From Klenkia sp. PcliD-1-E (GTDB lineage: Bacteria; Actinomycetota; Actinomycetes; Mycobacteriales; Geodermatophilaceae): a stretch of DNA of 64,000 nucleotides. The notes beneath the pieces were generated by a model that saw only the letters and a list, made by a program, of their open reading frames with translations, did not search any database and was not told where the DNA came from. Of this stretch, positions 1-64,000 are shown in pieces. Location: positions 1 to 64,000 of the forward strand of contig NZ_JAMXRZ010000005.1 of assembly GCF_024124375.1 (NCBI RefSeq). Reading direction: 5' to 3'. Both the position numbers and the translations under genes were made by a program. The first letter of the stretch is position 1. Each line of letters opens with the position of its first letter.

Positions 1-265
1 GCAGGCCGCGGTCGGCGGTCACCACCACCAGCGGGGGGCCCAGCCGCTGCGCCTCGGCGGCCAGGGCGTCGTCGCCGCTGCCGGCCGCGCGGACCAGCCG
101 GACGCCGGGCACCTCCGGGACATCGCGCGCCCGGCCCTCCACCACCGCGACCACGTCCAGGGGCAGCGTCGCGAGCCGGGTCAGCAGCCTGCTGGTCGCG
201 CCGGCCCGGTCCCGCCACCAGCCGTCGGGCCGGGACCCGACGACGTTGGCGACGTCGACCAGCAC
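1..265 (-). CDS. NYN/PIN-like conserved protein, partial (C-terminus outside window)
   Basis: The reading frame starts at a GTG and runs off the left edge, so only about 88 N-terminal residues are visible. It opens VLVDVANVVGSRPDGWW, followed by WRDRAGA and a hydrophobic beta strand LDVVAVVEGRA. An acidic residue at the end of the first strand (VLVDVAN) and a further strand LVVVTADRGL fit the Rossmann-like core of NYN/PIN nucleases. Actinobacterial proteins with this start are commonly annotated as NTP pyrophosphohydrolase, a label I cannot verify. It begins 7 bases after the stop of the siderophore-interacting gene and is probably co-transcribed with it. Function is not assigned. Confidence 0.6.
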   Translation of the reverse strand, partial: MLVDVANVVGSRPDGWWRDRAGATSRLLTRLATLPLDVVAVVEGRARDVPEVPGVRLVRAAGSGDDALAAEAQRLGPPLVVVTADRGL

Positions 266-272
266 CGGCGGC

Positions 273-1208
273 TCAGCCGCGGGACCCGACCTTCCAGTAG
301 CCCATGAACGCCACCGCGTCACGGGGGACGCCCAGGTCGCGGACCAGCCGGCGGCGCAGGCCCTTCACCATCCCGGCCTCGCCGGCCAACCAGGCGTAGC
401 ACCCGGTGTGCGCCCCGGTCTCGGGCACCTCCCAGAGGATGCCCTCCTCGACCGGCTCACCCGGGTCGGCGCCGGGGACGTCGCGCGCGATGCCCAGCTC
501 GCGCAGCGCGGTGTGCACGGCGGGCTCCAGCAGCTCGCCACGAGCCCGGGACCCGCGGGCCAGCCAGCGGACGTCGACCCCGGGCGGCAGGCGCAGGGCC
601 AGGAAGTCCCCGACCTCGGGCACCTCCAGCACCGCCACCACCCGCGGGCCCGGGACCAGCGACTCCAGGACCGCGGCGATCGCGGGGACGGCCGTCTCGT
701 CGCCGGCGAGGAAGAGGGTGTCCGCGTCCGTCGGCGGGGCCCACTCCACCCCCCACATCCGGCCCGACCCCGGCCGGTCGGGACCCAGCAGCACCATCGG
801 GTCACCGGGCTGCGCGGCCGCCGCCCACAGCGCCGCGGGGCCGGCGTCGGGGGCGGCCGTGCCGTCGGGGCGGATGCCGTGCAGCACCACGTCGACGTCC
901 ATCTCGGCGACCTCGGGGCGCAGTGCGCGGACGGTGTAGGTGCGCATGTGCGGCCGGGCCCCGTCGGGCATCGCGCACCAGGCGGCGTACCAGTCGGGCC
1001 CGGCGACCGAGAGCAGCTCGGTGACGGGCGCCCCGTCGTCCGGGATGAGGAGCTTGAACCGCTGGTCGTCCCCGCCGGCACCGAACAGGTGCAGGTCGGG
1101 GCCGGTGAAGGTCAGCCGCAGGAAGCCCGGCGAGAGCCGCTCGGTCCGCGCGACGGTGGTCTCGAAGAACCGGTACGTCGGCTGCAGGGTCTCGGTGGCG
1201 GTGCTCAT
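273..1208 (-). CDS. Siderophore-interacting protein (FAD-dependent ferric-siderophore reductase)
   Basis: A 311-residue SIP/ViuB-family flavoprotein, expected to reduce ferric siderophores in the cytoplasm and release iron. The N-terminal half is the FAD-binding barrel, with DQRFKLLIP and the RTYTVR stretch (R-x-Y-T flavin-binding pattern). The C-terminal half is the NAD(P)H-binding-like SIP domain, with FLAGDETAVPAI and the usual terminal block FMGYWKVGSRG. Length matches the family (about 250-320). I chose the ATG starting MSTATETLQPTYRF because the frame upstream of it is low-complexity and crosses the iron box. That palindrome lies about 35 bases before this ATG, so the gene is probably repressed by IdeR/DtxR-Fe(II) in iron-replete cells. 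Confidence 0.93.
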   Translation of the reverse strand: MSTATETLQPTYRFFETTVARTERLSPGFLRLTFTGPDLHLFGAGGDDQRFKLLIPDDGAPVTELLSVAGPDWYAAWCAMPDGARPHMRTYTVRALRPEVAEMDVDVVLHGIRPDGTAAPDAGPAALWAAAAQPGDPMVLLGPDRPGSGRMWGVEWAPPTDADTLFLAGDETAVPAIAAVLESLVPGPRVVAVLEVPEVGDFLALRLPPGVDVRWLARGSRARGELLEPAVHTALRELGIARDVPGADPGEPVEEGILWEVPETGAHTGCYAWLAGEAGMVKGLRRRLVRDLGVPRDAVAFMGYWKVGSRG

Positions 1209-1242
1209 GCGCGCTCCCGGGTCGGCGGTTCGTGGAGGGTGC

Positions 1243-1266
1243 ACAGGTGAGGCTAGCCTCACCTGT
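1243..1266. promoter_or_regulatory. IdeR/DtxR-type iron box (perfect 24-bp palindrome)
   Basis: The 24 bases form a perfect inverted repeat centred between 1254 and 1255, with core GAGGCTAGCCTC. The central AGGCTAGCCT resembles the DtxR/IdeR consensus half-site arrangement (TTAGG-TTAGCC-TAACCT type). The outer arms are GC-richer than the consensus, as expected in this base composition. It sits about 35 bases upstream of the ATG of the siderophore-interacting protein. Iron-dependent repression is inferred from site and target together. Confidence 0.8.
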
Positions 1267-1472
1267 CGCGCGAGGGAACCGTGGGAGCCGGTCGACCGAA
1301 CCGGTCGGGCCGTCCGGCCCGAACCCGTGGTGAGCCGCCACCCTCCGGGCACGGCGGCTGGACCTCTGTGGGAGGTCCGACGGTCGACGGCCGGGAGGTC
1401 TCTCCCCCGGTCGCCGACCGTCCCCGCCCCGGAGCGGGCGGCCCCTGACCCCGGCCGCCGTTCCGCGGGTGG

Positions 1473-1640
1473 TCAGGCCTGCGCGGACACCCCGGCGGCG
1501 GCCTCGTGGCGCCGCTGCTGGGCCCGGCGGAGCGCCACCCGCTCGGCCAGGCCGCGGGGCACCCGGGTCGACCAGCTCTCGTGGGCCTCGGCCGCCAGTT
1601 GACGGGCGGCGACCACCGACGCCGGCTCGTGCACGACCAT
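1473..1640 (-). CDS. Small hypothetical protein, 55 aa
   Basis: A short frame starting with ATG, preceded by a strong ribosome site (AGGAGGTCC ending about 3 bases before the ATG). The product is MVVHEPASVVAARQLAAEAHE followed by a basic helix rich in R, A and Q that ends VSAQA. No signal peptide, membrane segment or recognised domain is visible; it is likely a single long amphipathic helix. It is divergent from the LacI gene and shares a 157-base promoter region with it, so it may be that regulator's target. The good ribosome site and codon pattern are the reasons for calling it. Confidence 0.5.
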   Translation of the reverse strand: MVVHEPASVVAARQLAAEAHESWSTRVPRGLAERVALRRAQQRRHEAAAGVSAQA

Positions 1641-1797
1641 CCTGGACCTCCTGCCCGGTGCGGCGCATCCCCCGTGTCGCCGAACCGCACCGTCACCGTA
1701 TCGGTACCGACCGTGCGGGCACCAGGGGTTCCTGCGCGCCCCGTGCGCCGACGGGACGACCTGGCCGCTGCCGCACCGACCAGGGAGGATGGGCACC

Positions 1798-2814
1798 GTG
1801 CCGGTCACCCTCACCACCGTCGCCCGCCGCGCCGGGGTCAGCACCAGCACCGCCAGCCGGGCCCTCACCGGCCACCCGTCGGTGCTGCCGCACACCCGCC
1901 AGCGCGTCGAGGCGGCAGCCGCCGAGCTGCACTACCACCCGAACCGCATCGCCACCGCGCTGCGCACCCGCCGCTCCGGCCTGCTCGGCCTGGTGGTCAA
2001 CAACCTGCGCAACGCCACCTTCCACGTCATCGCCGAGACGCTGCAGGCCCGCGCGGCCGCGCACGGCCTGCAGGTGCTGGTCTGCACCACCGGCGGGGAC
2101 CCAGCCCGCGAGGCCGCCTTCCTCGACACCGTCCGCGCCCAGGGCCTGGACGGCGTGGTGGTGGCCGGGTCCGGTGCCAACGGCGAGCTGGTCAACACCC
2201 TGGTCGCCGAGGGCCGCGCCGTGGTCACGATGAACCGCGAGGTGGGCGGCGCCCACGCGCCGTCGGTGATGAGCGACTACGCCACCGCCGCCCGGCTGGC
2301 CGCCGAGCACCTGCTCGCGCTGGGCCACACCCGCATCGGCGCGGTCGAGGGACCGCCGGAGGTGACGTCGGGGCGGCTGCACCACGCCGGGTTCGTCGCC
2401 GCCATGGACGCCGCCGGGGTCCTGCTGGACCCCACGCTGGTCCGCCGCGGCCCGTTCCGCGCCGGTTTCGGCCGGGACGCCGCCCGCGAGCTGCTGGACC
2501 TGCCCGAGCCCCCGACGGCGCTGCTGGTGAGCAACCACGAGGCCTCGTTCGGGGTGCTGGCCGAGCTCTCCCGCCGCGCGGTCGCCGTGCCCGGCCAGCT
2601 GTCGGTGGTGTGCACCGAGGACGAACCGTTCTGGGAGTTCTGGACCCCGCCGCTGACCGTCGTCGACAACCGGGCCGCGGTGCTCGGCGAGCGGGCCGCG
2701 GACCTGCTGCTCGCCCAGCTCGACGAGGACGCCGGTCGACCGGAGCCGGCCGCCGAGCAGGTGGCCCCCGAGCTGGTGCTGCGGGGCTCGACCGCCCCGC
2801 CGCCGGTCAGCTGA
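1798..2814 (+). CDS. LacI-family transcriptional regulator
   Basis: About 338 residues. The N-terminal helix-turn-helix TLTTVARRAGVSTSTASRAL is the LacI pattern, followed by the hinge region and a periplasmic-binding-protein-like effector domain (VNNLRNATFHVIAETL near residue 65, then the inducer-binding core). The GTG at 1798 is preferred over the ATG at 1789 because GGGAGG ends one base before that ATG but sits at good spacing for the GTG. A short palindrome TCGGTACCGA lies at 1701-1710 in the divergent promoter and might be its operator. The ligand is unknown, probably a sugar or sugar-like molecule. The end overlaps the convergent thiolase gene by 8 bases. Confidence 0.9.
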   Translation: MPVTLTTVARRAGVSTSTASRALTGHPSVLPHTRQRVEAAAAELHYHPNRIATALRTRRSGLLGLVVNNLRNATFHVIAETLQARAAAHGLQVLVCTTGGDPAREAAFLDTVRAQGLDGVVVAGSGANGELVNTLVAEGRAVVTMNREVGGAHAPSVMSDYATAARLAAEHLLALGHTRIGAVEGPPEVTSGRLHHAGFVAAMDAAGVLLDPTLVRRGPFRAGFGRDAARELLDLPEPPTALLVSNHEASFGVLAELSRRAVAVPGQLSVVCTEDEPFWEFWTPPLTVVDNRAAVLGERAADLLLAQLDEDAGRPEPAAEQVAPELVLRGSTAPPPVS

Positions 2815-4039
2815 CCCGCTCGAAGACCGCAGCCAGCCCCTGGCCGCCGCCGATGCACATCGTCTCCAGCCCGTAGCGGCCCTCCCGGCGGCGCAGCTCG
2901 TGCGCCAGGGTGGCCAGGATGCGGGCGCCGGTGGCGCCGACCGGGTGGCCGAGGGAGATCCCGGACCCGTTGACGTTGACCCGCTCCCGGTCGGCCTCGC
3001 CCAGCTGCCCCGACGACTCCCAGGCCGCCAGGCAGGCCAGCACCTGGCTGGCGAAGGCCTCGTTGAGCTCGATGAGGTCCATGTCGGCCAGCGTCAGACC
3101 GGTGCGGGCCAGCGCGGCGGCGACGGCGGGCACCGGGCCGATGCCCATGGTCTCGGGGTCCACGCCGGCGACGGCCCAGCCGCGCAGCGACAGGAAGGGG
3201 TCCCAGCCGCGGCGGTCGGCCTCGGTGCGGGTGGTGACCAGGCACATCGCGGCGCCGTCGTTCTGGCCGGACGCGTTGCCGGCGGTGACCGTGGCGGCGG
3301 GGTCGACGGCGGCCATCACCGGGCGCAGCGCGGCCAGGTCCGCCATGGTCGTGCCCGGCCGGGGGTGCTCGTCCTCGGTGACGACCCGGGCGGGGGCCTT
3401 CCGGGTACCGGGCACCTCGACGCCGACCACCTCGTCGGCGAACCGGCCCTCGGCGATCGCCGCGCCGGCCCGCTGCTGCGAGCGCAGCGCCCAGGCGTCC
3501 TGCGACAGCCGGTCGACGTCGTGCTCGCGGCGCACGTTCTCGGCGGTCTCCAGCATGCCGCCGGGCACCGGGTGGTGGATGCCGCCGGCGGTCTCCCGCG
3601 CCCGGGCGAGCCGGTCGTGCAGCATGGTGCCGTCGCCGCGGACGCCGGTGCGCAGACCCAGCGCGTAGTGCTCGACCTGGCTCATCGACTCCACGCCGCC
3701 GGCCACCACCGTCGTCGCCGCGCCGGTGGCGACCTGCATGCACGCGTAGAGCACGGCCTGCAGGCCCGACCCGCAGCGCCGGTCGACCTGCAGCCCGGGG
3801 ACGCCGGTGCCCAGGCCCGCGTCCAGCGCCGCGATGCGGCCGATCGCCGGGGCCTCGCCGTTGGGGTAGCACTGCCCGAGCACCACGTCGTCGACGTCGC
3901 CCTCGGCCAGACCGTTCCGGGCGACCAGCTCCCGCAGGACGGTGGCCGCGAGCGAGGCGGCGGTGAGGCCGGCGAACACGCCGCCGAAGCGGCCGACCGG
4001 GGTGCGCAGGGGCGAGCAGACGACGACGTCGGTGTCCAT
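2807..4039 (-). CDS. Thiolase (acetyl-CoA C-acyltransferase)
   Basis: A 410-residue thiolase that condenses or cleaves acyl-CoA with CoA in beta-oxidation or acetoacetyl-CoA metabolism. The catalytic set is intact: nucleophilic Cys89 in DRRCGSGLQAV, His365 in GISLGHPVGATG and the second Cys395 in ETMCIGGGQG. The start MDTDVVVCSPLRTPVGRFGG is the usual thiolase N-terminus and gives the normal family length. No 3-hydroxyacyl-CoA dehydrogenase or hydratase lies beside it; the nearest enoyl-CoA hydratase is at 20.7 kb. The exact substrate (short or medium chain) cannot be told from sequence. Confidence 0.93.
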   Translation of the reverse strand: MDTDVVVCSPLRTPVGRFGGVFAGLTAASLAATVLRELVARNGLAEGDVDDVVLGQCYPNGEAPAIGRIAALDAGLGTGVPGLQVDRRCGSGLQAVLYACMQVATGAATTVVAGGVESMSQVEHYALGLRTGVRGDGTMLHDRLARARETAGGIHHPVPGGMLETAENVRREHDVDRLSQDAWALRSQQRAGAAIAEGRFADEVVGVEVPGTRKAPARVVTEDEHPRPGTTMADLAALRPVMAAVDPAATVTAGNASGQNDGAAMCLVTTRTEADRRGWDPFLSLRGWAVAGVDPETMGIGPVPAVAAALARTGLTLADMDLIELNEAFASQVLACLAAWESSGQLGEADRERVNVNGSGISLGHPVGATGARILATLAHELRRREGRYGLETMCIGGGQGLAAVFERVS

Positions 4040-4056
4040 GCCTCGACCCTGCCACC

Positions 4057-4389
4057 TCACGCCGCGACGAGGCAGAGCACCTCGTCCGGGGTGGCCGACA
4101 GGCCGCCGGCGGAGTAGCTGGCCGTGGAGCGCGGGAAGACGCCCGCGCAGACGGGTTGGGACTGCAGCGGCGGGACGTCGTCGAGCACCCCGATGACCCG
4201 GAAGGCGGCAGCCGGGTCGCCGCAGTCCACCACCACGACGGTCTGGTCGGGGCCGGCCGCGACGCAGTCCCCCACCCCGGGCGAGCGGCCACCCCGCACC
4301 AGCAGCACCCCGACCACGACGAGCACGACGGCGACCGCGGCGAGCACGACGCGGGCACGCAGCACCCCGCCGACGGTAGGCGAGGTCAC
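4057..4389 (-). CDS. Small membrane-anchored protein with paired-Cys domain
   Basis: About 110 residues with one N-terminal membrane segment (VVLAAVAVVLVVVGVLLVRG), then an outside domain with GDCVAAG, VVVVDCGDPAAAFRVIG, QPVCAGVF and EVLCLVAA. Four cysteines in this spacing (GDC...VDC...C...C) probably form two disulfides. The same pattern recurs in the gene at 9918-10604, where a Pro/Gln/Gly-rich region precedes the membrane segment. The fold resembles the short septum-formation/LppU-like modules of actinobacteria, but I do not assign a role. The start is uncertain: a GTG is used here, and a TTG lies 27 bases upstream. It begins 17 bases beyond the thiolase start, so an operon is possible. 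Confidence 0.55.
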   Translation of the reverse strand: MTSPTVGGVLRARVVLAAVAVVLVVVGVLLVRGGRSPGVGDCVAAGPDQTVVVVDCGDPAAAFRVIGVLDDVPPLQSQPVCAGVFPRSTASYSAGGLSATPDEVLCLVAA

Positions 4390-4478
4390 CGGTTGAGGAC
4401 GGCCCGCCCCGGGCAAGGGCGTCCTGGTCGTTCAGCCACCAGCGGCCCGTCTGAGCAGACCACGACCACGGAGGCCTC

Positions 4479-5372
4479 GTGCCCGACCAGTACACCTTCA
4501 CCAACCCCGTCGACCAGTACCGCACCGACGGCTACCCCGAGCAGGGCATCGCCGAGCCGGGCCTGGAGTCGCAGCTGGAGGTCCGCGCCGACCACGGCGA
4601 GGACACCTACCGCGGCACCGGGCGGCTGACCGGCCGCAAGGCGCTGGTCACCGGTGCCGACTCCGGCATCGGCCGCGCCGCCGCCATCGCCTACGCCCGC
4701 GAGGGCGCCGACGTCGTCCTGGCCTACCTGCCCGAGGAGCAGTCCGACGCCGAGGCCGTCGCGCGGCTGGTCGAGGACGCCGGCCGCCGGGCCGTGCTCG
4801 CCCCCGTCGACCTGTCGGTGGAGAGCGAGGCACGGCAGCTGGTGCGCACCGCCGTCGAGGAGCTCGGCGGCCTGGACGCGATCGTGCTGGTCGCCGGCAA
4901 GCAGACCTGGGTCGACGACCTCGCCGACCTGACCAGCGAGCAGTTCGACGCCACCTTCAAGACCAACGTCTACTCGGTGTTCTGGGTGGTCCAGGAGGCC
5001 CTCCCGCACCTGCCCGCCGGTTCGACGATCGTCACGACGTCCTCGATCCAGGCCTACTCCCCCGCCCCCGGGCTGGTCGACTACGCCACCACCAAGGCCG
5101 CCATCAACACGATCTCCAAGGCCCTGGCCCAGCAGCTCGCGCCGAAGGGCATCCGGGTCAACGTGGTCGCCCCCGGCCCGTTCTGGACGCCGCTGCAGGC
5201 CTCCGGTGGGCAGCCGCCGGAGAACCTGCCCGAGTTCGGCAAGGAGACCCCGCTCGGCCGCGCCGGGCAGCCCGCCGAGCTGGCCGGCGCCTACGTCTAC
5301 CTCGCCTCGGCCGAGTCGGGCTACACCATCGGCGAGACGCTGAACGTGAACGGGGGCATGCCCACCCCGTGA
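4479..5372 (+). CDS. SDR-family oxidoreductase (YghA / glucose-ribitol dehydrogenase type)
   Basis: A 297-residue long-N-terminus SDR. The first 50 residues ([14 protein letters not shown], then [11 protein letters not shown]) are the extension typical of the YghA/general-stress-protein-39 subgroup. The NAD(P)-binding motif is [12 protein letters not shown] and the active site shows YATTK (Tyr-x3-Lys). The C-terminus [17 protein letters not shown] is canonical. It likely reduces or oxidises an aldose or polyol-type substrate. A CGGAGG-like ribosome site precedes the GTG. It overlaps the GH15 gene by 4 bases, so the two are translationally coupled, which hints at trehalose or glucose metabolism or stress use. 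Confidence 0.9.
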
Positions 5373-7207
5373 GCACGAACCTGGGGGCCGCCCCGGCGCA
5401 GCTGCGCTGGGGCGCCACCGGCCCCGGGCCGGTGGACGAGCGCGACGAGGACGGCTACGCCGACCTGCGCACCTACGCCGCGATCGGCGACGGCCGCGCG
5501 CTGGCGCTGGTCGCCCGCGACGGCAGCATCGACTGGCTGCCCCTGCCGGCGATCGACGCCCCGCCGGTGTTCGGTGCGCTGCTGGACGCCGAGCGCGGCG
5601 GCTGCATCGAGCTGCGCCCGGTCGAGGAGTTCACCTGCGAGCGGGCGTACGTGCCCGGCACCAACGTGCTCACCACGACGTTCTCCACGGCCTCGGGCAG
5701 CGTGCGGGTCACCGACGCGCTCAACACCGGCGTGGCCGGGCGGCTGCCCTGGTCCGAGCTCGCCCGCCGGGTCGAGGGCCTGAGCGGCACGGTGCGGATG
5801 CGGGCCGCCGTCCGGCCGGGGACCTGTCTGGGGACCGCGTCGCCCTGGGTCGAGGAGACGGTGCACGGCGTGGTGCTGCGCGACGACGGCCTGACCATGG
5901 CGGTGCGCACCCTCGGCGAGGACCGCGTGGTCACCGGCGACCAGCGGATCGACGTCGAGTACACCGCCACCCCCGGCTCCCGCGCGCTGCTGGGCCTGGT
6001 CGCCACCGAGCGCGAGCCGTTGTTCCTGCCCGCCCCCGAGATGGTGGACGCCGGTATCGACCGGACCGTCCGCAACTGGGCCGCCTGGGGCGAGGAGTTC
6101 CGCTGGGAGGGCGAGTTCGACCGGTCGGTGCGGCGCAGCGCGCTGGCGATGAAGCTGCTCATCCACGCCCCCAGCGGGTCGATGGCGGCCGCCGGCACCA
6201 CCTCGCTGCCCGAGGACCTCTCCGGGGGCAAGAACTGGGACTACCGGTTCGCCTGGGTGCGCGACTCCGCCTACGCCCTCACCGCGCTGTTCCGGTTCGG
6301 GCTGCGCGAGGAGACCCACGAGGCGATGAGCTGGCTGCTGGGCACCATCCGCCGGCACGGCCCGGAGCCGCGGGTCTGCTACACGCTGGAGGGCGAGCTG
6401 ACCGACGGCGTGCACGAGCCCGACGTCCCCGGCTGGCGCGGCATCGGCCCGGTGCAGGCGGGCAACGCCGCGGCGCAGCAGCTGCAGCTCGGGGTCTACG
6501 GCGATCTGTTCTCCATCGTGTCCCTCTACGTCGAGCACGGCAACGTGCTCGACGCCGACACCGGCCGGTCCCTGGCCGCCATCGCCGACACCGCCTGCGA
6601 CCGCTGGCAGCAGAAGGACTCCGGCATGTGGGAGCTGCACGACCTGCAGCACTTCACGACGTCCAAGCTGGGCTGCTGGCAGGCGCTGACCAAGGCCGTG
6701 CAGCTGGCCGAGGCCGGTCAGATCCCCGGCGACCCGTCCCGGTGGCGGGCCGAGGCCGGCCGCATCCGGGCCTGGGTCGAGGAGCACGCCTGGGACGACG
6801 ACCGCGGCGCCTACCTCATGCACCCCGGCAGCGACGCCCTGGACTGCTCGATCCTGCTGCACGCGATCAGCGGGTTCGACCGCGGCGAGCGGATGAGCTC
6901 CACCCTCGACGCGCTGCGCCGCGAGCTCGGCGTCGGCCCCCACCTGTACCGCTACACGGGGATGGACCGCGAGGAGGGCGTGTTCCTGGGCTGCTCGTAC
7001 TGGATGGTGTCGGCGCTGCAGCTGTGCGGGCGGGGCAGCGAGGCGCGCATGCTGATGCAGGAGCTGGAGGACGGGACGGCCAACGACGTCGGCATGCTGG
7101 CGGAGATGCTGGACCCGGCCGACGGGGCGTTCCTGGGCAACCTGCCGCAGGCGCTGTCCCACCTGGCGCTGGTCAACGCAGCCATCACGCTGGAGGAGCA
7201 CTCCTGA
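5369..7207 (+). CDS. Glycoside hydrolase family 15 (trehalase/glucoamylase-like)
   Basis: 612 residues, the usual length for actinobacterial GH15 trehalase-like enzymes. The N-terminal beta domain begins with [20 protein letters not shown]. The (alpha/alpha)6 catalytic barrel shows [57 protein letters not shown] and a C-terminal [18 protein letters not shown]. The Glu in GMWEL is the expected general acid. No signal peptide, so it acts in the cytoplasm, most simply on trehalose or another alpha-glucoside. It sits between the SDR and the FAD-linked oxidase with 4-base and 1-base overlaps, a three-gene translationally coupled operon. Confidence 0.9.
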
Positions 7208-8586
7208 TGACCCTCACCACCGGTGTCGTCGACACCCTCCGGGACGCCGTCCCCGCCGACCGGTTGGTCACCGACCCCGACGTCCTGGCCTCCTACGCCC
7301 ACGACGAGGCCGAGTGGGCACCGTGGGAGCTGCCCGCCGCCGTCGTCCGCGCCCGCACGGCGCAGGAGGTGCAGGCCGTCGTCCGGGCCTGCATCGAGCA
7401 CCGGGTGCCGGTCATCGCGCGCGGTGCCGGCACCGGCCTGTCCGGCGGGGCGAACGCCGTCGCCGGCGCCGTGGTGGTCTCCCTGGAGGCCATGGACGCC
7501 GTGCTGGAGGTCGACGAGCTGGAGCGGTTCGCCGTCGTGCAGCCCGGCGTGGTCAACGACGACCTGCGGGCCCGGGTCGCCGAGCACGGGCTCTGGTACC
7601 CCCCGGACCCGGCGTCCTCGCCCTGGTCGACGATCGGCGGCAACGTGGCCACCAACGCCGGCGGCGTGTGCTGCGTGAAGTACGGCGTCACCCGCGACTA
7701 CGTGATCGGCCTGCAGGTCGTCACCGGCACCGGCGAGCTGGTCCGGCTGGGCCGGCGCACCGCCAAGGGCGTGGCCGGCTACGACCTGACCGGCCTCCTG
7801 GTGGGCAGCGAGGGCACGCTGGGCATCGTCACCGAGGTCACCGTCAAGCTGCGGCCGCTGCGCGACCCCGAGCGCACCGTGGCCGGCTACTTCGACTCCG
7901 TCGTCGCCGCCGGCGAGGCGGTCACCGCCGTCGCCGCCGCGGGGCTGACGCCCTCAGCCCTGGAGCTGGTGGACCGGCACTGCCTGGCCGCCGTCGACGC
8001 GTGGAAGAACATGGGCCTGTCCGCCGACGCCGAGGTCGTGCTGCTGGGCCGGGTCGACACCCCCGGGGCCGCCGGCGACGCCGAGGCCGAGCAGTTGCTG
8101 GCCGCCTTCGAGGCCGGCGGCGCGTCGTGGGCCGCGGTGAGCACGGACGCCGAGGAGGCCGACGCGCTGTTCGCCGCCCGCCGGCTGGCCTACCCCGCCC
8201 TGGAGCGGCTGGGCCCCCTGCTGACCGAGGACGTCTGCGTGCCGAAGGCCGCCGTCCCCACCATGCTGGCCCGGATCGAGGCCATCGGCGCCGCGCACGA
8301 CGTGCGGATCGCCAACATCGCGCACGCCGGCGACGGCAACCTGCACCCGCTGCTCTCGACCCCGGCCGGGGACGACGCCGCCCGGGAGCGCGCGCTGCTG
8401 GCCTTCCACGAGATCATCGCCGCGGCGCTGGAGCTCGGCGGGACGGTCACCGGCGAGCACGGCGTGGGTCTGCTCAAGCGCGACGGCCTGGCGGCCGAGG
8501 TCTCCCCGGCGGTCCTGGACATGCACCGCGCGGTCAAGGCCGCGCTCGACCCGCACGGCATCCTCAACCCCGGCAAGGTCGTCTGA
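7207..8586 (+). CDS. FAD-linked oxidase (GlcD / D-lactate dehydrogenase type)
   Basis: 459 residues of the vanillyl-alcohol-oxidase/GlcD superfamily. The FAD-binding domain has VIARGAGTGLSGGANAV and PPDPASSPWSTIGGNVATNAGG. The C-terminal FAD-oxidase domain carries ANIAHAGDGNLHPLL and GEHGVGLLKRDGL and ends with the standard HGILNPGKVV. It should oxidise a 2-hydroxy acid such as glycolate or D-lactate. The iron-sulfur partner GlcF is not encoded next to it, so it may be a stand-alone dehydrogenase. Its ATG overlaps the last base of the GH15 stop (TGATG). Substrate is inferred only at superfamily level. Confidence 0.9.
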   Translation: MTLTTGVVDTLRDAVPADRLVTDPDVLASYAHDEAEWAPWELPAAVVRARTAQEVQAVVRACIEHRVPVIARGAGTGLSGGANAVAGAVVVSLEAMDAVLEVDELERFAVVQPGVVNDDLRARVAEHGLWYPPDPASSPWSTIGGNVATNAGGVCCVKYGVTRDYVIGLQVVTGTGELVRLGRRTAKGVAGYDLTGLLVGSEGTLGIVTEVTVKLRPLRDPERTVAGYFDSVVAAGEAVTAVAAAGLTPSALELVDRHCLAAVDAWKNMGLSADAEVVLLGRVDTPGAAGDAEAEQLLAAFEAGGASWAAVSTDAEEADALFAARRLAYPALERLGPLLTEDVCVPKAAVPTMLARIEAIGAAHDVRIANIAHAGDGNLHPLLSTPAGDDAARERALLAFHEIIAAALELGGTVTGEHGVGLLKRDGLAAEVSPAVLDMHRAVKAALDPHGILNPGKVV

Positions 8587-8635
8587 CCAGCACTACCCGG
8601 GGTTACCGGGGCCGCCTCCCGGGCACGAGGGTCGC

Positions 8636-9856
8636 GTGCAACGCGACTACGACTACCTGATCATCGGCGCCGGCATGGCGGCCGACAGCGCGGCTCGCGG
8701 CATCCGCGAGTCCGACCCCGACGGCAGCATCGGGATCGTCGGCGAGGAGGTCGACCCGCCGGTCGCCCGCCCCTCGCTGTCCAAGAAGCTCTGGACCGAC
8801 CCGGAGTTCGACCTGGAGAAGTCCTGGCTGGGCACCGAGGAGACCGGCGCGGCCCTGCACACCGCCACCCGCATCCGGTCGGTCGACCGCGCGGCCCGCA
8901 CCGCGACCGCCGAGGACGGCGACGTCTTCGGGTACAGACGCCTGCTGCTGGCCACCGGCGGCCACCCGAAGCAGCTGGACCTGCCCGCCGACGACCGGGT
9001 CGTGCACTTCCGCACCATGGAGGACTACCGCCGGCTGCGCGGTCTCTCCGGCGAGGGCCGGCACGTCGCCGTCGTGGGCGGTGGCTACATCGGCACCGAG
9101 CTCGCCGCGGCGCTGGTGCAGAACGACACCCGGGTGACCTTCGTCTTCCCGCAGGAGTTCGTGGGCGGTGCCTCCTACCCCCGCGAGCTCGCCGAGCAGC
9201 TGTCCGAGGACTACGCGTCGCACGGCGTGCAGCTGAGGCCGGGAACCCGGGTGACCGGTGGCTCGGCCGACCAGGAGGGCGTGCACCTGGAGCTCTCCGA
9301 CGGCAGCACGCTGGACGTCGACGGCGTCGCGGTCGGCCTGGGCATCGCGCCCGCGGTGCAGCTGGCCGAGGACGCCGGCCTCGCGGTGGACGACGGCATC
9401 GTGGTCGACGCCTGCGGCCGCACGGAGGACCCGGCCGTCTACGCCGCCGGCGACGTCGCCCGGTGGCCGGACCCGATCCTGGGCCGCACCCGGGTGGAGC
9501 ACGTGGAGAACGCCACCGACATGGGCACCGCCGTCGGCAAGGCGATGGCCGCGGACCTGCGCGGGGAGGACGCCGAGCCCTACACCCACACGCCGAGCTT
9601 CTACTCCGACCTGTTCGACGTCGGGTACGAGGCGGTCGGCACGCTGTCGGCCGACCTGGACCTGGTCACCGACTGGAAGGTGCCGCCGGGCACCGGGGAG
9701 ATCGCGCAGGGGGTCGTCTACTACCTCGAGGGCGACCGGCTGCGCGGCGTCCTGCTGTGGAACGTGTGGGACAGCACCGACGCCGCCCGCGAGCTGCTCG
9801 CCGCCGAGCGCGGGTACACCGCAGACGACCTGGTCGGCGCGATACCGAACGGCTGA
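8636..9856 (+). CDS. FAD/NAD(P)-dependent reductase (AIF / ferredoxin-reductase-like)
   Basis: A 406-residue pyridine-nucleotide-disulfide oxidoreductase fold without the redox CxxxxC pair. The FAD motif is YLIIGAGMAADSAARGI at the N-terminus. The NAD motif is VAVVGGGYIGTELAAAL near residue 145. The second FAD block is VYAAGDVARWPDPI, and the C-terminal region resembles apoptosis-inducing-factor-like reductases. The PVARPSLSKKLW motif is typical of rubredoxin/ferredoxin reductase relatives. No ferredoxin or oxygenase is adjacent, so its electron acceptor is unknown. It starts 49 bases after the FAD oxidase and ends at a strong hairpin terminator. Confidence 0.87.
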   Translation: MQRDYDYLIIGAGMAADSAARGIRESDPDGSIGIVGEEVDPPVARPSLSKKLWTDPEFDLEKSWLGTEETGAALHTATRIRSVDRAARTATAEDGDVFGYRRLLLATGGHPKQLDLPADDRVVHFRTMEDYRRLRGLSGEGRHVAVVGGGYIGTELAAALVQNDTRVTFVFPQEFVGGASYPRELAEQLSEDYASHGVQLRPGTRVTGGSADQEGVHLELSDGSTLDVDGVAVGLGIAPAVQLAEDAGLAVDDGIVVDACGRTEDPAVYAAGDVARWPDPILGRTRVEHVENATDMGTAVGKAMAADLRGEDAEPYTHTPSFYSDLFDVGYEAVGTLSADLDLVTDWKVPPGTGEIAQGVVYYLEGDRLRGVLLWNVWDSTDAARELLAAERGYTADDLVGAIPNG

Positions 9857-9867
9857 CCCCGCAGACG

Positions 9868-9904
9868 CCACCACCCCGGCACCGCGTCGGCGCCGGGGTG
9901 GTGG
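9868..9904. terminator. Bidirectional hairpin terminator
   Basis: A perfect 13-bp stem (CCACCACCCCGGC pairing with its complement at 9892-9904) and an 11-base loop lie exactly between two converging genes, the flavoprotein reductase and the Pro/Gln-rich membrane protein. No U-tract follows on either side, as is usual for actinobacterial terminators. Confidence 0.75.
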
Positions 9905-9917
9905 GTGGGGGCTCAGC

Positions 9918-10604
9918 TCAGGAGACGGGCTCGAGGCAGATGCCGGTGCCCTTCTCGTCCGGGTCGGTCTCCGACACGGCGTAGGCCGCGGAGTTCGGCC
10001 ACTGGTCCAGGCACAGGGCCGGGTTGTCCTGCAGCTCGTTGCTGCTCACGTCGTCCACCGTGCCGGCCACGCGGTAGGCAGCCTCGGCGGAGTCGCAGTC
10101 GACGACCTGCAGGTCGGTGGTGCTGGCGTTGGTGCAGTCCCCGGCCTCCGGCAGCCCGCCGCCGAAGATGCCGTTGCGGAACAGCGCGAGCGCGACGGCG
10201 ACGACGACCGCGCCGATCACCAGCGGCAGCCGCTTCTGCCACGCCGGGCGCTCCTTCTTCGGCGCTTCGCCGGAGAACTGCTGCCCGCCCCACGGCTGCT
10301 GACCGGGGCCCTGCTGACCGGGCCCCGGCTGACCGGGACCCTGCGGACCGGGCTGGCCCGGCTGCTGGCCGTAGCTCTGCTCCCCCGGCTGGCCGTACTG
10401 GCCGGGCCCGGGCTGGCCGTGCTGCTGCTGGCCGTACTGCTCCTGGCCCGGCTGCTGCGGCTGGCCGCCGGGGGGCGCCCACTGCTGGCCCTGCTGGTCG
10501 GCCGGGCCGGGCTGCGGGGTGCCCTGCGGCCCGGACGGCGGCTGCTGCCCCCAACCCTGGCCGGAGTTCTGCGGCGGCTGGTCGCCTGAGCCGGGAGTGG
10601 TCAC
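9918..10604 (-). CDS. Pro/Gln/Gly-rich membrane protein with paired-Cys extracellular domain
   Basis: 228 residues. Residues 1 to about 120 are a disordered repeat-like tract of P, G, Q and Y (units such as GQYGQPGEQ and PGQQGPGQ). A short basic stretch (KKERPAWQKRLP) and one membrane segment (VIGAVVVAVALALF) follow. The outside domain has GDCTNAST, VVDCDSAEAAYRVAGTVDD, ALCLDQWP and GTGICLEPVS. The four-Cys pattern matches the shorter protein at 4057-4389. The GTG start is chosen for its GGAGGACA ribosome site. The type II topology (N-in) with a Pro-rich cytoplasmic tail suggests an envelope or division-linked role, but none is assigned. Confidence 0.72.
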   Translation of the reverse strand: MTTPGSGDQPPQNSGQGWGQQPPSGPQGTPQPGPADQQGQQWAPPGGQPQQPGQEQYGQQQHGQPGPGQYGQPGEQSYGQQPGQPGPQGPGQPGPGQQGPGQQPWGGQQFSGEAPKKERPAWQKRLPLVIGAVVVAVALALFRNGIFGGGLPEAGDCTNASTTDLQVVDCDSAEAAYRVAGTVDDVSSNELQDNPALCLDQWPNSAAYAVSETDPDEKGTGICLEPVS

Positions 10605-10732
10605 GGGATGTCCTCCAAGGGGTTCGTCGGGCCGCACGATCATCCCCGCCGGACCGCACGGTCCGCACATCGGGTGCGCACAGGATCACCCCGCGGTGGG
10701 AACGCACCCGCGCCCCGGGTCGTCGTCCAGGC

Positions 10733-11158
10733 ATGGACGGACTGCGGCTCGTGCTCAACCTGGTCTGGCTGGTGCTGCACGGCTGGGTGCTGGCGGTGGC
10801 CTACCTCGTCGCCGGCGCGCTGGCCTGCCTGACGGTGGTGGGCATCCCGTTCGGCATCGCGGCGTTCCGGCTGGCGTTCTTCGTCGTCCTGCCCTTCGGC
10901 CGCACCACCGTGCCCGCCCCCGGCGCGGGTGTCGCGTCGGCGCTGGGCAACCTGGTCTGGTTCGTGCTGGCCGGGTGGTGGCTGGCAGTGGTGCACGTGC
11001 TGGCCGGCCTCGTGTTCTGCCTGACCATCATCGGCATCCCGTTCGGCGTCGCCTCCTTCAAGCTGGCCGCCGTCGGCCTGTTCCCCCTCGGCAAGCAGGT
11101 CGTGGAGACGAACGCGCCGCAGAGCTGGTTCGGCGCCGGGCAGGCGGTCGTACGCTAG
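10733..11158 (+). CDS. YccF-domain inner-membrane protein
   Basis: 141 residues with two tandem copies of the YccF (DUF307) unit: LVWLVLHGWVLAVAYLVAGAL ending GIPFGIAAFRLA, then LVWFVLAGWWLAVVHVLAGL ending GIPFGVASFKLA. Each copy has a hydrophobic hairpin followed by the GIPFG motif, giving about four membrane segments. The family is widespread with no proven function. It is divergent from the Pro/Gln-rich protein and its stop overlaps the end of the convergent ABC permease gene by 4 bases. Confidence 0.88.
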   Translation: MDGLRLVLNLVWLVLHGWVLAVAYLVAGALACLTVVGIPFGIAAFRLAFFVVLPFGRTTVPAPGAGVASALGNLVWFVLAGWWLAVVHVLAGLVFCLTIIGIPFGVASFKLAAVGLFPLGKQVVETNAPQSWFGAGQAVVR

Positions 11159-11940
11159 GCACTGGCGCCGCTGTACGCGCGGACGCCGACGGTCCACACC
11201 CACCGGGTCAGCGCCACGAGCACGGCGGTGAAGGCGGCGGCGCCGAGCAGCAGCCAACCCGGCAGCCGTCCGGTGAGGGCCTGTGCGGGCACCGTGATGG
11301 CGAAGGCCAGCGGGACCAGGAAGGTGAACCCGATCCGCAGCCAGCCCGGGTAGATCGTCACCGGCCACCGACCGGCCTGGTACATCCCCGACAGCAGCTC
11401 GACCAGCGAGTCGGTGCGCACCACCCAGAACGCCGCGGTGGTCAGCAGCAGCCAGAACGCCCACAGCACGACCACGCCGAGGGCCAGCGCGACGGCGAAC
11501 CCGACCACCGCCAGCGCGCTCGGGGCGGTGTCCAACCGGGTCAGCGCGTAGCCGACGATGCCGGCGCCGACCAGCACGTCCACGGCCTGCCACAGCTCGA
11601 TGCGGCGGATGCTCACCAGCAGCATCGCGTCGGCGGGCTTGGTGAGGACGAAGTCCAGGGTGCCGTGCTGGACGTCGTCCATCAGCTGGGTCATCGAGGG
11701 CTGCACGACGCTGCGCAGCACCCCGCCGAGCAGCACGTAGATGCCCATGACCACCAGCAGCTCGTCGCTGGACCAGCCGCCCAGGTCGTCGGTGTGGCTG
11801 AACACCAGCGCCAGCACCGCCAGCGACGTCCCTACGGCGACCAGCGACTGCACGATGCTGAACAGCACGTTCGACCGGTACTGCAGCTCGGTCTGCACCC
11901 CCACCCGCAGGTAGGTGCCGACCAGCCGCAACGCCTCCAC
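11155..11940 (-). CDS. ABC-2 family transporter permease (second permease)
   Basis: 261 residues with six predicted membrane segments and no signal peptide, belonging to the ABC-2 permease group usually paired with a COG4587-type permease. Recognisable blocks are YLRVGVQTELQYRSNVLFS, VLLGGVLRSVVQPSMTQLMDD and LDFVLTKPADAMLLVSIRR. The LDFVLTKP stretch is shared by this subfamily. It starts at a GTG two bases after the preceding permease stop, so the ATPase and both permeases form one transcript in the order ATPase, permease 1, permease 2. Probable exporter; substrate unknown. Confidence 0.88.
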   Translation of the reverse strand: MEALRLVGTYLRVGVQTELQYRSNVLFSIVQSLVAVGTSLAVLALVFSHTDDLGGWSSDELLVVMGIYVLLGGVLRSVVQPSMTQLMDDVQHGTLDFVLTKPADAMLLVSIRRIELWQAVDVLVGAGIVGYALTRLDTAPSALAVVGFAVALALGVVVLWAFWLLLTTAAFWVVRTDSLVELLSGMYQAGRWPVTIYPGWLRIGFTFLVPLAFAITVPAQALTGRLPGWLLLGAAAFTAVLVALTRWVWTVGVRAYSGASA

Positions 11941-11942
11941 GA

Positions 11943-12742
11943 TCAGTTCCCCACGGCCGAGTAGCGCCGGACGCCGAACCGCCAGACGAGGGCGACCAGC
12001 CCCGCGCCGATGGCCACCCACGCCGCCTGCGCGGCCAGCCCGCCCCACAGCTGCGCCGTCGTGAGGTCCCCGGCCAGCACCTCGATCGGGTAGCCGAAGG
12101 TGTAGCGGAAGGGCAGCCAGTCCGACGCGGTCGCGGCCCACGCGGGCAGCAGGGCCAGCGGCAGCAGCCGGCCCGACAGCAGCAGCTCGGCGGTGAAGTA
12201 CAGCTCGTAGAGCGCGCTGACCCGGGTGGTCCAGAAGGTGACCATGCCGAGCACCCACAGCAGCATCGACCGGATCAGGTACGCGCCCCAGATCGCGACC
12301 AGGAAGACCAGCACCTCGACCAGGCCGACGTCGAAGGTGGGCCGGAAGAGCAGCGCCAGGACGGCGGCGATCGGCACCCACAGCAGGACGACGACGACCT
12401 TCCAGCCGGCGAAGTAGGCCAGGTCGAAGTGCAGCGGGTGCACCGGCTGCACCAGGCGGCCGGACAGCTCGCCGCGCCGGATCCGGTCCTCCCACCCGTA
12501 GGGCGTGAAGACGATGTTCATGTTCCGGACCAGCGTCCAGACGATGTAGTAGGCGGCGAAGTCACCGGCGGTGATGCCCTGCACGGACCCGCCCTGGGCG
12601 TCGGCGACGGTCTGCCAGACGACGAGGTAGACCACCGGTTCGGCGACCATGCCGAGCATGAACAGGTAGTTCGACGTCCGGTACTGGAACTGGGTCTGCA
12701 CCGCCGTCCGGCCGACGACGGAGTACAGGCCGGGCAACCCGT

Positions 12743-12746
<4 letters not shown>
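11943..12746 (-). CDS. ABC-2 family transporter permease (first permease)
   Basis: 267 residues with about six membrane helices. The N-terminus MNGLPGLYSVVGRTAVQTQFQ and the internal YAFAG-like block (HPLHFDLAYFAGWKVVVVL) are typical of permeases encoded with a DrrA-like ATPase and a second permease. RRGELSGRLVQPVHPL is the counterpart of the LTKP region of its partner. The ATG overlaps the ATPase stop by 4 bases (ATGA), so stoichiometric coupled translation is likely. The complex would be ATPase dimer plus a permease heterodimer in the cell membrane. Confidence 0.88.
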
Positions 12747-13729
<983 letters not shown>

Positions 13730-13799
13730 CCGGCGACCGTAGCCAGCAGTCGTCCCACGGCCCAACGAATTCGATCCACGCTCCCCGCGGCGCTCGGGC

Positions 13800-15692
13800 T
13801 CAGAACGGCGGTGGATCCTCCGCCGCGGCGCGCGCCGCGAGATCCCGCACGGCGTCGCGGCGGTGGCGGGCGGTCGCAGCTGCAGGTGCCGCTCCGCCGG
13901 TCCCGACCTCGTCGGGCTCCTCGACCAGCCCGAGCACGGGTGGCGGGCGCGTGGTGACGGTCCGGCCGGTGGGGGTGGTCCAGGTCAGACCGGTGCCGTC
14001 GCCGTCCCGGGACAGCGTCCACCCCGGAGCCTGGTGCGACAGGCGGTGGTGGTGGGTGCACAGGCACGCCAGGTTGCACTCGGCGGTCGGCCCACCCTGG
14101 GCGAACGGTTGCTGGTGGTCCACGTCGCAGACACCCGCGCGGACCCGGCACCCCGGGAACCGGCAGCGCCGGTCCCGCAGCCGGATGAACGCGTCGAGGA
14201 GGGCGCCGGGCCGGTACCCGTCCGTCGGGGGTGGCGGACCCAGGCCCGCACCCTCGCGCGCTGCCCGACGCAGGCCCGCCACGTCGGTGAGCGCGGCGAG
14301 CTCGCCGGTCCGCTCGTCGACGACCGCGATGCGCGGCACCCCGGCCAGGCCGGTGCCCGCCGTCCTGCGCCGGGCGAGCAACGCCCCGACCGTGTCGGCC
14401 CCCGCATCGTCGTCGGCACGGGTCCCCTCGTCGCGGGTGTCGTCGCAGGTGTCGTCGCTGGTGTCGTCGTCGCGGGCCCGACCGTCGGGCTTCCCGGGCT
14501 CCGGCAGGAGACCCAGCGACCGGAGCAGGTCACGGACCATGGCGGCCGGCACCACGTCGCCGGACACCTCCCCCGGCTCGTCGTCACCCAGCAGCGTCTG
14601 CAGAGCCACGACGACGGTGAGCTCGGCCTGCACCGCGGTCAGGCCGTGCGCGCCCGGGTCGAGGACGAACGCCACGAGGCAGTCGGCCATCCGCTCGCCG
14701 GCCGAACGCTGGTCGTCGGCCGTGCGCGCGGCCCGCGCGGCGCGGCGCAGACTGTCCTCGACGGCCCGGGCGACCGGCAGCGGCAGCGTGGCCGCGAGCG
14801 TCGCCATGCCGTCGGCACCGGGGTGCACGGCCACCGTCCGGTCGCGCACCGCCTGCGCGACCCGCCGGGTGATCGCCTCGGCATCGGCCTCCAGGACCCA
14901 CCGCCGCACCACCTGACGCCAGTCGGAGGCGGTGCGGCCGGTGGCCCGCCCCAGCAGGTCGGCCTGGGCACGGTCGCGCAGCTCGGCGGACAGTCCGCCG
15001 AGCAGGTCGCAGGCCACCCGCACGTGGTCCCAGGTGATCCGGCCGTCGGCGAGCGCTGCGAGCACCAGGGGCAACCGCTCGACCAGGAGCACGCACTCGG
15101 TGAGCAACCGCTCGGCCCGCTGCGGGGGCAGGGTCATCCCGGCAGCGACCTCGTCGACGCAGAACTCGCTGACCGCGGTGAGCGCGTCGGGGCGGCGGGC
15201 ACGGGAGTCCCTCGCCTGCGCCCCCACCGCGTCGTCGGGGAGGTCGAGGGTGGCCGGCCGCCGGGCCGCGAGCGCCGCCAGGGCGCGCGCCTGCTCGGCC
15301 TGGGCCGCCCCGATGACCCGCTGGGCGGACCGGGCCGTGTCCAGCAGCGCGGCGTCGGCGTCCAGACCGGAACGGAACGCAGCGAGGACGTCCTCACCGA
15401 GCGAGCCGCCGGCCCCGGGACCGGGAGCCCCGGGAACGGGAGCCTCGAAACCGAGAGCGTCGGGGACGGGAGCGTCGGGACCGGGCGCCGCGGGGCGGAC
15501 GTCGGGGTCGGCGGTCCGGGCCAGGCGGACCGGACCGATCAGCCGCTCCGGGGTCACCGGTCGCCATCCACCGACCGGGGGGACCAGCACGACGGGCACC
15601 GGCCAGCTGCGCCGGACCACGAGCCCGGGCGGCCGGCTGCCGAGGCGGGACCGCAGACCCGCCTCGAGCACCGACGGCCTGTGTTCGAACAC
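13800..15692 (-). CDS. 13E12-family protein: DUF222 plus C-terminal HNH endonuclease
   Basis: About 630 residues. An N-terminal region with Pro/Ala/Gly repeats (PGPDAPVPDALGFEAPVP) is followed by the helical DUF222 domain, an acidic Thr/Asp linker (DDDTSDDTCDDTRDEGT) and an HNH domain: RRCRFPGCR, GVCDVDHQQPFAQGG, NLACLCTHHHRLSH. The four zinc/metal Cys and His and the DVDH...N...H triad are intact. The start is uncertain: the GTG at 15692 lies inside a LexA box just after a TATCAT -10 element and would be leaderless, while the GTG at 15671 is an alternative. Family members are SOS-controlled in mycobacteria. Role unproven, probably DNA-damage or mobile-DNA linked. Confidence 0.85.
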   Translation of the reverse strand: MFEHRPSVLEAGLRSRLGSRPPGLVVRRSWPVPVVLVPPVGGWRPVTPERLIGPVRLARTADPDVRPAAPGPDAPVPDALGFEAPVPGAPGPGAGGSLGEDVLAAFRSGLDADAALLDTARSAQRVIGAAQAEQARALAALAARRPATLDLPDDAVGAQARDSRARRPDALTAVSEFCVDEVAAGMTLPPQRAERLLTECVLLVERLPLVLAALADGRITWDHVRVACDLLGGLSAELRDRAQADLLGRATGRTASDWRQVVRRWVLEADAEAITRRVAQAVRDRTVAVHPGADGMATLAATLPLPVARAVEDSLRRAARAARTADDQRSAGERMADCLVAFVLDPGAHGLTAVQAELTVVVALQTLLGDDEPGEVSGDVVPAAMVRDLLRSLGLLPEPGKPDGRARDDDTSDDTCDDTRDEGTRADDDAGADTVGALLARRRTAGTGLAGVPRIAVVDERTGELAALTDVAGLRRAAREGAGLGPPPPTDGYRPGALLDAFIRLRDRRCRFPGCRVRAGVCDVDHQQPFAQGGPTAECNLACLCTHHHRLSHQAPGWTLSRDGDGTGLTWTTPTGRTVTTRPPPVLGLVEEPDEVGTGGAAPAAATARHRRDAVRDLAARAAAEDPPPF

Positions 15693-15700
15693 GTGTTCGA
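15685..15700. promoter_or_regulatory. LexA (SOS) box
   Basis: A perfect 16-base palindrome TCGAACACGTGTTCGA that matches the actinobacterial SOS consensus TCGAAC-N4-GTTCGA at every fixed position. On the minus strand it overlaps a TATCAT -10-like hexamer (15705-15700) and contains the candidate GTG start of the HNH gene. LexA bound here would cover the -10 and start point directly. An overlapping palindrome GTGTTCGAACAC occupies 15681-15692. Confidence 0.85.
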
Positions 15701-15791
15701 TGATAGCCCCCGCAGGACGCCCTGGCCAGTCGTGGCCGGGAGCTGTGGACGACCGGCTGCGCGAGCGACCGGGCCGGCGGACGATGGGCAC

Positions 15792-16073
15792 ATGACCACC
15801 GCTACCTGGAACGGCACCGTGATCGCCGAGTCCGACGACGTCGTCACCGTCGAGGGCAACGCCTACTTCCCCCTCAGCTCGGTGAAGGAGGGCGTGCTCA
15901 CCCCGACCGACACGCACACCACCTGCCCGTGGAAGGGCGAGGCGAGCTACTTCTCCATCGAGGCCGGCGGGCAGACCAACACCGACGCCGCCTGGACCTA
16001 CCCGCAGCCCAAGGAGGCCGCGAAGGAGATCACCGACCGCGTCGCCTTCTGGAAGGGCGTCGAGGTCAGCTAG
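15792..16073 (+). CDS. DUF427-family protein
   Basis: 93 residues, a complete single DUF427 domain. Family hallmarks are present: the start TATWNGTVIAESDD, YFPLSSV and the conserved CPWKGEASYFSIEAGG, then DAAWTYPQPKEAAKEI and the end FWKGVEV. Known members are small soluble beta-barrel proteins of unproven function, sometimes nucleotide- or ligand-binding by structure. It is divergent from the 13E12 gene with about 100 bases between and convergent with the next hypothetical gene. Confidence 0.92.
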   Translation: MTTATWNGTVIAESDDVVTVEGNAYFPLSSVKEGVLTPTDTHTTCPWKGEASYFSIEAGGQTNTDAAWTYPQPKEAAKEITDRVAFWKGVEVS

Positions 16074-16080
16074 TAGGGGG

Positions 16081-16872
16081 TCAGCTGACGGTCTCGCGCT
16101 CGGCGGCGACCCACACGGGGGCGGCGTCGGGCGTGAGGCCGGCCAGCTCGGCCGCCGTCGGGCCGTCGTCCACCGGCTCGGCGACCTCGCCCTCCCAGGG
16201 CGAGGGCTGGTCCAGCAGCACCAGCGCGTGCTGGGCCATGACCAGGCTCGGTGCGGCCTCGGCGATCACCAGCAGGTCGCCGTGCAGCTGCTTGTGCACC
16301 GTGCCCAGCCGGCGCAGGGCGGCACGGCAGGAGGCCCGGTCCCCGGTCTCGGTCCACACCAGCTGGTCCACCAGGGCCCGCTGGTCGGCGACGGCGTCGG
16401 CGAACTCGGTACCCCCGGCCAGGCGGTTGAGCAGGTCGAGGTGGGCCTGGTGCCGGAAGCCGGCCGGCTCGCGACCGGGCTCCCGCTTCGTGCCGACCCA
16501 CGCGCGGTGGGCGGCCAGGCCGTGCTGGGCGAAGCGTCGCTCGGCCTTGGCGGCGAACCGCTGGTCGCGCAGCTCCCAGGTGGCGTGGCTGTCGTCGAAG
16601 CGGAAGAACAGCAGGGCGAACCCGCGCCGGTTGAGCTCGCGCATCCGCGAGAACGGCAGCGGGACGACGTCGCCGCCGACGGTGCAGCAGTAGAGCGCAC
16701 GGTCGGTGAGGACGGCGGTGCGGGCGACGTCCTCGGCCGGCGCGTCGAGGGACTCGGTGAGCGGCACGCAGTCGGTGACCGCCACGACGGACTCGCCGTC
16801 GGCCAGCGCGGACACCAGCCGTGTCGGCGCGCGTCGTGTTCCCCAGCTCACCTCTGCGTTGTCGGCCGACAC
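16081..16872 (-). CDS. Hypothetical protein, 263 aa
   Basis: A soluble protein with no signal peptide or membrane helix, and not recognised. The N-terminal third looks PH-like: alternating hydrophobic strands in VVAVTDCVPL, ARTAVLTDRALYCCTVGGDV and VPLPFSRMRELNRRGFALLFF. The middle contains basic helices (ELRDQRFAAKAERRFAQ). The C-terminal part is helical with HKQLHGDLLVIAEAAPSL and an acidic Pro-rich tail. It is divergent from rtcB with 136 bases between. I assign no function. Confidence 0.65.
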   Translation of the reverse strand: MSADNAEVSWGTRRAPTRLVSALADGESVVAVTDCVPLTESLDAPAEDVARTAVLTDRALYCCTVGGDVVPLPFSRMRELNRRGFALLFFRFDDSHATWELRDQRFAAKAERRFAQHGLAAHRAWVGTKREPGREPAGFRHQAHLDLLNRLAGGTEFADAVADQRALVDQLVWTETGDRASCRAALRRLGTVHKQLHGDLLVIAEAAPSLVMAQHALVLLDQPSPWEGEVAEPVDDGPTAAELAGLTPDAAPVWVAAERETVS

Positions 16873-17008
16873 GCCGGTTCCTCAAGCCGAATCCACCCTC
16901 TCGGGGCACGGTGGCCAGCCGTCCGGGGGACGGCGGGAAAACCGGGAGCGCGGAGCGTGAGCAGCAGGTTGACTCCACCGGCCCCACCCCACCGATCGAG
17001 GAAGGACC

Positions 17009-18172
17009 ATGCAGACCATCACCGGACGCCTGCTCAGCTGGGCGTCCATCCTGGAGGACACCACCCGGGAGCAGGCGTTGCGCACCGCGCGGATGCCGTT
17101 CATCCACCCGCACGTCGCCCTCATGCCCGACGCCCACCTCGGGCTGGGCGCCACCGTCGGCTCGGTGATCCCGACCGACGGCGCGATCATCCCGGCCGCG
17201 GTCGGGGTCGACATCGGCTGCGGCATGGCCGCCGTCCGCACGCAGTTCACGCGGACCGACCTGGCCGGGCGCGACCTCGCGCCGCTGCACGCCCAGATCA
17301 GCCGGTCGATCCCGCTGTCCGCCGGCGGGCGCAATCGGAGCATCCGCACCACCGCGGAGCCGCGGATCGAGGAGCTGCGCGCGCTGCCGGGTGCTGCGCA
17401 GGCCGACGCGGTGGCGAAGCACTGGCCGCAGCAGCTGGGCTCGCTGGGCTCGGGCAACCACTTCATCGAGGTGAGCCTCGACGAGTCCGACCGGGTGTGG
17501 GCGTTCCTGCACTCGGGGTCCCGCGGCGTGGGCAACAAGCTCGCGCAGAAGCACATCGCGGTGGCCCGGGAGCAGTGCCGCCGGCGGTTCGTCGACCTGC
17601 CCGACCGCGACCTGGCCTACCTGGTCGAGGGCGAGCCCGAGTTCGACGCCTACCTGGAGGCTCTGATGTGGGCGCAGCGGTTCGCGTTCCTCAACCGGGA
17701 GGAGATGGTCGACCGGGTGCTGGACCAGCTCGGCCGGTTCCTGCAGGCGGACGTCGAGCGGCTCGAGGAGGTCCGGTGCCACCACAACTACACCGCGCGC
17801 GAGCGGCACTTCGGGCGCGACGTGTGGCTGTCCCGCAAGGGCGCCATCTCCGCGCGGGCCGGTGAGCCGGGGCTGGTCCCGGGGTCGATGGGGGCGGCGT
17901 CCTACGTCGTCGTCGGCAAGGGTGACCCGCGGTCGCTGCACTCGGCCCCGCACGGGGCCGGGCGGAGCCACAGCCGGACGGCGGCCCGGAAGCTGTTCGA
18001 CCGGGCCGACCTCGACGCCCGGATAGCCGGTGTCGTCTGGGGCGAGTCGGACGCCTTCCTGGACGAGCACCCCGACGCCTACAAGCCGATCGACCAGGTG
18101 ATGGCCGACGCCGCCGACCTCGTGGAGGTCCGGCACACCCTGCGCCAGGTCGTGAACGTCAAGGGCGACTGA
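17009..18172 (+). CDS. rtcB: RtcB-family RNA ligase
   Basis: 387 residues, a short bacterial RtcB. The GTP-dependent ligase joins 2',3'-cyclic phosphate or 3'-phosphate ends to 5'-OH ends using Mn2+. All key residues are visible: Asp68 and Cys71 in VDIGCGM, Asn150-His151 in GSGNHFIE, His168 in LHSGSRGVGN, a His in CHHNY (258-259) and the guanylylated His315 in PHGAGRSHSR. The start is fixed by GAGGAAGGACC before the ATG; a TTGACT -35-like element lies about 40 bases upstream. No archease or RtcA/RtcR gene is nearby, so it is an orphan. A strong terminator follows. Confidence 0.95.
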   Translation: MQTITGRLLSWASILEDTTREQALRTARMPFIHPHVALMPDAHLGLGATVGSVIPTDGAIIPAAVGVDIGCGMAAVRTQFTRTDLAGRDLAPLHAQISRSIPLSAGGRNRSIRTTAEPRIEELRALPGAAQADAVAKHWPQQLGSLGSGNHFIEVSLDESDRVWAFLHSGSRGVGNKLAQKHIAVAREQCRRRFVDLPDRDLAYLVEGEPEFDAYLEALMWAQRFAFLNREEMVDRVLDQLGRFLQADVERLEEVRCHHNYTARERHFGRDVWLSRKGAISARAGEPGLVPGSMGAASYVVVGKGDPRSLHSAPHGAGRSHSRTAARKLFDRADLDARIAGVVWGESDAFLDEHPDAYKPIDQVMADAADLVEVRHTLRQVVNVKGD

Positions 18173-18187
18173 ACGGGCGACTGAACA

Positions 18188-18225
18188 GACGAGGCCCGCA
18201 CCCCGGGTGGGGTGCGGGCCTCGTC
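18188..18225. terminator. Bidirectional hairpin terminator
   Basis: A perfect 17-bp stem (GACGAGGCCCGCACCCC and its complement) closed by the tetraloop GGGT lies between the convergent rtcB gene and the helical-protein gene. One of the strongest hairpins in the window. Confidence 0.85.
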
Positions 18226-18238
18226 GTCGTGCCGGGTG

Positions 18239-19207
18239 TCAGCTGACGCCGACGGCGTGCTTGGCCAGGGCGGCCAGCCGGGCCTGCGCGGCGCTCACCA
18301 CGGACGAGCGGTCCTTGTGCTCCTCCTCGTACCGGATGACGGCCTGCAGGTCGGCGGCGCCGTCGAGCTTCTTCACGGCCTCGACGGCCTTGCCGACGGT
18401 CAGCTCGTCGTACTCCGGGATCGGCAGCTCGGCGGCGTCCAGGGCACCGAGCTCCCGACGGGTCTCGTGCAGGGCCTCGGCGGTGTCGCGGGCGCCCTGC
18501 TGGCGGGCCTGCTGCTCCGCCTCCTCCAGCGAGGCGTCGCGGCCGACGGACAGGGACTCGCGGACCGCGCCGGCGAAGGTGGTGGCCCGGGCGGCCGCGG
18601 CGTCGATCGTGGCCTGGGCGGCGTCGGCGGCCTGCTGCGTCGAGTCGATGACCTTGTTCACCGAGTCGGCCGCGTAGCGGGCCGGCATCGAGGCCAGGCG
18701 GGCGGCGCCACCGGCAACGCGCTGCAGCGGGGTGGCCCGCAGCGCGGCGGGGCCGCCGAGGGCGGCTTCGGCCAGCACGACGGTCAGCCACTCGACCGTG
18801 GCGGTGTGCGCGGCGACGAGCCGCTCGGCCAGGCGGACGACCCGGGGCAGCTCGGCGGCCTCGGCCAGCACCTTGAGGTACGTGGCGCGGTCGAGCAGCT
18901 GGTGCTCCAGCGAGAGGTCGGACAGCAGCGCCTCGTCCAGCGGGCCGGCCTGCTCGACGGTGGCCTTGACCACGGCGCCCAGCCGGCCGAGGGCCGGGGT
19001 CACGACGTCCGGGACGCCGCCGAGCTCGCGGAGGGTCCGGGTGATGGCCTCGGTGCGCGAGGCCGCGTTGTCGGCGTTCTGCTGCAGCTCGCGGCGGACC
19101 GCGTCGGTGCGTGCCTGCGCGGTGCGGGTGCGGGCGACCTGCTCCTCGGTCCGGGTCAGCAGGAGGAGGGCGCGGAGCTGGGCGGTGAGGACTGTGGTGT
19201 CGGCCAT
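18239..19207 (-). CDS. Long helical (coiled-coil/ferritin-like) protein, 322 aa
   Basis: Almost entirely alpha-helical by composition (A, E, L, R, Q), with no membrane segment or signal peptide. Residues 1 to about 150 look like a four-helix bundle (TAQLRALLLLTRTEEQVART, then HQLLDRATYLKVLAEA). Residues 175-250 form a long Ala/Gln/Glu coiled coil. The C-terminal 60 residues hold the module LPIPEYDELTVGKAVEAVKK with IRYEEEHKDRSSV, a motif I recall as common at the C-ends of actinobacterial envelope or lipid-droplet-associated proteins. ATG start with a GGGAGACG ribosome site. Operator-like repeats lie 50-80 bases upstream. No function assigned. Confidence 0.68.
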   Translation of the reverse strand: MADTTVLTAQLRALLLLTRTEEQVARTRTAQARTDAVRRELQQNADNAASRTEAITRTLRELGGVPDVVTPALGRLGAVVKATVEQAGPLDEALLSDLSLEHQLLDRATYLKVLAEAAELPRVVRLAERLVAAHTATVEWLTVVLAEAALGGPAALRATPLQRVAGGAARLASMPARYAADSVNKVIDSTQQAADAAQATIDAAAARATTFAGAVRESLSVGRDASLEEAEQQARQQGARDTAEALHETRRELGALDAAELPIPEYDELTVGKAVEAVKKLDGAADLQAVIRYEEEHKDRSSVVSAAQARLAALAKHAVGVS

Positions 19208-19257
19208 GACGTCTCCCTGGGGTGTGGACTCGGTGGGCCGCACCGGAGATGCCCTCC

Positions 19258-19288
19258 TGCTAGCGGTAGCAAGCACGCAGCTAGCGGT
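19258..19288. promoter_or_regulatory. Paired operator-like repeats in a divergent promoter
   Basis: TGCTA-GCGG-TAGCA forms an inverted repeat with 5-bp arms, and the same GCTAGCGGT sequence recurs 20 bases further on. Two copies on the same face of the helix, between the helical protein and the small Cys protein, look like a repressor site. The binding protein is unknown. Confidence 0.35.
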
Positions 19289-19396
19289 GTTCTCGGTCAC
19301 CGCCCCGGGTGACGGGAGGGACGCGTGGGACGACGTGCCCGACGGACACGGGCCACCTCCGCGGACCCGGCGCGCCGCGGCGGCACCCTGGGGCGC

Positions 19397-19633
19397 ATGG
19401 GGTTCGTCTACGGCACCGCGCGGGCCGAGGTGATGGTCGGCTCGTTGGTGGGTGCCGGGGCGCGGCCCACCCTGATCGGCCCGGCCCACGCCACGATCGG
19501 CAGTGCCGCCGGCGGCCGCCGCAACGCCCTCTGCGGGGCGTGGGTCACCCACGACGACGACCTGTCCTGGCCGCCGGACCCCCACGAGGTCGGTGCGCTG
19601 TGCCCGATCTGCGAGGAGATGACCCACTGGTGA
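19397..19633 (+). CDS. Small Cys-containing hypothetical protein, 78 aa
   Basis: Starts MGFVYGTARAEVMVG. The C-terminal half has ALCGAWVTHDDDLSW and EVGALCPICEEMTHW, with a Cys, a CPxC pair and nearby His that could form a small zinc site. A longer frame from a GTG 72 bases upstream exists, but its extra residues are a basic low-complexity stretch, so the ATG is preferred. No membrane segment. Function unknown. Confidence 0.55.
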   Translation: MGFVYGTARAEVMVGSLVGAGARPTLIGPAHATIGSAAGGRRNALCGAWVTHDDDLSWPPDPHEVGALCPICEEMTHW

Positions 19634-19636
19634 CGG

Positions 19637-20626
19637 TCAGGCGCTGACGGTCTCCATCGCCTCGGCGAGCAGCTGGACCGAGCGCAGCCGCTGCTCCACC
19701 TGCGGGGAGGCGTGCCCGACGATGAGCTCGTCGGCGTCGGCGAACCGGCGGAACTCCACCAGCTGCTCGCGCACCTGCGAGGGCGTGCCGACGGCGGAGT
19801 GGGTGAGCATCGAGTCGACCTGCCGGCCCGCGCCGGACTCCATGAGCAGGTCGGTCTCGGCCTCGGTGAACTGCTTGCCGCGGCCGAACAGCCGGGTGGC
19901 GCGGTCGCGGCGCATCGCGGCGAACTGGGCGCGGGCGTCGTCCTCGTCGTCGGCGGCGAGGACGTTGACCCCGGCGATGACGTGCGGGGCGGCCAGCTGC
20001 GCCGAGGGCTGGAAGTCGCGCCGGTAGATCTCGACGGCGGCCTGCAGGGCCTGCGGCGCGAAGTGCGAGGCGTGCCCGTAGGGCAGGCCGAGCGCGGCGG
20101 CCAGCTGGGCGCCGAAGGTGGAGGAGCCGAGGATGTAGAGCGGGACCCGCGAGCCCTTGCCGGGGACGGCGTCGACACCGGGTACCCGGGTCTCCCCCGC
20201 CAGGTAGGCCTGCAGCTCCAGCACGTCCTGCGGGAAGCGGTCGGACGAGCGCGGGTCGGTGCGCATGGCGTACATCGTGTTCTGGTCCGAGCCCGGAGCC
20301 CGGCCCAGGCCGAGGTCGATCCGGCCGGGGTACATCGCGTCGAGGGTGCCGAACTGCTCGGCGATCACCAGCGGCGAGTGGTTGGGCAGCATGACCCCGC
20401 CCGAGCCCAGCCGGATGGTCGAGGTGTGCGCCCCGACGTGGCTGATCAGCACGCTGGTCGCCGAGGAGGCGATGGACTCCATGTTGTGGTGCTCGGCGTA
20501 CCAGACCCGGGTGTAGCCGTGCTGCTCCGCGGCCTGCGCCAGCGCGACGCTGTGCGCGATCGACTGCCCGACGGTCTCCCCGGGGGCGACGGGGGCGAGG
20601 TCGAGGACGGAGAGCGGGAACGACAT
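19637..20626 (-). CDS. LLM-class flavin-dependent oxidoreductase (YhbW/luciferase-like)
   Basis: 329 residues of the bacterial luciferase-like TIM-barrel family. Markers are LSVLDLAPVAPGETVGQSI at the start, RVWYAEHHNMESIASSA, IRLGSGGVMLPNHSPL and RIDLGLGRAPGSDQNT. The AEHHN and GRAPG motifs place it in the YhbW-type subgroup that uses FMNH2 (or F420-like cofactor in some relatives). Substrate unknown. It ends 4 bases past the convergent small Cys protein and has its own short upstream region of 65 bases, beyond which the hydratase gene ends on the same strand. Confidence 0.88.
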   Translation of the reverse strand: MSFPLSVLDLAPVAPGETVGQSIAHSVALAQAAEQHGYTRVWYAEHHNMESIASSATSVLISHVGAHTSTIRLGSGGVMLPNHSPLVIAEQFGTLDAMYPGRIDLGLGRAPGSDQNTMYAMRTDPRSSDRFPQDVLELQAYLAGETRVPGVDAVPGKGSRVPLYILGSSTFGAQLAAALGLPYGHASHFAPQALQAAVEIYRRDFQPSAQLAAPHVIAGVNVLAADDEDDARAQFAAMRRDRATRLFGRGKQFTEAETDLLMESGAGRQVDSMLTHSAVGTPSQVREQLVEFRRFADADELIVGHASPQVEQRLRSVQLLAEAMETVSA

Positions 20627-20691
20627 GGGTGGGGCCTCTCTGCGGGGGTGCTTCTACCGGGGCCAGCGCGCTCCTCCGCGCGGTTGTTCCC

Positions 20692-21471
20692 TCAGCGACC
20701 GGTCCACCGCGGCGCGCGCTTGTCCAGCTGCGCCGCGATCCCCTCCTTGCGGTCCTCGGAGGTGTAGGGGTTCGGCCCGACGTCCAGCCGCAGCGCCTGC
20801 CACAGCGGCAGCTCCAGGCCCTTGACCGCGGTCTGCTTCATCCGGCGGACCGAGACCGGGGCGTTGCCGGCGATCGTGGCGGCGATCGCGAGCGCGGTGT
20901 CGAGCACCTCCTCGCGCGGCGCGAGCCGGTTGACCAGGCCCCACCGCTCCAGGACGTCGGAGTCGACGTAGGCGCCGGTGTAGAGCATCTCCAGCGCGAC
21001 GCCCATCGGGATCCGCTTGGGCAGCACCACCGAGCCGAAGTTGGCGCCCATCCCGATCTTCGCCTCGGGCAGGCCCATCGGGACGCCGGGCGCGGCCACC
21101 CGGAGGTCGGCCGCCAGCGCCAGCTCGAACCCGCCGGCCACGGCCGCGCCGGTGATGGCCGCGATGACCGGCACCGGGCACTCGGTGACCACCTCGAACA
21201 GCGACCGGCCCGGCCGCTCCATGGGCGGCCGGAAGGGCTCGCCGCGGTCGTCGGCCGCCCGGATCTCCTTGAGGTCGAACCCCGCGCAGAACGCCGGTCC
21301 GTTGCCGGCCAGCACGACCACCCGGGTGCCGTCGGAGCCCGCGGTCAGCAGCTCCTCGACCAGGTCGGCCTGCAGCGCCGAGGACAGCGCGTTGCGCCGC
21401 TCGGGCCGGTCCAGGGTGAGCAGCCGGACGTGGTCGCGGGTCTCGACGACCAGGCCCGAGTCGTGCCGCAC
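20692..21471 (-). CDS. Enoyl-CoA hydratase/isomerase family protein
   Basis: 259 residues of the crotonase fold. The oxyanion-hole block FCAGFDLKEI and the second block AAITGAAVAGGFELALAADL with LPEAKIGMGANFGS are present. The AGFD and GMGANFG regions have Asp/Asn rather than a clear double-Glu pair, so it may be an isomerase or hydrolase-type member rather than a classical hydratase. The GTG start is set by the stop of the preceding gene one base away. It probably shares a transcript with the 145-residue hypothetical upstream. Confidence 0.87.
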   Translation of the reverse strand: MRHDSGLVVETRDHVRLLTLDRPERRNALSSALQADLVEELLTAGSDGTRVVVLAGNGPAFCAGFDLKEIRAADDRGEPFRPPMERPGRSLFEVVTECPVPVIAAITGAAVAGGFELALAADLRVAAPGVPMGLPEAKIGMGANFGSVVLPKRIPMGVALEMLYTGAYVDSDVLERWGLVNRLAPREEVLDTALAIAATIAGNAPVSVRRMKQTAVKGLELPLWQALRLDVGPNPYTSEDRKEGIAAQLDKRAPRWTGR

Positions 21472-21472
21472 G

Positions 21473-21910
21473 TCAGGCCGGTCGCGGGCCGGCGAGCTGG
21501 CGGGCGGTGTCCGCCGCGCCGGAGTCCAGGCCGCCGGGGCCACCGCGCCGGTGCAGCTCGAACTGGTCGCGGATCCACCGCTGGTGGGCGTCCCACGCCA
21601 GCCCCGCGTCGCCGTCCAGGGCGGTGGCGATGTCGGCCCAGCTGGCGCCCTCGCGCAGCGCGGCGTGCATGCCCAGGTGCCGGCTGTCGTGCGCCTTGCG
21701 GTAGACCACCTCGCCGAGCGCGAGCAGCTCCAGCGCCTCGTGCCGGTCCAGCGAGGTGCCGGTGTTGCGCAGGTCGGCGAGGAAGTCGTCGGCGTCGTCG
21801 GGGGCGGTCGCCTCGACCACGCCGGCGTCGCGGCGGGACAGGAAGTCGATGCGGTTGGCGGCGACCTGCAGGGTGACCTCGTCCTCGAGGTCCCGGGGGC
21901 TGATGGTCAT
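21473..21910 (-). CDS. Hypothetical helical protein, 145 aa
   Basis: Starts MTISPRDLEDEVTLQ with an ATG. The sequence is helical, with GEVVYRKAHDSRHLGMHAAL followed by REGASWADIATAL, which looks like a helix-turn-helix-type segment (W-x-D-I-A-x-A-L) common in small actinobacterial proteins. The tail is Gly/Pro-rich. No enzyme motifs. It precedes the enoyl-CoA hydratase gene with one base between the stop and the next start, implying co-translation, and is divergent from the SRPBCC gene 34 bases away. Confidence 0.65.
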   Translation of the reverse strand: MTISPRDLEDEVTLQVAANRIDFLSRRDAGVVEATAPDDADDFLADLRNTGTSLDRHEALELLALGEVVYRKAHDSRHLGMHAALREGASWADIATALDGDAGLAWDAHQRWIRDQFELHRRGGPGGLDSGAADTARQLAGPRPA

Positions 21911-21944
21911 GCCGACATGCTCCCCCACCCCTAGCGTGGTCCGC

Positions 21945-22379
21945 ATGGCAGCACGCACCGCGTCCGGTTCCGTCGTCGTCCCCGCCCCGCCGTCGGAGGT
22001 GTTCGCGCTGCTGGCCGACCCGCGGCGGCACACCGAGATCGACGGGTCGGGCACCGTGCAGGCGATCGTGGACGCCCCCGAGCGCCTCGAGCTGGGCTCG
22101 ACGTTCTCGGTCGCCATGCAGATGGGCGCGAAGTACCGGACCACGAACCGGGTCGTGGAGTTCGAGCCCGACCGGCGGATCGCCTGGAAGCACTTCGCGC
22201 CGCACCGCTGGCGCTACGAGCTGGAGCCGGTCGAGGGCGGCACCCGGGTCACCGAGACCTGGGACGCCAGCCGGTACAACGCCCTCACGTTCCTGCCGGT
22301 GCGGGCCCTGGGGTTCCCGGCCAAGGCGCAGGCGGGCATCGACGGCACCCTGCAGCGGCTGCGCGAGCGGTTCAGCTGA
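21945..22379 (+). CDS. SRPBCC (START/Bet v1-like) family protein
   Basis: 144 residues. The opening VVVPAPPSEVFALLADPRRH is the first beta strand and helix pair of the polyketide-cyclase/SRPBCC fold. The middle has KYRTTNRVVEFEPDRRIAWK and the end the long C-terminal helix ALGFPAKAQAGIDGTLQRL. A hydrophobic ligand cavity is expected. Start ATG (MAARTASGS). No partner gene hints at the ligand. Confidence 0.88.
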   Translation: MAARTASGSVVVPAPPSEVFALLADPRRHTEIDGSGTVQAIVDAPERLELGSTFSVAMQMGAKYRTTNRVVEFEPDRRIAWKHFAPHRWRYELEPVEGGTRVTETWDASRYNALTFLPVRALGFPAKAQAGIDGTLQRLRERFS

Positions 22380-22458
22380 CCGCCCGGACCACCCCGGCGA
22401 GCACCAGGTCGTGGGCGACCTGAGGCGCGCGTCACACCGGAGACCCTAGGGTCCGGCC

Positions 22459-23349
22459 ATGACGACGACGACGTTGCTGACCGGTGGATCGTTCTTCGAG
22501 GGCCCACGCTGGTACCAGGGCCACTGGTGGGTGTCGGACTTCTACCGCGGCACGGTCAGCCGGGTGACGCCCTCCGGCGAGGAGACCGTCGTCCTCGAGG
22601 TCGCCACCCAGCCCTCGGGCTCGGGCCGGCTGCCCGACGGGTCGCTGGTCGTGGTGTCGATGACCGACCAGCGGGTCCTGCGGTGGGACGGCAGCGCGCT
22701 GGCCACCTACGCCGCGCTCGCCCCGTACTGCGGCGGGCTGCTCAACGACCTGGTGGTCGACGCCGCCGGGCACGTCTTCGTCGGCGACTTCGGCTTCGAC
22801 CTGATGGGCGGCGGAGCACCCGGCCCGGCGACGCTCAAGCGGGTCGACCCCGACGGCACGATCACCGTGGTCGCCGGGGACCTGCTGTTCCCCAACGGCA
22901 TGGTCATCACCGCCGACGGCGGGACGCTGCTGGTCGGGGAGACCTTCGGGAACCGGTACACCGCCTTCGACCTCGCCGGGGACGGGTCGCTGTCGAACCG
23001 CCGGGTGTGGGCCGAGTTCGGCCCGGTGCCCACCGGGTCGACCCTGGAGGAGGCGCTGGGCCAGCTGGTCGTGGCCCCGGACGGCTGCACCGGGGACGCC
23101 GAGGGCCACCTGTGGGTGGCCGACGCGGTCGGCGGCCGGGCGGTGCGGGTGGCCGAGGGCGGCGAGGTCGTCGACGAGGTCCGCGCGCCCGAGGGCCTCG
23201 GCGTCTACGCCTGCGCGCTGGGCGGCGAGGACGGCCGCACCCTGCTGCTGTGCTGCGCGCCGGACTTCCTGGAGCACAACCGCCGCGCTGCCCGCGAGGC
23301 CGTGCTGCTGACCGTGGAGGTAGCCGTCCCGCACGCCGGCCGGCCCTGA
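22459..23349 (+). CDS. SMP-30/gluconolactonase/LRE-family protein
   Basis: 296 residues forming a six-bladed beta-propeller. The entry block is LLTGGSFFEGPRWYQGHWWV (the Glu is the usual metal ligand), followed by GLLNDLVVDAAGHVFVGDFG (Asn and Asp ligands) and LFPNGMVITADGGTLLVGET. These are the divalent-metal positions of lactonases. It likely hydrolyses a sugar or other lactone. An ATG start is 79 bases after the SRPBCC gene on the same strand; no sugar dehydrogenase is adjacent. Confidence 0.88.
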   Translation: MTTTTLLTGGSFFEGPRWYQGHWWVSDFYRGTVSRVTPSGEETVVLEVATQPSGSGRLPDGSLVVVSMTDQRVLRWDGSALATYAALAPYCGGLLNDLVVDAAGHVFVGDFGFDLMGGGAPGPATLKRVDPDGTITVVAGDLLFPNGMVITADGGTLLVGETFGNRYTAFDLAGDGSLSNRRVWAEFGPVPTGSTLEEALGQLVVAPDGCTGDAEGHLWVADAVGGRAVRVAEGGEVVDEVRAPEGLGVYACALGGEDGRTLLLCCAPDFLEHNRRAAREAVLLTVEVAVPHAGRP

Positions 23350-23416
23350 CCTGTCGATCCGCGACCCCGCCGTTCGTGCAGGGGGTGCACGCACACCCCA
23401 TCCAGGAGGAACCGCC

Positions 23417-23773
23417 ATGACCCAGTACCTGCTGTCCGTCGTCACCCCGTCCGCCGGCACCGGCGAGCACGTCCAGCCCACCCCCGAGCAGCTCGCGCCG
23501 ATCATGGCCCGGGTCGACCAGCTCCGCGCCGACATGCAGTCCGCCGGCGTGTGGGTGTTCGCCGGCGGCCTGGAGGCGCCGTCCACCGCGACCGTGCTGC
23601 GGCCCTCCGGCGACGAGGTGCTGCTGGTCGACGGCCCGTTCGCCGAGGGCAAGGAGTACCTCGGCGGGTTCACCGTGGTCGACGTGCCCGACCTGGACGC
23701 CGCGCTGGAGTGGGGGCGGCGGACCGTGGCCGCGATCGGGCTGCCGATCGAGGTCCGCCCGTTCAGCTGGTGA
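23417..23773 (+). CDS. YciI/DGPF-family protein partnered with the ECF sigma factor
   Basis: 118 residues of the YCII-related fold. It starts MTQYLLSVVTPSAGTGEHVQ, and the diagnostic DGPFAEGKEYLGGFTVVDVP lies near residue 75, ending IEVRPFSW. The AGGAGGAACCGCC ribosome site is strong. It overlaps the downstream sigma-factor gene by 4 bases (GTGA). DGPF proteins encoded immediately upstream of a sigma factor are the hallmark of the ECF42 group, where they are thought to act with the sigma factor's C-terminal extension. Confidence 0.92.
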   Translation: MTQYLLSVVTPSAGTGEHVQPTPEQLAPIMARVDQLRADMQSAGVWVFAGGLEAPSTATVLRPSGDEVLLVDGPFAEGKEYLGGFTVVDVPDLDAALEWGRRTVAAIGLPIEVRPFSW

Positions 23774-24963
23774 CCCCGCTCGAGCAGGTCTTCCGCGAGG
23801 TGCACGGCCGGGCGGTCGCCGTCCTCACCCGGCAGCTCGGGGACCTCGACCTCGCCGAGGAGGCGGTCGCCGAGGCCTACGCCGCGGCGGCCGCCACCTG
23901 GCCCGACCGCGGGGTGCCGCCGTCCCCGGCCGGGTGGGTGATCACCACCGCGCGGAACAAGGCGGTCGACCGGTTGCGCCGGGAGGCCGTGGGGACGGCG
24001 AAGCTCGCCGAGGTGGCCCGGCTGGCGGCAGAACCAGAGGTGGAGGAGGTGGGCGCGGTGCGCGACGACCAGCTGCGGCTGCTGTTCACCTGCTGCCACC
24101 CCGCGCTGGCGCCCGACGCCCGGGTCGCGTTGACCCTGCGGATGGTCGGCGGGCTGACCACCGCGGAGATCGCCCGCGGGTTCCTGGTGCCCGAGCCGAC
24201 GATGGCCGCCCGGATCACCCGGGCCAAGCACAAGATCGCCCGGGCGCGGATCCCGTACCGGGTGCCGACGGCGGCCGACCTGCCCGCGCGGCTGACGTCG
24301 GTGCTCGCGGTGGTGCACCTGGTCGGCACGGAGGCGCACGCCCCCGCCACCGGGGACGCCGGGGTGCGCGACGACCTGCTGGCCGACGCCGTCCGGTTGG
24401 CCCGGCTGCTGGTCGAGCTGGTGCCCGAGGAGCCGGAGTGCCGCGGCCTGCTGGCGCTGCTGCTGCTGACCGCGGCCCGTCGTCCGGCCCGGGTGGACGA
24501 CGACGGCGCGCTGGTACCCCTGGACCGCCAGGACCGCGGTCGCTGGTCACGGCCCCTGGTCGAGGAGGGCCAGGCCCTGGTCCGGGAGTGCCTGCGCGCC
24601 CGTCGACCGGGGCCCTACCAGGTGCAGGCCGCCATCGCGGCGGTGCACGCCGATGCCCCGACCTGGGCCGACACCGACTGGTCACAGGTCGTGGCGCTCT
24701 ACGACCAGCTGCCGCCGACACCGGTGGTGCAGCTGAACCGGGCCGTGGCCGTCGCCGAGCTGGACGGCCCGTCGGTGGGCCTCGCGCTGGTCGACCGGGT
24801 GGACCTGGACCGGTCGCCGGTGCTGCACGCCGTCCGCGCCGACCTGCTGCGCCGGCTCGGCCGGGTCGAGGAGGCGCGGTCCGCCTACGACGCCGCACTG
24901 GCCCGCAGCGGCAACGCCGCCGAGCGCGCCGACCTGCACCGCCGCCGGGCCGCCCTCAGCTGA
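23770..24963 (+). CDS. ECF42-type RNA polymerase sigma factor with C-terminal extension
   Basis: 397 residues, twice the size of a plain ECF sigma. Region 2 lies in VFREVHGRAVAVLTRQLGDL and GWVITTARNKAVDRLRR. Region 4 contains FTCCHPALAPDARVALTLR and GLTTAEIARGFLVPEPTM. From about residue 180 a helical, TPR-like extension follows (RLLVELVPEEPECRGLLALL, VVQLNRAVAVAELDGPSVGLA). There is no anti-sigma gene. The extension and the coupled DGPF gene fit the ECF42 group, in which the extension is reported to control activity. Targets often include the DGPF gene itself. Confidence 0.93.
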   Translation: MTPLEQVFREVHGRAVAVLTRQLGDLDLAEEAVAEAYAAAAATWPDRGVPPSPAGWVITTARNKAVDRLRREAVGTAKLAEVARLAAEPEVEEVGAVRDDQLRLLFTCCHPALAPDARVALTLRMVGGLTTAEIARGFLVPEPTMAARITRAKHKIARARIPYRVPTAADLPARLTSVLAVVHLVGTEAHAPATGDAGVRDDLLADAVRLARLLVELVPEEPECRGLLALLLLTAARRPARVDDDGALVPLDRQDRGRWSRPLVEEGQALVRECLRARRPGPYQVQAAIAAVHADAPTWADTDWSQVVALYDQLPPTPVVQLNRAVAVAELDGPSVGLALVDRVDLDRSPVLHAVRADLLRRLGRVEEARSAYDAALARSGNAAERADLHRRRAALS

Positions 24964-26077
24964 CCGCGTCGTGGGCGGCCTGCCAGAACTCCTCGGGGCC
25001 GTCGTGCGGGCCGGTCATCACCCGCTGGGTGAGCAGGACGGCGACCAGGTCCAGCGTGGGGTCGCAGTACGCGCTGGTGCCCGTGCCGCCGACCCAGCCG
25101 AACCGGCCGGGCGTCGTCCAGGGGTCGGTGACCTGAAGCGTCAGCTCCAGGTTGCCGGTCGCCCAGGTGCGGCCGGGGCCGAGGAAGGCCTGCGCGGCGG
25201 CTCGCTGGACATCGGTCAGTCCGTCGTGCAGCACGTCGGCAGCGCGGACGCCGCCGGGCAGCGCGTCGTCGGCGACCGCGCCGAGGAGCGCGCAGACGTC
25301 GGCCGCGGTGGAGACCAGCCCGCCGCCGAGCGACGGGAAGGCGGGCGGTGCGGACCAGACGCCGTCGGCCGGGTCGAGCACCTGCAGGCCGTCGTCGCCC
25401 GGCGCGTACTGCACGGGCAGCGGGCGGTCGGTCCAGAACCCGGTGCCGGTCAGCCCGAGCGGGCCGGTGACCCGCTCGGCCAGCAGGTCGGGCAACGGCC
25501 GGCTGGTGGCCCGGGCCAGCAGGACGCCGAGCAGGTCGCTGCCGGTGTGGTACCGCCAGCCCTGCCCGGGCTGGTCGGCCAGCGGCAGGCCGGCCAGCCG
25601 GGCCACCCAGGTGTCGGGGTCAAGCCCGGTCGGCACCGGACCCGGGCCGACCCCGGCCTCGGCGATCGCCCGGGCCAACGGCGAGCCGGTCATCAGGGCA
25701 CCGGTGCCGCAGGTCATCTGCAGCAGGTCCCGCACGGTGATCGGCTGCTCGGCCCGCACGGTGTCACCCAGGTCCGCGTCGGGGTGCCGCAGCACCCGCG
25801 GGTCGGCGAGCTCGGGCAGCCAGCGGGCGACGTCGTCGTCCAGGTCGAGCGAGCCGTCGGCGACGAGCGACAGCGCGAGCAGGCCGCCGAACGGCTTGGT
25901 CAGCGACGCCACCCGGAACGGGGTGTCCGTCACCACCGGCTCGGTGCCGCCGACGGCGAGGGTGCCAGTGGCGTGCACGGTCGTCCTCCCCGCGTGCCGG
26001 ACGGCGACGACGGCCCCCGGGTAGCGGCCCTGGGCGACCTGGTCGTCGACGAGTGCGAACAGCTCCTGTGTGCTCAT
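24956..26077 (-). CDS. Serine hydrolase (class C beta-lactamase / DD-peptidase-like)
   Basis: 373 residues of the beta-lactamase-related family. The SxxK nucleophile motif is VASLTKPFGG, the Tyr motif is WRYHTGSDLLG (YHT in place of YxN) and a Gly-rich block near the C-terminus, FGWVGGTGTSAY, corresponds to the third element. No signal peptide, so it is a cytoplasmic esterase or peptidase rather than a secreted beta-lactamase. It starts MSTQELFALVDD and overlaps the IclR stop by 4 bases, so both genes form one operon. The IclR link suggests cleavage of an ester or amide in aromatic metabolism, an inference only. Confidence 0.87.
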   Translation of the reverse strand: MSTQELFALVDDQVAQGRYPGAVVAVRHAGRTTVHATGTLAVGGTEPVVTDTPFRVASLTKPFGGLLALSLVADGSLDLDDDVARWLPELADPRVLRHPDADLGDTVRAEQPITVRDLLQMTCGTGALMTGSPLARAIAEAGVGPGPVPTGLDPDTWVARLAGLPLADQPGQGWRYHTGSDLLGVLLARATSRPLPDLLAERVTGPLGLTGTGFWTDRPLPVQYAPGDDGLQVLDPADGVWSAPPAFPSLGGGLVSTAADVCALLGAVADDALPGGVRAADVLHDGLTDVQRAAAQAFLGPGRTWATGNLELTLQVTDPWTTPGRFGWVGGTGTSAYCDPTLDLVAVLLTQRVMTGPHDGPEEFWQAAHDAVS

Positions 26078-26823
26078 GCCGACGATGACCCGTGCGACCA
26101 CCCGGGCTCATCGGTCAGCCCGACGGCGACGGCGACGGCGGTGTCGGTCAGCGCAGCCACCCAGCCGGCCAGCCGGTCCCGGGAGAACCGGACGCGGGGC
26201 ATGGCGAGCGAGATGCCCACCCCGCCGCCGGGCACAGCCACGCCGACCGCCGTCAGCCCGGCCTCGGTGGCCTGGTCGTTGACCGCGAACCCGCGCCGGC
26301 GGACCGACCGGAGCTCGCGGTGGGCGCGGTCCGCCTCCGCCGGGGGCAACCGGGACAGCAGCCCGGCCAGCTCGTCGGGGTCCAGCGCGGCCAGCAGTGC
26401 CTTGCCTGCTGCGCTGCGGTGGGCGGGCAACGTCCGGCCGGTGCGGTCCCCCACCCGCAGGACGGCGTCGCACTCCACCGTGGCCACGAACCGGACGTCC
26501 GCTCCGGCGCGGACGACGAGGTGCGCGCTCTCCCCCTGCGCCGCGACCACCGCCCGCAGGTGCGGCAACGCCACCGCGTGCAGGCGGGACGCCGGCACCG
26601 GCGCCGCGCCCAGCTGCGGGCCTGCCGCGTAGCGACGGTCGGGCAGCTGGACGGCGAAGTCCCGGTGCACCAGCGCGGCCAGCAGCCGGTGCGCGGTGGA
26701 GGGGGCGGTGCCCAGCCGGGCCGCGGCGTCGGTCAGCCGTAGTGGGCCCTCGTCGCGCAGCACCGTCGCCAGCAGCAGGGCGGTGTCGACCGAGCTGACC
26801 GGGTACGTCGGCTGGTTCCGCAT
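26074..26823 (-). CDS. IclR-family transcriptional regulator (first)
   Basis: 249 residues. The winged helix-turn-helix is in SSVDTALLLATVLRDEGPLR followed by LTDAAARLGTAPSTAHRLLA. The effector-binding domain contains RTLPAHRSAAGKALLAAL, the conserved GKALLA segment. The start MRNQPTYPVSS lies 48 bases from the divergent mobA-like gene. A TGGCA-N10-TGCCA inverted repeat covers its start codon region and may serve both directions. IclR proteins in such positions usually sense an aromatic acid. Confidence 0.9.
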   Translation of the reverse strand: MRNQPTYPVSSVDTALLLATVLRDEGPLRLTDAAARLGTAPSTAHRLLAALVHRDFAVQLPDRRYAAGPQLGAAPVPASRLHAVALPHLRAVVAAQGESAHLVVRAGADVRFVATVECDAVLRVGDRTGRTLPAHRSAAGKALLAALDPDELAGLLSRLPPAEADRAHRELRSVRRRGFAVNDQATEAGLTAVGVAVPGGGVGISLAMPRVRFSRDRLAGWVAALTDTAVAVAVGLTDEPGWSHGSSSA

Positions 26824-26842
26824 GGCAGAAAAGACTGTGCCA
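26823..26842. promoter_or_regulatory. Inverted repeat TGGCA-N10-TGCCA in the IclR/monooxygenase divergent promoter
   Basis: A 5-bp-arm inverted repeat with a 10-base spacer, placed between the IclR start and the monooxygenase start, 29 bases before the latter. It is a candidate operator for the adjacent IclR protein. Short arms keep confidence low. Confidence 0.35.
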
Positions 26843-26870
26843 GCTGCGACCCCCCGGCGCACCGTCGGGC

Positions 26871-28715
26871 GTGCAGTTCTACCTCGACGGCTACCGCCCC
26901 GGCGACCCGCTCGTCGCCCCGCCCGCACCGGGCGCGGACGACGGCGCCGGCGGTCTGCCCGACCGCACCGACGTCCTCGTCGTGGGGGCGGGCCCGGCGG
27001 GCATGGTGCTCGCCGCCCAGCTGGCCCGCTTCCCCGACCTGCAGCTGCTGGTCGTCGACCGCCGTGAGGGGCCGCTCGCGGTCGGCCAGGCGGACGGCGT
27101 CGCCTGCCGGACGGTCGAGGTGTTCGAGGCCCTGGGGTTGGCCGACCGCCTCCTCGCCGAGGCCTACTGGGTGAACGAGGTCGCCTTCTGGCGACCGGAC
27201 CCGGCCGACCCGTCGCGCATCGTGCGGACCGGCCGGGTGCCCGACACCGAGGAGGGGCTGTCGGAGTTCCCGCACGTGATCGTCAACCAGGCCCGGATGC
27301 TGGCCTGGCTGCGCGAGGACCTGGACCGCCAGCCCGGCCGCACCACCGTGCAGCACGGCTGGACGGTGGCCGGGCTGCAGGTGCGAGAGGACGCCCCGGA
27401 CGGCTACCCGGTGACCGTCGAGCTGGCCGGGCCGGCCGGCACCGCTCGGGTGCGGGCCCGCTACGTGGTCGGCTGCGACGGCGCCCACAGCGCCGTGCGC
27501 ACCGCGATCGGCCGGGAGCTGCGCGGGGACCGCACCGACCAGCGGTGGGGCGTGATGGACGTGCTCCCGGTGACCGACTTCCCCGACATCCGGCTGAAGG
27601 CGACCGTGCACTCGCACGCCGAGGGCAACATCCTGGTGATCCCGCGCGAGGGCGGCTACCTCGTCCGCTTCTACATCGAGCTGGACCAGGTCCGGGACGT
27701 CGGCGAGGTCGACCCGGACCGGCTGACCGAGATCGCCAACCGGATCCTGCACCCGTACACCGTCGAGGTCCGCGACGTCGGCTGGTGGTCGGTCTACGAG
27801 ATCGGCCAGCGGCTGTGCGACCGTTTCGACGACGCCCCGGACGACGGCTCCCGCCCCCCTCGGGTGTTCATCGCCGGGGACGCCTGCCACACGCACAGCG
27901 CCAAAGCCGGCCAGGGCATGAACGTGTCGATGCACGACGCCTGGAACCTGGGCTGGAAGCTGGCCGCGGTGCTGCGTGGCACCGCCGGTCCGGAGTTGCT
28001 GCACACCTACACCGCCGAGCGGCAGGTGGTCGCGCAGGAGCTCATCGAGTTCGACCGCCGGTTCGCCGCGCTGTTCAGCCGGCCGCCCGAGGAGTCCGAC
28101 CCCGAGGAGTTCGAACGCTACTTCGTGCAGCAGGGCAGGTTCACCGCCGGTGTCGCCACCCGGTACGGGCCCTCGGCGATCACCGCGTCGGACGCCCACC
28201 AGCACCTGGCCGCCGGGTTCGAGGTGGGCACCCGGTTCCACTCGGCCCCCGTCGTCCGGCTGGCCGACGCGCGGCCGGTGCAGCTGGGACACGCAGCCCG
28301 GGCGGACGGCGCCTGGCGGCTGTACCTGTTCGCCGACCGGGACGGGACCGCACTGCGCGCGCTGTGCGACCGGCTCGGGGCGCCCGGCTCGCCGCTGCGG
28401 CGGCACACCCCGGCCGGCTGGGACACCGACTCCGTGCTCGACGTCCGGGCGGTCCTGCAGCAGCACCACCACGACGTCGAGGTGGGGTCGCTGCCGGCCG
28501 TGCTGCGCCCGGTCAAGGGTCCGCTGGGGCTGGTCGACCAGGAGAAGGTCTACTGCCCCGACCCGCGGGCCGACGACGTGTTCGACCTGCGCGGCGTGGA
28601 CCGGTCGGGCTGCATGGTGCTGGTGCGACCAGACCAGCACGTCGCGCACGTGCTGCCGCTGGACGGCGACGACGAGCTGGCCGCCTTCCTCGCCGGGGTG
28701 CTGCGACCGGCCTGA
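26871..28715 (+). CDS. mobA: FAD-dependent aromatic hydroxylase, 3-hydroxybenzoate 4-monooxygenase type
   Basis: 614 residues of the class A flavoprotein monooxygenases. The FAD fold is VLVVGAGPAGMVLAAQL near residue 36, and the second FAD block is VFIAGDACHTHSAKAGQGMN near residue 333. A C-terminal thioredoxin-like domain of about 190 residues is typical of phenol 2-monooxygenase/MobA enzymes. The opening MQFYLDGYRPGDPLVAPP resembles MobA (3-hydroxybenzoate to protocatechuate) as I recall it. Phenol hydroxylase is the alternative. It is divergent from the first IclR gene. If MobA, its product joins the protocatechuate route inferred for the neighbouring dioxygenase cluster. Confidence 0.82.
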   Translation: MQFYLDGYRPGDPLVAPPAPGADDGAGGLPDRTDVLVVGAGPAGMVLAAQLARFPDLQLLVVDRREGPLAVGQADGVACRTVEVFEALGLADRLLAEAYWVNEVAFWRPDPADPSRIVRTGRVPDTEEGLSEFPHVIVNQARMLAWLREDLDRQPGRTTVQHGWTVAGLQVREDAPDGYPVTVELAGPAGTARVRARYVVGCDGAHSAVRTAIGRELRGDRTDQRWGVMDVLPVTDFPDIRLKATVHSHAEGNILVIPREGGYLVRFYIELDQVRDVGEVDPDRLTEIANRILHPYTVEVRDVGWWSVYEIGQRLCDRFDDAPDDGSRPPRVFIAGDACHTHSAKAGQGMNVSMHDAWNLGWKLAAVLRGTAGPELLHTYTAERQVVAQELIEFDRRFAALFSRPPEESDPEEFERYFVQQGRFTAGVATRYGPSAITASDAHQHLAAGFEVGTRFHSAPVVRLADARPVQLGHAARADGAWRLYLFADRDGTALRALCDRLGAPGSPLRRHTPAGWDTDSVLDVRAVLQQHHHDVEVGSLPAVLRPVKGPLGLVDQEKVYCPDPRADDVFDLRGVDRSGCMVLVRPDQHVAHVLPLDGDDELAAFLAGVLRPA

Positions 28716-28722
28716 CCCCGGG

Positions 28723-28821
28723 TCAGCCGCCGACGAGCCCGACCACCCCGGACGCGAGCCGGGCCCCACGGGTGACCAGCACCAGCCCCACCAGCACGGC
28801 GACGGCGAGGACCTCACCCAC
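28723..28821 (-). CDS. Possible 32-residue hydrophobic peptide
   Basis: A GTG frame reading GEVLAVAVLVGLVLVTRGAR then a short Gly/Val tail. It would form one membrane helix with a basic stop. It fills the only gap between the monooxygenase and the class II aldolase genes, and no clear ribosome site was found. It could equally be a chance hydrophobic frame. Confidence 0.25.
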   Translation of the reverse strand: MGEVLAVAVLVGLVLVTRGARLASGVVGLVGG

Positions 28822-28831
28822 CGGTCATGGA

Positions 28832-29524
28832 CTACAGGCCGCGGACGAGGAAGTCCCAGACCGCCCCGAGCGCGCGCTCGTTGTAGACGTGCTCCCGCTT
28901 GGCCATGGACTCCTCCGGGGGCGACCAGGTGGGCCAGCCGCCCGCCGTCTGCGTGAGGATCTGCTGCCGGCACGCCTGCTCCAGCACGACCGCGGCGACG
29001 GTCGCCATCCGCACGTCCGGCCCCACCGCGACGACCCCGTGGTTGACCAGGAACACCGCCCGCGCCTCGCCCAGGGTCAGCGCGACCGCCCGGCCCAGCT
29101 CACGGGTGAGCACCAGGTCGGCGGTGTCGGTGAAGCGGGGGACGCCCGGGGGGACGAAGAGGTTGGCCGCGTGGCTCACCGGCCGCAGCTCCTGGCCCGT
29201 CGCGGCCAGGGCGACGGCGTGCGGCGGATGGGTGTGCACCACTCCGCCGACCTCGGGCCGGGCCGCCATGACCTCGGTGTGGATCGGGAACTCGCTGTGC
29301 CGTGCCCCCTCCCCCTCGAGGACCTCGCCGTCGGGTGACACCAGGTGCACCCGGTCGGCGGTGACCTCGCCCAGCCCCCACTCCGCGGTCTTGAGCCACA
29401 CCCCCCGGCCCTCGGGGTCGCGGGCCGAGGAGTGACCCCAGATGAGGTCGTCCTGGCCGGCGGTGGCGAGCACCCGGCAGGAGGTGGCGACGTCGTCGCG
29501 CAGCTGGTCGGTGGTGGCGCTCAC
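28832..29524 (-). CDS. Class II aldolase/adducin-family enzyme (second copy)
   Basis: 230 residues. Metal ligands are in IHTEVMAARPEVGGVVHTHPPH (His pair HTH) and VFLVNHGVVAVG (third His). The family includes L-fuculose-phosphate aldolase, and some members are aromatic-acid decarboxylases in phthalate operons. It is the last gene of the long minus-strand run, 43 bases beyond the second IclR gene, and shares the fold but little local sequence with the class II aldolase gene at 30384-31100. GTG start preceded by GGAGACCCC. It may decarboxylate or retro-aldol cleave a related substrate. Confidence 0.85.
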   Translation of the reverse strand: MSATTDQLRDDVATSCRVLATAGQDDLIWGHSSARDPEGRGVWLKTAEWGLGEVTADRVHLVSPDGEVLEGEGARHSEFPIHTEVMAARPEVGGVVHTHPPHAVALAATGQELRPVSHAANLFVPPGVPRFTDTADLVLTRELGRAVALTLGEARAVFLVNHGVVAVGPDVRMATVAAVVLEQACRQQILTQTAGGWPTWSPPEESMAKREHVYNERALGAVWDFLVRGL

Positions 29525-29567
29525 GGGGTCTCCGTCCGTCGGGGGTGGACCCGGCGGACGCGGGTCC

Positions 29568-30359
29568 CTAGAGCAGCAGCCGGTCGATCTCCTCGACGGC
29601 GGCGAACAGGTGGTCCAGGACGTCCTGCCGGACATCCGGGGTCAGGCGGCTCAGCGGCGCCGAGGCGTTGATCGCGAGCCGCGGCGAGTGCCGGGCCGGG
29701 AGCGCGACGGCGAGCGAGCTGACGCCCTCCTCGCTCTCCTCGTCGCTGGTGGCGAACCCCTGGGCCCGCACCTGGTGCAGCACCTCCAGCAGCCGGGTAC
29801 GGGTGCCGATCGAGTGCGGCGTGAGCTGGGGCAGGGGCTCGTCGGGGTAGAGCCGGAGCAGCTCCGCCTCGTCCAGCCCGGCCAGCAGCGCTTTCCCGTT
29901 GGACGTGCAGTGCGCGGGGATCGAACGGCCCAGCCGCCCGCCGACGCGCAAGGCCCTGCTGCTCTCGATCGAGTCGATGAAGTGCACGTCGGTGCCCTCG
30001 AGCCGGCCGAGGTGGACGGTCTCCTGCAGGTCGGAGTTGAGCTTCTCGAGCACGGGCCGCGCCCGGGCGCGCACGTCCAACCGGCGGAGCACACCCATGG
30101 CCAGCCCGTCGAGGGTCGGCCCCGGCACGTAGCCGCGGGTGGGGGCGTCCTGCCGGACGAAACCTCGGTACTGCAGCATCGCCAGCAGCCGGTGCGCCGT
30201 CGAGGAGGCCACGCCCAGGTACTGGCTGACGTCGGTCAGCCGCAACGCCGGGCGCTCGCCGAGCAGCAGCAGCACCTTGAGCGCGTTGTCCACGGACTCG
30301 ATCGGGTACTGCGGCACGGCGCCGTGCTCCGGCGCGGGCGGGAACTGCGCACCGTCCAT
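29568..30359 (-). CDS. IclR-family transcriptional regulator (second, PhtR-position)
   Basis: 263 residues. The winged helix-turn-helix is IESVDNALKVLLLLGERPAL and LRLTDVSQYLGVASSTAHRL. The effector domain has RSIPAHCTSNGKALLAGLDE, with Cys before the conserved SNGKALLA. Start ATG with MDGAQFPPAPEHG. It follows the decarboxylase-like class II aldolase by 24 bases, the position of the regulator gene in actinobacterial phthalate operons. It is the best candidate to bind the TTCTG-N5-CAGA sites at 35769-35785 and 44049-44073. Ligand presumably an aromatic acid. Confidence 0.92.
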   Translation of the reverse strand: MDGAQFPPAPEHGAVPQYPIESVDNALKVLLLLGERPALRLTDVSQYLGVASSTAHRLLAMLQYRGFVRQDAPTRGYVPGPTLDGLAMGVLRRLDVRARARPVLEKLNSDLQETVHLGRLEGTDVHFIDSIESSRALRVGGRLGRSIPAHCTSNGKALLAGLDEAELLRLYPDEPLPQLTPHSIGTRTRLLEVLHQVRAQGFATSDEESEEGVSSLAVALPARHSPRLAINASAPLSRLTPDVRQDVLDHLFAAVEEIDRLLL

Positions 30360-30383
30360 GCCCGCAGCCTAGGTGGCCGTCGA

Positions 30384-31100
30384 TCACGGCAGGTTCGCCA
30401 GTTCGTGCCGCCAGGCGGTGGCGTGGTTGAACCCGGCGCCGAGGTCGGGCAGCTCGGCCATGTCGTCGGCCGGCAGGTCGACCAGCGTCCCCCCGGCCGA
30501 GACGACGGCCAGCTCCAGGCGAGCCAGGCGGTCCACCGACAGGGCGGAGAGCACTGCCTCCTCGACGCTGCGCCCGGCACTGGTCAGCCCGTGCCCGCGC
30601 AGCAGCACCACCGGCCGGTCGCCCATCGCGGCCACCATCTCCCCGGCCAGCCGGCGGTCCCTGACCAGGACGCCCCGCGGGTACACCGGGACGCCGCCGG
30701 CGGCCAGCTTGGTGCCGGGCATGTCGAAGGCGCCCACGACCGGGCGGATGGCCAGCCCGGCGAGGTCGGCGGCCACCACGGCCGGCGGGTGGGCGTGCAC
30801 CACCGCGGCCACGTCGGGCCGGGTCCGCAGCACCTCGGTGTGCAGCGGCAGCTCGTTGGGTACGGTCCACTCCCCCAGTTCGCCCTCGCCTCCCGGCCCG
30901 CCGTCCAGGGTGACCAGGTGGACGTCGTCGGCGGTGGTCCAGCGCAGGCCGCGCTCCTGCGGACCACGGCACCGGACGAGCAGCAGGTCGTCCTCGACCC
31001 GCAGGCTGACGTGGCCCAGGTAGCCGTCGGCCAGTCCGCGGGCGGCCAGTACCCGGCAGGCGTCGGCGACGAGCTGCCGCTGCGCGGCGATCGTGCTCAT
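30384..31100 (-). CDS. Class II aldolase-type decarboxylase (3,4-dihydroxyphthalate decarboxylase candidate)
   Basis: 238 residues, class II aldolase fold. Metal-site residues are in LHTEVLRTRPDVAAVVHAHPP (HAH pair) and VVLLRGHGLTSAG. The position after the reductase gene and before an IclR gene is that of phtC in actinobacterial phthalate operons, whose product removes the 2-carboxylate of 3,4-dihydroxyphthalate to give protocatechuate; as I recall, PhtC belongs to this family. Its ATG region overlaps the reductase stop by 4 bases. Confidence in fold is high, in reaction moderate and based mainly on synteny. Confidence 0.82.
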   Translation of the reverse strand: MSTIAAQRQLVADACRVLAARGLADGYLGHVSLRVEDDLLLVRCRGPQERGLRWTTADDVHLVTLDGGPGGEGELGEWTVPNELPLHTEVLRTRPDVAAVVHAHPPAVVAADLAGLAIRPVVGAFDMPGTKLAAGGVPVYPRGVLVRDRRLAGEMVAAMGDRPVVLLRGHGLTSAGRSVEEAVLSALSVDRLARLELAVVSAGGTLVDLPADDMAELPDLGAGFNHATAWRHELANLP

Positions 31101-32323
31101 GCCGCGGCCCGGGCCGGCGGCAGCGCTCTGACCTGGGCGACCGCGTCCGCGAACCCGGTGCCGGCCGAGACCAGCCGCCGGCAGGTGACCAGTGCCCTCG
31201 GCCAGTTCACGGTGACCGCACCGCGCAGCCGGCCCTCGTCGTCGGTGTAGAGGACCGCACCCCGGGCGGTGGCGCCGTCCAGGTTGCCCACCAGCTCGTG
31301 CCGGGTCGCGCGGGCGGGCCGGCCGACGATCTGGATGCGCCAGTCGTACTGGTCGCTCCAGACGTACTCGACGGGTTCGTGCGACCGGAGGTCGTCGGGG
31401 TGGGCGATGTTGTGCGCGGCCACCACCGCCGAGTCCACCGCGTTGGTCCAGTGCTCGACCCGCAGGTGCTCCTCGTGGCCGGGGTGGAACCAGCGGGCCA
31501 GGTCGCCCACGACGTAGACGTCCGGGGAGTCGACGGCGCGGCAGTGCTGGTCGCAGGTGACCCCGTTCTCCACCAGCAGGCCCGAGGTGGCCAGCCAGCC
31601 GTCGTTCGGGGTGGCCCCGATCCCGACCACGACGGTGGCCGCGGACAGCGACGTCCCGTCGGTGAGGGTGACCGTGAGGTCCCCCGCACCGCCGGTGACC
31701 GACTCGACCCCGGTGCCGAAGCGGGCGTCCACCCCGTGCCGGGCGTGCAGGGCGGAGAAGTGCTCGCCGACCTCGTCGCCCACGACCCGCCCGATCGGGG
31801 TGGGGAGCGGGTCGACCACGGTGACGTCGTGGCCCAGGGCGTGCGCGCTGGCGGCCACCTCGGCCCCGATGAACCCGCCACCCACCACGACGACCGGGCC
31901 CTCGTCGGCCAGGTCGTCCCGCAGCGCCCGGGCGTCGGCGAGGGTGCGGACGACGTGCACGCCCGACCCCACCCGCCAGGGCGAGGGCCGGGCGGCCGCT
32001 CCGGTGGCCAGCACGACGACGTCCCAGGCCAGCGCCGAGCCGTCGGCCAGGTGCAGCTGCTTCCCGGCCACGTCCAAGCGCTCCGCCGCCACCCCCAGCC
32101 GCAGCTCGACGTCGAGGTCGGCCGCCTGCTCGGCGGTCAGGAGCCGGATCTTGTCGGTGTCCCAGGTGCCGGCCAGGAACTGCTTGGACAGCGGCGGCTT
32201 GTCGTAGGGCAGCTCGGACTCCTCCCCCACCAGCAGGACCCGCCCCCCGAACCCGCTGCTGCGCAGCGCCTGCACGGTCCGCACCCCGGCGACCGAGGAG
32301 CCCACCACGACGACGGTGGGCAC
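31097..32323 (-). CDS. Ferredoxin reductase component of the dioxygenase (FAD-dependent)
   Basis: 408 residues of the ring-hydroxylating-dioxygenase reductase family (BphA4/PhtA4 type). The FAD motif is VVVVGSSVAGVRTVQAL, the NADH motif VVVVGGGFIGAEVAASA, and the second FAD block VYVVGDLARWFHPG. LPYDKPPLSKQFLAG is the usual family segment. The C-terminal domain has VEYVWSDQYDWRIQIVG. It passes electrons from NADH to the 3Fe-4S ferredoxin encoded one base upstream. Its stop overlaps the next gene by 4 bases. Confidence 0.94.
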   Translation of the reverse strand: MPTVVVVGSSVAGVRTVQALRSSGFGGRVLLVGEESELPYDKPPLSKQFLAGTWDTDKIRLLTAEQAADLDVELRLGVAAERLDVAGKQLHLADGSALAWDVVVLATGAAARPSPWRVGSGVHVVRTLADARALRDDLADEGPVVVVGGGFIGAEVAASAHALGHDVTVVDPLPTPIGRVVGDEVGEHFSALHARHGVDARFGTGVESVTGGAGDLTVTLTDGTSLSAATVVVGIGATPNDGWLATSGLLVENGVTCDQHCRAVDSPDVYVVGDLARWFHPGHEEHLRVEHWTNAVDSAVVAAHNIAHPDDLRSHEPVEYVWSDQYDWRIQIVGRPARATRHELVGNLDGATARGAVLYTDDEGRLRGAVTVNWPRALVTCRRLVSAGTGFADAVAQVRALPPARAAA

Positions 32324-32324
32324 G

Positions 32325-32519
32325 TCAGTCCTCGACGGCCAGCGCGCTGACCGGACAGCTGCGCGCGGCCTCCTCCACCCGGGCCCGGTCGGACTCGGGG
32401 ATCTCGTCCCTCAGCAGCACGACGACGCCGTCGTCGTCGATGTCGTAGACGTCGGGTGCGCCGGTGATGCAGTTGCCGTATCCCTGGCAGGCCTCGTGGT
32501 CGGCGGTGAGCCGGGGCAT
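32325..32519 (-). CDS. [3Fe-4S] ferredoxin of the dioxygenase
   Basis: 64 residues. Cysteines are Cys11, Cys17 (CQGYGNC) and Cys55 (RSCPVSA), so the middle position that would carry a fourth ligand is Gly14. Three cysteines indicate a 3Fe-4S cluster, as in phthalate 3,4-dioxygenase PhtA3 and many actinobacterial P450 ferredoxins, unlike the Rieske ferredoxins of proteobacterial dioxygenases. It sits between the dihydrodiol dehydrogenase and its reductase. Ribosome site GGAGAGCACC before the ATG. Confidence 0.95.
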   Translation of the reverse strand: MPRLTADHEACQGYGNCITGAPDVYDIDDDGVVVLLRDEIPESDRARVEEAARSCPVSALAVED

Positions 32520-32545
32520 GGTGCTCTCCTCTGCTGTCGGGTGGT

Positions 32546-33355
32546 TCAGGAACGCTTGCGCGGGGCGGCGCCGAGGCCGATCCCGCCGTCGGGGTGCACC
32601 GAGCCGCCGGTGATGCCGCGGGCGCGGTCGGAGGCCAGGAACACGTAGCTCCAGGCGTGGTCGGCGGCGGTGAGCGCCACCTGCAGGGGCACCCGGGCAG
32701 CCAGCTCCTCCGCGCGCCCGGGGGTGTCACCCAGGCTGCGGCCGGCGGTGCCCAGGGTGGCCGGCCCGCGCAGGTCGGTGCCCAGCGTCCCGCCGGGGGC
32801 CACGGCGTTGACCCGGACCTCGGGAGCCAGGTCGTGGGCCAGCGCGGTGACCAGCCCGCGCACGGCGAACTTCGACGCCAGGTACAGCACGCCCCCGCGA
32901 CCGGGGTGGTAGGACGACGTCGACTCGGTCAGCAGGACCACCCCGTTGCCGGCGGCCTGCAGGTGCGGGAGCGCGGCCTGCACCGACCGGAGGTGGGACA
33001 GCACGTTGGTGTGGAAGACCTCGTCGAAGGCGGACTCGAGCAGGCCGGGGTCCAGGTCGACGACCGAGCGGTAGAAGTCGAAGATGCCGACGCAGTTGAC
33101 CAGCAGGTCCAGCCCGCCGAAGGCCTCCACCGCCGCGGCGACGGCGGCCTCGTTGGCCTCCTGCGAGGTCGCGTCGCCCGCCGTGACCGGGACGTCGGGT
33201 TGCTCCGCCCGCAGCGCAGCGCACTTGTCCTGGTCGCGTTCCAGGACGGCGACCCGGGCGCCCTCGGCGAGGAAGGCGTCGACGACCGCCCGGCCGATGC
33301 CGGACCCGGCGCCGACGACGAGCGCCCGCCGTCCCGCGAGCCACCCGGCGGTCAC
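32546..33355 (-). CDS. cis-Dihydrodiol dehydrogenase (SDR, BphB/HcaB/PhtB type)
   Basis: 269 residues. The cofactor motif is VVGAGSGIGRAVVDAF and the catalytic Tyr-x3-Lys lies in YLASKFAVRGLVTAL, preceded by VVLLTESTSSYHPGRGG. VNAVAPGGTLGTDLRGP is characteristic of dihydrodiol dehydrogenases. It should rearomatise the cis-dihydrodiol made by the dioxygenase, giving a catechol-type acid and NADH. The GTG start overlaps the small upstream gene by 4 bases. With the flanking genes it occupies the PhtB position of the operon. Confidence 0.92.
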   Translation of the reverse strand: MTAGWLAGRRALVVGAGSGIGRAVVDAFLAEGARVAVLERDQDKCAALRAEQPDVPVTAGDATSQEANEAAVAAAVEAFGGLDLLVNCVGIFDFYRSVVDLDPGLLESAFDEVFHTNVLSHLRSVQAALPHLQAAGNGVVLLTESTSSYHPGRGGVLYLASKFAVRGLVTALAHDLAPEVRVNAVAPGGTLGTDLRGPATLGTAGRSLGDTPGRAEELAARVPLQVALTAADHAWSYVFLASDRARGITGGSVHPDGGIGLGAAPRKRS

Positions 33356-33729
33356 TGGCTGCCGCCCTCGACCGCCTCGGGTCCGCCGCCCTCCCGGACC
33401 GAGCCGTCGGTGACCACACCGGCGCTCGCCTCGGGGATGAGCGGCCCGAACGGGTTGGCGATCATCGCCGAGAAGGTGGCGGTGCCCTGCCAGGTCAGCG
33501 CCTCGACCTCCAGGGGGTCCAGGGCGACCCACTGCCCGGACTTGGGCGACTCGACCAGCAGCCGGGACCCGTTGCGGGTGTCGACCCTCAGCACCCGGAC
33601 CTCGGCGAACTCGTTGGCGATGGTGATGGGCTCACCGCTGGCACCGGCGACCAGGGCGGCGTGCTCGGCCGCTGCGCGGCGGGCCGCGGCTGCGTCGACG
33701 TCCTCCCCCTCCCAGGACAGGCCGGTCAC
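33352..33729 (-). CDS. Small conserved protein of actinobacterial dioxygenase operons, 125 aa
   Basis: Core TIANEFAEVRVLRVDTRNGS, LLVESPKSGQWVALDPLEVE and ALTWQGTATFSAMIANP; the N-terminus is an Ala-rich helix and the C-terminus a Gly/Pro tail. No Cys or His pairs, no membrane segment. I recall similar short proteins between the dioxygenase beta subunit and the dihydrodiol dehydrogenase in actinobacterial clusters, sometimes labelled dihydrodiol dehydrogenase, which cannot be right for a protein this short. It overlaps both neighbours by 4 bases, so it is made in step with them. An assembly or regulatory role is possible but unsupported. Confidence 0.7.
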   Translation of the reverse strand: MTGLSWEGEDVDAAAARRAAAEHAALVAGASGEPITIANEFAEVRVLRVDTRNGSRLLVESPKSGQWVALDPLEVEALTWQGTATFSAMIANPFGPLIPEASAGVVTDGSVREGGGPEAVEGGSQ

Positions 33730-34304
33730 AGGAAGATCGCCAGGTTCTGCATCCGCATGACCGAGTCGTCGACCATGATCACCCTCCGGGCGAGCTGCCA
33801 GCCGTCGTCGACCCGGCGCAGCAGGTCCTCCCGGCCGGCGGACACGAACGACCCTTCCCGGACGTCACCGCGGTTGCGGAACAGCAGGGTCGCCGACTCC
33901 ACCACCAAGTGGTCGGGGTCGTCGGTGGCGAAGGTGCGGACGTTGGACAGGTGGTGCCGCAGCCGGGACGGCGGGTCCTCGGTCCAGGCGTGCTCGGTGA
34001 GGAAGCGGGCCACCCGGCGGGACAGGGAGTACTTGTCCTCGTCGAAGTGCGCCATGCCCCGCGCGGTGTCGTAGCCGGCGCCCAGCGCGGTCGTGACCCG
34101 CACCGGCATCAGGTAGTGGACGTCGTCGGTGATGAGCTCCAGCCAGTCCTCGTAGGCCTGCTCGTCGAGCAACCAGGCCTCGTCGACCAGCCAGTGGTGG
34201 GCCTGCAGGTGGCGGGGGTCGTCGAAGGGCAGGCTGCGCCCGGTGCGCTGCACGCGCGAGGCGTGCCGGCCGAGGGCGGACTGCTCGCTCAGGGCGCCGC
34301 TCAT
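33726..34304 (-). CDS. Aromatic-ring-hydroxylating dioxygenase, small (beta) subunit
   Basis: 192 residues of the dioxygenase beta-subunit (NTF2-like cone) family. Markers are HHWLVDEAWLLDEQAYEDWL, DDVHYLMPVRVTTA, SRLRHHLSNVRTFATDDPDH and the C-terminal MRMQNLAIFL. It forms an alpha3beta3 complex with the Rieske subunit encoded just upstream, whose stop it overlaps by 4 bases. Start ATG reading MSGALSEQSALG. No catalytic residues expected; it shapes the substrate cavity and oligomer. Confidence 0.95.
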   Translation of the reverse strand: MSGALSEQSALGRHASRVQRTGRSLPFDDPRHLQAHHWLVDEAWLLDEQAYEDWLELITDDVHYLMPVRVTTALGAGYDTARGMAHFDEDKYSLSRRVARFLTEHAWTEDPPSRLRHHLSNVRTFATDDPDHLVVESATLLFRNRGDVREGSFVSAGREDLLRRVDDGWQLARRVIMVDDSVMRMQNLAIFL

Positions 34305-35749
34305 GCCTGCGCCACCGCCTCGCCGGGCACCTCGACGTCCGAGGCCTGCGGGGAGGTACGGCCCTGGTCGTCCACGGCCCCGCTGCCCTGCGCGCCGACG
34401 GTGAGCGTGGCGGCCTGCACCGGGGGCTTCTCCAGGTCGTCGGCCCAGCGGTTGAGCAGTGCCCGCTGGTTGTGCTCGGAGTAACCGGTCCGCGCCTCGC
34501 CCGGGCCGTGGAAGGCGTCCGGACCCAGGGGCGGGGTGACCGGCTGGTCGTCCTCGAGGATGCCCATCCGGCTGTTGAGCAGCAGCCGCCGCGCCATCGA
34601 GCCGGCCGCGGTGTTGGTGAGGGAGACCCAGTTCTCCACGTCGTCCTGCTCGAACATCCCGGTCGAGCCGAAGCACATGAGGTAGGCCTTGTAGCTCAGC
34701 GCCTTGAACTCCTCGGGCGCCTGGGCGTCGACGGCGAACCAGGACAGCACCTCGGTCTCGTCCTCGCTGATGGGTTGCCACTGGCGGATGGAGATGAAGG
34801 GCAGCACGTCGTCGGACTCGCCCACCCGGGGCCAGTTGTGCACGAAGGAGAGGTTCGGGTAGACCGACGCGGCGCTGATCATGAAGCCGTCGTCGCCGAT
34901 GAGGCGCAGCTGCTCGTCGGAGAACTGCTCCTTCATCCGGTCGACCATCTCCTGCGGGTAACCCACGTACCGCAGCCGCTCGTCGAGGTCGCCCTCGGGC
35001 AGCTTGTACGTTGTGCCGCCCCCGGCACCGGCCCAGTAGGTGGCGCCGTCCTTGCGCTTCTCGGCCTTGGGCTCGCGGAACAGGCCGATCTCCACGACCG
35101 AGGTGTGCGTCTGCGGGGTGTGGTACATGTCGCCGGCGAAGTTCTCCGCGCCGATCTTCCAGTTCGCCTTAACCCTCCAGCGCTGCGGACCGCGCAGCTC
35201 GATGCCCGAGGCCGACTGCTTGGTGTAGTAGTCCAGGTAGAAGCGGAAGTCGCCGAGGAACTCCTCCAGCGGGGGCGCGTCCGGGTCCATGGACACGAAG
35301 ACCATCCCGTTGTAGATCGCCAGGTTCGGCGCCGGGAGCAGGCGCTGGCCCTTGCGCGCGAAGCCGGCCTCGCCGCCGTACGCGTCCTTGTGGAACGGCA
35401 GCCCGACGATGCGGCCGTCGTTGCGGTAGGACCAGCCGTGGTACGGGCAGCGGAAGTGGCTGGCGTTGCCGACCTCGGCGCGGCAGACCTGCATGCCGCG
35501 GTGCAGGCACATGTTGAAGTGCGCGCGGACCTCGCCCTGCTCGTCGCGGGTGACGATGAAGGAGTCCTCCAGCACCCGCCGGACGACGTAGTCACCGGGC
35601 TGGGCGATCTCGGACTCGTGGCCCACGAACACCCAGGCGCGGGAGAAGACGCGCTCCTTCTCCAGCTCGAAGACCTCCCGGTCGTTGTAGATGTGCGCCG
35701 GGATCATGCCGCGCCGCACGTCGGCCAGCACGGTGGTCTGATCGGTCAT
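34301..35749 (-). CDS. Aromatic-ring-hydroxylating dioxygenase, large (alpha, Rieske) subunit
   Basis: 482 residues, a little longer than the usual 440-460 because of a polar C-terminal tail of about 50 residues. The Rieske cluster ligands are Cys81 and His83 (MCLHRG) and Cys101 and His104 (RCPYHGW). The mononuclear iron site follows in AENFAGDMYHTPQTH: bridging Asp207, ligands His210 and His215. It adds both atoms of O2 to an aromatic acid to form a cis-dihydrodiol. Gene order matches phthalate 3,4-dioxygenase operons, so phthalate or a close analogue is the best substrate guess. A 17-bp palindrome lies 20 bases before the ATG. Confidence 0.95.
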   Translation of the reverse strand: MTDQTTVLADVRRGMIPAHIYNDREVFELEKERVFSRAWVFVGHESEIAQPGDYVVRRVLEDSFIVTRDEQGEVRAHFNMCLHRGMQVCRAEVGNASHFRCPYHGWSYRNDGRIVGLPFHKDAYGGEAGFARKGQRLLPAPNLAIYNGMVFVSMDPDAPPLEEFLGDFRFYLDYYTKQSASGIELRGPQRWRVKANWKIGAENFAGDMYHTPQTHTSVVEIGLFREPKAEKRKDGATYWAGAGGGTTYKLPEGDLDERLRYVGYPQEMVDRMKEQFSDEQLRLIGDDGFMISAASVYPNLSFVHNWPRVGESDDVLPFISIRQWQPISEDETEVLSWFAVDAQAPEEFKALSYKAYLMCFGSTGMFEQDDVENWVSLTNTAAGSMARRLLLNSRMGILEDDQPVTPPLGPDAFHGPGEARTGYSEHNQRALLNRWADDLEKPPVQAATLTVGAQGSGAVDDQGRTSPQASDVEVPGEAVAQA

Positions 35750-35768
35750 CCTGAGCTCACCCTCCGTC

Positions 35769-35785
35769 GTTCTGTCTGACAGAAC
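35769..35785. promoter_or_regulatory. Operator-like palindrome before the dioxygenase genes
   Basis: GTTCTGTCTGACAGAAC is a perfect inverted repeat with 7-bp arms around CTG. Written as half-sites it is TTCTG-N5-CAGAA. Adjacent on the far side is a second odd palindrome TCTCTAGTAGAGA after a CT-rich tract. Both lie in the only spacer (80 bases) inside the run from the aldehyde dehydrogenase to the alpha subunit, which suggests an internal regulated promoter. The IclR protein at 29568-30359 is the likely binder. Confidence 0.6.
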
Positions 35786-35829
35786 TTCTCTCTCTCTAGT
35801 AGAGACCAGGCCACCCGGTCCGTCAACCG

Positions 35830-37296
35830 TCACTCCAGGACGACGGTGACCGCCTTGGTCTCGGTGTAGGAGAGGAGCTCGTCGACGGACTCCTCGCGTC
35901 CCACGCCGGAGGCCTTGACTCCCCCGAACGGCAGCCCCCAGTAGTGCCGGGAGGAGCCGTTGACCCACACGTAGCCGGCCTCCAGCGCGGCAGCCATCCG
36001 GTGCGCCCGGGTGACGTCGGAGGTGAAGACCCCGGCCGTGAGGCCGTACCCGGTCCGGTTGGCGATCGCCACGGCCTCGTCCTCGTCGCGGAAGGTGAGC
36101 ACCGACAGCACCGGGCCGAACACCTCCTCCACGGCAGTGGGGTTGTCCGCGGCCATCGGGCCCAGCACGGTCGGGGCGACGTACCAGCCCTCCTCGCCGA
36201 CGGTGTCCGGCCGCCCGCCGCCGACCAGCACCGGGGCCCCGGCGGCGGTGGCCGCCGCGATGGCCCGCATCGACTTCTCGTACTGGGCGCGGTCGACCAC
36301 CGGGCCCATCTGCGTGCCGGGCTCCAGCGGGTGACCGACCCGGATGGCCCGGACCTGCTCGACCACCGCGGCGAGCACCTCGTCGGCGACGGACTCGTGC
36401 AGCAGCAGCCGGCTGGTCGACCCGCAGGACTGCCCGGCCGTCGCCGTGAAGTTCATCCCGAACACCGCGGCGTCGGCTGCCCGCGCCAGGTCAGCGTCCG
36501 GCATGACGACCAGGGCGTTCTTCCCGCCGAGCTCCAGGCTGACGTGCTTCACCCCGTGCTCGGCGGCCTCCCGCTGGATCAGCCGGCCGGTCGGCTCGGC
36601 ACCGATGAACCCGATCCGTCGGATCAGCGGGTGGGCCACCAGCGCCGCACCGGTCGTCGCGCCCCGGCCGCTGACCACGCCGCACAGGTCCGGTCCGAAC
36701 ACGTCGGCGGCCAGTTCGGCCATCCGCAGGGCCGACAGCGGGGTCTGGTCCGGCGCCTTGAGGACGACGGCGTTGCCCGCCACCAGCGGGGCGGCCACCT
36801 TGCCGGCGGCGAAGAACAGCGGGTGGTTGAACGGGACGATCCGGCCCACCACCCCGTAGGGCTCCTGGGTGGAGTAGTGCAGGTTGCCCGACAGCGGGTA
36901 GGTCGACCCGCCCAGGGACAGCGCGTGGTCCGCCATGATCTCCAGCAGCACGGCCGCGGCCCCCACGTCGGCCTGCATGACCGGCAGCGGGAACCCGGCA
37001 TCGAGCGCATCGAGGGTGGCCAACTCGTCGGTGTGCTCGCGGAGGAGGGCTGCGAACTCCCGCACCTTCCCGGCCCGGGCCCGGGCCGGCAGCCGCGCCC
37101 AGGCCCGCTGGGCCTCCCCGGCCGCGCGGACGACGGTGTCCACCTCCGCGGCCGAGCAGTCGGGGGCGTCGGTCAGCCGCCGGCCCGTCGTCGGGTCCTC
37201 GACGTCGTACCGGGCGGCCGTCGGCACCGCCCGTCCGCCGAGCAGGATGTCCAGGCGACGGTCCAGCACGGTGCTGGCTGCCTGCAGATCGGTCAC
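35830..37296 (-). CDS. Aldehyde dehydrogenase (NAD(P)+)
   Basis: 488 residues. The catalytic Cys291 is in [13 protein letters not shown], the general base Glu255 in [10 protein letters not shown], the NAD-loop in [18 protein letters not shown], and the C-terminal [19 protein letters not shown] is standard. Directly upstream of a phthalate-type dioxygenase, a carboxybenzaldehyde or similar aromatic aldehyde is a sensible substrate: oxidation of 2-carboxybenzaldehyde would give phthalate. It could also take the aldehyde made by the divergent ThDP decarboxylase-like enzyme. GTG start with GGAGAACC ribosome site. Confidence 0.93.
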
Positions 37297-37326
37297 GGTT
37301 CTCCTCGGTCGTCGGGTGCGGGTAGG

Positions 37327-38100
37327 TCAGCGGTGCAGGACGCCGCCGTTGACGCTCACCGTCTGGCCGGTGACCCACCGGCTGTCGTCGGAGAGCAGGA
37401 AGGCGACCACGCCGACCATGTCCGCAGGTTCGGCATCCCGGTGCAGCGCCTGCGCGGCCTGCATCGCGGTTCGCTGCTCCGGGGAGACGGTGGAGCGGGG
37501 CACCTCGGTGTAGGTCGGTCCCGGCGACAGGGAGTTGACCCGGATCGAGTCGCCGCCCAGCTCGTGCGCCATGGCGTGGGTCATGCCCGCCACCCCGCCC
37601 TTGCTGGCGATGTAGTGCAGGTAGCCCGGCCGGCCCAGCCAGACGGCGTCGGAGCCCACGTTGACCACGCTCGCACCGTGGCCGGTCCGGGCTCCCTCGC
37701 GCAGGGCGGGCAGCAGCGCGCTGGTGACCAGCCAGGGACCACGCAGGTTGACCGCCATGAGCCGGTCCCACTCCTCGGGCGGGATCTCCCAGAACGGGCG
37801 CATCGTGATCGTGGAGAAGATCGCAGCGTTGTTCACCAGCCCGTGGACTGCGCCGAACCTCGCCGTCACGGTTTCGGCGAAGGCGCCCACCGCCGCCGGG
37901 TCGCCGACGTCGAGGGGCACGGAGGTCGCCGCACCCCCGGTCGCGTCCAGGTCCGCGACGACCGCGGCGGCCTTCTCGGCGTCCAGGTCGGCCACCACGA
38001 CCGTGCCGCCGTCGGCGACGATGCGCCGGGCGTAGGCCCGGCCCAGGCCCTGCGCACCCCCGGTGACGACGACGACCCGGCCCGCCAGCGGGCCGGTCAC
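37327..38100 (-). CDS. SDR-family dehydrogenase of the carboxylase module
   Basis: 257 residues, classical SDR. The cofactor motif is VVTGGAQGLGRAYARRI with VVADLDAE (Asp after beta-2, so NAD preferred). The active site is VVNVGSDAVWLGRPGYLHYIASKG (Tyr-x3-Lys). The C-terminus is the usual WVTGQTVSVNGG. It overlaps the zinc-ribbon gene by 4 bases. In acetophenone pathways an SDR (1-phenylethanol dehydrogenase) feeds the ketone to the carboxylase, and this arrangement suggests a similar secondary-alcohol oxidation. The substrate is not known. Confidence 0.88.
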   Translation of the reverse strand: MTGPLAGRVVVVTGGAQGLGRAYARRIVADGGTVVVADLDAEKAAAVVADLDATGGAATSVPLDVGDPAAVGAFAETVTARFGAVHGLVNNAAIFSTITMRPFWEIPPEEWDRLMAVNLRGPWLVTSALLPALREGARTGHGASVVNVGSDAVWLGRPGYLHYIASKGGVAGMTHAMAHELGGDSIRVNSLSPGPTYTEVPRSTVSPEQRTAMQAAQALHRDAEPADMVGVVAFLLSDDSRWVTGQTVSVNGGVLHR

Positions 38101-38387
38101 CGGGCCACCACCGAGCGGGTGCGGCCCGACGGCTCGTCACCGGGGACGATCTCGGACTGCAGGAGGGTCAGGCACCCGGGGCAGAAGGTCTGCCGGAGGA
38201 CGACGGGGCGGTCGGCGAAGTGCGCGGAGCCTGCCCGGACGGACGGTCCGGCGGTCCGCGGGTCGGACTCGCGGACGCAGGCGTCGCGCAGCGGCTGCTG
38301 TGCCACCCCGAGGGCGGCGTCGCAGTGCCGACAGCTCACCACCCCGTCGTCGCCCTGGACCAGGTTCTCGTCGATGTGCACGCTCAC
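38097..38387 (-). CDS. Zinc-ribbon small subunit of an acetone/acetophenone carboxylase-like enzyme
   Basis: 96 residues. Two Cys pairs, SCRHCDAAL near residue 20 and TFCPGCLTLL near residue 69, form a probable zinc ribbon. A long linker between them carries SVRAGSAHFADRPVVLRQ. This resembles the gamma or small zinc-binding subunit encoded with acetone and acetophenone carboxylases (PF08882-like), though shorter than AcxC of about 165 residues. It overlaps both HyuB and the SDR by 4 bases, so it is made with them. AGGAGGTCCC precedes its GTG. Family assignment is tentative. Confidence 0.68.
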   Translation of the reverse strand: MSVHIDENLVQGDDGVVSCRHCDAALGVAQQPLRDACVRESDPRTAGPSVRAGSAHFADRPVVLRQTFCPGCLTLLQSEIVPGDEPSGRTRSVVAR

Positions 38388-40372
38388 GCCGGGACCTCCT
38401 CGGCCTCGAGGCCCGCCCGGCTGCGCCGCAGCGCTGCACGTCGGGTCGTGGTGGCGCCCTCGTCGACGGCGCCCTGGTCGTCGACGAGGACCCCGTACAC
38501 CTCGTGCGCACCGGCCACGGACACCTTGTGCGCTGCCACGTCCGCGGCCACCGCGGCCGGGTCGCGGCGCAGGGGATCCCCGTAGCCACCCCCGCCCTGC
38601 CAGTGCGTGTAGTAGACGTCGGCGGCGCCGAGGTCCGTCTCGTGGTGGGTGGGCACCAGGTCGGTGGTCCCGGTGAGCTCGTCGAGGGACGACGGGATGC
38701 GCCCGGAGGCGAACCGTGCGTGCACGTCGGTGTCGCGCACCAGGACGTCGTGCTGGGTCCCGGCTGGCAGCCCGCCGGAGAGCCCGGCGGCCAGCGGCAG
38801 GGCCTTGCCCGGGGCCGAGACCACCAGGTGCACGCCGCCGAGCGGGCTGTCGTACGGGATGAAGCAGCTGGAGGCACCGACCCCGCCGCGGAACCGGCCC
38901 GGCCCGCCGGAGTCGGGCTCCTCGCGCCGCCACAGGTAGAGCATCGGGAAGGCGAACTCGTTCATCTCGACGTCGGCCACCCGGCCCATCGGGATGCAGG
39001 CCAGCCCGCCGGTGTCCACCCCGTCGGAGTCCGACCGCGCCCCCAGCCCACCGGCCATGGAGTCGCAGAGCATGGTCACGAAGCCACCGCCGCGCTGGTC
39101 GACCCCGGCGAGCAGCGCGAAGTCCCACGTGCCGCAGCAGACGCTCATCAGGCGCTTGCGGTGCTCGGGGTGGGTGTCGAGCATGCCGGCGAGGCACTCG
39201 GTCGCGACGTTGGTGGTGGCCCAGCCCGAGGCAACCGACGCCTTGCCGATGCCGGCCGGGAAGGTGCAGTTGTTGATGGTCCCGGGCTCGCTGATGACCT
39301 CGATGCAGCGGTAGATGCCACCGCACGCCCACGGGATGTCCCCGCACACCATGGTCAGCAGCACCGGCATGATGCCCCCGCGCAACCCGGCGAAGGTGCA
39401 GTTGATCAGCCCGTCGACCTGCGGGTCGGTGCCGGTGAAGTCGAAGACCAGCCGGTCGTCGGTCTTGGTCAGAGTCAGCGCGATCCGGTAGATGCCCCGG
39501 TCGCCGGAGCGCGCGGAGTCCTGGTGGGCCACCGCGCTCCACGAGCCGTCGGGGATCTCCCGGAGCTTGGCCCGCAGCCGCTGCTCGGCGTCGTCCATGG
39601 TCCGGCGCATCACGGCTTTGACGACGTCCGCGCCGTACTTGTCGCACAGCGCCCGCAACCGCTCGTGCGCAACGTTGTTGGCGCCGATCTTGGCCCGGAG
39701 GTCGAGCGCGACCAGCTTCGGGACCCGTGACCGGCGCAGCCAGACGTCCTCGATGTCCTGCCGGATCTCCCCGCCCTCCACGATCTTCACCGGCGGCGTG
39801 GGCAGGGACTCCCAGAAGACGTCGGTCGCGCCCACCGACCAGCTGCCGGGCGAGACGCCCCCGAGGTCGACCTGGTGGGCCACCGCGCCGGTCCAGCAGA
39901 ACAGTTCGCCGTCGACGAACAGCGGCGCGAACAGGCTGGTGTCGTTCTGGTGCAGCCCACCGCCGACCCAGGGGTCGTTGCACAGGAACATGTCGCCGGG
40001 GGCGATGCCCGGCCTGGCGCACCGGTTGCGCAGCGTCCAGTTGGCAGCCATGTCCAGCGACGCGGCCAGCTCGGTGTTGTAGAGACCGACCTGGACCACG
40101 TCGCCGACCTCGTCCATGATCGCGGCGTCGAAGTCGTTGCAGTCGGTGACCACGACCGACCCGGACATGCGCTTGAGGGCCTCGCCCATCTCCTCGGTGA
40201 TCGAGGTGAGGCGGTGCCGGACGACCTCGTAGGTCAGCGGGTCCAGGGCCTCGACCACCGACCTGTCGACGTCGTGCAGCCGGACCGAGTCGCCCACGAC
40301 GCGGCGGGTCTCCTCCGGGCTGGTGGGGGCGTTGGCGAACTTCTCGGAACCGGCGACGGGGATGACGGGCAC
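38384..40372 (-). CDS. HyuB-type subunit (hydantoinase B / acetone carboxylase alpha-like)
   Basis: 662 residues of the hydantoinase B/oxoprolinase C-terminal family. Markers are VVRHRLTSITEEMGEALKRM, SPGDMF-like PGIAPGDMFLCNDPWVGGGL, GLINCTFAGLRGG and the C-terminal THWQGGGGYGDPLRRDP. In carboxylases this subunit binds the substrate and metal and completes the ATP-dependent carboxylation; in hydantoinases it opens the ring. The zinc-ribbon partner downstream favours a ketone carboxylase-like complex. GTG start with GAGAGGACAG; 13 bases after HyuA. Confidence 0.9.
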   Translation of the reverse strand: MPVIPVAGSEKFANAPTSPEETRRVVGDSVRLHDVDRSVVEALDPLTYEVVRHRLTSITEEMGEALKRMSGSVVVTDCNDFDAAIMDEVGDVVQVGLYNTELAASLDMAANWTLRNRCARPGIAPGDMFLCNDPWVGGGLHQNDTSLFAPLFVDGELFCWTGAVAHQVDLGGVSPGSWSVGATDVFWESLPTPPVKIVEGGEIRQDIEDVWLRRSRVPKLVALDLRAKIGANNVAHERLRALCDKYGADVVKAVMRRTMDDAEQRLRAKLREIPDGSWSAVAHQDSARSGDRGIYRIALTLTKTDDRLVFDFTGTDPQVDGLINCTFAGLRGGIMPVLLTMVCGDIPWACGGIYRCIEVISEPGTINNCTFPAGIGKASVASGWATTNVATECLAGMLDTHPEHRKRLMSVCCGTWDFALLAGVDQRGGGFVTMLCDSMAGGLGARSDSDGVDTGGLACIPMGRVADVEMNEFAFPMLYLWRREEPDSGGPGRFRGGVGASSCFIPYDSPLGGVHLVVSAPGKALPLAAGLSGGLPAGTQHDVLVRDTDVHARFASGRIPSSLDELTGTTDLVPTHHETDLGAADVYYTHWQGGGGYGDPLRRDPAAVAADVAAHKVSVAGAHEVYGVLVDDQGAVDEGATTTRRAALRRSRAGLEAEEVPA

Positions 40373-40385
40373 GTCAGCTGTCCTC

Positions 40386-42485
40386 TCAGGCCTGGGTGTA
40401 GCGGATGACGAGGTTGCCGAGCCGGTCGACCCGGCCGACGCAGCCCTCGGGCAGGGCGACGGTGGTGGTGGGCGCCTCGACGACGGCGGGGCCCTTGATC
40501 TCGTGGCCCTCCGCGAGGTCCCGGTAGTCGTGGATGTCGGCGTCCTGCCAGCCACGCCGCGGATCGAGGAACACCCGGCGGCTGGTGACCGGACGGGCAT
40601 CGCCGTCCGCAGCACCGACCGGGGTGAGCCGGGGCCGGATCGGGAGCACGCCGACCGCCTGGGTGCGGTAGGTGATCAGCTGCAGGCCGGCCTCGGCGAA
40701 GCCGGACCCCTTGCCGTAGAGCTGTTCGTACCGGTCGCCGAAGGCGTCACCGACGCCGCCGAGGCCGGCGGCGTCGAGGTCGCCGACCGGGACCGGCGTC
40801 GCCACCTCGGCCAGCTGCATCGTGTAGCGCAGGTCGGCCTCGGAGCGGTACTCCACGTCGGCGAAGCGCAGCTGCTGAGCAGCGAGCCGACCGTCCAGCT
40901 CGGTGCGCAGCTGCTGGAAGGCGCCGTTGAAATCGGCCGGGTCGGGCGGGAAGTTCGTCGGGGACGAGAGCTCCGCGGTCAGCACGATGTCCGACGCCGC
41001 GAGCCCGTAGGCGGAGAACACCGCGGCGGTCGGGCCGAGGGGGACGACGACCTCGCCGATCTCCAGGTCGGCCGCGTAGCTGGCGCAGTGCATGGGCCCG
41101 GCCCCGCCGAAGGCGTAGAGCACGAAGTCGCGCGGGTCCTGCCCCGACGTCACGACCACCTTGCGGACCAGGTCGGCGGTCTGGGCGTTCTGGATGGCGT
41201 AGACCGCGGCGCACGCCTCGTCGACGGTCAGGCCGAGCGGTTCGGCGATCCTCGCCCGGACGGCGTCCGCGGCCAGCTCGACCGAGAGCTGCTTGCGGCC
41301 GCCGAGGAAGTTGTCCGGGTTGACGATCCCGAGCAGGAGGTCGACGTCGGTGACCGTCGGATCCGTCCCGCCCTCGCCGTAGCAGGCGGGCCCGGGGCGT
41401 GCCCCCGCGCTGCGCGGGCCGACGTGCAGGTTGCCCCCGGCGTCGACCCAGGCGATCGCGCCCCCGCCGGCACCGATGGTGTGCACGTCGACCATCGGCA
41501 CGTTCACCTGGTACTGGTTCAGCACCGTGCTCGTGGTGGAGACCGCCTCGCCGTCCACCACCAGGCCGGCCAGGAACGTCGTCCCACCCATGTCGGTGGA
41601 GATCACGTTCCGGTGCCCGAGCTCGTCGGCCAGCCGGGTGCAGCCGACGACCCCGCCGGTGAGCACCGAGCCGATGGTGGTGATGGCCCGGGACGGGGCG
41701 TCGGCGGAGTCGACGCACCCGCCCGAGCCCTGCATCACGAGCAGGGAACCGCCGAACCCGCGCTCACGGAGCTCGGCCTCCAGCGGGCGCAGGTAGTCCC
41801 GCAGCCTCGGCCCGACCTGGGTGTTCATGATCGTCGTGGCGCTGCGCGCGTACTCCCTGATACGCGGGCTCACGTCGCTGGACAGCGCCACGTACAGACC
41901 TGGGGCCTCCTCGGCCACGATCTCCCCGACGCGCTGCTCGTGCGCCGGGTTGCGGAAGCTCCACAGCAGGCTGACCGCGATGGCCTCCGCACCGGCCGCG
42001 ACGAGTTCGCGCACGGCGGTACGTGTCCCCTCCTCGTCCAGCTCCACGACCACCGCACCCTTGTGGTCGACCCGCTCGTCGATCTCCCGGACCAGCTGCG
42101 GAGGCACGAGCGGGCGCGGCTTGTCGGTGCGGACCATGTCCTGCACCCGGTCCGAGCCCAGTCCGGCGTAGCGGCCCTCGAGGTTCATGATCGCGATGGA
42201 GTCGCCGTGGCCGCGGGTGGTGAGGAACCCGACCGTCGCGACGTCCCCGGTGACCAGCGCATTCAGCGTCGAGGTCGTCCCGTGGACGATGTAGTGGGTG
42301 TCCGTGAGCAACTCGCCCGTGCTCGTGCCGAGGGCGTCGGCCAACTCGTCGAGCACGGTCAGGAAGCCCTGGGCGAAGTCCGGCGGGGTGGACGGGGTCT
42401 TCGTCCCCGCCACCCGCCCCTCGCCATCCGCGACGAACGCGTCGGTGAAGGTGCCGCCGATGTCGATGCCGATCACGTAGGCCAT
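40386..42485 (-). CDS. HyuA-type ATPase subunit (hydantoinase A / acetone carboxylase beta-like)
   Basis: 699 residues of the actin-fold HyuA/oxoprolinase family. The phosphate-binding loop is GIDIGGTFTDAF at residues 5-16; IVHGTTSTLNALVTGD, VISTDMGGTTFLAGLV and TIGAGGGAIAWVDAGG are the further nucleotide-site motifs. It phosphorylates the enol or amide of the substrate at ATP cost. It is followed by HyuB and the zinc-ribbon protein, and preceded by a permease across a hairpin-rich spacer, so transporter and enzyme probably handle the same compound. The substrate may be an aryl ketone, a hydantoin or a lactam. Confidence 0.92.
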   Translation of the reverse strand: MAYVIGIDIGGTFTDAFVADGEGRVAGTKTPSTPPDFAQGFLTVLDELADALGTSTGELLTDTHYIVHGTTSTLNALVTGDVATVGFLTTRGHGDSIAIMNLEGRYAGLGSDRVQDMVRTDKPRPLVPPQLVREIDERVDHKGAVVVELDEEGTRTAVRELVAAGAEAIAVSLLWSFRNPAHEQRVGEIVAEEAPGLYVALSSDVSPRIREYARSATTIMNTQVGPRLRDYLRPLEAELRERGFGGSLLVMQGSGGCVDSADAPSRAITTIGSVLTGGVVGCTRLADELGHRNVISTDMGGTTFLAGLVVDGEAVSTTSTVLNQYQVNVPMVDVHTIGAGGGAIAWVDAGGNLHVGPRSAGARPGPACYGEGGTDPTVTDVDLLLGIVNPDNFLGGRKQLSVELAADAVRARIAEPLGLTVDEACAAVYAIQNAQTADLVRKVVVTSGQDPRDFVLYAFGGAGPMHCASYAADLEIGEVVVPLGPTAAVFSAYGLAASDIVLTAELSSPTNFPPDPADFNGAFQQLRTELDGRLAAQQLRFADVEYRSEADLRYTMQLAEVATPVPVGDLDAAGLGGVGDAFGDRYEQLYGKGSGFAEAGLQLITYRTQAVGVLPIRPRLTPVGAADGDARPVTSRRVFLDPRRGWQDADIHDYRDLAEGHEIKGPAVVEAPTTTVALPEGCVGRVDRLGNLVIRYTQA

Positions 42486-42546
42486 GTCGTCTCCCGGAGG
42501 CGTGGCGACCTTCGCCCGTGGGCGACCGGTCTGTGAGGTGGACCAC

Positions 42547-42611
42547 CAGCAGAGCAGGAGGAAGCTCTGCTGTCCAGCAGCTTGTTCCTGTGAGCAGAGA
42601 ACTAGCTGCTG
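42547..42611. repeat. Cluster of overlapping inverted repeats between permease and HyuA genes
   Basis: Three competing stems occur. CAGCAGAGC (42547-42555) pairs with GCTCTGCTG (42564-42572) around an AGGAGGAA loop; CTGCTG (42567-42572) pairs with CAGCAG (42575-42580); CAGCAGCT near 42575 pairs with AGCTGCTG at the end of the permease gene (42604-42611). GTTCCTGTGAGCAGAGAAC at 42584-42602 is a further imperfect palindrome. The arrangement could be a terminator, an attenuator or an mRNA-processing site that separates permease and enzyme expression. Confidence 0.5.
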
Positions 42612-43975
42612 GGCAGGATGAAGACGAGCCAGGTGATCGCCGGGGCCGTGACGACCATGGCCATGCCCCAGGCGAGCATCGTGCGGAACAGCGGACCCCG
42701 GTCGGCCTCGGGTGCGTTGGCGAGCGTCAGCGCGCCGACCGAGGAGAACGGCGTGGAGTCCACGACCGTGGCCGACACGGCGAGTGCGATCACCATGGCG
42801 GTGACCCCGACCTCGCCCTGGACGAGGAAGGGCACCGCCAGCGGGATCAGCACGCCCAGCAACCCGGCCGAGGAGGCGAAGGCCGAGGTGATGGCACCCA
42901 CCAGGCAGAGCAGGAAGGCCGTCAGCAGCGGGTTGCCCAGCCCGGCGATGCCGTTCCCGACCACGTCGATGGTCCCGTAGCGCTGCAGGGCACCCACGAA
43001 CGTGACCACACCGCAGATCAGCAGGACGACGGACCAGACGATCCGCCGGTCGGCCTGCTCGAAACGGCTCGGGAAGAGCAGGTGAAGCAGGGCGGCGGCG
43101 ACGAGGGCGAGGAACCCGATCTCCAGGTCGAAGACCAGGGCGCCGATCGCGACGCCCAGGATGACGACCAGGGTGATGATCTGGTCCAGCCGTAGCGGGG
43201 TCTTCACCGGGGCCACGTGCGGGGCGCGGGTGGTGGTGCGCGCCCCGCCGGCCGCGGTCTCACCGTCCGCGGTCTCGTCGGCACCGACACCGGCGACCAC
43301 CGGGTCCTCGACGGCCGGCCGGGTGCGGGCCTGCAGGTCACCGGCCGAGGCGACGCGGTCCCGACCCTCCCGGATCAGGGCGCGGCCACCGAACACCAGA
43401 TAGATGACCACGGCCAGACCGACGTTGTAAGCCGCGTTGCCGAAGAACAGCTCGGCCGCGGACACCTGCAGACCGTTGGCCTCGGCCACCTGCCGGACGA
43501 TGATCGCCAGGCCGTTCAGCGGCGAGAAGTTCCCCAGGCAGGACCCGTGCATGACCATCAGCGCGGCCATCCGGCGGTCGACGCCGTAGCGCTCGCCCAG
43601 CCGCAGGCACAGCGGGGCCAGCATGGCGACACCGGCCGGGCCGAGGGCGCCGGCCAGGGTGGGTACCGCGGAGAACACGAAGATCAGCCACGGCACCAGG
43701 GCCGGACGATCACCCAGCAGACTGATGGCCCGGTCCACGAGCCACTCCAGGGTGCCGTTGACCGCCGCGAGCCCGAACAGGTAGGTGACGCCGACCAGGA
43801 GGACGAACAGGTCGGGCGGGAACCCGGCCAGCAGTTCGTCGACGGTCTCGTTCGCGACGAGCGTCCCGATGAAGAAGGTGGCGATCAGCGCCAGCGCCCC
43901 GATGTTGATCGGTCGGAGCGTGCCGACCACGAACACCAGGACGAGCGCCACGACACCGATGACGTGGATGGACAC
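42602..43975 (-). CDS. SLC13/MatC-like anion permease
   Basis: 457 residues, 11-12 membrane helices in two inverted halves, with a central loop of about 50 hydrophilic residues (RTRPAVEDPVVAGVGADET onward). Each half has a re-entrant motif: HGSCLGNFSPLNGLAIIV in the first and TVVDSTPFSSVGALTLANA in the second, as in SLC13/MatC dicarboxylate carriers. It probably imports the aromatic or other organic acid degraded by the downstream genes. The GTG start shares a 151-base divergent promoter with the ThDP enzyme and has GGAGACCCC before it. Confidence 0.87.
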   Translation of the reverse strand: MSIHVIGVVALVLVFVVGTLRPINIGALALIATFFIGTLVANETVDELLAGFPPDLFVLLVGVTYLFGLAAVNGTLEWLVDRAISLLGDRPALVPWLIFVFSAVPTLAGALGPAGVAMLAPLCLRLGERYGVDRRMAALMVMHGSCLGNFSPLNGLAIIVRQVAEANGLQVSAAELFFGNAAYNVGLAVVIYLVFGGRALIREGRDRVASAGDLQARTRPAVEDPVVAGVGADETADGETAAGGARTTTRAPHVAPVKTPLRLDQIITLVVILGVAIGALVFDLEIGFLALVAAALLHLLFPSRFEQADRRIVWSVVLLICGVVTFVGALQRYGTIDVVGNGIAGLGNPLLTAFLLCLVGAITSAFASSAGLLGVLIPLAVPFLVQGEVGVTAMVIALAVSATVVDSTPFSSVGALTLANAPEADRGPLFRTMLAWGMAMVVTAPAITWLVFILPSS

Positions 43976-44048
43976 GGGGTCTCCAGCCTGAGCGGGGAGC
44001 GCCGGCGAGGCGGGGCCCCGGCCGACGGCGGACACATTCGCAGCTTAT

Positions 44049-44073
44049 TTCTGCGGTGCAGAGGTCCTTTCTG
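44049..44073. promoter_or_regulatory. Candidate IclR operator in the permease/ThDP divergent promoter
   Basis: TTCTG-CGGTG-CAGAG (44049-44063) repeats the half-site pattern found before the dioxygenase genes, and a third TTCTG follows at 44069-44073, exactly 20 bases (two helical turns) from the first. A palindrome plus one direct repeat is the operator design described for IclR-family PcaU/PobR. Location is 64 bases before the ThDP ATG and 74 before the permease GTG. Confidence 0.5.
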
Positions 44074-44126
44074 GCATAGTCACCCGGGAGGTGTCAACCG
44101 TCACAACGGATCCGCCCGGAGGCCCC

Positions 44127-45800
44127 ATGGGAACGAACCCACCCGTTCGCACCGGTAGCGACCTGGTCGTGGAGTGCCTGACCGCCGAGGGGGTCGACCT
44201 GGTCGCCGGCGTCCCCGGCACCACCGTCATGGACCTGATCGACAGCCTGGCCAGGCAGGACGCCATCCGGTTCGTGCACACCCGGCACGAGCAGGTGGCC
44301 GGGTTCCTGGCCGACGGCCGGTCGAGGGCCGGGCAGCTGGGCGTGGCCCTGGTCTCCCGCGGGCCCGGCGCGGCGAACGCCGCCATCGCGGTGCACAACG
44401 CCTACGACGAGTCGGTGCCGCTGCTGCTGCTGGTCGGGCAGGTCCCCGGGTCCATCACGGAACGCCGCTCCTTCGAGGAGATGGACGTCGTCTCGACGTT
44501 CGCGCCGATGAGCAAGTGGGTGGTCGAGGTCCACCGGGCCGACCGCATCCCCGAGCTCCTCCAGCGAGCCGTCCGCACCGCCGTCACCGGGCGGCCCGGC
44601 CCGGTCGTGGTCTCCCTCCCCCTCGACGTCCTCCAGGCCGAGGTCGCAGCCGACGTCCAGCCGGCGCGCCGGGTCCGGGCGCACCCGCCGGCACCCGCGC
44701 CGACCGCGGTGCAGGACGCGGTCGCGCTGCTGTCCGCCGCGCAGCGGCCGGTGCTGGTCGTCGGCGGGGGCGCCACCGGCCGCACGGCCGAGCTGACCCG
44801 GCTGGCCGACCGGCTGGCCGCGCCGGTGATCACCACCTGGTTGCGCCAGTCGTTGGTCTCCCACGACCACCCGGGCTTCCTGGGCGCCCTCGGCTACGGC
44901 GCGCACGACGTCACCGAGCAGACCGTCCAGGAGGCCGACGTGCTGCTCGCGGTCGGGTGCCGGTTCTCCGAGTTCAGCACCAAGCGGTGGACGCTGGTGG
45001 ACCCGGCGACCCGCATCGTCCACGTCGACGTCGACGCCACCGAGCTCGGCCGCGTGCACCTGCCCGAGGTGGGCATGGTCGCCGACGCGGGTCTGGCGGC
45101 CACGGCCCTCGCCGATGCGCTGCCACCCCCCTCGCAGGCCAGGACGGATCGGCGGGACGAGCTGCGGCAGCGCTACCTGGCCGCGACGTCGTTGGACTCA
45201 CCGGCACTGGCCGACGACGACCCGGCCGGCAAGGTCAGCAGCACGGCCCTGGTCCGCGCGCTGCAGGAGCTCGCCGACACCCCGGGGCACCTGCTGGTGC
45301 AGGACGCGCCGAGCTTCGGCCCGTGGAGCCACCGCTACCTCCGGCTGCCCCGCGCGGGCAGCTTCGCCGGGTCCGCCGGCGGGGCGATGGCCTGGGGTTT
45401 CCCGGCCGGGCTGGGCATGGCGCTGGCCCGCCCGGACCTCCGGGTGGTGACCGTCAGCGGCGACGGCAGTTTCTGGATGGTCGCCCAGGACCTCGAGACC
45501 GCGGTGCGCGAGCGCATCCCCACCGTGAACGTCGTCGTCAACAACGACGCCTACGGCAACACCCGCGACCGGCAGCGCTCCGCGCACGGCGGCCGCTACC
45601 TGGGGGTCTTCTACGGCAACCCCGACTTCGCGGAGTTCGCCCGGTCGCTGGGGGCGTTCGGCGCCCGGGCGACCACCGACGAGGAGGTGGGCCCGGCCCT
45701 GCGGGCGGCGCTGGCCCAGGACCTCCCCGCGGTCGTCGAGGTGGTGCAGGACCAGATGTACGGCCTGCCGCCCGGCCTGCTCCCCCCGGCCGCCCGGTGA
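44127..45800 (+). CDS. ThDP-dependent enzyme (benzoylformate decarboxylase / acetolactate synthase-like)
   Basis: 557 residues in the three-domain ThDP fold. The catalytic Glu is in VHTRHEQVAGFLADG, the central FAD/NAD-like domain in VQDAVALLSAAQRPVLVVGG, and the cofactor motif is VTVSGDGSFWMVAQDLE to VVVNNDAYGN (GDG...NN). It could decarboxylate an aryl 2-oxo acid to an aldehyde, which the aldehyde dehydrogenase would then oxidise. Acetolactate synthase activity is less likely because no small regulatory subunit is present. ATG chosen for CCCGGAGGCC ribosome site; a GTG 36 bases upstream is possible. Confidence 0.88.
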   Translation: MGTNPPVRTGSDLVVECLTAEGVDLVAGVPGTTVMDLIDSLARQDAIRFVHTRHEQVAGFLADGRSRAGQLGVALVSRGPGAANAAIAVHNAYDESVPLLLLVGQVPGSITERRSFEEMDVVSTFAPMSKWVVEVHRADRIPELLQRAVRTAVTGRPGPVVVSLPLDVLQAEVAADVQPARRVRAHPPAPAPTAVQDAVALLSAAQRPVLVVGGGATGRTAELTRLADRLAAPVITTWLRQSLVSHDHPGFLGALGYGAHDVTEQTVQEADVLLAVGCRFSEFSTKRWTLVDPATRIVHVDVDATELGRVHLPEVGMVADAGLAATALADALPPPSQARTDRRDELRQRYLAATSLDSPALADDDPAGKVSSTALVRALQELADTPGHLLVQDAPSFGPWSHRYLRLPRAGSFAGSAGGAMAWGFPAGLGMALARPDLRVVTVSGDGSFWMVAQDLETAVRERIPTVNVVVNNDAYGNTRDRQRSAHGGRYLGVFYGNPDFAEFARSLGAFGARATTDEEVGPALRAALAQDLPAVVEVVQDQMYGLPPGLLPPAAR

Positions 45801-46015
45801 GCACCCCGCCGAAGGGCCGACCGCGCTGGCTGACGGCGCTGGTGGTGTGGGCCGGCCTGTTCCCGTTCTCCATGGTCTACGGCCTGTGGGCCGCCCCTGC
45901 ACTGGCCCACCTGCCGGTGGTCGTCCAGTCCCTGGCCAGCTCGGCGGTGCTCGTCCCGCTGGCCGTCTTCGTCGGCATCCCCGCCGTCGACGCCCTGCTC
46001 CGGAGGCTGCCGTGA
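45797..46015 (+). CDS. Small two-helix membrane protein, 72 aa
   Basis: Two hydrophobic helices: RWLTALVVWAGLFPFSMVYG and LASSAVLVPLAVFVGIPAV, ending in a basic ALLRRLP. The pattern resembles the C-terminal membrane tail found on some antibiotic-biosynthesis-monooxygenase-domain proteins, here as a free-standing protein. It overlaps the ThDP gene and the next decarboxylase-like gene by 4 bases each, so it is part of the same translation-coupled unit. It may tether or assist transport; nothing in sequence proves it. Confidence 0.75.
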   Translation: MSTPPKGRPRWLTALVVWAGLFPFSMVYGLWAAPALAHLPVVVQSLASSAVLVPLAVFVGIPAVDALLRRLP

Positions 46016-46992
46016 CCCGCCCGCACCTGACCATGGCCGTGCAGGCCTACGACCGGTTCCGCCCGCTGTTCGACGGTCGCGTGCAGGTCGCGGGCGTCGA
46101 CCTCAACTGCCTGGACCTGCCGGTCGAGGAGACCTTCCACCGGATGGTCGCCCACCAGGAGTTCGAGGTCGCGGAGCTGTCGATGTCGACCTACGTGCTG
46201 ACCCTCTCGCGCGGGGCGCCGTTCGTCGCCGTCCCGGTGTTCCCGTCGCGGGCCTTCCGGCACAGCGCCGTCTACGTCCCCACGGACTCCCCGGTCACCG
46301 ACCCGGCTCAGCTGGCCGGTGGGCTGATCGGGGTGCCCGAGTACCAGATCACCGCGGCCGTCTGGGTGCGAGGGATCCTCGCCGAGCACCACGGCTTGCC
46401 CGTGTCCGCGGTGCGCTACCGGTCCGGGGGGCTCGACACCCCGGGACGGGTGGAGAAGGTCCCGCTGGACCTGCCCGAGGACGTCGAGGTCCAGCCCATC
46501 GGCCCCGGGGCGACGCTGTCGCGGATGCTGGCCGACGGCCAGCTCGACGCCGTGCACAGCGCCCGCAACCCCGGCACGCTCGGCTCGGGGGTCCGCCGGT
46601 TGTTCGCCGACCCGCGCGCGGTCGAGGCCGACTACTTCAGGCGCACCGGGGTCTTCCCGATCATGCACGTGCTGGTGATCCGGCGGGACGTGCACGAGCG
46701 GTACCGGTGGCTGGCCCAGGAGCTGGTGAAGGCCTGCGCCGAAGCCAAGCGGGTCGGCGTGGCCGGCATCGGCGAGACGGCTGCCCTGCCCTCGGCCCTG
46801 CCCTGGTCGTGGGCCGAGGCCGAGCGGACGGTCGAGGTGCTGGGCGAGGACTGGTGGCCCTACGGGGTGGAGCGCAACCGCACGACCCTCGACACGTTCC
46901 TCCGCTACTCCCACGAGCAGGGGTTGGCGGCCCGCAGGTACGAGCCCGAGGAGCTGTTCGCCCCCGAGTCCCTGTCCTCGGTCGTGGTGTAG
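46012..46992 (+). CDS. 4,5-Dihydroxyphthalate decarboxylase homologue (periplasmic-binding-like fold)
   Basis: 326 residues. The start LTMAVQAYDRFRPLFDGRVQ, the VETFHRMV / FEVAELSMSTYVL block, VPVFPSRAFRHSAVYV and GVPEYQITAAVWVRGIL match what I know of 4,5-dihydroxyphthalate decarboxylases (Pht5) closely. Those enzymes convert 4,5-dihydroxyphthalate to protocatechuate. No signal peptide, consistent with an enzyme rather than a transport-binding protein. It is the last gene of the plus-strand operon and is followed by a terminator hairpin. Many family members are uncharacterised, so the exact substrate is open. Confidence 0.82.
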   Translation: MTRPHLTMAVQAYDRFRPLFDGRVQVAGVDLNCLDLPVEETFHRMVAHQEFEVAELSMSTYVLTLSRGAPFVAVPVFPSRAFRHSAVYVPTDSPVTDPAQLAGGLIGVPEYQITAAVWVRGILAEHHGLPVSAVRYRSGGLDTPGRVEKVPLDLPEDVEVQPIGPGATLSRMLADGQLDAVHSARNPGTLGSGVRRLFADPRAVEADYFRRTGVFPIMHVLVIRRDVHERYRWLAQELVKACAEAKRVGVAGIGETAALPSALPWSWAEAERTVEVLGEDWWPYGVERNRTTLDTFLRYSHEQGLAARRYEPEELFAPESLSSVVV

Positions 46993-46997
46993 GACGC

Positions 46998-47037
46998 CCG
47001 GTGTCGACATGTCGGTTCGTCGCCGTGTCGACACCGG
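46998..47037. terminator. Bidirectional hairpin terminator
   Basis: A perfect 12-bp stem CCGGTGTCGACA with its complement at 47026-47037 and a 16-base loop lies between the convergent decarboxylase-like gene and the lipase gene. It marks the right edge of the aromatic island. Confidence 0.7.
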
Positions 47038-47046
47038 TGCCCGCGG

Positions 47047-48279
47047 TCAGCAGGAGGGCACCACCGGGAGGCCCCGCGACAGCGCCCCCAGCCAGGCGCC
47101 GAACAGCGGCAGGCTCTGCGGCAGCCCGGTGACGTGCTCGGCGGGCAGCAGGTCCAGCCGGGTGGTGACCCCGGCCGCGCACCAGGTCTGGTGCAATTGC
47201 TGCGCCTGGCCGAGCGCGACGACCTCGTCGGCCCCGGCGTGCGACTGGTGGATCGGCACGGTCGGCGCGGGCCGGGCGCCGAGGTCGTTCTCCGCGATCA
47301 CCGCGGCGATGTCGGGATCGGCGAGCAGCTGCTCCAGGGTCGAGCCGTCGGCGGTGTAGTCCTGCACCGAGCTGAACGCGGTGGTCAGCGTGCCCGCGCC
47401 GCCCACGCACTCGGTGCGCAACTGCGCCACCAGGGCCCGGCCGCGGTCGCTGAGCCGCCCGTCCAGCCGGACGGCGTCCGGGTACGCGGCGTCCAGGCCG
47501 ATGACGCCGAGCAGGCCGAAGTAGGCGGCCGGTCCGCCGTCCAGGCTCCGGGCCAGCGCACCCAGGTCGGCCGGCACCCCGCCGACCGCCGCGCCCCGCA
47601 GGTGCAGGTCGGGGGCGTACTCCGGGGCCGACGACGCCGCCCACGCCGCACCGCCGCCGCCCTGCGAGTAGCCCTGCAGCAGGACCGGGGAGTCGTCGGT
47701 GCTGCGGGCACCGGGGACGGCGGACGCGGCACGCGCCAGGTCGAGGACGGCGTGCGCCATGGCCGGGCCGGTCGTGTAGGTCGGCGAGCCCCCGTTCAGG
47801 TAGCCGTCGTAGTCGGTGACGGCGACCGTCCACCCCTGCGCCAGCCCGGCCGCGACCGAGGCGAGTTCGTACTCGGTGCCGGCGACGAACTGCCTGCTGG
47901 GTGCGCACTGCGGACCCAGCCCCTGGGTGCCCGGCGCGATGGCCAGCACGGTGCCCGCGTTGCTGCCCAGCACGGGCGTGAAGACCGTGCCCGAGACGAC
48001 CTCGGGCTCCCCCGTCGCGCTGGTGGAGGTGTAGAGCACCGTCGTCGCGGTGAACGGCAGCACGCCGGCCAGCGGGACGGCGGCCGGGCGGGTGCGCAGC
48101 ACGGTGCCCGGCCCGCCGGTGGGTGCGGGCGGGTCGTAGAAGGGGTCGACCTGGGCGGTGGGCGCGGGGACCACGGTGGCGGGGGTCAGGTCCGCCACGG
48201 CCGGGGCGGCCTGGGCCGGTGAGGTCGTGAGCGCGAGGGCGCCAGCGGTGAGCACGGCGAGGGCGAGACGACGGGACAT
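47047..48279 (-). CDS. Secreted lipase (secretory lipase / LIP family)
   Basis: 410 residues. A Sec signal peptide (MSRRLALAVLTAGALALTTS, cut near AQA-AP) is followed by an alpha/beta hydrolase. The nucleophile elbow is LLQGYSQGGGGAAWA (Ser in GYSQG). The later part holds an Asp (HQSHAGADEVV) and a late His (LPAEHVTGLP), completing a likely triad. Cys pairs at QCAPS, TECVGG, TWCAAG and the end PSC suggest disulfides. The family hydrolyses acylglycerols or other esters outside the cell. It is probably transcribed alone. Confidence 0.9.
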   Translation of the reverse strand: MSRRLALAVLTAGALALTTSPAQAAPAVADLTPATVVPAPTAQVDPFYDPPAPTGGPGTVLRTRPAAVPLAGVLPFTATTVLYTSTSATGEPEVVSGTVFTPVLGSNAGTVLAIAPGTQGLGPQCAPSRQFVAGTEYELASVAAGLAQGWTVAVTDYDGYLNGGSPTYTTGPAMAHAVLDLARAASAVPGARSTDDSPVLLQGYSQGGGGAAWAASSAPEYAPDLHLRGAAVGGVPADLGALARSLDGGPAAYFGLLGVIGLDAAYPDAVRLDGRLSDRGRALVAQLRTECVGGAGTLTTAFSSVQDYTADGSTLEQLLADPDIAAVIAENDLGARPAPTVPIHQSHAGADEVVALGQAQQLHQTWCAAGVTTRLDLLPAEHVTGLPQSLPLFGAWLGALSRGLPVVPSC

Positions 48280-48486
48280 CAGGCGACTCCGGTGTCGGTT
48301 TGTCCGTGACGGTCATTCACACCAACGAGCCGGCCTGCCCGAGGTCACGCCCCGGCCATCGCCACCCGCCGGGCGGGACACCTTCTGCGCGGACCTCGCG
48401 CTCTGCCCACACCCGGTGGGCAGCGCACGACGTCGTGGGGGAACACCCTGCCGTCGCGAACCGGGACGGAGGGTGACCGGCCAGGT

Positions 48487-48936
48487 TCAGCGCGCCAGCT
48501 CCGCGAGCCGGTCCAGGAACGGCAGCTGACCCTTCACCAGCTTCGTGCGGGCGGTCTCCAGGTCCAGCCAGGCGGCCCGGTCGATCTCCGGGTAGCTCTG
48601 CAGCCGGCCCGAGCGCGGTGGCCACTCCAGCTCGAAGGTGTTGCTGACGACGGCGTCGGCGTCCAGGTCGCCCTCGGCGGCCCAGACGGTGAGCACCTTG
48701 GACCCGCGGACGACACCGAGCGGGACCAGCAGGTCCGGTGCGGGGTGGCCGGTCTCCTCGGCGAACTCGCGGCGGGCGGCGGCCTCGGCGTCCTCGCCGT
48801 CGTCGTGCTCGCCCTTCGGGATGGACCAGGCGTGGTCGTCCTTGCGCGCCCAGAACGGCCCGCCCATGTGGCCCAGCAGCACCTGCAGCTCCGGGTCGCG
48901 GCGGAACAGCAGGATCCCGGCACTGCGTCGTGGCAC
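48487..48936 (-). CDS. NUDIX hydrolase
   Basis: 149 residues. The Nudix box is complete: G-x5-E-x7-R-E-x2-E-E-x-G spans GEHDDGEDAEAAARREF then AEETG. The opening RRSAGILLFRRDPELQVLLG and the WSIPKGE strand are typical, and the C-terminal ARTKLVKGQLPFLDRL resembles predicted NTP pyrophosphohydrolases of the MutT/DUF-like group that act on nucleoside diphosphate-linked compounds. The GTG start gives the normal length. It is divergent from the kinase gene with 59 bases between. Confidence 0.92.
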   Translation of the reverse strand: MPRRSAGILLFRRDPELQVLLGHMGGPFWARKDDHAWSIPKGEHDDGEDAEAAARREFAEETGHPAPDLLVPLGVVRGSKVLTVWAAEGDLDADAVVSNTFELEWPPRSGRLQSYPEIDRAAWLDLETARTKLVKGQLPFLDRLAELAR

Positions 48937-48995
48937 GGACCCATCTTGACCCGGTCTTTGCCCGGCCTTGACCCTGGGCGGGCGACGGTCAGGGG

Positions 48996-49961
48996 GTGGC
49001 TGCTCCCCCCGCACTGCTCGCCGACCGCTACGAGCTGGGCCACCTGCTGGGCGCCGGCGGGATGGCCGTGGTGCACCGCGCGCACGACCGGGTGCTCGAC
49101 CGGCCCGTCGCGGTCAAGCTGCTCCCCCCGGACAGCCCGGCCGACGCGGTCGACCGGTTCCGGGCCGAGGGACGCCGGCACGCCGCGGTGCGCCACCCCG
49201 GCGTGCTGCCGGTGCTCGACGCGGGTGCCGACGCGGGTTGGCACTACCTGGTCCTCGAGCTGGCCGCCGGGTCGCTGGCGCAGCTGCTGCACCGCCGTCC
49301 GGTCCTCCCGGCCGCCGAGGCCGGTCCACTGCTGGTCCAGGTCGCCCAGGCACTGGCGGCCGCGCACCGGGCCGGGGTCGTGCACCGCGACGTCAAGCCG
49401 GGCAACGTCCTGCTCGACGCGGGCGGCCGGGCCCGGCTGACCGACTTCGGCATCTCGCTGGGCGCCGGTGGCGTCGACGGACTGCCCGCCGACCAGCTCC
49501 TGGGCACCCGCGAGTACCTCTCCCCCGAGCGGCTGCTCGGCGCCCCGGCGACGCCGGTCGACGACGTCTGGGCGGTCGGCGTGCTCGGTCACCAGCTGCT
49601 CACCGGCCAGCGCCCGACCGGACCCCTCCCGCCCCTGCCCACCGGTGTCCCCGTGCCGCTGCGGGCCGCGCTGGCACGTGCCGTGCACCCCGACCCGGCC
49701 TGCCGGCCCGTCGACGGCGACGCGCTGGTCGCCCTGCTCAACGCGCCCGGGGCACCGGAGCCGGCCGTCGCGCAGCCCCGCGTCGCCCTGTCCGTGGTCC
49801 CCGTGCCGTCCGCCCCGGACGGCGGGACCCGCCCGCTGGAGCCGGTGCGCCGACCACGCGCGACGGGCCGGTGGGCGGCGGCGGCGCTCACCGGGTGCGT
49901 GCTGCTCGGCGGCTCCCTGGCGACGGCCTTCCCGGGTGTCGCCGCGGTGCTCACCTGCTGA
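48996..49961 (+). CDS. Ser/Thr protein kinase with short C-terminal membrane tail
   Basis: 321 residues, PknB-type (Hanks) kinase. Gly-rich loop LLGAGGMAVVHRAHD, Lys41 in VAVKLLPP, catalytic HRDVKPGN (Asp132), DFG at 150-152 and GTREYLSPE for the activation/APE region. One membrane helix (WAAAALTGCVLLGGSLATAF) ends the protein with almost nothing outside, so no PASTA or other sensor domain is present. It would be a membrane-tethered kinase with an intracellular trigger. Its stop abuts the convergent histidine kinase stop with no gap (TGATCA). Confidence 0.93.
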   Translation: MAAPPALLADRYELGHLLGAGGMAVVHRAHDRVLDRPVAVKLLPPDSPADAVDRFRAEGRRHAAVRHPGVLPVLDAGADAGWHYLVLELAAGSLAQLLHRRPVLPAAEAGPLLVQVAQALAAAHRAGVVHRDVKPGNVLLDAGGRARLTDFGISLGAGGVDGLPADQLLGTREYLSPERLLGAPATPVDDVWAVGVLGHQLLTGQRPTGPLPPLPTGVPVPLRAALARAVHPDPACRPVDGDALVALLNAPGAPEPAVAQPRVALSVVPVPSAPDGGTRPLEPVRRPRATGRWAAAALTGCVLLGGSLATAFPGVAAVLTC

Positions 49962-51221
49962 TCAGGCCGGAGGCCCGAGCTCCAGCACGACCTGCGTGCC
50001 GTCGGCGCCCGCGACCGTGGCCGCACCGCCGGAGGCCTCCGCGGTGCGCCGGGCGATGTCCAGCCCCAGCCCGGTCGACCCGCGGCCGGAGACGCCGCGC
50101 TGCACGGCGCCCGTCGCGTGCACGCCCGGCCCGCGGTCGGCCACCACGAGCCGGGCCCCTCCGCCGGCCCGGGGTGCGACGGTGACCGCGAACGGGGTGC
50201 CCGCCGGGGTGTGCGCGAAGACGTTGCCCAGCAGCGCGTCGACCGCGGCGGCGAGGTCCGCGGCGGGCAGCCGGACCGGCAGCGGCCCCGGGGCCACGTC
50301 GACGTCGACCACCCGGTCCTCGTCCTCGGCCAGCACCGCCCAGAAGGCGACCCGGTCGGCCACCACGGCGACGGCGTCGCACTGCGCCTGCAGGCCCGCG
50401 CGGACCGGGCGGCGGGCCTCGGAGATGACCGCGTCGACGGTGCGGGACAGCTCGTCGACGTCCTCGACCAGCCGGTCGCGGCCGGCGCCGGCGGGCAGGG
50501 CGTCGACGTCCAGCCGCAACGCGGTCAGCGGGGTGCGCAGACGGTGCGCGAGGTCGGCGGCGTTCTCCCGCTCGGCGACCAGCAGCTCCCCGATCCGGCC
50601 GGCCAGCCGGTTGACCGCCGTCCCCACCGCGCGGATGTCGGCCGGTCCGGCGGGTTCGACCCGGGCGTCCAGTTCGCCGCGGCCCAGCCGGTCGGCGGTC
50701 GCGGCCAGCTCGCTGACCGGCCGGGTGAGCGAGTGCGCCAGCCGGTCGGCGACCAGCAGGGCGAGGGTGAACAGCACGACGCCGAGGCCGCCGAGCACCA
50801 GCCAGGTGCGCAGCACGCCGGCCCGCAGCACGTCGTCGGGCACCCGGACGGTGACCACCGCGGTGCCGCCGCCCCGGGCGACGGGCTGGACCACGACGGT
50901 GCCGCCGTCGACGTCCACGGTGGTGGCGGTGCTCGGGACCGCCGCCGGGAGCACCGCGGCCGGGTCGCCGACGAGGGTGCCGTCGGGCCAGACGACGGCG
51001 ACCTGCCGCCCGGCGGCGAGGCCGGTGTCCACGGCGGCGGTGACGCCGTCGAGCCCGGGGGCGAGCGCGACCACGGGGAGCAGGGTCTGCACCTGCTGGC
51101 GGGCGGCGTCCAGCGCGCGGGCCTCGGCGACCCGGGACACCAGCGCGGCCGCCGGGAGCAGGAAGGCCAGCAGCACCACCGAGGTGGTCGCCGCGACCAG
51201 CAGGGTGATCCGGCGCCTCAC
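49962..51221 (-). CDS. Sensor histidine kinase
   Basis: 419 residues. Two membrane helices (RRITLLVAATTSVVLLAFLL and WLVLGGLGVVLFTLALLVAD) flank an extracytoplasmic domain of about 130 residues, followed by HAMP, then the H-box LAHRLRTPLTALRLD. The ATPase domain holds the N-box-like VDALLGNVFAHTPAGTPF, the G1 box VVADRGPGVH and the G2 region STGLGLDIARRT. LAHRLRTP replaces the usual HELRTP. It overlaps the response-regulator stop by 4 bases. The signal is unknown; the two upstream genes are likely part of the system. Confidence 0.92.
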   Translation of the reverse strand: MRRRITLLVAATTSVVLLAFLLPAAALVSRVAEARALDAARQQVQTLLPVVALAPGLDGVTAAVDTGLAAGRQVAVVWPDGTLVGDPAAVLPAAVPSTATTVDVDGGTVVVQPVARGGGTAVVTVRVPDDVLRAGVLRTWLVLGGLGVVLFTLALLVADRLAHSLTRPVSELAATADRLGRGELDARVEPAGPADIRAVGTAVNRLAGRIGELLVAERENAADLAHRLRTPLTALRLDVDALPAGAGRDRLVEDVDELSRTVDAVISEARRPVRAGLQAQCDAVAVVADRVAFWAVLAEDEDRVVDVDVAPGPLPVRLPAADLAAAVDALLGNVFAHTPAGTPFAVTVAPRAGGGARLVVADRGPGVHATGAVQRGVSGRGSTGLGLDIARRTAEASGGAATVAGADGTQVVLELGPPA

Positions 51222-51904
51222 GCGGCCGGCCCGGCCAGCCGGACGCCGACCCCGCGCACGGTGTGCAGCAGCCGCGGTGAGTCGGCGCTCTCGCCGAGCT
51301 TGCGGCGCAGCCAGGAGAGGTGGACGTCGACGGTCTTGTCCGAGCCGCCGTAGGGCAGCTGCCACACCTCGGCGAGCAGTTCCCGCTTGCTGACCACCGT
51401 CCCCGCGCGGGCGGCGAGGTAGGCCAGCAGCTCGAACTCCTTCGGGCTCAGCGGCACCTCGGCACCGGCCAGGGTCACCCGGTGGGTGCGGACGTCGACC
51501 GACAGGTCACCGACGACCACCGGCCCGGCGTCGACGTCGGGGCCGGTGGCCCGGCGCAGGACGGCGCGGATGCGGGCGTCGAGCTGGCCGGCCTGGAAGG
51601 GCTTGACCACGTAGTCGTCGGCGCCGGCGTCCAGCGCACCGACGACGCTGGCGTCCTCGTCGCGGGCGGTGGTGACGATGACCGGCACCGCCGACACCGC
51701 CCGCAGCATCCGGAGCAGCTCGACCCCGTCCAGGTCGGGCAGGCCGAGGTCGAGCAGCACCAGGTCCGGACGGCGGTCGAGCACCTGCTGCAGGCCGGCG
51801 AGCGCGGTGCCGGTGGACTCCACGACGTGGCCGCGGTCGCGCAGCGCACGGATGACGGCACCACGGATGCGATCGTCGTCCTCGATCACGAACAGGGAGG
51901 CCAC
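51218..51904 (-). CDS. OmpR/PhoB-family response regulator
   Basis: 228 residues. The receiver has VIEDDDRIRG with paired acidic residues, phosphoacceptor Asp in LVLLDLGLPDLDG and Lys in DYVVKPFQ. The winged-helix DNA-binding domain shows LSPKEFELLAYLA and TVDVHLSWLRRKLGE. It starts at a GTG, 9 bases after the membrane-protein stop, so it belongs to a four-gene operon. Direct repeats 35 bases upstream of the operon's first gene are plausible autoregulatory sites. Confidence 0.94.
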   Translation of the reverse strand: MASLFVIEDDDRIRGAVIRALRDRGHVVESTGTALAGLQQVLDRRPDLVLLDLGLPDLDGVELLRMLRAVSAVPVIVTTARDEDASVVGALDAGADDYVVKPFQAGQLDARIRAVLRRATGPDVDAGPVVVGDLSVDVRTHRVTLAGAEVPLSPKEFELLAYLAARAGTVVSKRELLAEVWQLPYGGSDKTVDVHLSWLRRKLGESADSPRLLHTVRGVGVRLAGPAA

Positions 51905-51913
51905 CGGGGAACG

Positions 51914-52306
51914 CTAGCCGGGCCGTCGCGCCAGCGACCAGGCCAGCACCCAGACCGACCCGACGGTGAGCACCAGCGCGCCCGGGACGTGCGCGGCCAT
52001 CTCCCCGGAGCTGCCGAGCGCGGCCTGCACGAAGCCCGCGGCGAACACGGCCACGGCCACCACCGATGGCCACAGCGGTCCGGAGGTCCGCTGCCGCAGC
52101 CACAGGGCGGCGGCCGCGGCGGCCAGGCTGACCACGTGCAGGGCGATCGCGCCCGCGGCGTGCAGGTCGTCCGAGCCGCCGGGGCCGATGAGCTCACCGG
52201 CGGTGACGAACTGCCAGGCCAGCACCACGACGGTCGCCGCGGCGGCGACCCGTAGCGCGAGCAGCGGGGTCGCCGTGCCCGGCCGCGTGACGGTCCGCTC
52301 AGTCAT
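51914..52306 (-). CDS. Four-helix membrane protein of the two-component operon
   Basis: 130 residues with about four hydrophobic segments: LLALRVAAAATVVVLAWQFV, AAGAIALHVVSLAAAAAALW, SVVAVAVFAAGFVQAAL and VPGALVLTVGSVWVLAWSLA. His residues in helices (LHAAGAIALHVV, AAHVPGAL) resemble heme-ligand spacing of small membrane cytochrome-like proteins but are not enough to claim heme. Its ATG overlaps the upstream secreted-protein gene by 8 bases, so it is made with it. Role unknown, probably part of sensing. Confidence 0.72.
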   Translation of the reverse strand: MTERTVTRPGTATPLLALRVAAAATVVVLAWQFVTAGELIGPGGSDDLHAAGAIALHVVSLAAAAAALWLRQRTSGPLWPSVVAVAVFAAGFVQAALGSSGEMAAHVPGALVLTVGSVWVLAWSLARRPG

Positions 52307-52916
52307 CGGAGCCGTGCCCGCCGGAGCCCGAGTCGTCGGACCCGGAGTCGTCCGAGCCGTGCCCGCCAGAACCGTGGTCGTCGGCGGTGGGTGACGCGGA
52401 CGCCGGCGAGCTGGACGGCGAGGACCCGGGAGCCGGGGTGACCGCCGGGCGGTCGTCGTCCCCGCCACGGTCGTCCCCGCCGCGGTCGTCGGTGCCGTCG
52501 TCGTCGCCGCCCTCGGCGACGGAGAACACCGGGCCGGCCGGGCCGCAGGTGGCGGTGACGTGGATGCGCCGGTCGCCGCCCTTCAGCTCGACGGCGGTGG
52601 CGGTGGAGGAGTCGTCGACCTCCCAGCCCGGCGCCGGGGCACTGCCCAGCTGGAGCTGGCCGTCGACGCAGGAGCCGTACACCGTGCCGCCGTCGGTGGC
52701 CTGCTGCCCGGTGAGCGGGGCCGGCGGCGAGACCTCGGGGGACGAGGACGACGACGGGCTGCCCGCGGACGGCGTGACCGCGGCGGTGGTGACGGCGGCG
52801 GCGGCCGAGGCCGGCACGGGGTCGGCGTCGAGCAGCCCGACGGCGAAGAAGCCGAGGCCCACCGCAGCGGTGGCGGCGCCGGCCCAGGCGGTGGCGAGGA
52901 GAGGTGTGGTTCGCAT
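52299..52916 (-). CDS. Secreted or anchored protein with acidic His/Gly/Ser/Asp tail
   Basis: 205 residues. An N-terminal membrane/signal segment (AWAGAATAAVGLGFFAVGLL) is followed by a Ser/Pro-rich linker, then a small domain with two cysteines (VYGSCVDGQLQL and IHVTATCGPAGPVFSV, likely a disulfide). The tail is a low-complexity run of D, G, S and H (GGDDDGTDDRGGDDRGGDD, then DDHGSGGHGSDDSG). Such a tail could bind metal ions or stay extended. First gene of the two-component operon, start ATG with GGAGAG at good spacing, and therefore a likely signal-binding partner of the kinase. Confidence 0.75.
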   Translation of the reverse strand: MRTTPLLATAWAGAATAAVGLGFFAVGLLDADPVPASAAAAVTTAAVTPSAGSPSSSSSPEVSPPAPLTGQQATDGGTVYGSCVDGQLQLGSAPAPGWEVDDSSTATAVELKGGDRRIHVTATCGPAGPVFSVAEGGDDDGTDDRGGDDRGGDDDRPAVTPAPGSSPSSSPASASPTADDHGSGGHGSDDSGSDDSGSGGHGSDD

Positions 52917-52938
52917 GCAGGTCACTCTCCGGTCGGCG

Positions 52939-52957
52939 GGCTCAAGGCCAGGCTAAG
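52939..52957 (-). promoter_or_regulatory. Direct repeats of OmpR-type spacing upstream of the two-component operon
   Basis: Read on the minus strand the segment is CTTAGCC-TGGC-CTTGAGCC: two near-identical half-sites with starts 11 bases apart, the spacing typical of OmpR/PhoB-family regulators. It overlaps the end of the upstream LLM gene and lies 22 bases from the operon's first ATG, so it may be the site of autoregulation. Confidence 0.4.
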
Positions 52958-53975
52958 GCTGTGCTGTCCCTGAGCCCGGGTCCCAGCCCAGCGCGGGACC
53001 CAGTCGGGTGGCCATGTCGGTGAGGATCTGCACGTAGTCCTCGTGCTCGAAGCTGAACGGCAGCGCGAAGGCGACCTCGTCGACCTGCCGGAAGCCGGCG
53101 TGGGCGTGCAACTGCTCGGCGATCTGCTCCGCCGTCCCCACGACGTCCGGGGCGAACAGCAGCCTGCCCGGGCCCTGGGGTTCGCGTGTGCGCGGCAGCC
53201 GGGCCGCGGCGTAGGCCTCGTACTTCTCCCGCTGCTCGCGCGTCGCGGTGTCGGTGGGGATGACGACCAGGCCCTGGGAGACCCGCCCGGCCGGGAACAC
53301 GGCGCGGTAGGCGGCGATCTGCTCGCCCTGGATGGCCGCGAAGTCGGTGCCCTCGGCGCCGGTGACCACGCTGGAGGTGAGCAGGTTCAGCCCGTTCTCG
53401 GCCGCCCAGGTGGCCGAGCGCAGGCTGCCCGCGCCCAGCCACACGCGCTCGCGCAGGCCCGGGCTGTGCGGCTGCACCCGGTCGGAGAACACCTCGATGC
53501 CCTGGGTGCCGGCGGTGGCGACGGGGTCGCCGCCCACCGCGCGCAGGAAGCGGTGCACCCGCTCGTAGGTGAAGTCCTCGACGTCGGCGGTGTCGGGGTA
53601 GACGAGGTCCTTGATGTCGTCCCAGCGCATGGGCAGGCCGGCGCTGACGCCGGGGTTGATGCGGCCGCCTGCGAGCAGGTCGACGGTGGCCAGGTCCTCG
53701 GCCAGCCGCACCGGGTTCTCCCAGCCCAGCGGGGTCACCGCCGTCCCGAGCTCGATGCGCGAGGTGCGCTGGGACGCCGCGGCCATGATCGCCACGGGAC
53801 TCGAGACGCCGTACTGCAGGTGCCGGTGCCGCAGCCACGCCGAGTCGAAGCCCAGCTTCTCCCCCAGCTGAATCTGCGCGAGCAGGGCCTCCATCCCGGG
53901 GCGCGGGTCGTCGCCGTCGAAGGTCCCGATGGTCAGGAAGCCGAGCTTGCGCAGGGGCTGGTCAGCGGTGGGCAC
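52953..53975 (-). CDS. LLM-class flavin-dependent oxidoreductase
   Basis: 340 residues of the luciferase-like family. Core motifs are LGFLTIGTFDGDDPRPGM, KLGFDSAWLRHRHLQYGVSS, RIELGTAVTPLGWENPVRL and RINPGVSAGLPMRWDDIKD. AWLRHRH... and VTPLGW... place it in the alkanesulfonate-monooxygenase/F420-like part of the superfamily. It differs clearly from the YhbW-type member at 19637-20626. It starts at a GTG, about 100 bases after the end of the peptidase operon, on the same strand, so it may be part of that transcript. Substrate unknown. Confidence 0.87.
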   Translation of the reverse strand: MPTADQPLRKLGFLTIGTFDGDDPRPGMEALLAQIQLGEKLGFDSAWLRHRHLQYGVSSPVAIMAAASQRTSRIELGTAVTPLGWENPVRLAEDLATVDLLAGGRINPGVSAGLPMRWDDIKDLVYPDTADVEDFTYERVHRFLRAVGGDPVATAGTQGIEVFSDRVQPHSPGLRERVWLGAGSLRSATWAAENGLNLLTSSVVTGAEGTDFAAIQGEQIAAYRAVFPAGRVSQGLVVIPTDTATREQREKYEAYAAARLPRTREPQGPGRLLFAPDVVGTAEQIAEQLHAHAGFRQVDEVAFALPFSFEHEDYVQILTDMATRLGPALGWDPGSGTAQP

Positions 53976-54074
53976 GACCGGTGAACCGCGGTGTGGCCCC
54001 CGGCGTTCCCGAGGGGCTGCCACCGGGCCCGGACCAGGTCAGGCGGGCCCGGCGGCAGCGGTCCGGTCAGGCCC

Positions 54075-55271
54075 TCATCGGGCCCAGGTCGCCCGCAGGG
54101 CGCGCAGCACGTTGCCGCCGAGCACCTTGCGGACGTCGTCGTCGTCGAAGCCGTGGTCCAGCAGCCAGGCGGCGACGTTCGGGAAGCACTCGGCCGGGTT
54201 CTCCATGCCGTCCACCCAGGCCACCCGCTCGGGCTCGGGCGCACCGGGCCGGGGCGCGGTCTGCAGCAGCGACGAGAACGTGGTGTGCAGACCGACGTGG
54301 TCGCCGAACAGGGTGTCCGGGCCGAGGCCGACGTGGTCGATGCCGACCAGGTCGATGCAGTGCAGCAGGTGGTCCATCACCGACGCCAGGCTGTGCGCCC
54401 GGTGGTCGTGCGACACCGTGGTGTGCGGCGCCGCGGACATGCCGATCACCCCGCCGGTGCCGGCCACCGCGCGCAGCAGGTCGTCGGACTTCAGCCGCGG
54501 GATGTCCCACACCGCCTTCGCCCCGGCGTGCGTGCACAGCACCGGTGCCTCGGAGACGGCGCAGGCGTCGATGCCGGTGCGGTCGGAGGAGTGCGCGACG
54601 TCCACCGCCATGCCCAGCCGGTTCATCCGCCGCACCGCGGCCCGGCCCAGCGTGGTGAGCCCGCCGTCGACCGGCTCGTTGCAGCCCGAGCCCAGCGCGT
54701 TGGCGTCGGAGTAGACCAGCCCGCAGTGCCGGATGCCCAGCCCGTAGAGCACGTCGAGCTTGTCCAGGTCGTTGCCGATCGGCGTGGCCGCCTCCAGGCC
54801 GAACACCAGCCCGACCTTCCCGGCGGCGTGCACGGCCTCCGCCTCGGCGACCGACCGCACCACGACGACGTCGTCGGAGTGCGCCAGGTCGGCCAGCCGC
54901 ATGCCCAGGTCGACCACGACGTCGTCCCACTGCCAGGGCGCGTTGCCGGTGACGCAGGCGGTGCCGTCCATCATCCCGTCGAGCACGATCGTGATGCCCG
55001 AGCTGCGCAGCCCGGCGAACGCGGTGTGCTGCCGGCCCGTGCGGTTGTAGCGCGGGGTGTCGGCCATGTCGGCGGGGAAGAGCACCGGATGGTCGTGCAG
55101 GCTGACCGTCAGCGACTCCTCGACCAGCACGCGGGCCCGCGCCACCACCTCGGGCGCCGGCGGCGTCGTCCACGGCGCGACCCGCGGACCGTCGGGGGCC
55201 AGCGGCACCATCGGCAGCGGCAGGTCACCGCGCAGGTAGTCGTAGGACGCGTAGCCCCCGTCGGCGCTCAC
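54075..55271 (-). CDS. Membrane dipeptidase (M19, renal dipeptidase family)
   Basis: 398 residues. The metallopeptidase M19 barrel is marked by the metal residues SLHDHPV (H-x-D), GLVFGLEAATP (Glu), VDVAHSSDRTG (His) and PVLCTHAGAKAV (His), followed by DHVGLGPDTLFG. No signal peptide, so despite the family name it is cytoplasmic here. It cleaves dipeptides, often with D-amino acids or dehydro residues tolerated at the C-side. The GTG start overlaps the M20 gene stop by 4 bases. It is the last gene of the coupled run. Confidence 0.9.
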   Translation of the reverse strand: MSADGGYASYDYLRGDLPLPMVPLAPDGPRVAPWTTPPAPEVVARARVLVEESLTVSLHDHPVLFPADMADTPRYNRTGRQHTAFAGLRSSGITIVLDGMMDGTACVTGNAPWQWDDVVVDLGMRLADLAHSDDVVVVRSVAEAEAVHAAGKVGLVFGLEAATPIGNDLDKLDVLYGLGIRHCGLVYSDANALGSGCNEPVDGGLTTLGRAAVRRMNRLGMAVDVAHSSDRTGIDACAVSEAPVLCTHAGAKAVWDIPRLKSDDLLRAVAGTGGVIGMSAAPHTTVSHDHRAHSLASVMDHLLHCIDLVGIDHVGLGPDTLFGDHVGLHTTFSSLLQTAPRPGAPEPERVAWVDGMENPAECFPNVAAWLLDHGFDDDDVRKVLGGNVLRALRATWAR

Positions 55272-56608
55272 GACCCCTCCCCCAGCCGGTCGAGCAGCCC
55301 GGTCCAGGCCGCGATCCCGGCGCCGATCCGGGCCACCCGGAAGAACTCGTCGGGTGCGTGGTGCTGCTCGTCGGCGGTGGCGAAGGAGAAGAACAGCGTC
55401 TTGACCCCCAGCACCTCCTCGAACAGCGCGGTGCAGGGCAGCGTGCCGGCGATGACCGCCAGCAGCACGTCCTCGCCCGGGTGCACGTCGGCCAGCGCGG
55501 CCCGGCCGGCGACGACGGCCGGGTGGTCGGGCGGGATCCGGTAGGCGGGCACCCGGACGCCGTCGTCGACCACCTGCACCGCCACCCCGGCCGGGGCGTG
55601 GGCGTGCACGTGCGCGATCACCGCGGCGACCACGGCGCCCGGGTCCTGCTCCCCCACCAGGCGGCAGGTGACGTGCGCGGTCGCGGTGTGCGGGATGACC
55701 GAGTACTTGCCGCCGCCGGTGACCCCGTTCACCTCCAGCGTCGGCCGCTCCCAGAGCCGGGTCAGGGTGTCGAAACCGGCCTCGCCGGCCAGCGCGGGGA
55801 CGCCGAGCCCGGCCCGGTAGGCCTCCTCGTCGAACTCGATCGCCTCCAGTTCCGCCCGCCGCTCCGGCGTGGGGTCGGGCGCGCCGTCGTAGAACGAGGG
55901 GACCGCGACCCGGCCGTCGGCGTCGTGGAAGGAGGCGATCACCCGGGCCAGCGCGTGCACCGGGTTGGCCACCGTGCCGCCGTACCGGCCCGAGTGCAGG
56001 TCGGTCGCGGAGCCGGTGACCACCACGTCCAGGGACACCAGGCCCTTGGAGGCGATGGAGATCGAGGGCTCGCTGGGCCGCCACATCGCGCCGTCGGCGG
56101 AGACCACCAGGTCGCACGCGAGGTCGGTCGCGTGCGCCCGCACGTAGTCGCCCAGGTGCGGGCTGCCGATCTCCTCCTCCCCCTCGAGCAGGAACCGCAG
56201 GTTCACCGGCAGGGTGCCGCGCTCGGCGAGCAGCCGGCGGACCAGGTGCACCACCTGCAGCACCGGTCCCTTGTCGTCGGTGGCGCCCCGGCCACGGACG
56301 ACGTCCTCGCCGCGCACGACTGTGCGGGTCAGCTCGTAGGGCGGGGTGGTCCACTCGGCGAGGTCGCCGGTGGGCTGCACGTCGTAGTGGCCGTAGACCA
56401 GCACGATCGGCTTGCCCGGCGCCCCGGTCCAGTCCGCCCGGACGACGGGGTTGCCCCGCGTCTCCTCCACCCGGCCGCCGACGAAGGCGAGCCGGCCGGC
56501 CAGCCACTCCGCCGCCGCGCGCATGGTCTCGGGCGACGCGTGCCGGCTGTCGCTGGGGATCGCGACGAACTCGGCGAGGTCGGTCAGCACCTCCTCGGTC
56601 GCGGTCAC
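55268..56608 (-). CDS. M20-family metallopeptidase (dipeptidase/CNDP-like)
   Basis: 446 residues. Di-zinc ligands and catalytic residues are in VYGHYDVQP (His, Asp), GRGATDDKG (Asp), LLEGEEEIGSP (Glu-Glu), LVVSADGAMW (Asp) and the late His in ATADEQHHAPDEFF. The dimerisation domain has TDLHSGRYGGTVANP. The family splits dipeptides such as beta-Ala-His and Xaa-His; others are aminoacylases. No signal peptide. The GTG start overlaps the methylaspartate ammonia-lyase stop by 4 bases, and its own stop overlaps the M19 start in the same way. Confidence 0.92.
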   Translation of the reverse strand: MTATEEVLTDLAEFVAIPSDSRHASPETMRAAAEWLAGRLAFVGGRVEETRGNPVVRADWTGAPGKPIVLVYGHYDVQPTGDLAEWTTPPYELTRTVVRGEDVVRGRGATDDKGPVLQVVHLVRRLLAERGTLPVNLRFLLEGEEEIGSPHLGDYVRAHATDLACDLVVSADGAMWRPSEPSISIASKGLVSLDVVVTGSATDLHSGRYGGTVANPVHALARVIASFHDADGRVAVPSFYDGAPDPTPERRAELEAIEFDEEAYRAGLGVPALAGEAGFDTLTRLWERPTLEVNGVTGGGKYSVIPHTATAHVTCRLVGEQDPGAVVAAVIAHVHAHAPAGVAVQVVDDGVRVPAYRIPPDHPAVVAGRAALADVHPGEDVLLAVIAGTLPCTALFEEVLGVKTLFFSFATADEQHHAPDEFFRVARIGAGIAAWTGLLDRLGEGS

Positions 56609-57822
56609 CGGGCCCGCCCCGCCAGCGCCAGCACCCGGGCCATCTCGTTGCCCACCACCATCAACCCCTCGTCCACGCCCATCCCCGGCTTGGCCAGCAC
56701 CTGCGACGCACCGCACGCCATCGCCACGTGCGCGGTGACCTGCGCCGACCGGTCGGTCTCCGCGCAGCTACCGCCGCAGAACGCGGCCGCACCGGCGGCC
56801 CGCACGGCCAGCAGCGCCTCGACGGTGTGCACCAGCGAGCCCAGGTCGGGCGTCTTGACCTGGACGACGTCGGCCGCGCCCGCGGCGAGGAAGGCCCGGA
56901 CGTCGTCGACGGTGTTGCACCACTCGTCGACCACCACCTGCACCGGGCTGCCCAGGCGGGCCAGCTCGGCGCGCAGCGCGGCCATCGCGGCGATCTGCCC
57001 GTCGCGGCTGCCGCCGTCCATCGGGTGCTCCACGGCGAGCGGGAACGGCGCGCAGGCCTCACCGAGCGCGGCCAGGTACGCCGCCACCGCGCCGACGTCA
57101 CCGCCGAAGGCGAGCCCGAGCGTGCCGTAGACGTCGACGTGCAGCCGCGGGGTCGCACCGGGGGCGAGCTCGCCGGCCCGGGCGACCAGCCAGCGCAGGT
57201 AGTCCGCCAGCCGGCTGCCGTCGGTCCCGATCAGCTCGAGCGAGTTGAACAGCCCGTGCGGCAGGACGTCGACGCCGTGCAGCAGCATCTTCTCCGCCCC
57301 GGTGCGCCGCTCGTCGCCGCTCTGCGCGTAGAGCGGGACGGCGGCGAGCTCGACGCCGGTGGCCCACTCGTCGCGCACCACCTCGGCCATCGTGCGGCGC
57401 TGCGCGCGGGCCGCGACGGCGAGCAGCGCCTGGCTGACCCCGTACCCGATCGCGGTGTGCACCGGCAGCGCCGCCAGCTCCTCGGCGACGTCGCGGAAAC
57501 CCGTCACGTCCCGGCCGCGCAGCTCGTCGGCCAGCGGCCCGAGCACCACGTCCCGGGCCCCGACGGCGTCCAGCACGGGGTCCCGCCCGCCGACGCCGCT
57601 GTACTGCACCGCGGCGCAGTCCCCGTGCTCGACCGAGCCGTCCTCCAGCACCAGCAGCACGCTCAGCGCCTGCGCCGGCTGCCGGATCGCCCGGAACCCC
57701 GGCGTGAGCGGGGCGCCGGCGTAGCCGAAGCCGTCGTGCGGGGCGCCGGCCACGATCGCGGCCTGGTCGTCGGTGAAGAACCCGCCGCGCACCGGCACGG
57801 CGAGGACGTCGGTGATCCTCAC
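56605..57822 (-). CDS. mal: Methylaspartate ammonia-lyase
   Basis: 405 residues of the enolase superfamily. All known catalytic positions are visible: His189 (DVLPHGLFN), metal ligands Asp230 (LHVDVYGTLG), Glu265 (AVEHPMDGG) and Asp299 (VVDEWCNTV), and base Lys323 (VVQVKTPDLG). HGDCAAVQYSGVGGRDP and QVLAKPGMGVDEGLMVV are strongly conserved with the clostridial enzyme. It interconverts (2S,3S)-3-methylaspartate and mesaconate plus ammonia. No glutamate mutase is in the window, so methylaspartate probably comes from somewhere other than glutamate, such as a peptide cut by the neighbouring peptidases. GTG start, 4-base overlaps on both sides. Confidence 0.93.
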   Translation of the reverse strand: MRITDVLAVPVRGGFFTDDQAAIVAGAPHDGFGYAGAPLTPGFRAIRQPAQALSVLLVLEDGSVEHGDCAAVQYSGVGGRDPVLDAVGARDVVLGPLADELRGRDVTGFRDVAEELAALPVHTAIGYGVSQALLAVAARAQRRTMAEVVRDEWATGVELAAVPLYAQSGDERRTGAEKMLLHGVDVLPHGLFNSLELIGTDGSRLADYLRWLVARAGELAPGATPRLHVDVYGTLGLAFGGDVGAVAAYLAALGEACAPFPLAVEHPMDGGSRDGQIAAMAALRAELARLGSPVQVVVDEWCNTVDDVRAFLAAGAADVVQVKTPDLGSLVHTVEALLAVRAAGAAAFCGGSCAETDRSAQVTAHVAMACGASQVLAKPGMGVDEGLMVVGNEMARVLALAGRAR

Positions 57823-58865
57823 CCGGCGAGCACGGTCTTGATCGACCGCCGCTGGTCCATCGCGGCGTAGCCCTCGGCGACCTGCGCCAGCGGCAGGGTC
57901 AGGTCGAACACCGGCGAGGGGTCCAGCGTGCCGGCCAGCACCCGCTCGACCAGGTCGGGCAGGTACTTGCGCACCGGCGCGATGCCGGCGGCGACCGACA
58001 GGTGCTGGCGGACGATCGGGAACAGCGGGATCTCCGGCGAGGTGTGCGGCACGCCGACCGCGCCGACCTGCCCGCCGACCCGGGCCATGCCCAGCGCCAT
58101 CTCCCAGGACTGCGGCGTGCCGACGGCCTCCACGACGTGCCGGGCGCCGCGGCCGCCGGTCAGCTCCCGCACCGCGGCGATCCCCTCCTCGCCGCGGGCG
58201 GCGACGACGTCGGTGGCCCCGAACGCCCGCCCGACGGCGGCGCGGTCCTCGTGCCGGCTCATCAGCACGACCCGCTCGGCGCCCAGCACCGCCCGGGCAC
58301 CGAGGACGGCGCACAGCCCGACCGCGCCGTCGCCGATCACGACCGCCGTGGAGCCGGCGCCGACGCCGGCCAGCACCGCGCCGTGCAGCCCGGTGGCCAT
58401 CACGTCCGACAGGGCCAGCAGCGCGGGCAGCTGCGCGTCGTCGACGCCGGCCCGGCCACCGGGGACGGCGACCAGCGTGCCGTCGGCCTGCGGCACCCGC
58501 ACCGCCTCGCCCTGCCCGCCGTCCGACCCCGGGGCGCCGAACCCGCCCCCGTGGTCGCAGCGGGTGTGCACGCCGTCCAGGCACGCCGGGCAGGTGTTGT
58601 CCGACCAGGTGAACGGGGAGACGACCAGGTCACCCGGGCGCACGGTGGTGACCGCGGCACCGACGTCGGTGACCGTGCCGATGAACTCGTGGCCGCACCG
58701 GGACCCCGGCGCGCGGTCGACGACCCCGCGGTACGACCACAGGTCCGAGCCGCAGATGCACGAGCGCAGCACCTCGACGACCGCGTCGGTCGGCTCGACC
58801 AGCGCGGCGTCGGGCACGTCCTCGACGGTGACGACGCCGGCCGCCTGGTACACGGCGGCCCTCAT
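57819..58865 (-). CDS. Zinc-dependent alcohol dehydrogenase (MDR family)
   Basis: 348 residues. The catalytic zinc residues are in CICGSDLWSY (Cys) and SRCGHEFIG (His-Glu), and the structural zinc cysteines in DNTCPACLDGVHTRCDHG. The NAD-binding fold is STAVVIGDGAVGLCAVLG with VVLMSRHEDRAA after beta-2 (Ser/Arg, suggesting NADP use). Ends MDQRRSIKTVLAG. It overlaps both neighbours by 4 bases. It could oxidise or reduce an intermediate of the operon's substrate or of a side group. Confidence 0.92.
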   Translation of the reverse strand: MRAAVYQAAGVVTVEDVPDAALVEPTDAVVEVLRSCICGSDLWSYRGVVDRAPGSRCGHEFIGTVTDVGAAVTTVRPGDLVVSPFTWSDNTCPACLDGVHTRCDHGGGFGAPGSDGGQGEAVRVPQADGTLVAVPGGRAGVDDAQLPALLALSDVMATGLHGAVLAGVGAGSTAVVIGDGAVGLCAVLGARAVLGAERVVLMSRHEDRAAVGRAFGATDVVAARGEEGIAAVRELTGGRGARHVVEAVGTPQSWEMALGMARVGGQVGAVGVPHTSPEIPLFPIVRQHLSVAAGIAPVRKYLPDLVERVLAGTLDPSPVFDLTLPLAQVAEGYAAMDQRRSIKTVLAG

Positions 58866-59815
58866 GCCGCACGCCCGGCGACGAAGGCGGCGAGCTCGTC
58901 GAGGTTGGCGACCTCGTTGACCCGCCGGCCGTCCTCGATGTCGTGGATGATCTCGCCGATCTTCGCGAAGACCGGGCCGTCCAGGTCGCGCAGCATGCTG
59001 TCGATCTCCGTCTTCCGCTTGCGCACCGCGAGGTCGCGGTAGATGCCGCTGTGGGTCTTGGCGCTGCGCCGGTTGAACGCGGCCAGCCGGTCGAGGGACC
59101 CCTCGAGGTCGTCGGGCTCGAAGCCGTCGAAGCTCTCCACCGGCACCGGCGCCCGGGCGAGCACTTCGCGGGCGACGGCGAGCATGAGCGGGCGGTACTC
59201 CGGGCGCTCCAGGGTCTCGGCGATCGAGAGGTCGCTGACCGCGCCGGCCCACAGCATCGCGCCGTAGGCCTCCTTGCCCCAGAGGTAGCCCAGCACGTTG
59301 TCGGTGGCCTGGGCGTAGGGCAGCACGTCGACGAACTCGCGCACCCGGTCGGTGACCGGCCCGCCGTCCAGCTCGCCGACGTGGAAGGCGGCGACGTTGC
59401 CCTGCATGACCCGGCCCGGGCCCATCACGTCGGCGCCGATGTTGACGAAGGAGGATATGACCCGCTCCCGGCCGACGGCCTCGACCAGCAGGTCGGCCGT
59501 CAGACCGTTCTGCACGGTGAGGACGACGCCGTCGGGTGCCAGCCGGTCGGTCAGCGGCGCGACGGCGTCCCGGGTGTGGTGGCTCTTCACGGCCACGACC
59601 GCCCGGTCGATGCGGTCGGGCAGCTCGTCGGGCGTCACGATCGGCACGTCGACGGTGAACTCCTCGACCGGGCCCTCGATCGCGAACCCGTGCTCCCGGA
59701 CCGCGGCCACGTGGTCGCGGTCGGCGTCGCAGAGCAGCACGTCCACGCCGTCGCGGGCCATCCGCGCACCGAGGACCCCGCCGATCGCGCCGGCGCCGAT
59801 GACGACGTACCTCAT
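58862..59815 (-). CDS. Ketopantoate reductase-like (ApbA/PanE family) dehydrogenase
   Basis: 317 residues. The dinucleotide motif is YVVIGAGAIGGVLGARMA, followed by VDVLLCDADRDH; Asn in VVLTVQNGLTA and Lys in GYLWGKEAYGAML are the positions of the PanE catalytic residues. The C-terminal helical domain is typical. As part of a catabolic operon, it is more likely a 2-oxo/2-hydroxy acid dehydrogenase than the pantothenate enzyme. Overlaps with both neighbours by 4 bases. Confidence 0.87.
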   Translation of the reverse strand: MRYVVIGAGAIGGVLGARMARDGVDVLLCDADRDHVAAVREHGFAIEGPVEEFTVDVPIVTPDELPDRIDRAVVAVKSHHTRDAVAPLTDRLAPDGVVLTVQNGLTADLLVEAVGRERVISSFVNIGADVMGPGRVMQGNVAAFHVGELDGGPVTDRVREFVDVLPYAQATDNVLGYLWGKEAYGAMLWAGAVSDLSIAETLERPEYRPLMLAVAREVLARAPVPVESFDGFEPDDLEGSLDRLAAFNRRSAKTHSGIYRDLAVRKRKTEIDSMLRDLDGPVFAKIGEIIHDIEDGRRVNEVANLDELAAFVAGRAA

Positions 59816-60651
59816 GCCGGCACCACGCGGTCGAGGAACTCCCGCATCGTCGCCTGGAACAGCTCGCGCTCCTCGACCTGCGGCGAGTGGCCGGAGTTCT
59901 CGAAGACCACCAGCTCGGACCCCGGCAGCAGCTCGGCGATGGTCTCCGAGGAGCTGACCGGGGTGACCCAGTCGTACCGGCCGACGGTGACCAGGGTGGG
60001 TGCGGTGACCGCGGGCAGGTCGGCCTTCAGGTCGTAGGAGCCCCAGTTGTGCTGGAAGCACCAGTTGTGCGCCTCGTGCCGGTAGATGCCGGCCTCGACC
60101 GCGGCGTCGGCCTTCACCGGGTCGTACTCCTTGTCGTAGAGCGGGATGAGGTCCCGCCACAGTTCCTTGAGGTCGGTGTCGGACCGGGTCTCGCCGTGCC
60201 AGTACCGGTTGAAGCGCTCCCAGTCGATCTCCACCCGGTCCTGGTTGCGGGCGTTCTCGAAGGCCAGCTCCAGGTTGGAGCCGTCGGCGGAGGTGTCGCG
60301 CAGCACCATCGCCCGCACCCGGCCGGGGTAGCGGACGGCGTACTCCAGCGCGATGAACCCGCCGTAGGACCCGCCGGCCACCACGACCTCCTCGGCGCCG
60401 GTCCACTCGCGCAGGCCCTCGACGTCGGCGGCCCACTGCTCGTGGCTGTAGGGCGGCACGCCCTCGGACAGGCCGCAGCCGCGGGCGTCGAAGACGACGA
60501 CCCGGAACCGGTCGGCCAGCGGCCCGAAGGTGGCCTTCGGCTCGGCGAGGGAGCCGATGCCCCCGCCGCCGTGGTGCGCGATGAGGACCGGGGCGTCGTC
60601 GTCCCCCAGCACCTCGACGACCAGCCTCGCGCCGTTGATGGTCAGGTCCAC
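59812..60651 (-). CDS. Alpha/beta hydrolase (proline iminopeptidase-like)
   Basis: 279 residues. The oxyanion segment is VLIAHHGGGGIGSLAEP, followed by FDARGCGLSEG; the nucleophile elbow is VVVAGGSYGGFIALEYA (Ser in GGSYGG). The later Asp is in TVGRYDWVTPV and the His in FENSGHSPQVEE. GxSYGG with a DxRGxGxSxG loop resembles prolyl aminopeptidases. A cap of about 90 residues lies between. The GTG start lies two bases after the DUF885 stop. Peptidase activity is the favoured reading, esterase the alternative. Confidence 0.87.
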   Translation of the reverse strand: MDLTINGARLVVEVLGDDDAPVLIAHHGGGGIGSLAEPKATFGPLADRFRVVVFDARGCGLSEGVPPYSHEQWAADVEGLREWTGAEEVVVAGGSYGGFIALEYAVRYPGRVRAMVLRDTSADGSNLELAFENARNQDRVEIDWERFNRYWHGETRSDTDLKELWRDLIPLYDKEYDPVKADAAVEAGIYRHEAHNWCFQHNWGSYDLKADLPAVTAPTLVTVGRYDWVTPVSSSETIAELLPGSELVVFENSGHSPQVEERELFQATMREFLDRVVPA

Positions 60652-60653
60652 GA

Positions 60654-62321
60654 TCAGTTCCCCTCTGCAGCGACACCGGCGCTGAAGCGCGCGACGGTGC
60701 GGTCGAGCACGGCCAGCGGCAGGGCGCCGTGGGCCAGGACGGCGCCGTGGAAGGCGCGCGGGTCGAAGCGGTCGCCGAGCTCGGCCTCGGTGCGGGCGCG
60801 CAGCCGGCCGATCTCCCGCCGTCCGACGGTGTAGGCCAGTGCCTGGCCGGGCCAGCAGACGTACCGGTCGACCTCGCTGACCACGTGCTCCCGGGTGGTC
60901 GCGGTGTGCGCCAGCATGAACTCGACCGCGTCGGAGCGGGACCAGCCCATCGCGTGCATGCCGGTGTCCACGACCAGCCGGCAGGCCCGCAGCGCGGCGA
61001 AGCTGAGCATCCCGAACAGCGCGGTGTCGGTCGAGTACAGGCCCATCTCCTCGGCGAGGGACTCCGCGTACAGGCCCCAGCCCTCGTTGAAGCTGCACGC
61101 CTCGACGTCGAGGTGCCGCCGGTAGCGGGGCAGGTCCAGGGTCTGCGCGCTGGCCAGCTGCAGGTGGTGGCCCGGCACCGATTCGTGGAAGGCCAGCGCC
61201 TCGTACTCGAACCGGAACCGCTCGGTGGGGTGGGTGGTGAGCAGGCAGTGCGCCCCCGGCCGCGAGCCGTCAGCAGCCGGGGGGCGGTAGTAGGCCATCG
61301 CCGATCCCTCGGCGTCGACGGGGTTGATCTCCTCCAGCACGCAGGGCGCGATGTCGTAGTGCGGGAACCAGTCCTCCTGCGCCGCCTGCGCCCGCTCCAG
61401 CGCGGCCTGGGCGACGGCGACGATCTGGTCGCTGGTCTCGAACCGCAGTGCGGGGTCGGTGCGCAGCCGGGACACGATCGCGGCGAAGTCGCTCTCCCCA
61501 AGCACCCGCTGCCCGACGTCGGTCCAGCGCGGGGCCAGCTCGGCGAGGGTGTCCAGGCCGATCCGGTGCACCTGCTCGGGCGTCAGGTCGGTGGTGGTGT
61601 GCCGGGCGACGGCGTCGACGTAGGCCTCGGCACCGCCGGGGACGTGCGAGATGCCGACCCGGTCGTCGGGCCGGGCCAGCGGCAGCAGCCCGCGCAGCGT
61701 CTCGGCCAGCGCCGCCATCGCCGGCCGGACCGAGTCGGCGACGACGTCGCGGTGGCCCTCGGTGGCGCCGCGGACGGGGGTGAGCAGCACGTCGTCGTCC
61801 AGGTCGGCGCGCAGGTGGCCCTCGAGCTGGCCGATCGCGTGCCGGACGCCGAGCTCGGTGGGCACCCGCCCCCGCCCGGCCTCCAGCTCGTACCGCTCGC
61901 CGAGGGCGGTGAGGAACCCGCCGATCCCGGCCAGCCGGGAGCGGTACCGGTCCAGGGAGTCGGCGTCGGTCACGGTCATCGCGGGGACGGCCTGGAAGAC
62001 CAGGCCCTGTCGGCTGACGTAGCCCTTGGCCGAGGCGTTGGCCGCCCACAGCGCGTGGTGCGCGTCGCGGGAGGCGCCGTGCGCCAGGGCGGTGAGCACG
62101 CCGTGGTCGACCTGCTCGGCCTCGGACAGCCCGGCGGTGTCCATGCCGGAGAGCTCGGTGCCGATCGCGGCGAGGTCCGCTGCCGCGGCGTCGCTGGCCT
62201 CGACCGACGGGTCGCCGGCCAGGCCGTCGAAGTCGGGGATGCCGAGCAGGGTGGCGTTGTAGGGGTCGTAGGTGTGCTGGAGGCGGAAGTACCGCTCGCC
62301 CAGCTCGTCGAGCCTGGTCAT
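60654..62321 (-). CDS. DUF885-family metallopeptidase-like protein
   Basis: 555 residues, all helical like M32/gluzincin peptidases. The metal motif is LAFHESVPGHHLQLAS (H-E-x3-G-H-H) with ACSFNEGWGLYAESLAEEMG supplying the third ligand Glu. These positions match DUF885 proteins, which are probable peptidases. No signal peptide. ATG start with AGGAGTCCC. It is 8 bases after the SDR gene and 2 bases before the alpha/beta hydrolase. With three other peptidases it probably trims a peptide imported or produced in the cell. Confidence 0.88.
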   Translation of the reverse strand: MTRLDELGERYFRLQHTYDPYNATLLGIPDFDGLAGDPSVEASDAAAADLAAIGTELSGMDTAGLSEAEQVDHGVLTALAHGASRDAHHALWAANASAKGYVSRQGLVFQAVPAMTVTDADSLDRYRSRLAGIGGFLTALGERYELEAGRGRVPTELGVRHAIGQLEGHLRADLDDDVLLTPVRGATEGHRDVVADSVRPAMAALAETLRGLLPLARPDDRVGISHVPGGAEAYVDAVARHTTTDLTPEQVHRIGLDTLAELAPRWTDVGQRVLGESDFAAIVSRLRTDPALRFETSDQIVAVAQAALERAQAAQEDWFPHYDIAPCVLEEINPVDAEGSAMAYYRPPAADGSRPGAHCLLTTHPTERFRFEYEALAFHESVPGHHLQLASAQTLDLPRYRRHLDVEACSFNEGWGLYAESLAEEMGLYSTDTALFGMLSFAALRACRLVVDTGMHAMGWSRSDAVEFMLAHTATTREHVVSEVDRYVCWPGQALAYTVGRREIGRLRARTEAELGDRFDPRAFHGAVLAHGALPLAVLDRTVARFSAGVAAEGN

Positions 62322-62329
62322 GGGACTCC

Positions 62330-63019
62330 TCAGAAGAGCGAGTGGCCGCCGTCGATGGACAGCGTCTGGCCGCTGACCCACCCGGCGGCGGGGTCGGCGA
62401 AGAACAGCACCCCGCGGGCGATGTCGGCGGGGGTGCCGGTGGCACGGACGGCGATCTTCTCCAGCAGCGCCTGCTGGCCGGCCTCGCCGTAGGACTCCCA
62501 CTGCGCCCGGGTGGTGGGGTTGGACAGCACGAAGCCGGGCGCGACGCCGTTGACGGTGATGCCGTGCGGGCCGAGCTCGTGCGCGAGCTGGCGGGTCAGC
62601 CCGATCTGGGCGGCCTTGGCCGAGGCGTAGGCCTGGATGCCGGTGAGGCTGACGCTGCGCCCGGCGCCGGAGGAGATGACCACGATGCGGCCGAACCGGC
62701 GTTCCTTCATGCCGCCGACGACGGCGCGGGTGCAGTTGAGCGTCGTCCGCAGGTTCGCGTCGTAGATCGCGTCCCAGGCCTCGTCGGTCAGGTCCTCCAG
62801 CGGGGTGTGCGTCTGCCCGACCACGCCGCCGGCGCAGTTGACCAGCACGTCGACCCGGCCGATACGGCTGACCAGGTCCTCGACCTCGGCGCGGACGGAC
62901 AGGTCGACGGTGTCCCGGTCGGCGCGGTGCACGGTGGCCCCGGCGTCGGCGAGCGCGTCGGCGATGGCGGCGCCGATGCCCTGCCCGGTGCCGGTCACGA
63001 GCGCGGTGAGCCCCTTCAT
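62330..63019 (-). CDS. SDR-family oxidoreductase of the peptidase operon
   Basis: 229 residues, shorter than most SDRs. Cofactor site LVTGTGQGIGAAIADALA, active site VVISSGAGRSVSLTGIQAYA with YASAKAAQIGL (Tyr-x3-Lys), and C-terminus GWVSGQTLSIDGGHSLF. HRADRDTVDLSVRAEVED after beta-2 has Asp near the cofactor site. Its ATG overlaps the RpiR stop by 4 bases. Substrate unknown; an aldehyde, ketone or hydroxy acid from the degraded compound is plausible. Confidence 0.88.
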   Translation of the reverse strand: MKGLTALVTGTGQGIGAAIADALADAGATVHRADRDTVDLSVRAEVEDLVSRIGRVDVLVNCAGGVVGQTHTPLEDLTDEAWDAIYDANLRTTLNCTRAVVGGMKERRFGRIVVISSGAGRSVSLTGIQAYASAKAAQIGLTRQLAHELGPHGITVNGVAPGFVLSNPTTRAQWESYGEAGQQALLEKIAVRATGTPADIARGVLFFADPAAGWVSGQTLSIDGGHSLF

Positions 63020-63876
63020 GCCGGGCCCACCCGGAACGCGCGGTGGATCTGCACGGACTGCTCCCAGTCCCGCATCCGGTCCAGACCGGCCTGCCCGACC
63101 CGCTGGAACACCCCCTCCACGACCGCCTCGACCAGCACCATCAGCGCGGCGAAGGAGTCGAAGGGCACGCCGTCGACCGCGACGGGCAGCACCACGTCGG
63201 CGTCGTCGGCGGCCGGGGACATCTCCTCGTCGGTGATGACCAGGACGGCGGCGCCCCGGCTGCGGGCCAGCGCCGCCACCTGCTGGGCGGGCAGCTCGTG
63301 CCGGCGCAGGTCGAACACGACGGCGACCGACCCGCGGCCCATCGCCAGGTAGCGGCCGATGTCGCGGCCCAGCGGCTCGGTGGCCAGCTCCACCGCGGGC
63401 ACCAGCTGGTCCAGCTGCATGACCAGGATCTGCGCCATGTACCGGGAGAAGTAGCCGCCGCTGGCCACGATGCCGCCGGTGGCGGTGGCCAGCAGCTCCA
63501 CCGCGGCGTCGAACTCGCTCGGCGGCACGGTGGCGCGCAGCCGGTCGACCAGGTCCAGCCGCTGGCCGACGGAGCGGTGGAACAGGGTGCCGTCGCCCTC
63601 GCCGGTGAGCCGCTCGCTGGCCCGGCTGACCGGGGAGTTGAGCTGCTGGCTGACCTCCTCGCGCAGCCGCTGCTGGAACTCCGGGTAGCTGCCCAGCCCG
63701 ATCCGGGTGACCAGCCGCAGCACCGTCGGCGTCGAGGTGCCGGCGGTCTTGGCCAGCTGCGCGGCGCTGGCCAGGCCGGCGCCGGGGTAGTCGGCCAGCA
63801 GCGTGCGGGCCACCTTCTTCTCCGCCGGGGACAGCTCGTCCATCCGGGCGAACACCTCGTCGCGCAGCGCGGTCAC
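63016..63876 (-). CDS. MurR/RpiR-family transcriptional regulator
   Basis: 286 residues. The N-terminal HTH_6 domain spans RMDELSPAEKKVARTLLADY and AAQLAKTAGTSTPTVLRLV. The C-terminal SIS domain contains GGIVASGGYFSRYMAQILVM and VAVVFDLRRHELPAQQVAAL. RpiR proteins commonly sense sugar or amino-sugar phosphates through SIS; here the operon's peptidases make an amino-acid-type ligand possible. The GTG start overlaps the stop of the upstream asparaginase-like gene by 4 bases, so it is inside the transcript and probably autoregulates it. Confidence 0.92.
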   Translation of the reverse strand: MTALRDEVFARMDELSPAEKKVARTLLADYPGAGLASAAQLAKTAGTSTPTVLRLVTRIGLGSYPEFQQRLREEVSQQLNSPVSRASERLTGEGDGTLFHRSVGQRLDLVDRLRATVPPSEFDAAVELLATATGGIVASGGYFSRYMAQILVMQLDQLVPAVELATEPLGRDIGRYLAMGRGSVAVVFDLRRHELPAQQVAALARSRGAAVLVITDEEMSPAADDADVVLPVAVDGVPFDSFAALMVLVEAVVEGVFQRVGQAGLDRMRDWEQSVQIHRAFRVGPA

Positions 63877-64000
63877 GTGTGGGTCACCACCTGGGTGCCG
63901 TCGGAGTAGGCGGCGAACATCGCCGGGCTGTTGTGGCCGACGACGATCCGCCCGTCCCCGTCGACCGCGATCAGCCCGCCGATCGCCCCGCGGGGGTCCA
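63873..64000 (-). CDS. Isoaspartyl peptidase / L-asparaginase, C-terminal end (partial)
   Basis: Only the last 41 residues are visible: DPRGAIGGLIAVDGDGRIVV then GHNSPAMFAAYSDGT and a short tail. The GGxIAVDxDGRIVxxxNSxxM pattern is the C-terminal beta-strand block of the Ntn-hydrolase isoaspartyl peptidase/L-asparaginase (T2) family. These enzymes remove beta-aspartyl residues from isoaspartyl peptides or hydrolyse asparagine. The active-site Thr and start lie beyond the right edge. It is the most upstream visible member of the peptidase operon. Confidence 0.75.
   Translation of the reverse strand, partial: DPRGAIGGLIAVDGDGRIVVGHNSPAMFAAYSDGTQVVTHT

Follow-up and report, generated by a model that had tools for sequence, protein, structure and literature searches.

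Does the LexA box in front of a DUF222/HNH gene of Klenkia sp. PcliD-1-E act as an operator only, or does it also supply the start codon of that gene? The question was raised by a stretch of 64,000 nucleotides (the window, by which we mean the whole stretch of DNA analyzed). Our reading, to which we assign a probability of roughly three in four from the sequence, is that the gene is LexA-repressed, DNA-damage-inducible and leaderless. The features concerned are the following.

13800..15692, minus strand: DUF222/HNH (13E12-type) gene, 630 aa, from the open reading frame and Pfam
14013..14177, minus strand: HNH-like nuclease region, about residues 506-560, from conserved columns, a profile match to IscB/Cas9 and fold matches
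14517..15200, minus strand: DUF222 domain PF02720, residues 165-392, 55 bits, from Pfam
15669..15671, minus strand: rival downstream start GTG (Val-Leu-Glu-Ala), codon 8 of the proposed reading frame, in frame and kept in the orthologue
15685..15700, no strand assigned: LexA operator (SOS box) TCGAACACGTGTTCGA, exact pattern match
15690..15692, minus strand: proposed leaderless start GTG inside the operator, with the proposed +1 at 15692, from spacing, base context and relatives
15700..15705, minus strand: -10 element TATCAT, its last T common to operator and -10
15723..15728, minus strand: -35 element TGGCCA, from a promoter scan, with a 17-nt spacer to the -10
15792..16073, plus strand: divergent neighbour, DUF427 gene, from the open reading frame

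The operator fits TCGAAC-N4-GTTCGA exactly and is perfectly palindromic, and the LexA box proposed in the earlier note is thus real. It is the only SOS box without a mismatch in the window. With up to three mismatches allowed, 15 matches were found in the window against 4.35 expected, and none of 100 shuffles reached 15. A scan of positions 15550-15850 on both strands revealed one sigma-70-type promoter, TGGCCA-17-TATCAT on the minus strand (shuffle mean 0.0). On that strand the order of elements is TGGCCA, 17 nt, TATCAT, 7 nt and GTG (15692-15690). In the earlier note the operator of a 13E12-type gene was placed over its -10 and start codon. The sequence anatomy supports this, although the overlap with the -10 extends to the last T of TATCAT only. 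TATCAT had been correctly named as the -10, but the TGGCCA -35 with its 17-nt spacer was not mentioned, and the interval given, 15681-15708, encloses the box and the -10 but leaves out the -35 at 15728-15723.

The GTG at 15692-15690 occupies positions 9-11 of the box and is in frame with the DUF222 reading frame, which ends at the stop codon 13802-13800 and stays open upstream of the box. It is known that TANNNT about 12 nt 5' of the start codon marks leaderless genes in bacteria and is common in Actinobacteria (PMC3160421). Here the first T of TATCAT lies 13 nt upstream of the GTG. A Shine-Dalgarno sequence is absent 5' of the in-box GTG, the space being occupied by TATCAT and CGAACAC. Transcription starts in M. 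tuberculosis favour a purine, mostly preceded by C and followed by T (PMC3898074); the bases at -1, +1 and +2 of the proposed start at 15692 are C, G and T. The leaderless GTG of the earlier note is in this way upheld indirectly, by spacing and context, and a leaderless start at the in-box GTG appears well supported by the sequence. The N-terminal MF(D/E) was considered as independent proof of this start and dismissed, since it is set by the operator and the search pattern; the right half of the operator, TGTTCGA, when preceded by A or G, reads RTG-TTC-GAN.

Conservation of the arrangement was analyzed in a near-relative set of 20 genes from the top of the match list, which included the window gene and from which C-terminal-only matches (e.g. 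L033) were left out. A box with no more than two mismatches is present in 17 of the 20 genes and absent from L302, L037 and L306; the match of L034 looks like a chance one. Fifteen of the 17 boxed genes have an RTG at box positions 9-11; L038 and L307 probably start elsewhere. L299 and L036 have the pattern, and the frame that begins in the box stops after 62 and 40 codons or misses the matched frame. Eleven of the 20 genes share the register of the window gene's TANNNT, and in seven TGG(C/T)CA-N17 is found at the corresponding place. The orthologue, 81% identical from residue 100 on, has the promoter TGGCCA-N17-TAGAAT-N7-GTG and, at the same place, a near-identical divergent DUF427 reading frame.

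A broader set was assembled by searching 60 genomes, the window's own included, with the window protein; 52 of them gave a match. From the own genome and its relatives, 98 DUF222 stretches were selected on their protein matches, irrespective of any box. In this set, where at least two genes are represented twice (L031/L301 and L036/L315), a box with at most one mismatch is present in 57 of the 98 stretches versus none for the reversed consensus, and one with at most two mismatches in 67 versus four. Under a stricter placing rule the latter figure becomes 57 of 98. Of these 57, 14 have TANNNT where the window gene has it, and another 14 have it shifted upstream by one base. In their flanks a TANNNT begins at 16 of 2,280 positions, and 14 of the 16 are instances of that shifted register itself. 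A third register, in which the -10 is located within the box and followed by RTG after 7 nt, was found in 14 genes. Judged from these sequences, TANNNT-N7-RTG is the constant of the leaderless registers. A count of 29 family genes out of 98 with an in-box start was rejected as too generous: 11 of the 29 also fit the third register, and in two, L014 and L345, the -10 is shifted upstream by one base.

The search was extended to 296 genomes of the phylum, 109 of which contain DUF222. The pattern TANNNT-CGAACNN-RTG-NTCGA gave 96 matches in 41 of these genomes, and the reversed pattern gave one. Two site sets were studied further. The first comprises those 78 of the 96 matches that were listed. The second comprises 122 sites in 119 stretches and comes from a search of 84,980 species genomes, in which a somewhat stricter pattern matched at least this number of stretches. 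The second set takes in Mycobacterium, Mycolicibacterium, Nocardia, Nocardioides, Blastococcus, Bifidobacterium and Acidimicrobiia; it also holds chance matches (Xanthobacter, Edwardsiella, a Clostridia bin and others) on unrelated or tiny reading frames. At the in-box RTG a reading frame of at least 100 aa opens in 58 of the 78 sites and in 76 of the 122; the other two frames give 12 and 13 of 78, and 18 and 31 of 122.

Similarity clustering of the 200 sites produced one cluster of 93, in which 64 of the 82 members of at least 200 aa match PF02720. The other clusters, each named from one member, are a UvrD-type helicase (13 sites), a DnaE-type polymerase (3, probably DnaE2), ImuA' (3), RuvC (2) and RmuC (2). 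In 43 of the 200 sites the reading frame is shorter than 40 aa; the remaining 41 consist of four sites in an unnamed family and 37 singletons, and many of these 41 are likely to be chance matches. Since the arrangement is also found on the helicase, polymerase, ImuA', RuvC and RmuC genes, the operator itself would write Met-Phe-Asp/Glu. From these sequences the arrangement appears to be recurrent and common to several actinobacterial SOS genes rather than a quirk of a single gene. The link beyond mycobacteria suggested in the earlier note is borne out by the DUF222 boxes of the same genome, described below, and by the phylum-wide pattern, and is wider than had been proposed.

The window's register is widespread but not the rule. 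Among 29 phylum DUF222 loci picked without regard to boxes, 12 carry one with at most one mismatch, and several registers occur. The exact register of the window together with a long reading frame was seen in L277 only, where the box has two mismatches, and the window's register is therefore one of several. The shifted pattern, with TANNNT directly before the box, is present in 12 of the 296 genomes (leaders were read in the own-genome cases only), and fewer genomes still, 6 of 296, have the start at box positions 7-9.

The alternative that survives best keeps the LexA operator and promoter as proposed and has translation begin at GTG 15671-15669 (VLEAG...), which would leave the in-box GTG unused and give the mRNA a leader of about 21 nt. 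This codon is in frame, is conserved in the orthologue and has a weak purine stretch on its 5' side. However, it lacks a good Shine-Dalgarno sequence, and both the recurrent TANNNT-N7-RTG spacing and the base context of the start site speak against it. Moreover, at some of the 93 DUF222-cluster sites, though only 16, no in-frame ATG or GTG precedes the in-box codon without an intervening stop and none follows it within 20 codons (TTG was not counted), so that these sites offer no other start nearby. The predicted fold cannot fix the N terminus because residues 1-99 are mostly of low confidence. Taking these points together, we regard translation from the downstream GTG as unlikely and retain the in-box start.

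Analysis of the complete genome placed the box in a wider LexA context. The genome has a single lexA with three boxes upstream, and recA also has a box upstream. With at most one mismatch allowed, the whole genome gave 47 matches (27 distinct sites) versus three for the reversed control. Such a box lies on the 5' side of 11 of the 13 DUF222 places, 39 to 530 nt from the matched part, whereas 27 random sites in 4.5 Mb would be expected to put about 0.04 boxes beside DUF222 places. No box at this threshold was found at the two other places, L023 and L024. One of the 11 boxed places, L025 (C230), is a fragment with an internal stop that has a LexA box beside it all the same. In dinB (Pol IV) and imuA' (L002 and L004, on contigs C104 and C201) an in-frame start giving MFD is present at box positions 9-11; L002 has TAGGCT with N9 and not TANNNT-N7, and L004 has no TANNNT. 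Six paralogues (L013, L014, L016, L018, L019 and L022) have TANNNT one base further upstream, directly before the box TCGAACAC(C/G)TGATCGA, and five of the six carry a Shine-Dalgarno-like GGGAGG downstream. In the own-genome paralogues the register change of 1 bp thus seems to go with a leadered rather than a leaderless form.

These data also bear on the identity of the gene served by the box. It could be a LexA site of the divergent DUF427 gene, or of both genes, given that it is palindromic, lies about 90 bp from the DUF427 start and that the near-identical DUF427 reading frame adjoins the orthologue as well. Nevertheless, the only promoter found in 15550-15850 points to the DUF222 gene, and elsewhere in the genome boxes accompany DUF222 genes, which makes a role for DUF427 very improbable. 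A neutral palindrome, or one that serves a regulator other than LexA, is hardly credible: E. coli ArsR can bind a motif near the mycobacterial SOS box (PMC8151990), but the identical consensus is found at lexA, recA, dinB and imuA' of the same genome, and the conservation of the box in register speaks against another regulator and against neutrality alike.

According to the preferred reading, LexA repression with a leaderless in-box start, a LexA dimer on 15685-15700 would in undamaged cells reach from the end of the -10 across the points where transcription and translation begin. Upon damage, RecA-triggered self-cleavage of LexA would free the promoter TGGCCA-17-TATCAT. RNA polymerase would then begin at or next to 15692, the 5' end of the mRNA would be the operator's own GTG, and the product would have the N terminus Met-Phe-Glu. 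For this system the binding of LexA, induction by damage, the precise 5' end and nuclease activity are predictions, and the main interpretation given in the earlier note is likely right in anatomy and putative in function.

Control of 13E12 genes by LexA is already known. Five putative HNH endonucleases of M. tuberculosis are induced in a RecA-dependent manner (PMC8151990); the same species has 10 HNH-domain 13E12 genes, some of them in the LexA-controlled set (PMC4181829), and the 13E12 genes Rv0515, Rv1702c, Rv3074 and Rv3776 are named in PMC5005354. The earlier note's statement that such genes are LexA targets in M. tuberculosis is therefore in print. The M. tuberculosis REP13E12 HNH genes are the same kind of gene with SOS boxes, whereas the window gene comes from another family and is without a PafBC element. 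The lexA gene of M. tuberculosis is leaderless, its translation start being its transcription start (PMC2897130), and is in this respect a comparable SOS gene; an SOS box supplying the start codon is not described in the excerpt of that paper. The window gene also resembles the TANNNT leaderless genes of actinobacteria, with a -10 about 12 nt before the start and no Shine-Dalgarno sequence (PMC3160421, PMC3898074), but differs from plain genes of this type in that a repressor operator spans the end of the -10 to codon 3. No description of such a fusion of operator and start codon was found in the literature searched, namely the excerpts of PMC2897130, PMC8151990, PMC11804915, PMC8223512, PMC9380542, PMC4181829, PMC5005354, PMC3898074 and PMC3160421.

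A second damage-response element accompanies many of the family promoters. The PafBC motif has been described as TGTCGG, TGTCAG or TGTCAC, N10 and TANNNT (PMC8151990). The distance from TGTC to TANNNT is exactly 12 nt at 26 of the 78 sites and at 37 of the 122; no other offset from 4 to 35 occurs more than twice in either set. This PafBC-type element is present in 49 of the 93 DUF222-cluster sites and in none of the 23 sites of the other recognised SOS genes (UvrD, DnaE, ImuA', RuvC and RmuC), with a Fisher p of 5e-7 that overstates independence because a single genome (G075) contributes 12 of the 49 and the 23 stem from few lineages. Outside the DUF222 cluster as a whole it was found in 14 of 107 sites. 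In the 49 sites the PafBC-type element, the -10, the LexA operator and the in-box start are all contained in one stretch. The damage-inducible PafBC/RecA-NDp promoters are similar in their TGTC-N12-TANNNT spacing (PMC11804915, PMC8223512, PMC8151990). Several genes are known to carry both PafBC and SOS motifs (PMC8223512), and in recA these belong to two separate promoters, P1 (PafBC) and P2 (LexA) (PMC11804915). Thus recA has two promoters where the 49 DUF222-cluster sites have one, and the window gene has no PafBC element: TGTC-N12-TANNNT is absent from it, GGCG stands at the place of TGTC and a -35 is present instead. PafBC control of the window gene was for this reason ruled out.

Three further observations were made on this element. 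In G075:C1 (L060, L103-L114), a genome of 2.5 Mb, there are 31 matches to the -10/LexA/start pattern; the 13 that were read comprise 12 DUF222-cluster genes, all with a PafBC-type element, and one ruvC. In four of the 14 third-register genes (L305, L325, L336 and L042) the -10 inside the LexA box is TACGAT, TATGTT or TATGAT and a PafBC-type TGTC is correctly spaced, which puts the LexA box inside a PafBC promoter. The own genome contains two adjoining WYL-domain genes (L360 and L361, on C259) arranged like a candidate pafB-pafC pair.

The window protein belongs to the DUF222/13E12 family, with a PF02720 score of 55 bits against a cut-off of 24.4. Its HNH label in the earlier note needs a qualification: the Pfam HNH match is below threshold (14.5 versus 21.4 bits), but residues and fold of the HNH type are present. 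C510, C515, D525, H526 and C545 are conserved in at least 90% of 40 aligned proteins, and a profile search matched IscB and Cas9 chains over the HNH part (E 0.0076-0.011). The predicted model has a mean pLDDT of 77.5, with about 90 or more for residues 491-580, and its HNH part aligns with EcoKMcrA (Z 7.7) and IscB (Z 7.3). Residues 126-272 align with the DNA-binding domains of Noc, ParB and Spo0J, the six best chains reaching Z 8.2-8.9 in VIA-align over 98-103 residues at an rmsd of 2.5-2.7; the best structural match outside ParB/Noc and the HNH part has Z 4.6. As helical folds can match by chance at such Z, the ParB/Noc resemblance is a lead only. Foldseek with the predicted model gave no match at E 0.001, and neither PADLOC nor NCBIfam matched the window protein. 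It has been suggested that 13E12 is a mobile element (PMC5005354). With the window protein as a lone query, one of 50,697 phage and one of 72,556 plasmid records matched, both over the HNH part only.

A joint reading of all these data can be proposed at even odds. The actinobacterial LexA operator would double as a translation start signal, writing Met-Phe-Asp/Glu on the leaderless mRNAs of unrelated SOS proteins (DUF222/HNH, UvrD-type helicase, DnaE-type polymerase, ImuA', RuvC, RmuC and perhaps DinB). In DUF222 genes it would be fused with the PafBC element into a single promoter of less than 45 bp that needs activation by one damage sensor and release of the other. The protein itself may couple a ParB/Noc-type DNA-binding domain, its DUF222 part, to an HNH nuclease and would then be a damage-induced, site-directed nuclease. 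If this is true, one repressor site is at once operator, part of a promoter and coding sequence, LexA binding preference shapes protein N termini throughout the phylum, and start-codon annotation of SOS genes would be corrected. The DUF222-linked join of PafBC and LexA would have both damage pathways acting through one promoter, which would make the function of 13E12 proteins more approachable as a question.

Two minor observations come from the pattern matches. Three genomes of one genus (L081, L132 and L137) have a similar promoter whose in-box start opens a short reading frame; the encoded peptides resemble one another (MFD-VKGGK...) and may represent small SOS peptides or the remains of a broken gene. 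In G207 there are three near-identical pattern sites with near-identical N termini, MLDPEVVARFDEHVERR... (L115, L116 and L119), which points to recent duplication of DUF222 genes together with their promoters.

Follow-up and report, generated by a model that had tools for sequence, protein, structure and literature searches.

A putative ketone-carboxylase-type HyuAB-gamma and dehydrogenase cassette among the phthalate genes of Klenkia

To our knowledge, only a handful of members of the hydantoinase/ketone-carboxylase superfamily have been characterized, and the pairing of a short-chain dehydrogenase (SDR) with a ketone carboxylase is the known logic of 2-propanol/acetone metabolism. The closest described systems are the acetophenone carboxylase Apc (ApcABCDE, Aromatoleum aromaticum, PDB 5L9W), the acetone carboxylase Acx (AcxABC, Xanthobacter, PDB 5SVB and 5M45), and CapAB, 5-oxoprolinase and N-methylhydantoinase. 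Published criteria tie the gamma subunit to the carboxylases (PMC5214803) and leave the function of distant superfamily members open. We analyzed a window of 64,000 nucleotides from the soil actinobacterium Klenkia sp. PcliD-1-E (contig NZ_JAMXRZ010000005.1, positions 1 to 64,000), in which an unusual ATP-driven cassette inside the phthalate (pht) genes suggests that phthalate degradation can be entered by a way not yet described.

The initial annotation had described a permease, HyuA, HyuB, a zinc-ribbon protein, an SDR and an aldehyde dehydrogenase (ALDH) in a row before dioxygenase genes; an ORF and domain check of the window showed that each of these genes has an uninterrupted reading frame on the minus strand and that their order is as described. 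The conserved cassette consists of four genes:

40386..42485, minus strand: HyuA, alpha subunit, ASKHA ATPase, 699 aa (Pfam Hydantoinase_A, Hydant_A_N, Hydant_A_C)
38384..40372, minus strand: HyuB, beta subunit, 662 aa (Hydantoinase_B, E=7e-126)
38097..38387, minus strand: gamma subunit, 96 aa, with two CxxC pairs, C19-x2-C22 and C69-x2-C72 (PDB 5l9w_C)
37327..38100, minus strand: SDR dehydrogenase, the fourth cassette gene (adh_short_C2)

HyuB and the zinc protein, and the zinc protein and the SDR, overlap by 4 bases at each junction, which suggests translational coupling. The gene order is conserved in Klenkia soli and K. taihuensis (81-97% protein identity), and a locus of another genus (L090) has it as well, over the stretch that begins with HyuA and takes in the pht genes. 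It is therefore not a product of chance. The permease and ALDH, originally counted as parts of the HyuAB module, belong instead to the pht cluster, because they adjoin pht genes at three loci where the cassette genes are absent: the permease lies beside ALDH or phtAa in two of them (L111, L119) and has a 73% homologue near phtAa in Microbacterium in the third (L053). The SDR remains with HyuAB-gamma at five loci (L090, L091, L092, L003 and L004). A reading of the SDR and ALDH as one pair of pathway steps was rejected, since the ALDH accompanies pht genes at the three cassette-free loci.

Judged by homology, the dioxygenase half, separated from the ALDH gene by 80 bases, is a true phthalate 3,4-dioxygenase operon, in which PhtAa and PhtC match at equivalog level and the genes stand in the conserved order of pht/pad operons. 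The cluster around the cassette comprises the following features:

28832..29524, minus strand: second class II aldolase-type (decarboxylase-like) protein (Aldolase_II; under the PhtC cut-off)
29568..30359, minus strand: IclR regulator, PhtR-like (IclR_C, HTH_IclR)
30384..31100, minus strand: 3,4-dihydroxyphthalate decarboxylase, PhtC (NF053537, 385.6 bits; PhtC equivalog cut-off 200)
31097..32323, minus strand: ferredoxin reductase, PhtAd (Pyr_redox_2)
32325..32519, minus strand: ferredoxin, PhtAc (Fer4_15)
32546..33355, minus strand: cis-dihydrodiol dehydrogenase, PhtB role, an SDR (PRK06200, 362.8 bits; cut-off 330)
33352..33729, minus strand: conserved 125-aa protein, common to most pht operons (by homologous operons; no match in Pfam and NCBIfam searches)
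33726..34304, minus strand: phthalate dioxygenase beta, PhtAb (Ring_hydroxyl_B)
34301..35749, minus strand: phthalate 3,4-dioxygenase alpha, PhtAa, Rieske (79.6% to A. keyseri pRE1; PDB 9jp5, E=1.8e-250)
35830..37296, minus strand: aldehyde dehydrogenase, likely 2-carboxybenzaldehyde dehydrogenase, PhdK-like (homology and synteny)
42602..43975, minus strand: MatC/CitMHS-type anion permease of the pht cluster (MatC_N/CitMHS domains)
44091..45800, plus strand: ThDP-dependent enzyme, acetolactate-synthase-like, divergent from the permease (TPP_enzyme N/M/C)
46012..46992, plus strand: 4,5-dihydroxyphthalate decarboxylase homologue (PDB 9jp7, E=1e-76)

The predicted function of the ALDH draws on 60-69% identity to, and synteny with, ALDHs of phdI-phdJ-phdK or pht clusters, including a 60% match in P. 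phenanthrenivorans Sphe3, where genes for a cupin and a DHDPS-family protein precede it in phdI-phdJ-phdK order, and a 64% match adjoining phtAa in Microbacterium sediminis. A phthalonate route through the ThDP-dependent enzyme and the ALDH was considered and set aside, since the former, which has a 53% homologue in one other cluster (G724), is acetolactate-synthase-like with no specific match.

The proposal that the zinc protein is a ketone-carboxylase partner held up. Since Pfam at standard thresholds misses this protein (15.4 bits against PF08882, under the cut-off of 21), we used profile, fold and fusion evidence instead. A PDB sequence search returned the Apc gamma (5l9w_C) as the only match, hhalign against Apc-type gammas gave 99.1% (95.6% without haloarchaeal rows), and Foldseek with a gamma model of moderate quality ranked Apc and Acx gammas as the best four of 350,542 chains. 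All four cysteines are conserved, and beta-gamma fusions are present in related actinobacteria. On this evidence from sequence and modeled fold, the 96-aa protein is truly related to the gamma subunit of the acetone and acetophenone carboxylases. Some uncharacterized lineages near the branch of the ATP-dependent hydantoinases, oxoprolinases and lactamases (Hyd) have gamma domains as well, so that the subunit is no proof of carboxylation.

Both larger subunits carry the marks of the hydantoinase/ketone-carboxylase superfamily, with intact ASKHA ATP motifs in HyuA (DIGGTFTD, DMGGT, GARPGP) and an intact Asp-His-Asp-His metal tetrad in HyuB. The beta tree places the window with Apc and the haloarchaeal alpha-beta-gamma systems and splits it from gamma-less hydantoinases and lactamases at 100/99. 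This speaks against clustering with hydantoinases or oxoprolinases, the alternative named in the initial annotation; the alpha tree likewise puts the window outside Hyd (100/99), but a constraint joining its clade with Hyd was not rejected (p-AU 0.076). The window also lies outside Apc in the alpha tree (95/92), and a grouping with Apc and Acx without haloarchaea gave a p-AU of 0.037. Neither the ApcC (413 of 1500 bits) nor the ApcD (209 of 1500 bits) NCBIfam equivalog was passed. Of the suggested likeness to AcxABC or ApcABCDE, then, the position on the gamma-bearing side of the beta tree stands, but the complex is neither Apc nor Acx. Taken together, these comparisons support the view that HyuAB-gamma is not an ordinary hydantoinase, and it is best read as belonging to the carboxylase (gamma-bearing) side of the superfamily, in a clade of its own.

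The HyuA pocket of this clade is altered uniformly in 17/17 members: SGP is replaced by SVL (Val274, Leu275), Asp by Leu (Leu305) and Ser by Ala (Ala343). Since the SGP-to-SVL and Asp-to-Leu changes differ from every characterized carboxylase and hydrolase compared, a new reaction is possible. An AlphaFold model of HyuA, built from an alignment of three near-identical rows, had a pLDDT of 32.5.

We propose, as an evenly poised reading, that the cassette encodes a diverged ATP-dependent ketone-carboxylase-type alpha-beta-gamma complex plus an SDR, feeding phthalate catabolism. What was computed here comprises the subunit homologies, the ATP, metal and zinc motifs, the pocket change, the clade position, the co-occurrence with pht and the operator motif; complex formation, carboxylation and the role of the SDR are what we infer. 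HyuA would bind ATP and phosphorylate the carbonyl (enol) and/or bicarbonate in the remodeled pocket, and the activated species would pass to the HyuB metal site for C-C bond formation (carboxylation), while gamma, a zinc subunit with a structural role, would clamp HyuB. The ketone would be supplied from a secondary alcohol by the coupled SDR. The products would arrive at the phthalate node, to be taken further by the PhdK-like ALDH and the pht operon, from phthalate via 3,4-dihydroxyphthalate to protocatechuate. As substrates we would guess aryl ketones that bear a carboxylate in the ortho position, namely 2-acylbenzoates from 3-alkylphthalide-type compounds. The contexts of relatives, some of them of ketone type, agree with this reading: they comprise a CoA ligase with a thiolase (L094), a CoA ligase with an acetoacetate decarboxylase-family gene (L037), and 2,3-butanediol and acetoin-type dehydrogenases (L036). 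It counts against the reading that the genes beside the cassette include neither a CoA ligase nor a thiolase nor a hydrolase for the beta-keto acid. A more far-reaching and only tentative idea is that the SVL/Leu/Ala clade forms a third functional branch of the superfamily with a substrate new to it (e.g., ortho-carboxylated aryl ketones) and, with the SDR, an undescribed aerobic pathway into phthalate.

Rather unlikely, in our estimate, is that the trio uses ATP to hydrolyze a benzo-fused lactam or imide (e.g., isoindolinone or N-substituted phthalimide), giving a 2-substituted benzoate that the SDR and ALDH oxidize to phthalate, with gamma kept only structurally. The best HyuA score is indeed to the caprolactamase CapA (497 bits, above ApcC, all well under the cut-offs), an enzyme that itself depends on ATP and bicarbonate (PMC8453981), and allantoinase-like and isochorismatase-like hydrolases in the phthalate clusters of relatives resemble an imide route. 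However, that route already has genes of its own, the CapA-type Asp302 is Leu throughout the clade, and the characterized lactamases and hydantoinases, which lack gamma, fall on the other side of the 100/99 split in the beta tree. We consider it improbable that the cassette serves to degrade an aliphatic ketone or a secondary alcohol from phthalate esters (of the 2-propanol/acetone, 2-butanol/butanone or cyclohexanone type); its link to pht would then reflect the release of both products from the same ester. The SDR pairing fits, and haloarchaeal relatives adjoin 2,3-butanediol/acetoin-type dehydrogenases or an acetoacetate decarboxylase-family gene, but no ester hydrolase was recognized among the cluster genes examined, and clade members lie among aromatic genes, with meta-cleavage and Apc-like genes at two pairs of loci (L097/L098, L133/L134) and an FAD aromatic hydroxylase adjoining HyuA at another (L045).

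The link between the HyuAB module and a phthalate-type dioxygenase, as first suggested, is physical and phyletic, and probably regulatory. Among the Geodermatophilaceae, phtAa is present in 7/7 genomes with the cassette, spanning three genera, and in 16/115 overall (hypergeometric 2.6e-7, kinship ignored). A search of the openly accessible literature found no report of linkage of a hydantoinase or acetone carboxylase with phthalate. The motif search located three candidate regulatory sites:

35769..35785, no strand: perfect 17-bp palindrome GTTCTGTCTGACAGAAC in the phtAa promoter, candidate IclR operator
42565..42579, no strand: degenerate candidate operator with 1 mismatch, 79 bases upstream of HyuA
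44049..44063, no strand: the same candidate operator motif in the divergent TPP/permease promoter

The IclR-like palindrome is common to the pht, permease and HyuA promoters. An operator-like site of this kind is present in 6/7 cassette HyuA promoters, including that of a genome with an unlinked cassette (G350), and in 0/5 HyuA promoters of non-cassette relatives. Within the 64 kb there are only two 0-mismatch matches and four 1-mismatch matches, the latter not above chance (3.4 expected), so support for the candidate operator comes from site positions and relatives and not from counts in the window. Each half is probably transcribed from a promoter of its own, with the same operator-like palindrome in both, and the cassette and pht genes probably share a regulatory switch. 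That a cassette of unrelated function landed by accident in the pht cluster of one lineage is very improbable: cassette and pht lie on different contigs in G350 and phtAa is missing in some wider-clade members, but the co-occurrence across three genera, the differing arrangements in the two genomes with both on one contig (G401, G387) and the motif in HyuA promoters speak against it.

The locus represents a clade that a diagnostic active-site change sets apart and in which gamma is either shortened to 96 residues or joined to beta. Because the cassette is tightly tied to a well-understood aerobic pathway, its substrate can be sought among compounds ending in phthalate. Should carboxylation be its reaction, the enzyme would form C-C bonds aerobically and without biotin, and it would be an unsuspected source of phthalate in soil.

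Compared with known systems, the pht genes resemble the Arthrobacter keyseri pRE1 operon in PhtAa (80%) and in the order alpha, beta, small protein, ferredoxin, reductase, PhtC, IclR, whereas the dihydrodiol dehydrogenase is an SDR in Klenkia and an aldo/keto reductase in pRE1, from which the cassette is absent. CapAB, 5-oxoprolinase and N-methylhydantoinase share the alpha/beta folds and the ATP and metal motifs, but the two-subunit Hyd architecture has no gamma, whereas here a homologue of the Apc/Acx gamma is present. An N-methylhydantoin/creatinine route, considered for the isochorismatase-type genes nearby in relatives, was rejected because gamma is present and pht plasmids that lack HyuAB carry such genes too. 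Acx likewise has three subunits with gamma downstream of beta in its published order, but the similarity is weak (alpha 312 bits; outside Acx in the alpha tree) and the Klenkia subunits are shorter (beta 662 vs 776 aa, gamma 96 vs about 167 aa). Apc differs in its 129-aa gamma, in Asp315 (Leu in Klenkia), and in its alpha-prime, epsilon and CoA ligase; a search of the Klenkia locus for alpha-prime found alpha, beta and gamma only, in that gene order. It nevertheless shares the three homologous subunits, the ATP motifs, tetrad and four gamma cysteines, the alpha ERxDxxG fingerprint (ERVDHKG in Klenkia HyuA) and a linked alcohol dehydrogenase. The haloarchaeal HyuAB with "acetone carboxylase subunit gamma" (Natronosalvus, Haladaptatus, Haloterrigena) are uncharacterized, have other neighbors and retain the SGP...Asp residues, but they possess the same trio at 39-44% identity and are sister to the Klenkia cassette in the trees.

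Every gene in the initial annotation, which had proposed a ketone-carboxylase-like module joined to a dioxygenase operon, was found, intact and on the minus strand, with 4-base overlaps between HyuB and the zinc protein and between the zinc protein and the SDR. These genes and others of the window are as follows.

13800-15671: DUF222-domain protein, 623 aa
26871-28715: FAD phenol-2-monooxygenase-family protein
33352-33729: 125-aa protein
35830-37296, minus: aldehyde dehydrogenase (ALDH)
37327-38100, minus: SDR
38097-38387, minus: zinc protein (gamma, 96 aa)
38384-40372, minus: HyuB (beta)
40386-42485, minus: HyuA (alpha)
42602-43975, minus: permease
46012-46992: 4,5-dihydroxyphthalate decarboxylase homologue

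The zinc protein is 92% identical in K. soli and 86% in K. taihuensis, which relates the window genome to Klenkia (Geodermatophilaceae). Both species conserve the order decarboxylase homologue, ThDP enzyme, permease, HyuA, HyuB, zinc protein, SDR, ALDH, dioxygenase genes and second class II aldolase. Among more distant genomes (G-numbers), G350 has the permease, ALDH and phtAa, the alpha-subunit gene of the phthalate 3,4-dioxygenase (pht) operon, contiguous with nothing between them, and HyuA-HyuB-gamma-SDR on a different contig. In G378 phtAa directly follows the permease, and Microbacterium sediminis carries permease and ALDH homologues with phtAa, without HyuAB. ALDH and pht come after the cassette in G401, as in Klenkia, and in G387 some 8 kb separate cassette and pht, in a different order. 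The unit is therefore HyuA-HyuB-gamma-SDR, inserted into the pht cluster. In a survey of 115 family genomes (HyuA presence scored at at least 85% identity), HyuA occurred in 7 and phtAa in 16; all seven HyuA genomes, spanning three genera, have phtAa (hypergeometric, 2.6e-7, relatedness of genomes not corrected for).

The dioxygenase half is ordinary and nameable. Its alpha subunit is ∼80% identical to phthalate dioxygenases on Rhodococcus and Arthrobacter plasmids, A. keyseri pRE1 included, and matches phthalate 3,4-dioxygenase (PDB 9jp5) at 1.8e-250; a class II aldolase exceeds the PhtC equivalog cut-off (385.6 versus 200 bits), and protocatechuate 3,4-dioxygenase is encoded elsewhere in the genome. 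For the ALDH, identity to counterparts in phthalate and PAH clusters is 60-69%; one of these comes after a cupin gene and a dihydrodipicolinate-synthase-family gene, just as phdK comes after phdI and phdJ. This synteny makes 2-carboxybenzaldehyde the likely ALDH substrate. The 125-aa protein, encoded between dioxygenase beta and dihydrodiol dehydrogenase, matched no family and is 67-90% conserved in most pht operons examined. The 4,5-dihydroxyphthalate decarboxylase homologue lies in a cluster with a 3,4-type dioxygenase, and has relatives at 42-71% in the G051, G334 and G350 clusters. The gene for the FAD protein (PRK08294, 908 bits, cut-off 560) is divergent from a second IclR gene; in G387 and G334, homologues at 66-67% are found close to pht.

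The 80-base spacer ahead of phtAa contains a perfect 17-bp palindrome. Within the 64 kb there are exactly two copies of the wider motif YTCTG-N5-CAGAR, one in this spacer and one in the divergent ThDP/permease promoter, and the motif was found again at phtAa or permease promoters in relatives. When a matrix built solely from phtAa/permease promoters was applied to HyuA promoters, a site was detected 79-112 bases ahead of HyuA in six of the seven cassette loci, the unlinked one of G350 among them (window fractions 0.0025-0.027), and in none of the five non-cassette relatives. The two halves therefore probably have separate starts and common IclR-type control via this candidate operator.

The sole PDB sequence match of the zinc protein was the small subunit of acetophenone carboxylase (Apc), 5l9w_C (E=0.027); PF08882 scored 15.4 bits, below its cut-off of 21. 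An 11-row profile gave a 99.1% match to Apc-type gammas, or 95.6% with haloarchaea left out, with cysteine pairs C19, C22, C69 and C72 aligned to theirs; the Apc gamma zinc site is C22, C25, C75 and C78 (PMC5214803). For a model built from three rows, of moderate confidence (pLDDT 69), the top four of 350,542 PDB chains were 5l9w_C, 5svc_C, 5m45_C and 5svb_C; E-values were weak, the ranking being the telling part. In other actinobacteria the domain is fused to the HyuB C terminus. Such fusions, ∼720-780 aa with two C-terminal CxxC pairs, occur in several lineages (loci L094:10102-12426, L045:9945-12236, L039, L040, L101-L104), and one or both pairs are lost in some long HyuB (L038, L100, L105, L124-L128).

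The fused sub-clade neighbours CoA ligase, thiolase and SDR genes. Relatives at 61-73% lie beside a zinc-type alcohol dehydrogenase and ALDH in G334, G051 and G724 (another class); each of these genomes also carries Apc-like genes. The recurring theme is an alcohol dehydrogenase with alpha-beta-gamma in aromatic or ketone contexts. These Apc-like genes (L098:161-5617, L051:3165-7794, L133:296-4722), which accompany alpha-beta-gamma of the window's HyuA clade, share 58-63% identity in the order gamma-alpha-beta, with alpha-prime also on the G334 contig. G724 additionally has a ThDP enzyme (53%), PhtC (304.9 bits, over the cut-off; adjoining ALDH and ThDP-enzyme genes in L133/L134) and allantoinase-like and isochorismatase-like genes; phtAa is absent from it, and PhtC without phtAa suggests dihydroxyphthalate from another route. 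Several actinobacterial phthalate clusters contain one or both of two genes, an allantoinase/PuuE-like polysaccharide-deacetylase-family gene and an isochorismatase-type (N-carbamoylsarcosine amidohydrolase-like) gene; the pair resembles an imide route leading from phthalimide through phthalamate to phthalate:

L041:16382-17038; L042:7502-8362, 12037-12693; L098:10035-11503; L110:16472-18024; L111:3055-4610: allantoinase/PuuE-like and/or isochorismatase-type genes

In the scheme we consider most likely, a ketone would be formed from a secondary alcohol by the SDR, alpha would phosphorylate the enol and/or bicarbonate with ATP, and beta, clamped by gamma, would join the two. The product would be cut to phthalate, the beta-keto acid-cleaving enzyme being the missing piece, and phthalate would pass to protocatechuate by PhtAaAbAcAd, the dihydrodiol dehydrogenase and PhtC. 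Our guess at the substrate, 2-acylbenzoates from 3-alkylphthalide-type compounds, follows solely from the requirement that it carry both an ortho-carboxylate and a ketone.

Alpha and beta are about equally like caprolactamase, N-methylhydantoinase, Apc and acetone carboxylase (Acx), far under every equivalog cut-off. A lactam/imide hydrolase is the less likely reading of the trio. Joining the window clade to the ATP-dependent hydantoinase/oxoprolinase/lactamase group (Hyd) in the alpha tree was not rejected (p 0.076). The beta tree sets gamma-bearing proteins (window, fused relatives, haloarchaea, Apc) against gamma-less enzymes at 100/99. The beta tree also places the window clade apart from Apc at 100/99. 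The alpha tree resolves Hyd (100/99), Apc (95/92) and window-plus-haloarchaea (96/95) as distinct groups, and uniting the window clade with Apc and Acx without haloarchaea was marginally rejected (p 0.037). By these groupings, the trio appears to be a third gamma-bearing clade, neither Apc, Acx nor Hyd.

The ATP motifs DIGGTFTD, DMGGT and GARPGP are preserved, as is the metal tetrad of beta, but the pocket is changed in 17 of 17 members of this third clade: Gly-Pro of the SGP motif is Val-Leu (Gly-Pro in 40/40 other rows), Asp after DxGGTxF is Leu (Asp in 37/40) and Ser of GAGGGS is Ala (Ser in 38/40). Pro285 of Apc alpha lines the proposed acetophenone pocket (PMC5214803); the Asp after DxGGTxF is the counterpart of Asp302 in caprolactamase CapA, a residue described as close to the substrate region (PMC8453981). 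These replacements argue for a substrate or activation step that differs from what the characterised carboxylases and hydrolases use.
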